Below are positions 1 through 35,290 of a stretch of DNA of 35,290 bases, one piece after another (position 1 is the first letter of the stretch; each line of letters begins with the position of its first letter). Both the position numbers and the translations under genes were made by a program. Location of the stretch: positions 1 through 35,290 of the forward strand of contig JADGOF010000002.1 of NCBI GenBank assembly GCA_017883105.1, read 5' to 3'. Source of the DNA: Acidimicrobiales bacterium. GTDB taxonomy: Bacteria > Actinomycetota > Acidimicrobiia > Acidimicrobiales > RAAP-2. Below the pieces are notes generated by a model. The model made no database searches, was not told the DNA's origin, and was given only the letters and a program-made list of their open reading frames with translations.

Positions 1-2
1 CC

Positions 3-743
3 TGGGGATTCACCGCACCGGGGACCATCGCCATCTTCGGGTTGAGCGTTGCCGCCGGCGCCTGCTTTGTGCTCCACGAACGACGGGCTCCGCACCCCCT
101 GATCCCCCTGCGGTACTTCAGGATGCGCAACTTCGTCTTCCCACTCGGGGCCCGGGCGTTCACCAACTTCTCCTACATGGGGGGCTTCTTCCTCTTCCCC
201 ATCCTGATGGAAGGTATCTACGGCTACAGCGAGACCCGGGCCGGGCTGGTGTCGACCGCCCGACCGCTCATGTTCTCCCTGATAGCACCCGTCGCCGGCT
301 ATGCCGCCGTCAAGGTGGGGGAGCGATCGTTGGTGGTGGTCGGGGCCCTGGCCCTCACCGTGTCGATGCTGGTGTTCACCGGGCTCGGCGCCCAGCCGTC
401 CCTGGTGGTGATCCTGGTGGCCCTGGCTCTTTCAGGGGTGGGCAACGGCCTTTCCACCCCGTCCACGGTCTCCTCGGCATCGAACGAGGTGGCCCCTGAC
501 GAGCTCGGGGTGATGAGCGCCGCCCAGCAACTCATCACCCAGATCGGCATCGTGGCCGGCATCCAGGTGATGGTGACCGTGCAGGCGTCAGGACACGGCG
601 GGGTGGGCTCGTTGGCCTCGTTCCACCGGGCCTACGCGGTGGGGGCGGTGGTGGCCGTGCTCGCCGGGGCGTGCGGCCTCTTCATGCGCAACACCCCGCG
701 GCCCGCCAGGAACCGGAAGGCCGCCGACCTGCCGCCGGCCTAA
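3..743 (+). CDS. MFS transporter, DHA2/EmrB-QacA-like, C-terminal part (5' truncated by window edge)
   Basis: Frame open from position 3; several hydrophobic TM segments; no stop before 743. Confidence 0.8.
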   Translation, partial: WGFTAPGTIAIFGLSVAAGACFVLHERRAPHPLIPLRYFRMRNFVFPLGARAFTNFSYMGGFFLFPILMEGIYGYSETRAGLVSTARPLMFSLIAPVAGYAAVKVGERSLVVVGALALTVSMLVFTGLGAQPSLVVILVALALSGVGNGLSTPSTVSSASNEVAPDELGVMSAAQQLITQIGIVAGIQVMVTVQASGHGGVGSLASFHRAYAVGAVVAVLAGACGLFMRNTPRPARNRKAADLPPA

Positions 744-746
744 CTG

Positions 747-1154
747 CTAGTCGGTCATCGCCTGGATGCGGGCGCCGATCTCCGCAGCGACCGGGTCCGG
801 AGTCATCGACTGGAGCGCCAGCAGTTTGGCGATGTCCCCCTCGACCTTGATCTTGCCCTGCATGAATGCCTGGAGGCCGGCCTGCGGGTTGCCCTCGACC
901 AGGATGGCCTTGGCGATCTCGTACTCGATGGTGACGGTGAGGTCGACCGGGTCGATGTGGCTGATATCGATGACCAGTTCACCGGTGCTGGTATCAGCAT
1001 GGGCGTGGAGGGTGCCCTCGCCGAACGGCACGGTGATGACGATCAGGTTCATCCGGATCGATTGGTCGATGGTGGCGCCCTTGCCGAAGAACTCCGCCCG
1101 GATGGTACTGGCCTCGGCCAGCCATTCGTTGCTCAGAAACTGATAGGTGGACAT
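747..1154 (-). CDS. SCP2 sterol-binding-domain-like protein
   Basis: 135 aa; pattern ...LVIDISHIDPVDLTVTIEYEIAKAILVEGNPQAGLQAFMQGKIKVEGDIAKLLAL typical of SCP2-like domains (F.GKIKVEGD..KL). Confidence 0.8.
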   Translation of the reverse strand: MSTYQFLSNEWLAEASTIRAEFFGKGATIDQSIRMNLIVITVPFGEGTLHAHADTSTGELVIDISHIDPVDLTVTIEYEIAKAILVEGNPQAGLQAFMQGKIKVEGDIAKLLALQSMTPDPVAAEIGARIQAMTD

Positions 1155-1281
1155 CTACGCGCTGCTCCTTGCCCGTCGGTTGGGTCGTCTGGCGCCCAAC
1201 CCTAGTCTCCGGACCCCGATCGGCTTCCGCCGCCACGGTGTTGCTGGGCATGCCCCGGCATCACCGGTAGCATCCCGTTCC

Positions 1282-2055
1282 GTGACTGCTCCCATCATCC
1301 CAGGTGCCGAGCCGTGGTCGTCCGACGGCGGATCCCACGGCGTACTCGTCCTCCACGGTTTCACCGGTAATCCCCAATCGATGCGTCCGCTGGCCGAGGC
1401 GGCGGCCCGGGCCGGCTACACGGTCGACATGCCCCTGCTGCCGGGCCACGGCACCGCGGTCGAGGACATGGTGCCTACCCGGTGGGAGGACTGGTTGGGT
1501 GCGGCCGAAGGTGCCTACCAGGGCTTGGCCAAACGGTGCGAGCACGTGGTGGTCAGCGGCCTGTCCATGGGGGGCACCCTCACCTGCTGGTTGGCCGCCC
1601 ACCACGCGGAGATCGCCGGCATCGCGGTCATCAACCCGATGATCGATCCCCCGTCCGCCGAGTACCGCGCCATCGTCCGAACCCTGCTGGCCGACGGGAT
1701 GGAGGTGGCCGACGGCATCGGCTCGGACATCGCCAAGGAAGGGTCGGCCGAAGCCGCCTACCAGGGATCGCCGCTGGCCGCCGCCCTCTCGTTGTTCGAC
1801 GGGGTGGACAGCCTCTACCCCCAGTTGGGTGCCATCCACTGCCCGACGCTGCTGCTGAGCAGCCGGGAGGACCACGTGGTCGAGCCGGTGTCCGGTGACG
1901 TCCTCGAGCGCTCGGTGGGTGGCCCGATCGAACGGGTGTTCCTCGAGCGCAGCTACCACGTGGCCACGCTGGACTGGGACGCCCCGCTCATCGAGGAACG
2001 GGTGGTCGCCTTTGCCGCTGAGGTTCTGGGTGGACCCGGCGACGTGAACACCTGA
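1282..2055 (+). CDS. alpha/beta hydrolase (carboxylesterase / monoacylglycerol lipase-like)
   Basis: VLVLHGFTGNPQSM oxyanion region, GLSMGG nucleophile elbow, C-terminal H in SYHVATLD. GTG at 1282 preferred over the ORF-track start 1147, which overlaps the divergent SCP2 gene. Confidence 0.85.
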   Translation: MTAPIIPGAEPWSSDGGSHGVLVLHGFTGNPQSMRPLAEAAARAGYTVDMPLLPGHGTAVEDMVPTRWEDWLGAAEGAYQGLAKRCEHVVVSGLSMGGTLTCWLAAHHAEIAGIAVINPMIDPPSAEYRAIVRTLLADGMEVADGIGSDIAKEGSAEAAYQGSPLAAALSLFDGVDSLYPQLGAIHCPTLLLSSREDHVVEPVSGDVLERSVGGPIERVFLERSYHVATLDWDAPLIEERVVAFAAEVLGGPGDVNT

Positions 2056-2363
2056 TGGACGAGCCGAAACGCTTGACCCGTGCCGAGGTGGCCCACGTGG
2101 CCGTCCTGGCCCGCCTGGACCTGTCGGAGGAGGAGCTCGATCTGTACACCGAGCAGTTGGCCCAGGTCCTCGACCACGCCGCCGATGTGGCCTCCCTCGA
2201 CCTGGCCGGCGTGGCCCCCACCGCCCATGCCCTGGCGGTGACCAATGTGCTGCGACCCGATGAGCCCACCCCGGGTGTCGACCGTGAGGAGGTGCTGGCC
2301 CAGGCCCCCTCGGTGGAGGACCACCGCTTCCGGGTGCCGCGCATCCTGGGAGAGGCACCGTGA
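2055..2363 (+). CDS. gatC: Asp-tRNA(Asn)/Glu-tRNA(Gln) amidotransferase subunit C
   Basis: 102 aa; [22 protein letters not shown]...; directly upstream of gatA; TGATG overlap with hydrolase stop. Confidence 0.95.
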
Positions 2364-3826
2364 AGGCCCCCCGACCGGCGGGGAACCTGGCCGCCTCGGT
2401 ACGGGCCGGGGCACGGTCGGCCCTCGAAATCCTCGAGGAGCACCTCGCCGCCATCGAGTCCGGTGACGGTGCGGTCCACGCGTTCAACCTGGTCACCGCC
2501 GACCAGGCCCGTGGGGAGGCCCGGGCGGTCGACCGTGTGGTGGAGGCGGGGGACGACCCCGGCCTGTTGGCCGGCGTACCGGTGGCACTCAAGGACAACC
2601 TGTGCACCCGGGGGGTCCCCACCACGTGCTCGTCGAGGATTCTCGAAGGGTGGCGCCCGCCCTACGACGCCACGGTGGTGACCCGGTTGCGCAAGGCCGG
2701 CGCGGTGATGGTGGGCAAGACCAACATGGACGAGTTCGCCATGGGCTCCTCGACGGAGACCTCCGCCTTCGGTGCCACCCGCAATCCCCATGACACCAAC
2801 CGGGTGCCGGGGGGGTCCTCGGGTGGATCGGCGGCGGCCGTCGCCGCCGGGTTCGCACCCCTGGCCCTCGGTTCGGACACAGGCGGCTCCATCCGCCAAC
2901 CGGCCGCCCTGTGCGGGGTGGTCGGCATGAAGCCCACCTACGGCGCGGTGTCGCGCTACGGACTGGTGGCATTTGCAAGCTCGCTCGACCAGATCGGGCC
3001 GTTCGCCACCACGGTGGCCGACGCCGCCCTGCTCTTCGACGTCATCGGCGGCCACGATGCCCGTGACTCCACCTCCCTCAACCGCCCGACGCCCAGGGCC
3101 CTTTCGGTCCTCGAGGACGGCGTCGCCGGCCTGACCGTGGGTATTCTCTCCGAGTTCCTCGATGGTGCCGCCCCCGACGTGGTGGCCCGCACCCACCAGG
3201 CGGCAGAGGCTCTGACCAGGGCCGGAGCGCGGGTGGAGGAGGTTTCGGTCCCCGAGGTCCGCCTCGGACTGTCGGCCTACTACCTCATCGCCCCCGGGGA
3301 GGCCTCCTCCAACCTGGCCCGCTACGACGGCGTCCGCTACGGGCTGCGGGTCGAGGCCGAAGACACTGCGGCCATGAACATCGCCACCCGGTCGGCCGGG
3401 TTCGGTCCGGAGGTCAAGCGACGCATCATGCTGGGGACCTACGTGCTGTCGGCCGGCTACATGGACGCCTACTACAACCAGGCGTTGCGGGTGCGCACGA
3501 AGATCATCGAAGGGTTCGCCGCCGCCTACCGGACGTGTGACGTCCTACTCGGCCCCACCGCCCCCACCACCGCCTTCGCCCTCGGTGCCAAGACCGACGA
3601 CCCGCTCACCATGTATCTGTCGGACGTCTGCACCATTCCGTCCAACCTGGCCGGTCATCCGGCCATCAGCGTGCCCTTCGGGGCGGGCGACGACGGACTC
3701 CCGGTGGGCGTGCAGCTGCTGGGCCCGGCCCTCTCGGAGAGCACGCTGTTCAAGGTGGCTGCGGTAGTCGAGGCGGCCGCACCCGCCCTGGCTGCTCCCT
3801 CACTGGTCGCGGGAGGTCGGTCATGA
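2360..3826 (+). CDS. gatA: Asp-tRNA(Asn)/Glu-tRNA(Gln) amidotransferase subunit A
   Basis: 488 aa; amidase signature [14 protein letters not shown]...[17 protein letters not shown] start in a GTGA overlap with gatC. Confidence 0.97.
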
Positions 3827-5271
3827 AGCCCGGCTGGGAGATGGTGATCGGCCTCGAGGTGCACTGCGAGCTCAAGACGGCCACCAAGCTGTTCTGCGGC
3901 TGCCCCAACATGTTCGGGGACGAGCCCAATACCAATGTGTGCCCGGTGTGCCTGGGCCTGCCCGGCTCACTGCCCGTACTCAATCAGAAGGCGGTGGAGT
4001 TGGCCATGGCCATCGGGACCGCCCTCGACTGTGAGATCCGGTCGTCGACGTTCCACCGGAAGAACTACTTCTACCCGGACCAGGCCAAGGACTACCAGAT
4101 CAGCCAGTACGACGAGCCGATCAACGTGAACGGTCACCTCGACCTGCCGGACGGAACCCAGGTCGGGATCGAGCGGGCCCACATGGAGGAGGACACCGGC
4201 AAGACCTCCCACTCGGGCATCTCCGGCCGGATCCACGGCGCGGCCTACTCGCTGGTCGACTACAACCGGTCCGGCGTGCCGCTGGTGGAGATCGTGAGTG
4301 CCCCGGACATGCGGTCCTCCGCCCAGGCCCGCGCGTACGCCACCGAGCTGCGGGCGGTACTGGTTGCCTCGGGGGCCTCGGACGGCAAGATGGAAGAGGG
4401 GTCGATGCGGGTCGACGCCAACGTGTCGGTGCGGCGGTCGTCCGACGACCCCTTCGGCACCCGTTGCGAGATCAAGAACCTCAATTCGGTACGCTCGCTG
4501 GGACGAGCCATCGAGTTCGAGGCCGAACGCCAGATCGTCCTCATCGAATCGGGTGAACGAGTCGTTCAACAGACCCGGCACTGGGACGAGGATGCCGGAC
4601 GGACGGTGACCCTCCGCTCGAAAGAGGACGCCTACGACTACCGCTACTTCCTCGAGCCCGACCTGGTGCCCCTGGTCCCCGACGCCGAGTGGATCGGAGC
4701 GGTGGCGGACACCCTTGGTCTGATGCCGGCCAAGCGGCGATCGCGTCTCATCGAGCTGTTGGAGGACGCCGGGGGAGTGACCGATGCACAGGTCGACCAG
4801 GTGGCCACCGTCGTCGACCTGGGTCTGGACGAGTTGGTGATTGCCGCGGCGGCCGGAGGGGTGGCATCCTCGTTGGCGCTGACCCGCACCGCCAACGAGG
4901 CGGCCACCGATGCCGACAGGGCCCGGCGTCTGGACCCCGTCTCCTACACGGCCCTGTTGACCATGGAGGCTGGAGGCTCGTTGAGCGCCACTCAGGCCAA
5001 GGCGGTGCTGGCCGACCTGTTGGTCGCCGGCGGGGGAGATCCCGCAGCCATCGCCAAGGCCAAGGGATTCGAGGTGATGTCCGAGGATTCGCTGACCTCG
5101 GTGATCGCCGATGCGGTGGCGGCCCATCCCGACGAGTGGGCCCGCTACTGCGAGGGCGGGGAGAAGGGCGACAAGCTGGCCGGCTTCTTCACCGGTCTGG
5201 TGATGAAGGCGACCCGCGGCCAGGCCAACGGCAAGGCTGTGGCCGCCGAGTTGCACCGCCTTCGGGCCTGA
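3823..5271 (+). CDS. gatB: Asp-tRNA(Asn)/Glu-tRNA(Gln) amidotransferase subunit B
   Basis: 482 aa; [56 protein letters not shown] overlap with gatA. Confidence 0.97.
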
Positions 5272-5340
5272 CCACAGCCGGATCCCGAGGGACGCCAGTC
5301 GTTGGCCGGCCGGTGAGAACCTGCAGGCTGTTAACGACGG

Positions 5341-5370
5341 TTGACATGTTGGGGGAAGACCGGTGGATAT
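5341..5370 (+). promoter_or_regulatory. candidate promoter in the gatB/CDF intergenic region
   Basis: Perfect TTGACA at 5341-5346, 17-18 nt spacer, TGGATA/GGATAT; reads into an intergenic region with no recognised ORF. Confidence 0.4.
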
Positions 5371-5392
5371 CTCGCGATGTCTGGGGAAGACC
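5346..5392 (+). repeat. direct repeat ATGTTGGGGGAAGACC / ATGTCTGGGGAAGACC (14/16 identical, 31-bp period)
   Basis: Copies at 5346-5361 and 5377-5392, overlapping the candidate promoter. Confidence 0.6.
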
Positions 5393-5740
5393 CCGGAAAT
5401 GTAGAGGAAAAGGTAGGGATTTCGCGTCACCCTCTTGACCCGGGTTTGCCTGTCGATCACAGTGTCAATTGTTCGGAAAGCCGAAGCCCCAAAAGCCTCT
5501 GGGAGGAGGTCCGGGGGACAGGTCGCAAGGCCGGTCTCCAGGTCCGAGACGCAGGGACGGCGGGGCCGTAGGTGACCGACAGAGTGGTCCGGTGACGGAT
5601 CGGCGTGCCCTCCTGGGCGCTCCAGTCCGGTGCCTCCGCAGAGCCGTCCGACACGGCTCGGCGCGAGTGAAGCCGCGTCCGCCAGGTGTGTGGTCCCGAG
5701 GAGTTCGGGCGGTCTCGACCGTCCGGCTACTCGGGACCGC
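5375..5740 (+). ncRNA. candidate structured non-coding RNA (unidentified family)
   Basis: No convincing CDS; upstream promoter-like element; hairpins GAGCCGT-CCGAC-ACGGCTC (5641-5659) and a two-tier hairpin 5692-5738; unusually long convergent spacer for this window. Confidence 0.25.
5692..5738. terminator. two-tier hairpin, possible bidirectional terminator (no T tract) or ncRNA 3' end
   Basis: GGTCCCGAG (5692-5700) pairs with CTCGGGACC (5730-5738); inner stem GGGCGGT-CTCG-ACCGTCC. Confidence 0.35.
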
Positions 5741-5770
5741 CCGCTCTGCCCCCCGCCCTGGGCTGGAGCG

Positions 5771-6685
5771 TCAGTGCAGGCGCGCCGACTTGGGGGCGGG
5801 GGCCACCACCTCCATCCGGCACGGGTCGTCATCGTCGTTGCACCGCTCGCACTCGAGCTCGAGGGTGCTGTGGGAGATGGAAAACGGACGGGCGATGGAG
5901 GCCTTCACCCGGTCTCCGATCCTCTGGGCCTCCTCCAGGGTGGGATGGCCGGTCAGGACCATGTGCGCCGAGAGGACCCGCATCTCACTGGACAGGCTCC
6001 AGACGTGCAGGTCGTGGACCTCGCCCACGCCGGACACGGCCGCCATCGTGGCGGTGAGCTCGGCCAGGTCGACGTCGGACGGGGTCGACTGGAGGAGGAC
6101 GGCCACGCTGCCCCGGAACACGCCAGAGGCCTGGTAGACGATGATGGCCGCCACAACCAGGGCGGACGCCGGATCGAGCCAGGTGGCGGACGGCGCGAAC
6201 AAGAGCACTGCGGCGGCCAGTACCACCGCCAGTGAGGCGAGTGCGTCCCCCACCATGTGGAGCAGGGCCGAGCGCATGTTGAGGTCGCCGGAGCCGTCAC
6301 GCAACAGCAGGGCGGCCCCTCCGTTGACCAGTAGCCCCAGTGATGCCACCGCCATCACGATCCCCGCCCGGACCGGCTGGGGATGGCCGAGCCGGTGGAT
6401 GCTCTCCACCACGATCAGGACGGTGACGGCGGCGATGAGAACGGCATTGGCCAGAGCGGCGAGGATGGTGGCCCGGTGGTTGCCGTAGGAGCGGGCCGCA
6501 CTCGGGGGGCGGAGCGCGAACTGGACGGCCACCAGCGACAGGGCCAGGGCGCCGACATCCGTCAGGTTGTGCCCGGCATCGGCGAGCAGGCCGGTTGAAT
6601 GGGCCATCACCCCGAAGACCACCTGGACGACCACCAGCCCGGCATTGAGGGCGAGGCTGACGGCGAGTCTGCGGGTTCGGTCCAT
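5771..6685 (-). CDS. cation diffusion facilitator (CDF) family transporter
   Basis: 304 aa; DAGHNLTDVGALALS and HMVGDALASLAVV metal-site motifs, CDF-type cytoplasmic C-terminal domain. Confidence 0.92.
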   Translation of the reverse strand: MDRTRRLAVSLALNAGLVVVQVVFGVMAHSTGLLADAGHNLTDVGALALSLVAVQFALRPPSAARSYGNHRATILAALANAVLIAAVTVLIVVESIHRLGHPQPVRAGIVMAVASLGLLVNGGAALLLRDGSGDLNMRSALLHMVGDALASLAVVLAAAVLLFAPSATWLDPASALVVAAIIVYQASGVFRGSVAVLLQSTPSDVDLAELTATMAAVSGVGEVHDLHVWSLSSEMRVLSAHMVLTGHPTLEEAQRIGDRVKASIARPFSISHSTLELECERCNDDDDPCRMEVVAPAPKSARLH

Positions 6686-6702
6686 GGGCGCTCCGATTTC
6701 AA

Positions 6703-6724
6703 GCCTACCGGGGCCCCGGTAGGC
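6703..6724. promoter_or_regulatory. perfect 22-bp palindrome upstream of the CDF gene (candidate operator)
   Basis: GCCTACCGGGGCCCCGGTAGGC equals its reverse complement; lies 17 nt upstream of the CDF start codon and overlaps a minus-strand TAGGCT box. Confidence 0.6.
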
Positions 6725-6797
6725 CAGGACGAGTGGGCCCCGTTGACCGGGCAGCAGAGGCCGAATGGGACGATCGAGCGCAGGTGGAGGGGCTGTC

Positions 6798-8705
6798 TCA
6801 GGTCGAGGTTTGGGAGTGCGCCTGTCGCCATCGCTTGGAGAGCTTCTGCAAGCGCAGCAACTGACGGGCAGCGACCTTGCGCGCCTCGGAGTAGGTCCGG
6901 GCGGTCAGTCGCTCACGTTGGAACTGAAGTTCGGATGCACCGGTGGCGCGGATCTCCTCGGCCATGCGGGCGTAGGCACGTCGCCTGTAGTGACGGATGC
7001 TGTCGGTGAGGTCGTCCTCGGTCAAGACGAACGTTCGGACGTCACAGACAGTGGCGTTCGCCAGTTCGGCGACCACCTGATCGAGCGCGGCATTCATGTT
7101 CTGGTGATGCAGGTGCCGTTCTGGCTCAGTCGGATTGTCGATCGGCACCTCGGCGCCGTTGATGAAGATGACAGCCGCACCGTCCGGAACCGACCCGGCG
7201 AGCCACCGGATGTTCTCTTGGAACCGATCAACGGTGATGCCGCCCAGATGCTCGAACTCCTCTGAGAACCAGCGAAGGAAGTGCTGGCCAATCCCGACGT
7301 GGGCAAGGGTCGATTCGAGGAATGGCCAGTTGGCCGGGTCGGTGACGTCTTGATGGAACTGTCGCCACGGCACGACGAGTCCCAGCTCGCGATGACGGTA
7401 GAGGCCCTGCGTGTAGTCGGTCAGCACACTGTGCACGAGGACGTCGTAGTCGGGTGCCACGACAGCCGGGGAGTCGTAGACCTCGGGGTCGAGGAAGGGA
7501 ATCCGACCGATCAGCGCTCGTTGGTCAGCGGTGAGGCCGGAAGCGGCCTGCCGGAGGACCTCTGTGTGACCTACGTACACGAAAGCGCCGGTCGGCCCTG
7601 GATGCGAGAACTCGGTGCTGATCTCACCTCCGAGGAATTGGGCAGTGGTGTTGAGGTCGCAGCCGCCGACCATGTGTACCCGGCGCGGCTGGAGTTGCGT
7701 CGCTGTCGTCTCTCGGATTTGGCCGTTCGACGCTGTCCCGGAAGCAGCAAATGCCTCGCCGTCCAGGGTGATCCACTCGACCGATCCGTCGAGTGAGGAG
7801 GCGACCTCGCCGACCACGGATACCTTGGGCCTGCCGAGACGGTCGTACACCCACTGTTCCACGCCCATGTGGAGGACCCGGCACGAGAAGAGCAAGTCGG
7901 TCAAGGCGCCATTGTCGAGCGACACCGAGTAGAACCCACAGATTCCATAGTCGCCGTAGCGGTCGCGGACCCGCACGTACCCCGTCTCGTAGCGAGGGTC
8001 GCCCAGCAACGAGGTGAACTCGTCCAACCCCGGTCTGCGCTTCGTGAAATTCAGCTGATGGGTCCTGTTCACCAGTTCGAACAGCCGCTCCACTTCGGCA
8101 TCTGTGTCGTGGAACATGCCAATGCGGATGTCGCACGACCGCAGGAACGCCTCATTCGACTCGGCTGCGGTCCGGCGGCCGGTGAGCTTGCGCTCCAGTA
8201 ACCGGTAGTGGCGCAACCTGGACAACTCCCGGTCGTCCTTGCCGGAAAGCTCGGGCAGGGAGAGGAGCCGGTCGATGATCTCCGGCCCCGCCGTCTGGAT
8301 CCCCGGCACGTAGTGGCGGACCTCTCCCCGGTTCATCGGCAGATCGTCGATGAAGAGGACGTTCTCGGGCCGGAGCTGAGCGTCCTCGATGATCTGGGCG
8401 ACGCGGGGACCCTTCGGCGACCAGTCGATGCGGGCGAACACGAATTCGCTCCAGAGCCCAGCCTGCTCGAGACGTGCCCTTGCGTCGGCCTCGTCGTTCT
8501 TCGAGCAGATCGAATTCACAATGCCGCGCGTGTTCAGTGCTCGCACCACGTCGATCCGAGACGGGGCCAGCGCTACCGGTCCCTCGCTGAGCGTGCCCGT
8601 CCACAACGTTTCGTCGAGGTCCCACACGATGAGCTTTACCGGGCCGGAGGGTTCCTCCGCCTCCAGATCCCCTGCCGCGGTCGATTCGGAGTCCCTCTTG
8701 CTCAC
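6798..8705 (-). CDS. FkbH-like HAD-IIIC protein with GNAT-like middle and C-terminal SGNH-like domain
   Basis: VKLIVWDLDETLWTGTL HAD motif I, VLFIDDLPMNR, QLNFTKRR; C-terminal RRVHMVGGCDLNTTAQFL...INGAEVP...DSIRHYRRRAY. ORF extends to 8837; GTG at 8705 is a plausible start because residues 1-44 look non-coding. Confidence 0.8.
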   Translation of the reverse strand: MSKRDSESTAAGDLEAEEPSGPVKLIVWDLDETLWTGTLSEGPVALAPSRIDVVRALNTRGIVNSICSKNDEADARARLEQAGLWSEFVFARIDWSPKGPRVAQIIEDAQLRPENVLFIDDLPMNRGEVRHYVPGIQTAGPEIIDRLLSLPELSGKDDRELSRLRHYRLLERKLTGRRTAAESNEAFLRSCDIRIGMFHDTDAEVERLFELVNRTHQLNFTKRRPGLDEFTSLLGDPRYETGYVRVRDRYGDYGICGFYSVSLDNGALTDLLFSCRVLHMGVEQWVYDRLGRPKVSVVGEVASSLDGSVEWITLDGEAFAASGTASNGQIRETTATQLQPRRVHMVGGCDLNTTAQFLGGEISTEFSHPGPTGAFVYVGHTEVLRQAASGLTADQRALIGRIPFLDPEVYDSPAVVAPDYDVLVHSVLTDYTQGLYRHRELGLVVPWRQFHQDVTDPANWPFLESTLAHVGIGQHFLRWFSEEFEHLGGITVDRFQENIRWLAGSVPDGAAVIFINGAEVPIDNPTEPERHLHHQNMNAALDQVVAELANATVCDVRTFVLTEDDLTDSIRHYRRRAYARMAEEIRATGASELQFQRERLTARTYSEARKVAARQLLRLQKLSKRWRQAHSQTST

Positions 8706-8778
8706 AGTTTCGGCCCAAACGCATCCGGCACGCGTGCCCGTGGGCAGTGACGCTGCTCGTGGAACGGCATCAACGACG

Positions 8779-8792
8779 TGAGAGCGCTCACA
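8779..8792. promoter_or_regulatory. candidate LacI-family-type operator TGAGAGCGCTCACA
   Basis: CG-centred palindrome (one mismatched pair), 12/14 match to the CebR-type box TGGGAGCGCTCCCA known from Streptomyces; between FkbH-like and sulfotransferase genes. Confidence 0.3.
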
Positions 8793-8991
8793 GTTACGGT
8801 CTCCTCTTGGTGAGGCGGCTCGAGTGGACTCTTCCACCCACGAGTGACCTACGCCCCGTTCGCGGTGCGTCGAACGACTCTCTGGCCACGATCAGCCCCC
8901 TGCCTTCAGGCAGATTATGCCACCGTGACCGACGGTGCTCAATAGAGGACGACCTGATGGGCGTTCGTGGATCGGGACTAGTGTAGGGCCC

Positions 8992-9864
8992 GTGGGAACG
9001 GGGCCGAGGTCGTCGGATCCGAACGCCTTGCCATCGCGGAGACGAGCGCTGCGCCGGACTCGGGTCCGCCTTCGGCGGGGCGCGAGTGAGGTCCGGACCT
9101 CGTGGGAGATCCGCACCGACCCCACCTATCGCCGGTTGGCGGAGGGCTATGAGCTCCCTGATGGGAGTCGCCGCGTCTACTGCTATCACGTACGAAAGAC
9201 CGCCGGGACCAGCCTGTACCTCAGTTTCATGTCACTCGGCGGCGAGGATCCGATGGACGTGTGGCGTCGGATCGCCGCGTCTCGACTACAGCGGACGATC
9301 AGTGGGGAGTACAGCTTCGTTTCGAATACGCGGAGCCTCTTGGCCGAAGGGGCATACTTCTTCGGCCGATCGCACCGGCCTGCCGCCGACCAGCCACTAC
9401 CACCGAAGACCTTCACCGTGACCGTCCTGAGGGATCCCATCGAGCGGGTCCGCTCCTACTTCGACTATCTGGTGGCCGGCGACGATCCGAGCTCCCCAGG
9501 GAGAGTGGCAACTCGTGAGCGCCGCAGGACGTGGGGTGGCTTCGACGCCTTCTTGGACGTGGTGCCCGCCACGGACCTGTTGAACCAATTGGCGATGTTC
9601 TCGGAGCGCCATGACGTGTCCGAGGCGGTCGATCGCATCGCCGCATGTTCGAGCGTGTTCTTCACCGAGGACTTTGCCGGCGGGCTCGCCGCGTTGGGAC
9701 GGCGCCTCGAACTGCCGCTGGTGGAGCGCCAGGCCCGTGTGACGGGAACCCGGTCGTTGTTGACCGATGCACAGGTGGAGCGCCTCCGAGCCAGGCTGGA
9801 GCCGGAGTACGAGCTGCTCCGGCTCCTCGGCGAGGGCGGAATCGCCCCAGCCCCGACCGGTTGA
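8992..9864 (+). CDS. sulfotransferase family protein (ST1)
   Basis: CYHVRKTAGTSLYLSF 5'-phosphosulfate-binding loop and VTVLRDPIERVRSYFDYL 3'-phosphate motif. GTG 8992 preferred; TAGTGT 7 nt upstream. Confidence 0.8.
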   Translation: MGTGPRSSDPNALPSRRRALRRTRVRLRRGASEVRTSWEIRTDPTYRRLAEGYELPDGSRRVYCYHVRKTAGTSLYLSFMSLGGEDPMDVWRRIAASRLQRTISGEYSFVSNTRSLLAEGAYFFGRSHRPAADQPLPPKTFTVTVLRDPIERVRSYFDYLVAGDDPSSPGRVATRERRRTWGGFDAFLDVVPATDLLNQLAMFSERHDVSEAVDRIAACSSVFFTEDFAGGLAALGRRLELPLVERQARVTGTRSLLTDAQVERLRARLEPEYELLRLLGEGGIAPAPTG

Positions 9865-9872
9865 GTCTGCTA

Positions 9873-11255
9873 CTACGCGGGCGAACCGGCGTCCAGCAAT
9901 CGTTGGTTGCACTCGAAGCTGCGGCTGTTGGCAAATGCCACCGCGGCAAGTTGCGAGCGGACCCCGAGCTTCCTCAGGACGGAGCGGATGTGGGAACGGA
10001 CGGTGGTCAAGGAGACGACCAGGTTGTCGGCGATCTCCTGGGCCGAGTACCCAGTCGTGAGATAGAACAGGACGCGGCGCTCACTTGCGGTCAGAAGCAG
10101 GAGCGACTCGAAATGCGAGGGGTGGGCGTGTGCATCCATCTCGTTGGCCGGATCGCCGTCATCGAGGGCGTGCAGACGCTGCTCCAGCTCGGACGGAAGC
10201 TTGTCGAGGTCGAGCACGACCGTAGCCCCACGTTCGAAGCAGTCACTGAGTGCCCCGGCACCGGCCCCGGCGCTGACGGCCAGGACCTCGACTCCCTGTG
10301 CGGCGAATGCATCCACGAGCTTCCCGGGGACGCACCAGGTGCTCGAGGTCCAATTCGTGAAGTTGCCCGGCGGCTCGTTGCCCACGACGATGATCGCGAG
10401 GTCGAGTTGTCGACCGTTGATTGTCATCTCCGGCCGGTCGTCGACGGTGAGCGCGACGGCCTCTGCTCGGAACCCGAGTCGATTGGCCGCCGATGATGCG
10501 GCGAGTGTTGCCAACCCCGGCGTGCCCGGGGCCATGGGATGGGGATCCACCACCAGCACGGTGCCCACCACAACGGCTGACGAGACATCCGTGGTGCGGC
10601 CGTTGATGGTCAGATCGGCGTCTCCCCGGTCATCCTCGGTGTCGCCACGGTCGCCGTCCTCGACATGATCGGCGCAGACTCGGACGATGGTGCGATGGCG
10701 GAGCAGTGGGGCGGGAGCTGACGTCGGAAGATCCGCGCGACGCGCGTCGGCCTCGTGTCGGAGGTGACCCTCGGTCACATCCACGGGAGGTGTTCCCCCA
10801 CCGAGGAGCCTGTCGATTGTCACCACCGGCGAGGGATGAGCTGGTCCGTCCAATCGAGGGGCGCCACGCTCCGTAGCCTCGCTCGACCCGTGGACTCCGC
10901 CGGAGCGTCGCGGTCCCTGCTCCCGTGCCTGTCCCGAGTTGTGGACCGTGCCATTGAGCCCACGGCCTACGGCCTCGGCCAAGCGCTCCCCCAGCGATTG
11001 TGCGCTGACAGCTCCTGCATCCGGGCCGAAGGTGACCGCGATCTGCGACTTGCTGACTGCGGAGGCCCGGTCATCGGCACGCACCGTCTGCTGGATCTCT
11101 CGTAGGGCCGCCTCGAGGAGGTTGGAAGGCACGGTGCCCAGCGCTCCGGCGTCCGGACCGACCATCCCGAGTTCGACCAGTGCCAGGGTTCGGAGACTCT
11201 CGCCCAGCGGAGCATCAGGCTCCAGGTCATTGACGCTTCGCACATCGATTGCCAT
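9873..11255 (-). CDS. LuxR-type transcriptional regulator with N-terminal degenerate GGDEF-like and receiver-like regions
   Basis: C-terminal LTASERRVLFYLTTGYSAQEIADNLVVSLTTVRSHIRSVLRKLGVRSQLAAV is a canonical LuxR HTH; ATG at 11255. Confidence 0.85.
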   Translation of the reverse strand: MAIDVRSVNDLEPDAPLGESLRTLALVELGMVGPDAGALGTVPSNLLEAALREIQQTVRADDRASAVSKSQIAVTFGPDAGAVSAQSLGERLAEAVGRGLNGTVHNSGQAREQGPRRSGGVHGSSEATERGAPRLDGPAHPSPVVTIDRLLGGGTPPVDVTEGHLRHEADARRADLPTSAPAPLLRHRTIVRVCADHVEDGDRGDTEDDRGDADLTINGRTTDVSSAVVVGTVLVVDPHPMAPGTPGLATLAASSAANRLGFRAEAVALTVDDRPEMTINGRQLDLAIIVVGNEPPGNFTNWTSSTWCVPGKLVDAFAAQGVEVLAVSAGAGAGALSDCFERGATVVLDLDKLPSELEQRLHALDDGDPANEMDAHAHPSHFESLLLLTASERRVLFYLTTGYSAQEIADNLVVSLTTVRSHIRSVLRKLGVRSQLAAVAFANSRSFECNQRLLDAGSPA

Positions 11256-11358
11256 CGTTCCCCCCCGCGCATCGCCCGTCTTACTCAATGGCACAAGGCC
11301 TTGCCCCGCGACGAGACCCCTACGGCCTCCATCCTAGCCCGTGGCCCCCGTTTCGCAA

Positions 11359-11390
11359 GCCCGATCTCATCATCTTTGAGGAGATCGGGC
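11359..11390. terminator. perfect 10-bp stem hairpin at the 3' end of the PAP2 gene
   Basis: GCCCGATCTC (11359-11368) / GAGATCGGGC (11381-11390), 12-nt loop containing the PAP2 stop codon; no T tract. Confidence 0.45.
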
Positions 11391-11993
11391 GGGGGGTCGC
11401 CTCCGAAACTTCCTGTTCACGGCGGGAAGGTGGAACACTCCGTCGATCAGGAGGACCGTGGCCACGCCAAGGACGGCACCCCCCAGGGCATCGCTGGGGT
11501 AGTGCCAACGCAAGCCGGTCACCGCCACGGCCATCATGGTGGTAGCCACTGCCCCCACGACGGCGACGAACGGTCGGGCTCTGGGGACCACGGCGACCAC
11601 CCAGGCGGTGGAGAGCGATGCCACATCGGTCACGTTGCCCGAGGGGTAGCTGAGAACTCCCAGGTAGTGCCGCCCGACAACGGGCTTGAACACGTACTCG
11701 ACCAACAGCGCGGCGGCCAGTGGCCCGGCCACGCAGGCCAGTGCCCGCCACCGGTCCCGGCGCACCACGACCAGGGCGGCCATGATGGACCCGACGGCCA
11801 GCACGGCGGCCGCCCCGAGTTTGGTGGTGTGCAGGTAGAGGGCCGATCCGGGCGACCGGGATAGGGAGCGGAACCCCCAGCGGTCCAGCGCGTTGGGACC
11901 CGGGTGCAGGGCGATGACGATGGCGGTCACCATCGTCCAGCCCATCAGGACCGCGCCGGCGATCACCTCGCTTCGTCCGGGAGCATGAGGCAC
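11370..11993 (-). CDS. PAP2-superfamily membrane protein
   Basis: Hydrophobic helices; FKPVVGR, SYPSGNVT, RWHYPSDALGG match PAP2 motifs 1-3, with PSGN in place of PSGH. Confidence 0.8.
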   Translation of the reverse strand: MPHAPGRSEVIAGAVLMGWTMVTAIVIALHPGPNALDRWGFRSLSRSPGSALYLHTTKLGAAAVLAVGSIMAALVVVRRDRWRALACVAGPLAAALLVEYVFKPVVGRHYLGVLSYPSGNVTDVASLSTAWVVAVVPRARPFVAVVGAVATTMMAVAVTGLRWHYPSDALGGAVLGVATVLLIDGVFHLPAVNRKFRRRPPARSPQR

Positions 11994-12028
11994 CGACCCC
12001 TGCTCGTCGGCGAGCTTCGGACCCCGTG

Positions 12029-12964
12029 TCAGGCCGACTCCAGGAACCAGTCGAGGGTGGCCCGGAGCCCGCGCTCCAGGCCGATCGGCTCGATGCCGGG
12101 GAAGAGGTGTCGCAGCCGGGCCTGGTCGGCCTGCGAGTCCCGGACGTCGCCGGCCCGCGGCTCGGTGTGGGCTCGGGTCAGAGGAGTGCCGAGCATGGCC
12201 TCGAGGTGGGCGATGAGCTCGAGGAGGGACACCCGGGTGCCGAAGGCCAGATTGACCGGCTCGAGTTCGGTCACCCGGCGCAGGACCGCGTCGGTCAGCA
12301 CCGCGGTCACACTGCCCACGTAGGTGAAGTCACGGGTCTGCCCACCGTCACCGTGCACCGGAAGCGGCTGGTTCCGGAGGGCGGCCGCGATGAAGGTCGG
12401 GACCACGGCAGCGTAGGCGTGGTCGGCCGCCTGGAGGGGCCCGAAGACGTTGAAGAACCGGAACGCGAGGACCGGCATGCCGAAGGAGCGCCCGTGGGCC
12501 AGGGCGGCGGACTCCGCTGCCAGCTTGCTCGCCGCATAGGGACTGGCCGGCATGGCCACCATGCTCTCGCGTTTGGGCAGGGTGGGGTTGGCGCCGTAGA
12601 CCGACGACGAGGAGGCCACTATGACCTGTACGTCGCCGCGCCGGCGCGCCGCCTCCAGGACCTCCATGGTTCCCGTGGCGTTGGCCAGATGGCTTGCCAT
12701 CGGATCGGCCAGTGAACGCGGCACGGACGGACGGGCTGCCAGGTGCACGATGGCGTCGGCACCCCGGACCACGTCGTCGAGGAGACCGGCGTCGAGGATG
12801 GAGCCCTCGACCAGCTCGACCGACTCGAGTCGGGAGAGGTTCGCGCGATAGCCGGTCGAGAGGTCGTCGAACGCCACCACCCGTCCGACGGCGGGCTCGG
12901 CCGTCAATGCTTGGCAGAGGTTGGCGCCGATGAAACCGGCACCCCCGGTGACGACGACATTCAC
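12029..12964 (-). CDS. NAD-dependent epimerase/dehydratase (UDP-hexose 4-epimerase-like, WbpP/GalE type)
   Basis: VVVTGGAGFIGANL Rossmann motif, SSSSVYG, YAASK catalytic YxxxK, RFFNVFGP. Confidence 0.9.
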   Translation of the reverse strand: MNVVVTGGAGFIGANLCQALTAEPAVGRVVAFDDLSTGYRANLSRLESVELVEGSILDAGLLDDVVRGADAIVHLAARPSVPRSLADPMASHLANATGTMEVLEAARRRGDVQVIVASSSSVYGANPTLPKRESMVAMPASPYAASKLAAESAALAHGRSFGMPVLAFRFFNVFGPLQAADHAYAAVVPTFIAAALRNQPLPVHGDGGQTRDFTYVGSVTAVLTDAVLRRVTELEPVNLAFGTRVSLLELIAHLEAMLGTPLTRAHTEPRAGDVRDSQADQARLRHLFPGIEPIGLERGLRATLDWFLESA

Positions 12965-13050
12965 CGCCGGCCCCGAGGCAGGTGGCGGGGAGAGGGGAGC
13001 GCGGCGCGCCCCTCGGGGTTACGCCTCACGGTGAGCAGCATTGGCGGAGG

Positions 13051-14367
13051 TTACAGCCGCTCGACGGTCGGGCCATCCAGCCGGTTTCGGGTGTCCAGCA
13101 CATAGGGAGCGTGGGCCCTGACCAGCTCAAAGTCGAAGGCATCGTGATCGGTGACGATGACGACGGCGTCGGCCGCACGGAGCTCGGAGATGGTCAGTTC
13201 GACCAGCGGGTACGGCAGCGAGTCGTCCGACAGATGAGGATCGACTACCCGGACGTTCGACCCGAGTGCTGTGAGCAACTGGGCGATCGTCGTCCCGGGC
13301 GCCTCCCGGGCGTCACCGGTGTTGCGTTTGTAGGCCAGTCCCAGCAGGAGGACCTGGGAGCCGTTGACCGCCCGACCCCGGCGGTTGAAGGCGAGGATCA
13401 GTCGGCGCACCACGTAGTCGGGCATGTGCTCGTTGACATCGTTGGCCAGCTCGACGAATCGGAACGGCTGGCCCAGGGTGCGACGCACCTTCCACGACAG
13501 GTAGCTGGGGTCGATGGGGAGGCAGTGTCCACCCACCCCCGGCCCGGGGGTGAACCGGAGGTAGCCGAAGGGCTTGGTCGATGCGGCGTCGATGGCCTCC
13601 CACACGTCGATCTCGAGGTCGGCCGCGAACATGGCCAGCTCGTTGACCAGGGCGATGTTCACATGTCGGAAGGTGTTCTCGAGCAGTTTGGTCAGCTCTG
13701 CTTCCCGAGTGCCCGACACCACCACCGTCCGTTCGACGATGCGGTCGTAGAAGGCCTGGACGGCCACGCGGGACGCGGCGTCGATGCCGGAGACCACCTT
13801 CGGCGTGTTCTCGAGGCGCCAGTCGGGATTGCCCGGATCGATGCGCTCCGGGCTGTAGCCCAAGAAGAAGTCGCGACCGGCCACCAGCCCCGATCCTTCC
13901 TCGAGGAGTGGAGCGACAACTTCCTCCGTGGTCCCGGGATACGTGGTCGATTCCAGGACCACGGTTCCGCCCGGCTGAAGGTGTCGGGCGACCATGCTTG
14001 CCGCGGACTCGACGTAGGAGAGGTTTGGGACCCCGTCATGGAGGGGCGTGGGAACGTCGATGACTGCCACATCGAATCCGGTCATCCGTGACGGATCCGT
14101 GGTGGCTTCGTACCGACTCGATTCGAGGGCGCGTCGGAGGCGGTCGTCGGGGATGTCCTCGACGAAGGACTGGCCGGCATCCAGTCGCTTGATCCGCTCG
14201 ATGTCCACGTCGAATCCGATGACGTCGAATCCAACTTCCACGGCACGAATTGCGAGCGGAAGGCCGACGTAGCCCTGACCGACAACGACGAGCTTGACGG
14301 GCTCGGTGACCGGATTCAACCGTCGATGCCCGGCAGCAAGGTCATGCGGGGACCTGCTGCGAGTCAA
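13051..14367 (-). CDS. nucleotide-sugar dehydrogenase (UDP-GlcNAc 6-dehydrogenase / WbpA-like)
   Basis: VVVGQGYVGLPLAIRA, ESTTYPGTTEEV, KLLENTFRHVNIALVNE, GPGVGGHCLPIDPSYLSW. Start uncertain (TTG at 14367 or 14319). Confidence 0.9.
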   Translation of the reverse strand: MTRSRSPHDLAAGHRRLNPVTEPVKLVVVGQGYVGLPLAIRAVEVGFDVIGFDVDIERIKRLDAGQSFVEDIPDDRLRRALESSRYEATTDPSRMTGFDVAVIDVPTPLHDGVPNLSYVESAASMVARHLQPGGTVVLESTTYPGTTEEVVAPLLEEGSGLVAGRDFFLGYSPERIDPGNPDWRLENTPKVVSGIDAASRVAVQAFYDRIVERTVVVSGTREAELTKLLENTFRHVNIALVNELAMFAADLEIDVWEAIDAASTKPFGYLRFTPGPGVGGHCLPIDPSYLSWKVRRTLGQPFRFVELANDVNEHMPDYVVRRLILAFNRRGRAVNGSQVLLLGLAYKRNTGDAREAPGTTIAQLLTALGSNVRVVDPHLSDDSLPYPLVELTISELRAADAVVIVTDHDAFDFELVRAHAPYVLDTRNRLDGPTVERL

Positions 14368-16372
14368 CGCCTACCGCATCAGAGGGAAGGCAAGCTCGGC
14401 GACCGGATGCCGATCCGCCATCAGATTCGGATCCGGAGACAGCGCGACGAGAGCTCACCGATTGCTCGGACCGAGTCGTGACGAACAGCAACTGCCGCAC
14501 GGCATCATTGTCCCGACGGGCGGTGGCTTCGTGTAGTTGCTGGATGCGGTGTGCGAGTTCAGCGGCTGGTGCTGTCATCGGGATCAGCCGATTGATGTAC
14601 GGGTGATAGGTGGTGATGACCTGTTCGTCGGGCGTCCGGAGCTCCTCGTTGAGTTTTTCCCCAGGACGTACGCCGACCACTTCGATGGAGATGTCGACGC
14701 CCACCTGGTAACCGGAGAGCCGGATCATCCGTTCGGCCAGATCCAGAATGCGGACGGGATCACCCATTTCGAGCATAAAGATCTCGCCGCCGCCGTCGGA
14801 GAGCATCGACGACTCCAGAACCAGCTGGACGGCCTCTTCGACGCTCATGAAGAACCGGGTCATCCTGATGTCCGTGACCGTGACCGGGCCCCCATCGGCG
14901 ATCTGGCGGGTGAACGTCGGGATCACGCTGCCTCGGCTCCCCAGCACGTTGCCAAAACGCACGGTGCAGTAGGAGGAGCCGGCGGGAGCACGAGAGAGGA
15001 CCACCTGCTCGGCGAGCTGTTTGGAGGCTCCCATGACGCTCGAGGGACGAACTGCCTTGTCCGTCGAGATCTGGACGAATCGCTGAGCGCCTACTTCGAC
15101 GGCAGCCTCCACGACGTTGATCGTGCCGAACACGTTCGTCCTTGCCGCGGCGATCGGGTGATCCTCCAGCACGGGAACGTGCTTGTGGGCAGCCGCGTGG
15201 AACACGACTTCGGGCTGGAATCTCCGAAACGCCTCGAACACCGCGGAGCGATCGGTGATGTCAACGAGAGCCTGCATGCTGGGCACCCGCACGGTGGCCG
15301 CGGTGTCATGAAGATGTGTCTCATCGTGATCGAGGAGGACGAGCAGCGCCGGCTCCAGCTCGGCAACCTGCCGGCAGATCTCCGAGCCGATCGAACCGCC
15401 GGCCCCGGTCACCAGGACCCGGCGCCCGACCAACGACCGGCGCACCGTGGCGAGGTCGATGGGGACCGGTGTGCGCCCGAGCAGGTCTTCGATATGAGGC
15501 TCACGAACTCGGCGAAGCGCCGCGGTTTTGCCGGCCCCCTTGACGAGGTGGCTGACGCCTGGCAGCACCTTCATCGTGAGGTTTGCCGATTCACAGGTTT
15601 TCAGCACTCGCTCGACCACCTCCGGTGGCGGATCGGGGATGGCCAGCAGCACCTGTTGAAGGCTGTAGCGGTCAGCGGCATTCGGAATGTCCGCAATGGA
15701 ACCGACCACAGGGACTCCGAGCATGGACAGTCCGTGAGCACAGGTGTCATCGTCGAACACGGCAACCGGAACCAACCCGGCTCCGGGGCTCCGCAGCATC
15801 TCTCGGATTGCCGCCGCACCGGCATCCCGACTCCCTACGACGGCGACGCGGAGACCGACCCGTCGCGAGCCTCGTTGCCAGGCAAACAGGCGGGAATGGA
15901 AGCGAAGGAGCCCCATCCCGGCGGTGGCGAACATGCAGCCGACGACGATGACCGTCAAGGGCACGTGTCGGATGTGAGCACCGCCTCGAAGGGGGTAGAG
16001 GACAATCAACAAGCCGGCAACGCACGACGCCGAAAGCACCAGTTGACGAGCCTCATCCGCACCCGCGTGGCGCCACATGCGCCCGTAGAGCCCGAACACG
16101 CGGTTCGCCGCGAGGGTGATGATCACCGCAACAAAGAGAAAGGTGGTGAATCCCTGCCAGTAGTGGGCCGGTGCCTTGTAGCGGAAGTACGTGACCTCGG
16201 CAAGGCTGTACGCCCCCACGATAACAAACGCATCGAGGATGGTGAATACCAGTCGGGATCGGATCCGGCTGGCCCGAACGGCAATGTTCGTTCTCGAATG
16301 TTCGCTTGACGATGAGCTTCCCGAACCCGGCTTCTCGTTCGCGAAGTCGCTTTGAGACACAGATTCAACCAT
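14342..16372 (-). CDS. membrane-anchored nucleoside-diphosphate-sugar epimerase/dehydratase (CapD/WbpM-like)
   Basis: N-terminal TM region plus VLVTGAGGSIGSEICRQVAELEP, HAAAHKHVPVLEDHP, STDKAVRPSSVMGASK. ATG 16372 preferred over ORF-track start 16408 (purine-rich RBS upstream). Confidence 0.93.
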   Translation of the reverse strand: MVESVSQSDFANEKPGSGSSSSSEHSRTNIAVRASRIRSRLVFTILDAFVIVGAYSLAEVTYFRYKAPAHYWQGFTTFLFVAVIITLAANRVFGLYGRMWRHAGADEARQLVLSASCVAGLLIVLYPLRGGAHIRHVPLTVIVVGCMFATAGMGLLRFHSRLFAWQRGSRRVGLRVAVVGSRDAGAAAIREMLRSPGAGLVPVAVFDDDTCAHGLSMLGVPVVGSIADIPNAADRYSLQQVLLAIPDPPPEVVERVLKTCESANLTMKVLPGVSHLVKGAGKTAALRRVREPHIEDLLGRTPVPIDLATVRRSLVGRRVLVTGAGGSIGSEICRQVAELEPALLVLLDHDETHLHDTAATVRVPSMQALVDITDRSAVFEAFRRFQPEVVFHAAAHKHVPVLEDHPIAAARTNVFGTINVVEAAVEVGAQRFVQISTDKAVRPSSVMGASKQLAEQVVLSRAPAGSSYCTVRFGNVLGSRGSVIPTFTRQIADGGPVTVTDIRMTRFFMSVEEAVQLVLESSMLSDGGGEIFMLEMGDPVRILDLAERMIRLSGYQVGVDISIEVVGVRPGEKLNEELRTPDEQVITTYHPYINRLIPMTAPAAELAHRIQQLHEATARRDNDAVRQLLFVTTRSEQSVSSRRAVSGSESDGGSASGRRACLPSDAVGVDSQQVPA

Positions 16373-16602
16373 CCGAAAGCCCCCTACCTCAACATGATCC
16401 CGCTGCAAACACTAGCGCGCTCGAACGGATTTCGCAGCTGCCGGCATGCTCTCTACCCCCGAAACTGCGGATGTTGCACGATCCCCCATCGCCCGATTCG
16501 TTCCGTGAAGGCCGATGCGCGAGCTGCGACAGTTGCCCCCTTATGAGGTAACCAGCCGACCCTGTGCGCCAAGGACGCTACCGAGATGCTGGCGGGTTGA
16601 CC

Positions 16603-16620
16603 ATCCTCAATATTGGGGAT
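16603..16620. promoter_or_regulatory. 18-bp near-perfect palindrome ATCCTCAATATTGGGGAT next to TTGACC
   Basis: AT-rich core CAATATTG; one mismatched pair; TTGACC box at 16597-16602; in the divergent CapD/Wzz-like intergenic region. Confidence 0.4.
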
Positions 16621-16876
16621 CTAGCCGTGAGGAGTGAATCGCAAGCCCGAACGCCGGCAGATCGCGTCCGGCGTGGCCGGGACCGCGAGGGCGTGGTGGT
16701 CCGGAGGTCGGCTTGTGCTGGCGGGGGCAAAATGGCGCTCGACCTGGTGCTGGAGGCGGCTTCTCTGGTCACGATCGGCAGGGGAAGCCGAGGCCCTGCT
16801 ACCCAATAGATGCTGTTCGGAAAGGCCGAAGCGGGTATATGCTTTCTCTTTCACCGGGGCAGGGAGTGGGAGATCG

Positions 16877-18484
16877 ATGGAGCCAATCGACTATGCATCG
16901 GCGCTTCGGCGCAGTTGGCGACTGCTGGTGGGGCTGGGCCTGCTCTTCGGCATCATCGCCGCGCTGATTCCGGTGAGCGGGAAGGTTGCCCATCCCACCT
17001 GGTACGGATTTCCATGGCGCGCCATCACCGTGGTCGGCTCCGCCCCGGCAGGAGGCTCCGTACTGGGCGGCAGTGTGACCGGTGCGCAGATCAGCTTCTA
17101 CGCGACGAGCGCCTCCGTCGAGCAGACCACCGCCTCGGCCGTGGGAATCGACCCGAACGTCTATTACCTGCGTGGACTGTTTTCGGCGGCCGTTGTGCCC
17201 CCTCCCCCCGGGTCACCGAAGAGGGCACAGTCGAACCAAGTCAGGCTCACTGCGAGCGGATCGACCTCTGGGAATGCCGTTGATCTGGCCAACGCCTGGG
17301 CCCAGGCGTTGGACGACAAGCTCACCTCCGTGGCCACCGATCGCCAGAAGGGACAGGCCTCGGGCTCGACTCCGAGCACCGGGTACCAAGTGATTCAAGA
17401 CGCCGTGAGTGGAGTGCGACTCCCGTCGACGATCCGCACGAGTGCAGGACAGGCCGGAAGTCGCAAGGTCCGAGGACTCGTGGGATTGGCAGTTGGTCTG
17501 GCCCTGGGGGCAGCCATCGTCTTATTGCGTGAACTTCTGGACAAGCGATTGCGCAGTGTGGCTCGGGCCGCGTCGACGTTCGACTATCCGGTGGTGGCAG
17601 AGATCCCGATCGTCGAGAGTGCAGACGGGACGCCCGAACAGGGACTGGTGGTGGTGGCCGATCCGACCTCACCCGCCGCAGAGGCCTACCGGATGCTTCG
17701 GATGTCAGTGCTCTTCGAACGGCTGGCACCCACCTCGATCCCGACCAGCGCCTTCGACTACCTCATGCAGGGCGGCAAGGGGAGCTCATCACCCGCCATC
17801 GATCCGACCGAACTGCTTCCCGCCCCGGGACCAGGTGCGCGCAAGGTCGTACTCGTCGTGTCACCCGGCACCGAGCCTACCCGCCCTCAGGTCGCCGCAA
17901 ATCTGGCCGCGGCCTACGCCGAGGCGGGTCAGCGGGTCATTGTCATCAGCACCGCGGACATCGAGGTGGGTGGTCTCGGTGAGGTGGGCGGCAACGCCAA
18001 CGGTGAGATCAGACCGGAGGACGTCGAGTCCCGCCTGGAGCCATCGAGCGTCGAGCACCTCTCCAGCCTGAAGCTTCGGCACTTCATCGACAACAGTGGC
18101 CAACTGGTGGATCGGGCCCCCGCGGTGCTCGATGCGGCACGGAGCCTCTCGGACGTGGTCATCATAGAGACCCTGCCCCTCCTGGCCGTCCACCATGCGG
18201 AGGCGCTTGCGCACGCCGTCGACGTGGTGCTGGTGGTCGGCGAGTGCGGGTCGACCACGTTCGATGACGCTCGACGGTCCGGTGACCTCCTCCGGCGGAT
18301 CAGTGCACCGGTGTTGGGCGTCGTTCTGACCAACGTACGCCTCGAACGCCGCTCGCTCCGTCGGACGCTGCCCCGCCCCGAGGCGGAGTCGGTTGCCGTG
18401 ACGTCGACTGATGGGGAAGCGACCGACCCGGTCGACCCCGGACTGTCCGCGGCGGGCGCCGCGACGACGCACTTCCAGGCCTGA
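16877..18484 (+). CDS. Wzz/chain-length-determinant-like protein fused to a degenerate BY-kinase (CpsD-like) domain
   Basis: MEPIDYASALRRSWRLLVGLGLLFG TM1, RGLVGLAVGLALGAAIVLLRELLDKRLRS TM2, AEAYRMLRMSVLFE, VVLVVSPGTEPTRPQVAANLAAAYAEAGQRVIVIST; ATG 16877 with GGGAGTGGGAG RBS. Confidence 0.8.
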   Translation: MEPIDYASALRRSWRLLVGLGLLFGIIAALIPVSGKVAHPTWYGFPWRAITVVGSAPAGGSVLGGSVTGAQISFYATSASVEQTTASAVGIDPNVYYLRGLFSAAVVPPPPGSPKRAQSNQVRLTASGSTSGNAVDLANAWAQALDDKLTSVATDRQKGQASGSTPSTGYQVIQDAVSGVRLPSTIRTSAGQAGSRKVRGLVGLAVGLALGAAIVLLRELLDKRLRSVARAASTFDYPVVAEIPIVESADGTPEQGLVVVADPTSPAAEAYRMLRMSVLFERLAPTSIPTSAFDYLMQGGKGSSSPAIDPTELLPAPGPGARKVVLVVSPGTEPTRPQVAANLAAAYAEAGQRVIVISTADIEVGGLGEVGGNANGEIRPEDVESRLEPSSVEHLSSLKLRHFIDNSGQLVDRAPAVLDAARSLSDVVIIETLPLLAVHHAEALAHAVDVVLVVGECGSTTFDDARRSGDLLRRISAPVLGVVLTNVRLERRSLRRTLPRPEAESVAVTSTDGEATDPVDPGLSAAGAATTHFQA

Positions 18485-18506
18485 CACCGGCGAACGGGTC
18501 GGTCCC

Positions 18507-19841
18507 ATGCTGCATGCAGTCCAGCTCCCGTCCGAGCCGTTCGTTGCCCTCATCGTTGCGGGCGTTCTCTTCGGGCTCGGCCGGGTCATCATCCAACGGG
18601 TGGCATTCGCCGAGGACAACCCGTGGCTGGTGAGGATCATGACGATCGGCCTGGTCCTCCACCTGTTTGCCGCATTCGCTCAGATCTTCGTTGTCGATCA
18701 CCTCTACCACGGTGTCGCTGACTGGACGAGATACACGCACCAGGGCGCGCTCCTGGCCCCCGACTTCCGCCACTTCAACTTCACCCTGGCCGGTGCCAAT
18801 GTCCGCCAGATCGTCAACGACGGATCTGTAAGCATCGCCACCGGCATCGTGATGACCCTCGTAGGGGTCAACTTGCTGGCCACGTTCCTCGTGTTCAGCT
18901 GGCTCTCCTTCATCGGGACCATCTTCTTCTACCGCGCCTTCAGCCTCACCTTCGCGGGCGCCAACACCCGCCGCTATGCGTTGATGCTGTTCCTGCTTCC
19001 GTCGCTGATCTTCTGGACGGCCGACGTGAGCAAGGAATCGATCATGATGTTCGGCCTCGGGCTCACTGCCTACGGTGCCGCGAAGATCTTTGCTCGCCGG
19101 CGGGGCGGCTTCTCGTTGGTCGTGCCCGGTGTGGCCATCGGTTACTACATTCGGCCCAACGAGCTTATCTTGGTGTTGGCCGGCTTCTCCCTGGCGATGA
19201 TGGTCCCTACCGCGGCATCCCGACGGACCTTCGGCGGACTTCGACGCCTGGCGGGGCTCGCGTTCCTCTTCTCGCTCTTGGGCCTGGCGGTGTACCTGAC
19301 ACTGCACTACCTGCACGGCGGTGCCGGCGGGAAGATATCCCTGCAGCAGACCAACGCCAACAATCAGGGGGTGGGTCTCGGATTCGGGAGCAGTGGCGTG
19401 CCGTATTCGACCAACCTGGTGACCTTCCCACGTGACATCTACGAAGTGCTGTTCAATCCTTTGCCGATCAAGGCTCATGGCACCAGCCAGCTGGTGGCTG
19501 CGCTGGAGAACACGGTGCTCATCGGTCTGATCCTGATGTCCCTCCGCCAATTGCGGATGGTGCCGCGTGCTGCGTTCGCCCGCCCCTACGTGATGCTCTG
19601 TACGGTCTACAGCGGTGCTTTTCTCTATACCTTCGCCGCACTCGGAAACCTGGGCCTCATCGAGCGCGAGCGGGTCATGCTGTTGCCGTTCCTCTTGGTC
19701 CTGCTGTGTGTTCCGCGCGCACCCCGAGGTTCGCCTCCTCGTTATGAATGGGAGCTGCGCCGGCGGGTCCGCCTCCAGGTGAGGCGGGCGGCCGAACGGA
19801 TGAGTGGCCGCTCCGGCGGCTTGGCTCCGGCGGGCAGGTAG
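18507..19841 (+). CDS. polytopic membrane protein, candidate polysaccharide polymerase (Wzy/EpsG-like)
   Basis: Many TM helices; YIRPNELILVLAGFSLAM and GLIERERVMLLPFLLVLL resemble exopolysaccharide polymerase-like proteins; follows the Wzz-like gene. Confidence 0.6.
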   Translation: MLHAVQLPSEPFVALIVAGVLFGLGRVIIQRVAFAEDNPWLVRIMTIGLVLHLFAAFAQIFVVDHLYHGVADWTRYTHQGALLAPDFRHFNFTLAGANVRQIVNDGSVSIATGIVMTLVGVNLLATFLVFSWLSFIGTIFFYRAFSLTFAGANTRRYALMLFLLPSLIFWTADVSKESIMMFGLGLTAYGAAKIFARRRGGFSLVVPGVAIGYYIRPNELILVLAGFSLAMMVPTAASRRTFGGLRRLAGLAFLFSLLGLAVYLTLHYLHGGAGGKISLQQTNANNQGVGLGFGSSGVPYSTNLVTFPRDIYEVLFNPLPIKAHGTSQLVAALENTVLIGLILMSLRQLRMVPRAAFARPYVMLCTVYSGAFLYTFAALGNLGLIERERVMLLPFLLVLLCVPRAPRGSPPRYEWELRRRVRLQVRRAAERMSGRSGGLAPAGR

Positions 19842-19852
19842 GCGCCGGCGGG

Positions 19853-20731
19853 CTACTGCTCGAACGTGTAGGTCTGCAACGTGGGGTGCTTTTCGATGAG
19901 CCGCTCTACGCCGTGCCGTTCGTCCGCCGTCCACTCGACGGCGTCGCGGCTCCGGTTCGTGCTCGGCCAGACAAGACCGGCACAGGACTCGAGGTAAGTG
20001 GCACTTGGCTCGACCTCGAGGAACCGGCAGATGTCGGCAAGAGCCGGGCCGGGGCTTGCCGCGAACGTCTCGTAGTGCACGTCCAGCAGCTCCGCCGGTT
20101 CGAGGAGTGGCCGAACCACGTGGACTGCATCGCAGATCTGTGCGTACCACGCGGTGGCATCGGTCAAGGACATCTTGTGACGGCGGGCCTCGGTGGCGAT
20201 GTTGTCGAACGGGTTCCGGGTCACGTGAATGACCCTGATGGGTACCTTGACGACCAGACGGAGCCGATCCAGGAGTTCGGGCTGCTTGGCAATCTGGAGC
20301 ACGGAGGATCTCGCCCGCTTGTCGCCGATCACCCGTAGGCGTTCGAACTGCCCCTGAAACTGATCGGGCACTTGGTACTGGTAGCCGGACCAGGTCCGGC
20401 CCATCGTGCCGAAATGCTCGTCTCGCCGGAGGATCAGTGAGAAGAGCTGAGTGCGGCGGAATCCGTGCCTCAGGTAGCTGACGGCGTCGAGCTCGTGCGA
20501 AATCACGACTTCGGGATGAGCGTTGAGGACGGCCCCGATCAGCGTGGCACCGCTCCGCGAATAGCCGATGAAGAAGCAGAAGCGCTCCAGGTCGGAGAAG
20601 GCCGGGTTTCGACGGGCGTGCAGTGCGGACGACAGGTACAACGCCGCCCACTCCCGCCCACCACGGGGGTCGCGAAGGCCGTTCCGCACCGGACGGGGAA
20701 GCCGCCGTTCGGGTGATGGCGAGCCAGTCAT
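19853..20731 (-). CDS. sulfotransferase family protein (ST2)
   Basis: FFIGYSRSGATLIGAVLNAHPEVVISHE PAPS loop; VIHVTRNPFDNIATEARRH 3'-phosphate motif. Confidence 0.85.
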   Translation of the reverse strand: MTGSPSPERRLPRPVRNGLRDPRGGREWAALYLSSALHARRNPAFSDLERFCFFIGYSRSGATLIGAVLNAHPEVVISHELDAVSYLRHGFRRTQLFSLILRRDEHFGTMGRTWSGYQYQVPDQFQGQFERLRVIGDKRARSSVLQIAKQPELLDRLRLVVKVPIRVIHVTRNPFDNIATEARRHKMSLTDATAWYAQICDAVHVVRPLLEPAELLDVHYETFAASPGPALADICRFLEVEPSATYLESCAGLVWPSTNRSRDAVEWTADERHGVERLIEKHPTLQTYTFEQ

Positions 20732-20846
20732 CGGACGGTATCCGTCGTCGTCATCAGGGCGGAGGCTATCGGAGATCTCGGCTCGCTCGATGGGGGAGCA
20801 GTGCACCGGCGGAACCGGCGGCACCGGCCGTCCGACGGGGCGACCG

Positions 20847-21998
20847 TCATGTCGGTTCCGGTCGGGAACGGCCGGCGTCCAGAAGCGGTGCGAGGATCGC
20901 CATCCATTGTTCCCCCACTGCCTCCATGCTGAAATGCTTCAGGCAATGCTGTCTGGCTGCCCGCCCCATCGCCGACCGGAGTCCGGGGTCGTCGATCAAC
21001 CTGGCGGTGGCCGCAATCATGCCCGATAGGTCGTCGACGCCGACGATGAAGCCGGTCTCGCCGTCCTTCACGATCGTTCCCACGCCGGGGGCGGCGGTGG
21101 CCACCACCGGCAGGCCCGACAGGCCGGCTTCGATGAGTACGCCGGGCATGCCCTCACCGGCGGGGCGGCTGGGAAAGACCAGGGCATCGGCTCGCTGCAT
21201 CTGCTCAGCCACATCGGAGCGTGTGCCGAGCAGCTCCACGTCCGCTGCTCCCGCCGGCCCTGCCACCTTGTCACGGAGGGGCCCGTCCCCGATGAGCTCG
21301 GCCCGCAGTGTCCTTCCCTCGGCCCGAAGCGCGGCGACCACCTCGACGAAACGGTCAGGCCGCTTGCCGGTGGTCAGCGCGCCGACGAACATGAGGAGCG
21401 GTCGGATCGACTCGCCGTCTCCGCGCCGAGGGTGGAAGACCTCCGGATCGCGACCGTTGGGGGCCAGCGCCACCCGCTCGGGTGGTAACCCGAATCTGGT
21501 GACGCACTCTTCGAGGACCTCCGCTCCCTCGGCGGCCACCACCTCGGGCCGTGCCACAAGATGCTTCCAGAGCCGGAACTGCAGACGGCGATCCGAGCCG
21601 GAGTAGGTACCGATCGCGTAGTAGACCAGCGGCCGCCGGCGGCCGAGCATGGCGGGCACCAGGTACTTCAACGGCTCGCTCCCATGGGCTACGACGACCG
21701 CGGGGGCGAAGTCTGCCAGGGCGGCCCGGAGCCGAATGGCCAGGCGTAGGTTGAATCCCTCCGCTGGGGCGGATCCTCCGGGGTGGTCCAGTGAGAAGTC
21801 GGTCGCCACCCCGGCCGGCCCGTCGAACAGGCTGAGGACCCGGTGGTTCCGGACCCCCGGCGAGTCGAGATGGTCTGCCAGTGCCCGCGCCTCGCGCTGG
21901 GCGCCGCGGGCAAGCTGTGTCGGGATCACGTGGAGCACCAACGGGACGCCTTCCGGGCGTCCGGCCGCGTTGATCGCTTCATTCGTGTGCTCGGTCAT
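20847..21998 (-). CDS. glycosyltransferase family 4 protein
   Basis: LLMFVGALTTGKRPDRFVEVVAAL, VELLGTRSDVAEQMQRADALVFPSRPAGEGMPGVLIEAGLSGLPVVAT; ATG 21998. Confidence 0.88.
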   Translation of the reverse strand: MTEHTNEAINAAGRPEGVPLVLHVIPTQLARGAQREARALADHLDSPGVRNHRVLSLFDGPAGVATDFSLDHPGGSAPAEGFNLRLAIRLRAALADFAPAVVVAHGSEPLKYLVPAMLGRRRPLVYYAIGTYSGSDRRLQFRLWKHLVARPEVVAAEGAEVLEECVTRFGLPPERVALAPNGRDPEVFHPRRGDGESIRPLLMFVGALTTGKRPDRFVEVVAALRAEGRTLRAELIGDGPLRDKVAGPAGAADVELLGTRSDVAEQMQRADALVFPSRPAGEGMPGVLIEAGLSGLPVVATAAPGVGTIVKDGETGFIVGVDDLSGMIAATARLIDDPGLRSAMGRAARQHCLKHFSMEAVGEQWMAILAPLLDAGRSRPEPT

Positions 21999-22155
21999 CT
22001 GCGGGCCCCCTGCCCCCACCGGCCGATCCGGCCTTGAGACCCTAGCAGTCGTATCCAACGCATCCCTCCGGTACCATCGACCAGATTCGGGGAGGACGAC
22101 AGGCTGCTTCAGCTGGGCTTCTCGAGGAGCAATGCTGCCGACCTGAGGGACGTTG

Positions 22156-23385
22156 ATGAGAACCCTGATGATAGCCGGTGAGTATCCCTGGCCCGAGGAC
22201 ACAGGCTCCCGAATTCGCTTGGCCATGGTGCTGCGCGGCCTCCGACGCTGTGGTCCTACGGAGCTCTTCTCCGTCGTCTCGAAGTTCCGCACCGACTTCG
22301 ACCCTCCGGACAAGTCGCTGGGTCTGACCAAGGTGGGTCGGGTGGGTTTCGACAATCGACCAGCCACGGGCATCCGCCTGATCCCCACTCTGGCTCGTCC
22401 TTCGATGCCGATCGGGATGCCTTGGCGGGACCGGCAGCTGGTGCAGGCAGCCCTGGCCCGGTTCACCTCGGGAAGCTACGACCTGATCTGGGTCTTCGGA
22501 GCTCGACCCTGGGTGCTGGCCGGTGAGCAGGCGTCCGCTCCGACCATCCTCGACCTCGTCGACCTCGAGGACCAGAAGATCACGGCCCGGCTCGCTGTGC
22601 CCGGTCCGCCGGCGTCCGGGCCGGTGGAGTGGTTGCGGCGCACAGTGGGCACCCTGGTGTCCGAAGAGGAGGTCCGACGCTGGCAGAGGTTGCATCGTCA
22701 GGCGAGTAGGCGTGCATCGGCCACAGTGGTGTGCAGCCTGCTCGACGCGGAGCGGGCCACGGCCAACGGAGTCATGAAGGTGGAGGTCATCCCCAACGGG
22801 TACCCCGACATCGAGCATCCTGCCGGTCGGGTCGTGGTCGGTTCCCCCCCGATCGTGCTGTTCCAGGGCCTCTTGAGCTACCCCCCGAATGTCGAGGCCG
22901 CCCGGCTGTTGACCCAGGAGGTGGGCCCGGCGCTGCGAGCGCTCGTGCCCGCGGCCCAGATTCGGCTGGTCGGAACCCACGACCCGGGATTGATGGCATT
23001 GCACGATCCGCCACGGGTGACTGTCGTGGGTCGGGTACCGGACATGACCGACGAGTTGGCACGTGCCGATGTCGTGGTGGTCCCGATTCGCTACGGAAGT
23101 GGCACCCGCCTGAAGATCCTGGAGGCGTTCGCCCACCGACTGCCCGTGGCGTCGACGACCCTCGGTGCGGAAGGCCTGGGCGCAGAAGACGGTGTGCACC
23201 TGCTCCTCGGAGACAGCGCGCCGGCGCTGGCTGACGCCTGCGCTCGACTGCTCACGGAGCCCGGGCTCCGTGAGGCGATCGCCGAGCACGCCCACGCGCT
23301 CTTCGTCGAACGATTCCGGACCGACGTGGTCGAGGAGCGGGTCAGCCATCTCGCGCGCGAGGTGGTGGAACGTTCGTCCTCCTGA
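22156..23385 (+). CDS. glycosyltransferase family 4 protein
   Basis: VIPNGYPD, VVGRVPDMTDELARADVVVVPIRYGSGTRLKILEAFAHRLPVAST. Confidence 0.88.
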   Translation: MRTLMIAGEYPWPEDTGSRIRLAMVLRGLRRCGPTELFSVVSKFRTDFDPPDKSLGLTKVGRVGFDNRPATGIRLIPTLARPSMPIGMPWRDRQLVQAALARFTSGSYDLIWVFGARPWVLAGEQASAPTILDLVDLEDQKITARLAVPGPPASGPVEWLRRTVGTLVSEEEVRRWQRLHRQASRRASATVVCSLLDAERATANGVMKVEVIPNGYPDIEHPAGRVVVGSPPIVLFQGLLSYPPNVEAARLLTQEVGPALRALVPAAQIRLVGTHDPGLMALHDPPRVTVVGRVPDMTDELARADVVVVPIRYGSGTRLKILEAFAHRLPVASTTLGAEGLGAEDGVHLLLGDSAPALADACARLLTEPGLREAIAEHAHALFVERFRTDVVEERVSHLAREVVERSSS

Positions 23386-23446
23386 CCCGTCGGGATCTTC
23401 TCCCCCCAACCACCGGTTTCGGCTGCATCGCGTAGCATGCCCTCCG

Positions 23447-24514
23447 ATGGAAGTCCTCGCGCTCTATCTCCCGCAGTTCCACCCGATTCCGGAGAACGAC
23501 ACGTGGTGGGGCAAGGGCTTCACCGAGTGGACCAATGTCGCCAAGGCGCGCCCGCTCTACCGTGGCCATGCACAGCCGCGCCTCCCTGCCGACCTCGGCT
23601 TCTACGATCTTCGGGTCAGCGAGACCCGGGAGGCCCAGGCCGACCTGGCCCGGCGGTACGGGGTCACCGGCTTCTGCTACTGGCACTACTGGTTCGCGGG
23701 CCATCGCCTCCTCCAACGCCCGTTCGACGAGGTGCTGTCCTCGGGAACGCCCGACTTCCCATTCTGCGTCGCATGGGCCAATCAGACATGGTCGGGAATC
23801 TGGCACGGAGCGCCCGACCGGGTCCTCATCGAGCAGACCTATCCGGGTCCGGAGGACGATCTCGAGCACTTCTCCTACCTGAGGCAGGCCTTCGAAGATC
23901 CCCGGTATGTGAGGATCGCAGATCGACCCCTCCTGTTCGTCTACCAACCGGGCGGGCTCCCCGATCCGGCGCGCTTCGTCGAGCGTTGGCAGAAGATGGC
24001 CCACGATGCCGGGCTCGGTGGGCTGTACCTGGTCGCTTCGCTCGGTGAGTCCGACTATGCCTCACACGTGGAGGACGGGTTCGACGCCGCGGTCTACTTC
24101 CACCTCCCGTTCGGCCGGGACTGGGCTACCCGAGTCCGCGAGCGCATGCTCGCTACGGGCCTCGCCCGCGGCCCGAAGCGCTATCCCTACTCGGAGGCAC
24201 CCGTTACACCTCCTTCCTCTCTCGGGGGACGCATCTTCCCGAGCGTGTACCCCAACTGGGACAACACCCCGCGCCTGGGCCGACGGGGATTCGTAGCGGA
24301 AGGGTCGACACCCGAGCGCTTCGGCGCCCAGGTGCACCGTGCCATCGAGATCGCGGAAGCCAATCCGCCCGGTGAGCAGGTCCTGGTCATCAAGTCGTGG
24401 AACGAGTGGGCCGAGGGAAACTATCTGGAACCCGACCGGGAGTTCGGCTTGGGTCGCCTGAAGGCTCTGGCCAACCAGCTCGCTCCACCCCCAGTTGCCG
24501 GTCCGGGCCGTTGA
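23447..24514 (+). CDS. WbsX-like / GH99-like domain protein
   Basis: ALYLPQFHPIPENDTWWGKGFTEWTNVAKARPLYRGHAQPRLPADLGFYDLR and KSWNEWAEGNYLEPD are characteristic of WbsX-like proteins; ATG 23447 chosen over ORF-track start 23165. Confidence 0.9.
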   Translation: MEVLALYLPQFHPIPENDTWWGKGFTEWTNVAKARPLYRGHAQPRLPADLGFYDLRVSETREAQADLARRYGVTGFCYWHYWFAGHRLLQRPFDEVLSSGTPDFPFCVAWANQTWSGIWHGAPDRVLIEQTYPGPEDDLEHFSYLRQAFEDPRYVRIADRPLLFVYQPGGLPDPARFVERWQKMAHDAGLGGLYLVASLGESDYASHVEDGFDAAVYFHLPFGRDWATRVRERMLATGLARGPKRYPYSEAPVTPPSSLGGRIFPSVYPNWDNTPRLGRRGFVAEGSTPERFGAQVHRAIEIAEANPPGEQVLVIKSWNEWAEGNYLEPDREFGLGRLKALANQLAPPPVAGPGR

Positions 24515-24527
24515 GCGGATTGGCCGG

Positions 24528-25697
24528 TTACGGAGTGCGACCGACCAGTCGGCGGTAGATGTCCTCGATCTCACCGCTGGCCCTGGCGATGTCGAACCTG
24601 GCGCTGTCCGCCATGGCTTGTCGGCTGAGTCGATCACGCAGGTCAGGGTCGACACAGACCCGTTCGAGGGCATCGGCGAGAGCCACCGGATCCCCGGGTG
24701 GGACGATCAGCCCGTTGACCCCGTCGGTCACCACTTGGGGAACACCCCCCACGGCTGTGGCGATGATGGTGGCCCCCACGCTTGCTGCCTCCATCAAGGC
24801 CACCGGAAGACCTTCCTGGTGGGAAGCGAGCACGAAGACGTCAGCGGCGGTCATCAGACGGAGCGCATCACCGCGGTGGCCTAGGAATTGGAAACGCTCG
24901 CCCAGTCCGAGGCGCTTGTGGATCTCGGAGAGCTCCGTTTCCATCGAGCCCTGACCGGCTGCCGCTAATCGGATGGGCAGGTCCCGCCCGATGACGAGGC
25001 GGGCCGCCTCGAGCAGTACGTCGTAGCCCTTCTCCGATCGTAGGTTGGCCACGGTGACCGCAAGAAGTTCCCCGGGACCCAGTCCGAGTTCGGTTCGAAC
25101 CTGGTGGCGGATCTCTTGGCGTTGCTCGACCATCGCCTGGGAAAGCGAGAGGTTCACGCCGTGTACGACCACCTGGGCATTGGCCTGCAGCGACCGGGGG
25201 AGCGCGTCGTACGCGGCCCCGGAAACGGCTACGAGCGCCTGATCGGACGACACGGTGGAGCGGTTGAGGATCTTGACCAGCACGGCGGCCTTGTTCCACA
25301 GGCTGTGCTCGGTGTAGAGGGTGATCGGCCGATTGCCCCGGCCCAGCGAGGCGATCACCAGCCGACCGAGCGCGGCGCTGTAGGGCAGGTGGAAGTGGAC
25401 GATGTCGAAGTTGCCGGCACGGAGCAGACGACGGTACGCGGCCATCCACCGGAGATCCCAATTCTTGGTGGCGCCGAGCCGGTGCACCGAACTTCCCGTG
25501 GCCTGGACGTCGGCCACCAGGGCATCCTCGGAATCAAGAATATAGGCGACCTCGTAGTCGAACTCTCCTCGGTCGCCGGAGGCCACGAGGTCGGATAGCA
25601 GTCGCTCGGCGCCTCCCGGTCCGAGGCCCTTGATGGTCAAGAGGACTCGGATCCGGACCGGCGTCTCGGGTGTTGGGGGATTTCCTGGCGCCGGCAC
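24528..25697 (-). CDS. glycosyltransferase family 4 protein
   Basis: GLGPGGAERLL, VANLRSEKGYDVLLEAARLV, LMTAADVFVLASHQEGLPVALMEAASVGATIIAT; GTG start. Confidence 0.9.
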   Translation of the reverse strand: MPAPGNPPTPETPVRIRVLLTIKGLGPGGAERLLSDLVASGDRGEFDYEVAYILDSEDALVADVQATGSSVHRLGATKNWDLRWMAAYRRLLRAGNFDIVHFHLPYSAALGRLVIASLGRGNRPITLYTEHSLWNKAAVLVKILNRSTVSSDQALVAVSGAAYDALPRSLQANAQVVVHGVNLSLSQAMVEQRQEIRHQVRTELGLGPGELLAVTVANLRSEKGYDVLLEAARLVIGRDLPIRLAAAGQGSMETELSEIHKRLGLGERFQFLGHRGDALRLMTAADVFVLASHQEGLPVALMEAASVGATIIATAVGGVPQVVTDGVNGLIVPPGDPVALADALERVCVDPDLRDRLSRQAMADSARFDIARASGEIEDIYRRLVGRTP

Positions 25698-25825
25698 GGA
25701 GTGATGTTAGCGGTGGGTCTGGCGGTCCGATGTCGTTGCGGGCAGGTGTCCCGCGGTACAGTATTTCCCCGCACGAGGATTGGATCCAGCCTGGGACAGA
25801 AGGCTGAGGGGGGTAGAGTCAACCG

Positions 25826-26806
25826 ATGACAACAGCGGATTCTGCAGGTGTCAGCGCGCTCGTTGTCACGGATCTCGCCTCAATCCCCGACGAGCCTCCG
25901 CCGGATATCATCTACCGCCACAAGGTGCGATTGATCGAGTCGCTCAGGGTGCTGTGGGCACACCGTGAGATCGTCTACACACTGGCCGAGCGCGACTTCC
26001 GGGCTCAGTACAAACAGGCGACGTTGGGAATCCTGTGGGCGATCCTGAGCCCGGTGGCCACCCTGGTGGTGTTCGTCGTCGTGTTCTCACGAGTGAAGTC
26101 CTTTGGAAGCGAGGGTGTGCCCTTCGCCTTGTACGCATTCGTCGGGATTCTGTGCTGGAGCTTCTTCGCCACTTCCCTTGGTTCGGGAGGGAACTCGTTG
26201 CTCACCAACAAGGCGTTGCTGGCCAAGACGCAGTTCCCCCGGGAGTGCTTCCCCCTCGAGACCATGCTGGTCGGAGGGTTGAACACGGTGCTGTCCTGGG
26301 TGCCGCTGGCCATCCTGTTCGTGATCTTCGGTCGCGCTCCGGCATGGACCACGGTGTGGATCCCGCTCTTCATGGTCATCGAGGTGGTCTTCGCGGCCGG
26401 GATCACCCTGGCCATCTCCAGCATCATCATCCAGATGCGTGATCTGGTGCAGGTGCTACCCCTCATCATTTCGCTGGGGTTGTTCGCCACGCCCGTGATC
26501 TGGCCTTTCTCGAAGATCCCAACCAGTCTCCACCTGGCATTCGGGCAGCATGTGCATCGGGCCGTGGTGGACGGCCACGTGGTCGCCGGGCACTGGGTCG
26601 GGGGCATCACGGTCAATCCCCAGATGATCTACGGGTTTCTCAATCCGTTGGGGCCGGTCATCGACAATGCGAGGCGCACGATGCTGTTGGGCCTGTCCCC
26701 CGATTGGAAACTGGTGGCGACCGGAGCGGTGGGCGCACTGCTCTATCTCATACTCGGATATCGGATCTTCAAGCGATTCGAGGTGAACTTTGCCGATATT
26801 GCCTGA
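25826..26806 (+). CDS. ABC-2 type transporter permease (Wzm/TagG-like polysaccharide exporter)
   Basis: YTLAERDFRAQYKQATLGILWAILSPVATLVVFVVVFSRV; NPLGPVIDNARRTMLLG; adjacent Wzt-like ATPase. Confidence 0.92.
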   Translation: MTTADSAGVSALVVTDLASIPDEPPPDIIYRHKVRLIESLRVLWAHREIVYTLAERDFRAQYKQATLGILWAILSPVATLVVFVVVFSRVKSFGSEGVPFALYAFVGILCWSFFATSLGSGGNSLLTNKALLAKTQFPRECFPLETMLVGGLNTVLSWVPLAILFVIFGRAPAWTTVWIPLFMVIEVVFAAGITLAISSIIIQMRDLVQVLPLIISLGLFATPVIWPFSKIPTSLHLAFGQHVHRAVVDGHVVAGHWVGGITVNPQMIYGFLNPLGPVIDNARRTMLLGLSPDWKLVATGAVGALLYLILGYRIFKRFEVNFADIA

Positions 26807-27983
26807 CGGAACCATCGAGGTCGAGCATGTCTGGAAGAAGTTCCGCGCTGATCGGACGGCGCCGAAGTTCTACGACCAGATGAAGAGATTCGGGCGATCG
26901 ATCGGGTCGCCGGGCCGACACGACTACCGGTGGGTGCTGAAGGACGTCAACCTGGAGGTCCCTCCGGGGGGCACCTTGGCGTTGATCGGCATCAATGGCT
27001 CGGGCAAGACGACCATGCTGAAGATCATCAGCCAGGTGACCTACCAGTCGGCCGGACGGTGCTCGGTGCAGGGCCGCATCGGTGCACTTCTCGGTGTCAC
27101 CAGTGGTATCCAGCCGGAGCTCACCGGCCGGGAGAACGTCTTCCTCTATGGTGCGGTGCTCGGCATGGGACGGCAGACCATCAGAGAGCGCTTCGAGGAG
27201 ATCGTAGAGTTCGCCGGCCTTACCGATGCCATCGACCGCCAAGTGAAGTTCTACTCCATGGGCATGCAGATGCGCCTTGGATTCTCGATTGCCGCATTCC
27301 TCGAACCGGACATCCTCCTGGTCGACGAGGTACTGTCGGTGGGGGACGCCAACTTCCAACAGAAGTGCCTCAATCGCATCGGCGAGGTTGTTCGCTTGGG
27401 CACCACGCTGCTCTATGTCTCCCACGACCTGGCCTCGGTCGAGGCGTCCTGCGAACGTGCGGTCTGGCTGGCAGATGCCGTTGTCCAGGCGGTCGGTCCC
27501 ACCAAGGAAGTGGTGAGCAAGTACCGGTCGGCCGTTGAGCAGAACGCGGCCTTGGCGACCTCGAGCGAGGGAGCGGTGCAGGTCCTGAAGGTCGAGATCA
27601 ATGCGTCCGACGGCGGCCAGGTCCGGTCTGAGAGCGACCTCGACATCTGCCTGAGGCTGCAGGCGCCTGAGGCCTACGATGCGAACTTCTTCATCGGAGT
27701 TTCCCAGGGCACTGCCTTCCCGATGTTCATCGTCCGCCACAGCGGGTCCTTCCCAGCCGGGGAGTTCGAGGTGAGGTGCCGCTTGCGTCACGTGCCGCTC
27801 AGCAGGGGTCGCTACTCGTTGTGGCCGGCGATGTCCGGACACGCCAGGGGTAAGGGCAAGCCCCTCTTGCCCTGGAGACCGGTGACGTCCTTCGATGTGA
27901 TGGGACCGGATCTACCCAAGTTGCCAGAAGGTGTGATGGTCCTCTCACCTGTCTACGTGGGAGCTGACTGGCGGGTCGACTGA
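26790..27983 (+). CDS. ABC transporter ATP-binding protein (Wzt/TagH-like) with C-terminal Wzt-C-like domain
   Basis: GINGSGKTTMLKII Walker A, signature-region KFYSMGMQMRLGFSIA, LLVDEVLSVGD Walker B; about 130-residue C-terminal beta-rich extension. TTG start overlaps the permease end by 17 bp. Confidence 0.92.
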   Translation: MPILPDGTIEVEHVWKKFRADRTAPKFYDQMKRFGRSIGSPGRHDYRWVLKDVNLEVPPGGTLALIGINGSGKTTMLKIISQVTYQSAGRCSVQGRIGALLGVTSGIQPELTGRENVFLYGAVLGMGRQTIRERFEEIVEFAGLTDAIDRQVKFYSMGMQMRLGFSIAAFLEPDILLVDEVLSVGDANFQQKCLNRIGEVVRLGTTLLYVSHDLASVEASCERAVWLADAVVQAVGPTKEVVSKYRSAVEQNAALATSSEGAVQVLKVEINASDGGQVRSESDLDICLRLQAPEAYDANFFIGVSQGTAFPMFIVRHSGSFPAGEFEVRCRLRHVPLSRGRYSLWPAMSGHARGKGKPLLPWRPVTSFDVMGPDLPKLPEGVMVLSPVYVGADWRVD

Positions 27984-28003
27984 TCCGCCCCTGCATGGGA
28001 TCA
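27981..28003. terminator. short inverted repeat formed by the two convergent stop-codon regions
   Basis: TGATCC (27981-27986)/GGATCA (27998-28003); arms contain the Wzt-like TGA and the GT2 stop complement TCA. Only 6 bp, no T tract. Confidence 0.25.
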
Positions 28004-28840
28004 AGGGAAGAAGACCCGGTTCCTGATCGAGCCGGCGATCCTCCCGGTGCGCATGCCGGCTGCGTGCGCCCATTGGCTGCGTAGTCCGCCGGGTGTCACC
28101 AGTCGGGGGGCCTGGACGATGAGCCAGGCCCAGGACTTGGCCGCCCCCCTCAGATTCGGTCGAGCCCCGGCGGCGCGATGCCGGCTGTAGAGCTCCGGGC
28201 CGCTGCGACCGTAGGCGGTCCCATGCCGGAAGGCCACCTTGAACCCCGGTTGACCGCGCTTGGAGACCACCGCACCGTGGGCAATGGCAAAGCGGAAACC
28301 GTGGAGCTGCAGCCGCCAGCAGAGGTCGACATCCTCACCGACCAACAGGTCCTCGCTGAAACCGCCCACGGCGTCGAACGCCTGTCGGCGGACGGCGAGG
28401 TTGGCACCCAGTCCGGCGGGAAGGAATCCGAGTTGTTCCACAGAAGCCGGTATGGGCGGCGAAGGCGGGAGTCCATTGAGCGAAGTGAAGTCGAACTCGC
28501 CGGCGATCACGTCGGCATCCGCTAGCGCGGAGACGCAGTGGGACAGCCATTGGGGGTGCACGACATCATCGGCATCGCAGAAGGCCAGCATGTCGCCTGA
28601 CGCCACCCGTACCCCGACGTTGCGTGCCGCGCCCGGCCCCGCCACTGCGGAGGCGTCGACCCACCGGATGGCCGGATGGCGATCGGCCCAATCCCGGGCC
28701 ACGGACGGGCTCGCGTCGGTCGATCCGTTGTCGGCGATCACGATCTCCCAGGCCACGTCGCACTGCTGGCCCACCAGGGCCTGGATCTGGTCCACCAGCC
28801 AAGGCATGCCGTTACGCACGGGAACGATGATGCTGATCAC
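28001..28840 (-). CDS. glycosyltransferase family 2 protein
   Basis: ISIIVPVRNGMPWLVDQIQALVGQ, EIVIADNGSTDAS, MLAFCDADDVVHPQWL. Confidence 0.92.
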   Translation of the reverse strand: MISIIVPVRNGMPWLVDQIQALVGQQCDVAWEIVIADNGSTDASPSVARDWADRHPAIRWVDASAVAGPGAARNVGVRVASGDMLAFCDADDVVHPQWLSHCVSALADADVIAGEFDFTSLNGLPPSPPIPASVEQLGFLPAGLGANLAVRRQAFDAVGGFSEDLLVGEDVDLCWRLQLHGFRFAIAHGAVVSKRGQPGFKVAFRHGTAYGRSGPELYSRHRAAGARPNLRGAAKSWAWLIVQAPRLVTPGGLRSQWAHAAGMRTGRIAGSIRNRVFFP

Positions 28841-28944
28841 CGGATCGACCAGCGGAGCGCTGTGCGGAGTGCCCGCCCGTCGTGCGCCATCTCCATGTGT
28901 CCTCCCCGACCCGTCGGTGGGCGCACCTCCCGTCGAAGCCGCGC

Positions 28945-28964
28945 ACCGGGTGCGACCGGGTGCG
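28945..28964 (+). repeat. tandem 10-bp repeat (ACCGGGTGCG)x2 within an inverted repeat
   Basis: GCGC(ACCGGGTGCG)(ACCGGGTGCG)C in the divergent GT2/GT2 spacer; also GCGCACC ... GGTGCGC. Confidence 0.6.
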
Positions 28965-28997
28965 CATGGGCGATTAGCCTACTTCCGTGAGGGCACG

Positions 28998-30008
28998 ATG
29001 ACCGCTGGGCAGGGGCTGGGCCACGATGTCCAACAAGGTGGGACATCACCGCTGGAGGGTGTGACGGCGGTCGTCCTGACCCACATGAGGCCTGGACTGG
29101 CCGGCGACGTCACCCGATCACTGCTCGAGGTCGAGGGTATCGCTCCCGACCAGATCGTGGTCGTCGTCAACGGCGTCGGGGGCCTCGATGACCCGGCACT
29201 CGAGTCGAGCGTCCGGATGGTGCGGCTTCCCACCAACACCGGGCCGGCCGGCGGGTTCCGCGCCGGGTTGGTCGCGGCGTTCTCCGATCCAGCCACTCGT
29301 TGGGCCTACCTCTGCGAGGACGATGTCAGTCTGTTCAGCCTGCCGGCTCCCCGCCTGGCCGCGCTGGTGGAGCGCGTGCATTCCCTTCGAGACCGACCGG
29401 CGCCGGTCGGAGCGGTGGTGGCCTATGGGCGTCGGTTCGTCGGGCGCGGCGCCCACACGGTGAATCTCGTGCCTCCGCCCGGCTCGGCGAACGACCTCAC
29501 CCCGGTCGATGTCGCCTGCTGGGGGGCCACCCTGGTGTCGCGCGCCGTGGTCGACGCAGGCGTGCTCCCCGATGCCGACTGGTTCTTCGGCCTCGAAGAC
29601 TTCGACTTCTTCTGCCGTATGCGAGAGGTGGGGTTCGAGGTCCTCGTCGACGATGTGGCAGCCCGCCGAGTGGCGGTACAGCAGACGTCCCACGGACGGG
29701 AGGCAGCCTTGCGATACCGGCGCCCCACCGACGTCGCCGAGTCCTGGCGGTCCTACTATCACGCCCGTAACTCCCTGGCCCTCATCCGTCGACATGGTCG
29801 ACCCAGCTGGTACGGCTGGCAGGTGGCCTATTCGTTCCGACAGCTCCAGAAGGCCCATGGGCGGTCCGAGCGATCAGCCATCGCACACGGCTTGTGGGAC
29901 GGCATCTTGGGACGGATGGGGGAGAACCCTCGTTACGGCCGCCGCGTCGGCGAGTTCGACTCGGGCGACGGACCGAGCGGCGGGGGGTCGACTCCCGATG
30001 CCAGGTAG
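28998..30008 (+). CDS. glycosyltransferase family 2-like protein
   Basis: VTAVVLTHMRPGLAGDVTRSLLE, IVVVVNGVGGLDD, WAYLCEDDVSLF, WFFGLEDFDFFCRMREVGFEV; ATG 28998. Confidence 0.88.
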   Translation: MTAGQGLGHDVQQGGTSPLEGVTAVVLTHMRPGLAGDVTRSLLEVEGIAPDQIVVVVNGVGGLDDPALESSVRMVRLPTNTGPAGGFRAGLVAAFSDPATRWAYLCEDDVSLFSLPAPRLAALVERVHSLRDRPAPVGAVVAYGRRFVGRGAHTVNLVPPPGSANDLTPVDVACWGATLVSRAVVDAGVLPDADWFFGLEDFDFFCRMREVGFEVLVDDVAARRVAVQQTSHGREAALRYRRPTDVAESWRSYYHARNSLALIRRHGRPSWYGWQVAYSFRQLQKAHGRSERSAIAHGLWDGILGRMGENPRYGRRVGEFDSGDGPSGGGSTPDAR

Positions 30009-30850
30009 GCGAAGTTCGGCCACAGGCTGAGATCGAGTTGGGGCAGGCGCTCCGCCAGTGCGGCCACATCCGGGGAGTACAGCCTGATCAACTCGTTCCG
30101 GACGTCGACACTGAGGAGGGTCTCGACTCTTCCCCGGGTGGGGGTCGGCCGATCAACGGGTTCGGGACGGTGCGGGGCCAGACCGAGGTGACGGAAGGTC
30201 AGGTCCAGTTGGCCGTCACGGTCGGCCATACACCGCTCGTACTGGAGCACTAGGAGTCTGTCGGCATCGAAGTGGGCCAACCAGTCGCTGAGGGCCCGGT
30301 TGTAGAAGCCCCGTCCCACGGCATCGGCGATGGCGGCGCCGTCCCGGGCGCCTCCCATCCTCTCCTGATGGGCCATCCCCGAGCGGAACCGGTCGACCGG
30401 GTCCCGGAGGAGGAGCAGGAGGGAGGTGTCGGGGGCCGCCCGCTTGAGCAGTGGGGGAACCCACGGGTAGGAGAAGTAGTCGGGGGTCCATTCGCCGGTC
30501 TTGGTCCCCGTCCTCCGAGGAAACCAGCCGTGGTAGTCGTCGACGTCCGAGGGGCCCATCGACTGGAGCCCGAAGCGGTCGAAGAAGTGCCGCTCCTTGT
30601 GGATCCCTTCGTGCGACGAGATGTCGGGGTGGCTGAGCATCGACTGGTACCACCATGTGGTTCCGGCTTTCTGGACACCGATTCCAACGAAGTCCGGCGG
30701 CCCGATCTCCTCACCAGCTCCGAGGGATGGTGGCGTGAAGTCGAAACCCACTTCCCACGGGGCATAGCGGCCCAGCCGGTGGAGCACATGGCGACGGACG
30801 CCGGGCGACAGCTGCGCGAATCTCCCCCGCAGGAGGTCTCGCAGCGTCAT
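29933..30850 (-). CDS. sulfotransferase family protein (ST3)
   Basis: DFVGIGVQKAGTTWWYQSMLSHPDI PAPS loop; LLLLLRDPVDRFRSGMAHQ; overlaps the convergent GT2 tail by 76 bp. ATG 30850. Confidence 0.9.
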   Translation of the reverse strand: MTLRDLLRGRFAQLSPGVRRHVLHRLGRYAPWEVGFDFTPPSLGAGEEIGPPDFVGIGVQKAGTTWWYQSMLSHPDISSHEGIHKERHFFDRFGLQSMGPSDVDDYHGWFPRRTGTKTGEWTPDYFSYPWVPPLLKRAAPDTSLLLLLRDPVDRFRSGMAHQERMGGARDGAAIADAVGRGFYNRALSDWLAHFDADRLLVLQYERCMADRDGQLDLTFRHLGLAPHRPEPVDRPTPTRGRVETLLSVDVRNELIRLYSPDVAALAERLPQLDLSLWPNFAYLASGVDPPPLGPSPESNSPTRRP

Positions 30851-30878
30851 GGTGTCACGACAGCGGTCACGCCGCAGG

Positions 30879-30943
30879 TTGCCACAAGCATCTACTTGCC
30901 ACAACTACCGTCGTTCGAACGACCCCGCGGGGAGGGTCTCCCC
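30879..30943. promoter_or_regulatory. repeat/palindrome cluster between ST3 and asnB
   Basis: Direct repeat TTGCCACAA at 30879-30887 and 30896-30904; palindromes GTCGTTCGAACGAC (30910-30923) and CCCCGCGGGG (30923-30932); GGGGA-GGGTC-TCCCC (30929-30943). Confidence 0.4.
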
Positions 30944-30957
30944 ACCGGCCCCGCTGC

Positions 30958-30986
30958 TTGACACAACACGTGGGAGCGCCGATGAT
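30958..30986 (+). promoter_or_regulatory. candidate promoter for asnB
   Basis: Perfect TTGACA (30958-30963), exact 17-nt spacer, GATGAT (30981-30986). Confidence 0.5.
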
Positions 30987-31071
30987 CTCCTGATGGTCGA
31001 GCCAGGGCGCGGCGAAGTGGCGCGCCACTGCCCGCGGTGCACCACGTCGACCAGATCGGAGGGCTGATCCC

Positions 31072-33042
31072 GTGTGCGGCATCGCCGGGCTCTTCGATCC
31101 CAGGGGGACGATGCCGGCCGAGGCACTGGGTCGTGACGTGGCCGCCATGACGGCGACGTTGACCCACCGGGGACCGGACGGTGTTGGGTTCTGGTCCGAT
31201 GCCGACCACGGCATCGCGCTCGGGCACCGTCGGTTGTCGGTGGTCGAGTTGGGCCCGCAGGGTGCCCAGCCCATGGAGTCGCCTGACCGAAGGTGGGTGA
31301 TCACCTACAACGGCGAGATCTACAACCATGGCGCGCTCCGTCACCGACTGATCGGGGAAGGCATGGCCTTCCGAGGCGGGTCGGACACCGAGGTGCTGGT
31401 GGTTGCGATACAGCAGTGGGGCCTCGAGGCGGCGCTCGATGCCTGCGAGGGAATGTTCGCAATGGCACTGTGGGACCGCCAGACCCGCGAGCTGCATCTG
31501 GTGAGAGACCGTTTCGGCGAGAAGCCGCTCTACTTCGGCTGGGTTCGAGGGTGCCTGGCATTCGCCTCGGAATTGAAGGCGCTCTGCCGGCTTCCCGGTT
31601 TCGTCGCCGACATCGATCGTGACGCGGTGGCCCTCTTCCTCAGGCACAACTGCGTCCCCGCACCGCACACCATCTACCGTCATGTGTCCAAGCTCATGCC
31701 GGGGCAGTTGCTGACCGTGGGCCACGACTCCCGGCCGGGGCAGCCCCTTGCGCCCCGGGCGTACTGGTCGGCACGGCAGGCCGTGGAGGATGCTCGAAGA
31801 CGACCGATGACTGGTCCGTCAGAGATCCTGACCGATCGGCTGGAGTCGGTGCTGTCTGATGCGGTGGCGGCTCGCATGGTGGCCGACGTGCCGGTCGGTG
31901 CCTTCCTGTCGGGCGGCGTGGACTCCAGTGTGGTGGTGGCGTTGATGCAACGGCACAGCACGCGCCCGGTGCGCACTTTCACCGTCGGATTCGCCAACCG
32001 TGCCTTCGACGAGTCGGCCGAGGCCGCGGCCGTCGCCGCGCATCTGGGTACCGATCACACGACGCTCCAGGTCTCCAACGACGATGCCTCGGCTGTCATC
32101 CCGTCGCTCCCGGACATCTGGGACGAGCCCTTCGGTGACATTTCGGAGATCCCCATGCACCTGGTCAGCAAGCTGGCAAGGACCCAGGTGACCGTCGCCT
32201 TGTCCGGTGACGGTGGCGACGAGTTGTTCGCCGGGTACAACCGGCACGCCTGGCTCGAACGGATCTGGCGGCAGTCCTCGGTGCTGCCCGATCCCGTCCG
32301 CCGAATGACCGGGGCGGCCCTGGGCCACCTTCCCCCGTCGCTGGTGGACGGAGCGGCGCGGGCCACGGCGTTTTTGCCGTCCAGGATGCAGGTGCGAAAT
32401 CCGGCATCCAAGGTGGCCAAGGTGGCCAAGGTGCTGGCGGCCTCTGCCCCCGAGGATGCCTATCTGTCCCTGGTGTCCTACTGGGACAATGCAGAGTCGA
32501 TGGTGATCGGCGCGGGCCCGACGGTCTCGATGGCTTCCCGGCCGTCGGAATGGCCGACGCTCGACGGCATCACCGAGCAGATGCTGTGGCTGGATCTGGT
32601 CGGCTATCTCCCCGACGACATTCTGACCAAGTTGGATCGGGCGGCGATGGCCACGTCGCTCGAGACGCGGGTTCCCTTCCTCGACCGCGCGGTGTTCGAT
32701 GTGGCATGGAGGGTGCCCATGTCGGCGAAGCTGCATGACGGCACGACCAAGTGGCTGCTCCGCCAGGTGCTCTACCGCCACGTGCCGGCGGAGCTTGTGG
32801 AGCGGCCGAAGATGGGATTCGGCTTCCCGATCGGGCCGCTGCTGCGGGGCCCGCTTCGGCCGTGGGCGGAAGAGCTGCTCAACGAGAGGCGCCTTTCGAA
32901 CCAGGGCCTGCTCGATCCCGAGCCGATCAGACGAGCGTGGCAACAGCACCTCCGGGGTCGGCGCGACCTGGCCCATGAGCTCTGGGACGTGCTTGCACTA
33001 CAGGCGTGGCTGGAGCGATGGATGCCGGGATTGGGGCGGTAG
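31072..33042 (+). CDS. asnB: asparagine synthase (glutamine-hydrolysing)-type amidotransferase
   Basis: MCGIAGLFDP N-terminal nucleophile Cys, THRGPDG, YNGEIYNH, FLSGGVDSSVVVALM PP-loop, ALSGDGGDELFAGYNRH. Confidence 0.93.
   Translation: MCGIAGLFDPRGTMPAEALGRDVAAMTATLTHRGPDGVGFWSDADHGIALGHRRLSVVELGPQGAQPMESPDRRWVITYNGEIYNHGALRHRLIGEGMAFRGGSDTEVLVVAIQQWGLEAALDACEGMFAMALWDRQTRELHLVRDRFGEKPLYFGWVRGCLAFASELKALCRLPGFVADIDRDAVALFLRHNCVPAPHTIYRHVSKLMPGQLLTVGHDSRPGQPLAPRAYWSARQAVEDARRRPMTGPSEILTDRLESVLSDAVAARMVADVPVGAFLSGGVDSSVVVALMQRHSTRPVRTFTVGFANRAFDESAEAAAVAAHLGTDHTTLQVSNDDASAVIPSLPDIWDEPFGDISEIPMHLVSKLARTQVTVALSGDGGDELFAGYNRHAWLERIWRQSSVLPDPVRRMTGAALGHLPPSLVDGAARATAFLPSRMQVRNPASKVAKVAKVLAASAPEDAYLSLVSYWDNAESMVIGAGPTVSMASRPSEWPTLDGITEQMLWLDLVGYLPDDILTKLDRAAMATSLETRVPFLDRAVFDVAWRVPMSAKLHDGTTKWLLRQVLYRHVPAELVERPKMGFGFPIGPLLRGPLRPWAEELLNERRLSNQGLLDPEPIRRAWQQHLRGRRDLAHELWDVLALQAWLERWMPGLGR
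32408..32432 (+). repeat. short in-frame tandem repeat CCAAGGTGG (about 2.8 copies) inside asnB
   Basis: ccaaggtggccaaggtggccaaggtg encodes KVAKVAKV. Confidence 0.7.
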
Positions 33043-33165
33043 GGACCGTCGTCGACCGGTGATGCTCCTGGCTATAGTTTGGGCTCATTGGGGCAAGCGC
33101 CACGATGGATTCATCGGCCGATCGTTGCCAGTGCCGACCGGTGCGCTAGGGGAAGGGGGGTGACG

Positions 33166-34290
33166 ATGCCATCGATGACCACTGCTGCGAACCGGGCGCG
33201 CCGTCCCCTCCGTGGCTGCCGGGTGGTCACGACCTCGCTGACGGCACGTGTCCTCTTGTCCAACCAACTCCGTTCACTGAGCGAGATCGCCTGGACGGTG
33301 GTCAGCGGCGACTGCTACGACGATCCTCCCGACGGCGTCGCGGTCGAGGTCATCCCCATCCGACGTGAGTTCGCCCTGTCCGACATCGCCTCCTTCCTCG
33401 GCCTGTGGCGCTACCTTCGGCGCCAGCGATTCGACTTCGTGCAGACGCACACGCCGAAGGCTTCGTTCCTCGGCCTGCCTGCGGCGAGGTTGGCGGGCAG
33501 TCCCGCCATCTACACCATCCATGGTGCACTCTTCTTTGTCGGAAATGGCCGGAAGGCGAACATCCTGGGCTGGTGCTTCGAGCGCTGGTGCTGCACCTGG
33601 GCGAGCCGGGTGCTCGTCCAGAGTCGCGAGGACGAGCAGGCGCTGCCGGCCGCTTGGATCTGCAACCGCGGCAAGCTGTCCCACCTGGGCAACGGGATCG
33701 TCATGGATCGGTTCCTCGCACCGGTGGCGCCGGCCCTGCAGTCCGATCGACCCATCGTCATGATGGTCAGCCGACTGGTGCGCGAGAAGGGATGCGCTGA
33801 CTTCCTGGCCATTGCCGCGTCGTTGGCCGGACGGGCCGATTTCGTGCATGTCGGGCCGTTCGAGCATGATCAGAGCGATGCGCTGACCGAGCGGGAAGTG
33901 GCCGCGGCCTCGGAGGCCGGCATCGTCAGGTTCGTGGGTGCCGTCGACGACGTCCGTCCCTATCTGGCCTCGGCAACGGTCGTGGTCCTGCCGTCCTATC
34001 GGGAGGGAATCCCGCGGGTGGCCATGGAGGCGGCGGCCATGGGCCGGCCGGTGGCTGCCTACGACATCCGCGGCGTGCGCGAGGTGATCGACCCGGAACT
34101 GGGCCTGCTGGCGAGGCGCGGCGACCAACAGGCGTTGACACGCGTGGTCGAAGACCTTGTACGACATCCCGACCGGTGCTCTGAGCTCGGAGACCGATGC
34201 CGGAAATGGGTAGTGTCCCGATTCTCAGAGGATGACGTGGTTGATCGCCTGCGCGCCACCTACGACGCGCTCGAGAGGAACACAGCGTGA
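33166..34290 (+). CDS. glycosyltransferase family 4 protein
   Basis: IVMMVSRLVREKGCADFLAIAASL, VRPYLASATVVVLPSYREGIPRVAMEAAAMGRPVAAYD; ATG 33166 (or GTG 33160). Confidence 0.88.
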   Translation: MPSMTTAANRARRPLRGCRVVTTSLTARVLLSNQLRSLSEIAWTVVSGDCYDDPPDGVAVEVIPIRREFALSDIASFLGLWRYLRRQRFDFVQTHTPKASFLGLPAARLAGSPAIYTIHGALFFVGNGRKANILGWCFERWCCTWASRVLVQSREDEQALPAAWICNRGKLSHLGNGIVMDRFLAPVAPALQSDRPIVMMVSRLVREKGCADFLAIAASLAGRADFVHVGPFEHDQSDALTEREVAAASEAGIVRFVGAVDDVRPYLASATVVVLPSYREGIPRVAMEAAAMGRPVAAYDIRGVREVIDPELGLLARRGDQQALTRVVEDLVRHPDRCSELGDRCRKWVVSRFSEDDVVDRLRATYDALERNTA

Positions 34291-35036
34291 CCACCGAGGT
34301 CTGCCTGACCGTCGATGTCGAGGACTGGTACGACGGTATGGCCGTTCTGGGTGAGCCGATCGCCCGCCCCAAGGAGGCGCTGAGCGGACTGTCCGGCCTC
34401 GCCGCGTTGCTCGCATCGGCGCGGGACGAGCCCACGGTGACCTTGTTCGTCGTGGGCAACTACGCCGGCTCCGTGTTGGCCGAGTTGACCGATCTGGTCG
34501 AGCGTGGGCACGAGATCGCCAGCCATGGTCCCGACCATGGTCGACTGCCCGAGGATCCCGTGGCACTCCTGGCATGGTTGCGCAAGGGCCGCTCCATGGT
34601 GGAGGACCTGGTACAGCGGCCGGTGCACGGCTTCCGTTCTCCCCGGTTCGACGTGCCCCGGACGCTCGGCCTGGCCCGCTATCGGGAACTCTTGGCCGAG
34701 GCAGGTTTTCGCTACGTCTCCGACACCAGTCGCCTCGGGGCGGCGTCTCCCGTCCGCGAGCTGCCGGTTCTGACCTCGCACGGAATCCAGGTCGGCGGTG
34801 GCAGCTACCAGAGGCTGCTGCCCAGGGCGGTGGTCACCAACGCGGTCGACTCGGCTCCGAGCCCGGCTGTCCTCTACTATCACTCTTACGATTTCGGAGC
34901 GACGCTGCCGAGCACAAGCTCCATCCGCTCGATGGCCATGGCCAAGCAGCTGATGGGCCGGGGCAGAGTCGCCGGAGTGTTCTCCCAGGTCCTGGGACGG
35001 TATGGAAGCAAGGGGTGTGGAAATGTCGACCAGTGA
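34287..35036 (+). CDS. polysaccharide deacetylase (NodB homology) family protein
   Basis: CLTVDVEDWYDG, TLFVVGNYAG, GHEIASHGPDHGRL, HGFRSPRFDVP; GTGA overlap with upstream GT4. Confidence 0.88.
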   Translation: MTTEVCLTVDVEDWYDGMAVLGEPIARPKEALSGLSGLAALLASARDEPTVTLFVVGNYAGSVLAELTDLVERGHEIASHGPDHGRLPEDPVALLAWLRKGRSMVEDLVQRPVHGFRSPRFDVPRTLGLARYRELLAEAGFRYVSDTSRLGAASPVRELPVLTSHGIQVGGGSYQRLLPRAVVTNAVDSAPSPAVLYYHSYDFGATLPSTSSIRSMAMAKQLMGRGRVAGVFSQVLGRYGSKGCGNVDQ

Positions 35037-35290
35037 GAAGGACGGCGACTTCGAGTCGTACTTCCAACAGCGAGCGCGCCGGTTCGCCAGCTTCTACTCG
35101 AGTGAGCCAGTGGCGAGGATGCTCGGACGCGGTCCGATGTTCGACCGGCTGCGCCTGTCGGTCGACATCGTCCTGTCGCTGTCGCCCACCCGGGTCCTTG
35201 ATGTCGGGTGCGGGAGCGGACCCCTCTTCCCGCCACTCGCCTCGAAGGGAATCCACGTAACCGGCATCGATCCGGGGGAGGCGATGGTCG
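35023..35290 (+). CDS. class I SAM-dependent methyltransferase (3' truncated by window edge)
   Basis: Not in ORF track (no stop in window). ATG 35023 encodes MSTSEKDGDFESYFQQRARRFASFY...VLDVGCGSGPLFPPLASKGIHVTGIDPGEAMV, with motif I DVGCGSG. Confidence 0.8.
   Translation, partial: MSTSEKDGDFESYFQQRARRFASFYSSEPVARMLGRGPMFDRLRLSVDIVLSLSPTRVLDVGCGSGPLFPPLASKGIHVTGIDPGEAMV

Follow-up and report, generated by a model that had tools for sequence, protein, structure and literature searches.

PCP-3 proteins (KpsE/CtrB) are phosphorylation-free co-polymerases that work with the ABC exporter of ABC-dependent capsules, and they have no cytoplasmic kinase-like domain. For the PCP-2a BY-kinase Wzc, the proposed cycle leads from a dephosphorylated octamer to phosphorylated monomers and back, and the K540M variant, altered at the P-loop lysine, is an octameric non-phosphorylated form which was used to obtain the octamer (PMC8285477). 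In CapB, the EX2RX2R motif supplies half of the octamer interface, and in S. aureus the inactive BY-kinase CapB1, found beside its active paralogue CapB2, has been proposed to act on it in mixed oligomers (PMC3795738). EcpK/EpsV of M. xanthus and HfsB/HfsA of C. crescentus, in which a pseudokinase is thought to be the scaffold for the PCP-2 protein, have been proposed to function without phosphorylation (PMC12004946). Finally, fused PCP-2/BY-pseudokinases are known in Gram-negatives, for example S. meliloti SMc01795 and V. vulnificus VV1_2305 (Cuthbertson et al., cited in PMC12004946).

The window analysed here, i.e., the whole stretch of 35,290 nucleotides of an Acidimicrobiales genome (GCA_017883105.1, contig JADGOF010000002.1), contains a gene for a protein of the fused type within a polysaccharide locus (Table 1). 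Its ATG at 16877 (MEPIDYASALRRSWR; MEPID...) is the start conserved among orthologues, the open frame extends upstream to a GTG at 16634, and a strong GC3 bias is observed in the frame. The hydrophobicity scan gave two transmembrane segments, and in the AF2 model (mean pLDDT 72) and by Foldseek the two helices enclose a small alpha/beta ectodomain and a kinase fold is present on the cytoplasmic side. Foldseek matched the model to full-length Wzc (E about 1e-20), then to the isolated kinase domains of Wzc, CapAB, Etk and BceF. The homology with Wzc and CapAB, for which an alignment was suggested in the preliminary description, is significant, with sequence matches in the PDB to CapAB (4jmp, E=2e-7) and Wzc (3la6, E=4e-7) and a match to TIGR01007 of NCBIfam at E=2e-11, the 43.6 bits being below the cut-off of 108.05 bits. 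PADLOC gave no match. Sequence, fold, phylogeny and constraint together make a Wzz-like co-polymerase fused to a pseudo-BY-kinase the best description of the protein, as was first stated. The presence of a constrained cytoplasmic pseudokinase domain is contrary to the PCP-3 definition.

Table 1. Coordinates of the pseudokinase gene, its domains and the surrounding polysaccharide genes (window positions, except in the last row).
Feature	Position	Strand	Basis or remark
NAD-dependent sugar epimerase	12032..12964	-	synteny
UDP-glucose dehydrogenase (UGD)	13054..14367	-	synteny
CapD/FlaA1-type nucleotide-sugar dehydratase, divergent neighbour, conserved	14345..16408	-	synteny
PCP-2a-like protein with BY-pseudokinase domain	16877..18484	+	535 aa plus stop
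TM helix 1, residues about 14-30	16916..16966	+	AF2 helix H14-30; hydrophobicity scan
Extracytoplasmic Wzz-like domain, residues 36-195, fast evolving	16982..17461	+	AF2 alpha/beta pattern; full-length Wzc match; NG86 dN 0.65-0.84
TM helix 2, residues 196-221	17462..17539	+	AF2 H196-221; conserved in all PCP-2 relatives
EX2RX2R oligomerisation motif, EAYRMLR (269-275), retained	17681..17701	+	alignment; motif role from PMC3795738
Low-confidence linker (probably disordered) preceding kinase core, 286-320	17732..17836	+	pLDDT below 50
P-loop (329-337), degenerate, SPGTEPTRP: no Gly at 335, Arg336 for Lys, Glu333 new and invariant	17861..17887	+	clade alignment
Walker A' segment (358-364), altered, STADIEV: acidic residue probably kept, 1-aa insertion, RRP lost	17948..17968	+	
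Walker B region (426-439), altered: Glu431 for Asp, His439 new and invariant	18152..18193	+	
C-terminal tail (491-535), no tyrosine	18347..18481	+	canonical mean 4.3 Tyr
Conserved multi-TM neighbour gene, Wzy position, fold weakly GT-C-like	18501..19841	+	synteny, alignment, AF2/Foldseek (weak)
Wzm-type ABC polysaccharide exporter permease	25826..26803	+	PF01061; NF050109 best, below cut-off; synteny
Wzt-type ABC polysaccharide exporter ATPase	26790..27980	+	PF00005; NF010065/NF050108, below cut-off; synteny
Split pseudokinase gene	L078 (G181:C42) 8659-10106; L079 (G188:C84) 8903-10551		

To compare the motifs, 14 clade members, the window included, were set against 49 canonical relatives of the same order. 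The CpsD-like order of motifs given in the preliminary description is found in full, with EAYRMLRMSVLFE, VVLVVSPGTEPTRPQVAANLAAAYAEAGQRVIVIS, ISTADIEVG and DVVIIETLPLL all present. The replacement of the Walker A GKS/T that it reported is borne out by SPGTEPTRP in the ORF and extends to the clade: the P-loop Lys position carries Arg in 14/14 members and Lys in 49/49 canonical relatives, the P-loop Gly is lost in the former (14/14) and kept in the latter (49/49), and Ser/Thr is mostly Pro in the clade, so that neither the G nor the K survives in any member (0/14). As this loss is fixed in the clade while both residues are kept by every canonical relative, the degenerate P-loop represents more than chance. 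The two other replacements have to be read differently in part. The A' segment ISTADIEVG is altered and its RRP is lost, but the acidic residue is probably still there, with an insertion of one residue (STxD/E). ETLP does stand in the place of DTPP, but as the local form of an E-x-P-P shared by the clade, and the change itself is that of the Walker B Asp into Glu, found in the window and altogether in 12/14 members, the remaining two retaining Asp. As first noted, the C-terminus has no tyrosine cluster, no Tyr being present after residue 490, and the tails of 12/14 members contain none. E333, R336 and H439 are invariant across the clade, E333 and H439 being new, E431 is near-invariant, and EX2RX2R is strict in 11/14 members.

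Since the P-loop Gly and Lys and the Walker B Asp are gone, canonical ATP binding by the pseudokinase domain is predicted to be probably lost. The hypothesis of an unusual but active kinase, with Arg standing in for Lys and the shifted acidic residue performing the catalysis, appears very improbable. The Lys to Arg change is conservative and an acidic residue is retained in both A' and Walker B, but the P-loop Gly is lost, the Ser/Thr is mostly Pro, the tyrosine tail to be phosphorylated is missing, no phosphatase lies near the gene and the K540M form of Wzc, altered at the same Lys, is non-phosphorylated (PMC8285477).

The clade has its members in two families of Acidimicrobiales, soil actinobacteria, and when the motif columns are removed a branch with SH-aLRT 99.8 still sets its 14 rows apart, the nearest kin in the tree being Acidimicrobiales kinases with intact motifs. 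In the phylum-wide search only one further strong match was obtained, with the lysine loop intact. The two closest pairs have NG86 dN/dS values of about 0.26-0.29 for the kinase-like domain, and their three motifs give a dN of 0.15 and a dS of 0.77-1.6; with synonymous sites close to saturation in the more distant pairs, the ratios are rough. The ectodomain dN exceeds that of the kinase-like domain in every pair, by 1.6 to 2.7 times, and the motif columns are the slowest evolving among the parts compared. The pseudo-active site is thus under strong purifying selection. In two genomes of one genus, the gene has undergone fission, and the PCP and the pseudokinase are encoded there by two ORFs in the conserved position of the fused gene, an arrangement that mirrors the separate PCP and kinase of PCP-2b. 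This fission is the one observation in keeping with a decaying gene or an assembly artefact, an explanation hardly to be credited given the open frame with high GC3, the same change in 13 further clade members, the dN/dS below 1 in the kinase-like domain, the conserved synteny, and the fission itself, which is common to the two genomes with both halves open. Chance or a pseudogene is rejected on the orthologues, synteny and dN/dS.

Three further degenerate proteins (G092, G049, G069) are located near the clade in the tree. A quick tree needed three changes across the order, but a tree that joins all 17 degenerate rows in a single clade was compatible with the data (p-AU 0.79), and for this reason several independent losses are not claimed. 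Degenerate BY-kinase domains in the order, with their P-loop replacements, are found at L139:7206-8870 (G049, FDGEGAVV), L140:7422-9350 (G069, MMGKGELI), L081:988-2607 (G092, ETETGGVV) and L135:1027-2844 (G181, HGGPAIPT). Separate from the clade, a PCP-2a protein (L004, G009:C57) has the P-loop EGRST, with Lys changed to Arg, and its other motifs are canonical. A tandem duplicate of the fused pseudokinase gene is present in L069 (G148:C89) at 8252-11809.

The conservation of the old active site may be read in another way: the remodelled pocket would bind nucleotide, sugar nucleotide or another ligand, and binding, not phosphorylation, would switch the oligomer. Nucleotide binding in some form is still compatible with the sequence, the A' acidic residue is probably kept, and the polar E333, R336 and H439, together with E431, at the slowest evolving columns could mean a new ligand. 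Nevertheless, the P-loop Gly and Lys are gone in 14/14 members and a purely structural lock would give equal conservation; we consider this ligand-binding switch unlikely. Somewhat more specifically, and rather unlikely as well, the pocket might have been rebuilt as a new ligand- or partner-binding site (E333, R336, H439), through which a PCP ring coupled to Wzm/Wzt would be gated.

The preliminary description called for a search for a separate active BY-kinase and phosphatase. The pseudokinase is carried by ten congeners, nine in addition to the window's own genome (G000, 70% complete), and an intact BY-kinase (G[DE]GK[TS]) occurs in eight of the ten (G160, G175, G193, G201, G216, G219, G222, G225), most of the intact kinases having a Tyr-containing tail of the YQxYxY kind. 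Such a kinase is thus present in most congeners, often with an LMW phosphatase on the same contig, but it was not found in the two others carrying the pseudokinase, G000 and its nearest relative G210, a 130-contig MAG that is 98% complete. Three congeners (G185, G213, G228) have the active kinase only and one (G206) has neither. The active kinases lie on other contigs, and the active and pseudokinase genes were never found in one locus. Several active-kinase loci include Wzy_C, Bac_transf and LMW phosphatase genes, or a flippase gene (G148:C88, G213:C8), and no Wzm/Wzt was found in the active-kinase regions read. In G210, where the pseudokinase is present, no match to an active BY-kinase, Bac_transf or PF13440 flippase was obtained. 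In G000, the short contig C299 (L154) holds Bac_transf and LMW-PTP genes of a kinase-type locus, so its active kinase may merely be missing from the 70% complete assembly.

These data bear on the hypothesis that the pseudokinase is an allosteric or dominant partner of a separate active BY-kinase in mixed oligomers. The co-occurrence in 8/10 congeners, the CapB1/CapB2 precedent (PMC3795738) and the retained EX2RX2R are in agreement with it, but the two genomes with no active-kinase match, the separation of the two loci and the three congeners with the active kinase only make it quite improbable. Because G210 gives no active-kinase match at 98% completeness, an active partner is probably not required, and an obligate partnership is unsupported. 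Of the allosteric or scaffold role suggested initially, the scaffold is thus favoured and the allosteric partner of an active kinase less so, since G210 has no active kinase and the two loci are separate.

Comparison of the locus over congeners, across genera and into family f45 showed a largely conserved order, in which the epimerase, UGD and CapD genes are divergent from those for the pseudokinase, the membrane protein, glycosyltransferases, Wzm and Wzt. Wzm/Wzt are found in most neighbourhoods reaching far enough. In these draft MAGs, no flippase, sugar phosphotransferase (Bac_transf), phosphatase or active BY-kinase was found near the pseudokinase gene; among the 16 genomes searched, PF13440 (Polysacc_synt_3, flippase) had no match on any pseudokinase contig and no LMW-PTP was present within 20 kb of the gene. 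In drafts of this kind, G210 included, a flippase or kinase missing from the locus carries little weight. The membrane protein at the Wzy position has no Pfam or NCBIfam match, and Foldseek of its pLDDT 68 model gave only a weak GT-C resemblance (ALG12, E=0.09), so it is not assigned as a certain Wzy; it could be a real Wzy, in which case the pathway may not be purely ABC-dependent.

As for the polymer, two sulfotransferase-family genes in the locus (19856-20938 and 29936-30904, both on the minus strand) suggest sulfation. A strong WbsX-type glycosyltransferase (PF14307, E=2e-127) is encoded at 23165-24511 on the plus strand. The best scores of Wzm/Wzt, below the cut-offs, are with mycobacterial galactan and teichoic-acid exporters. 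Roughly 30-50 kb from the pseudokinase gene, relatives (L127, L129) have a Glycos_transf_4 (WecA-like) gene and, in G222, an AftD-like gene. The exporter scores and the WecA-like and AftD-like genes hint at an arabinogalactan-like or wall-linked polymer.

Taken together, we find it fairly likely that this protein is a phosphorylation-independent PCP-2a in which a fixed BY-pseudokinase forms a scaffold, either static or controlled by binding, in a Wzm/Wzt (ABC-exporter) polysaccharide pathway. Its probable role is that of a structural switch that needs no phosphorylation. The EX2RX2R contacts, together with the Wzz ectodomain, would still bring the membrane ring together, and the loss of the P-loop Lys and the tyrosine tail would leave this assembly to protein contacts alone. 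The former nucleotide pocket may be locked by salt bridges in which Arg336, the invariant Glu333, the acidic residue at 431 and His439 take part, and the pseudokinase disc would not be the site of a phosphorylation-driven assembly and disassembly switch. Such a scaffold could help to organise the polymer on which the neighbouring membrane protein and Wzm/Wzt act, or to restrict its length. By analogy with EcpK/EpsV and HfsB/HfsA, for which the same model was proposed, the clade would have kept the ring and removed the phosphorylation.

The comparison with these systems shows likenesses as well as differences. EcpK has no Walker motifs and no Tyr tail, as in the present clade, but EcpK and HfsB stand alone whereas the present pseudokinase is fused to the PCP (except for the split genes of G181 and G188), and EcpK/EpsV belong to a Wzx/Wzy pathway; in the present locus Wzm/Wzt are present and no flippase was found, but the protein at the Wzy position could be a Wzy. 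Architecture, fold and EX2RX2R are common to Wzc/Etk and the present protein, which differs by the absence of the Walker A Lys and Gly, the Walker B Asp, the Tyr cluster and a nearby phosphatase, and by a shorter ectodomain. An inactive BY-kinase beside an active paralogue, as for CapB1, occurs in most congeners, but in the present clade it is the catalytic motifs that have disappeared, and no active paralogue was found in the closest relative. Compared by description, PCP-3 proteins are alike in being phosphorylation-free and associated with an ABC exporter, and the kinase-like domain exists only in the present protein. The proteins of the SMc01795/VV1_2305 type, as far as they are described in the citing paper, have the same single polypeptide with a PCP and a BY-kinase-like domain described as a pseudokinase; on that description they are set apart as Gram-negative from a clade of Acidimicrobiales (Actinomycetota) with a Wzm/Wzt locus and an invariant E-x2-R...H signature of its own. 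The clade probably arose independently of them, as its closest neighbours in the tree are motif-intact kinases of Acidimicrobiales. Within the open-licence literature, to which earlier reports may add, what appears new is the actinobacterial clade, its fixed replacement signature and remodelled pocket, the ABC-exporter locus and the presence of active paralogues in most but not all congeners.

Tyrosine phosphorylation has recently been proposed to be dispensable for the function of some PCP-2 proteins; these results support that proposal and extend it to an actinobacterial lineage and to an ABC-exporter locus. In the rather unlikely case of a rebuilt pocket, actinobacteria would have a means of controlling the chain length of ABC-dependent polysaccharides without phosphorylation. 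As active and dead paralogues occur side by side within a genus, and the dead form seems to be alone in at least one relative, the need for the phosphorylation cycle becomes testable by comparison.
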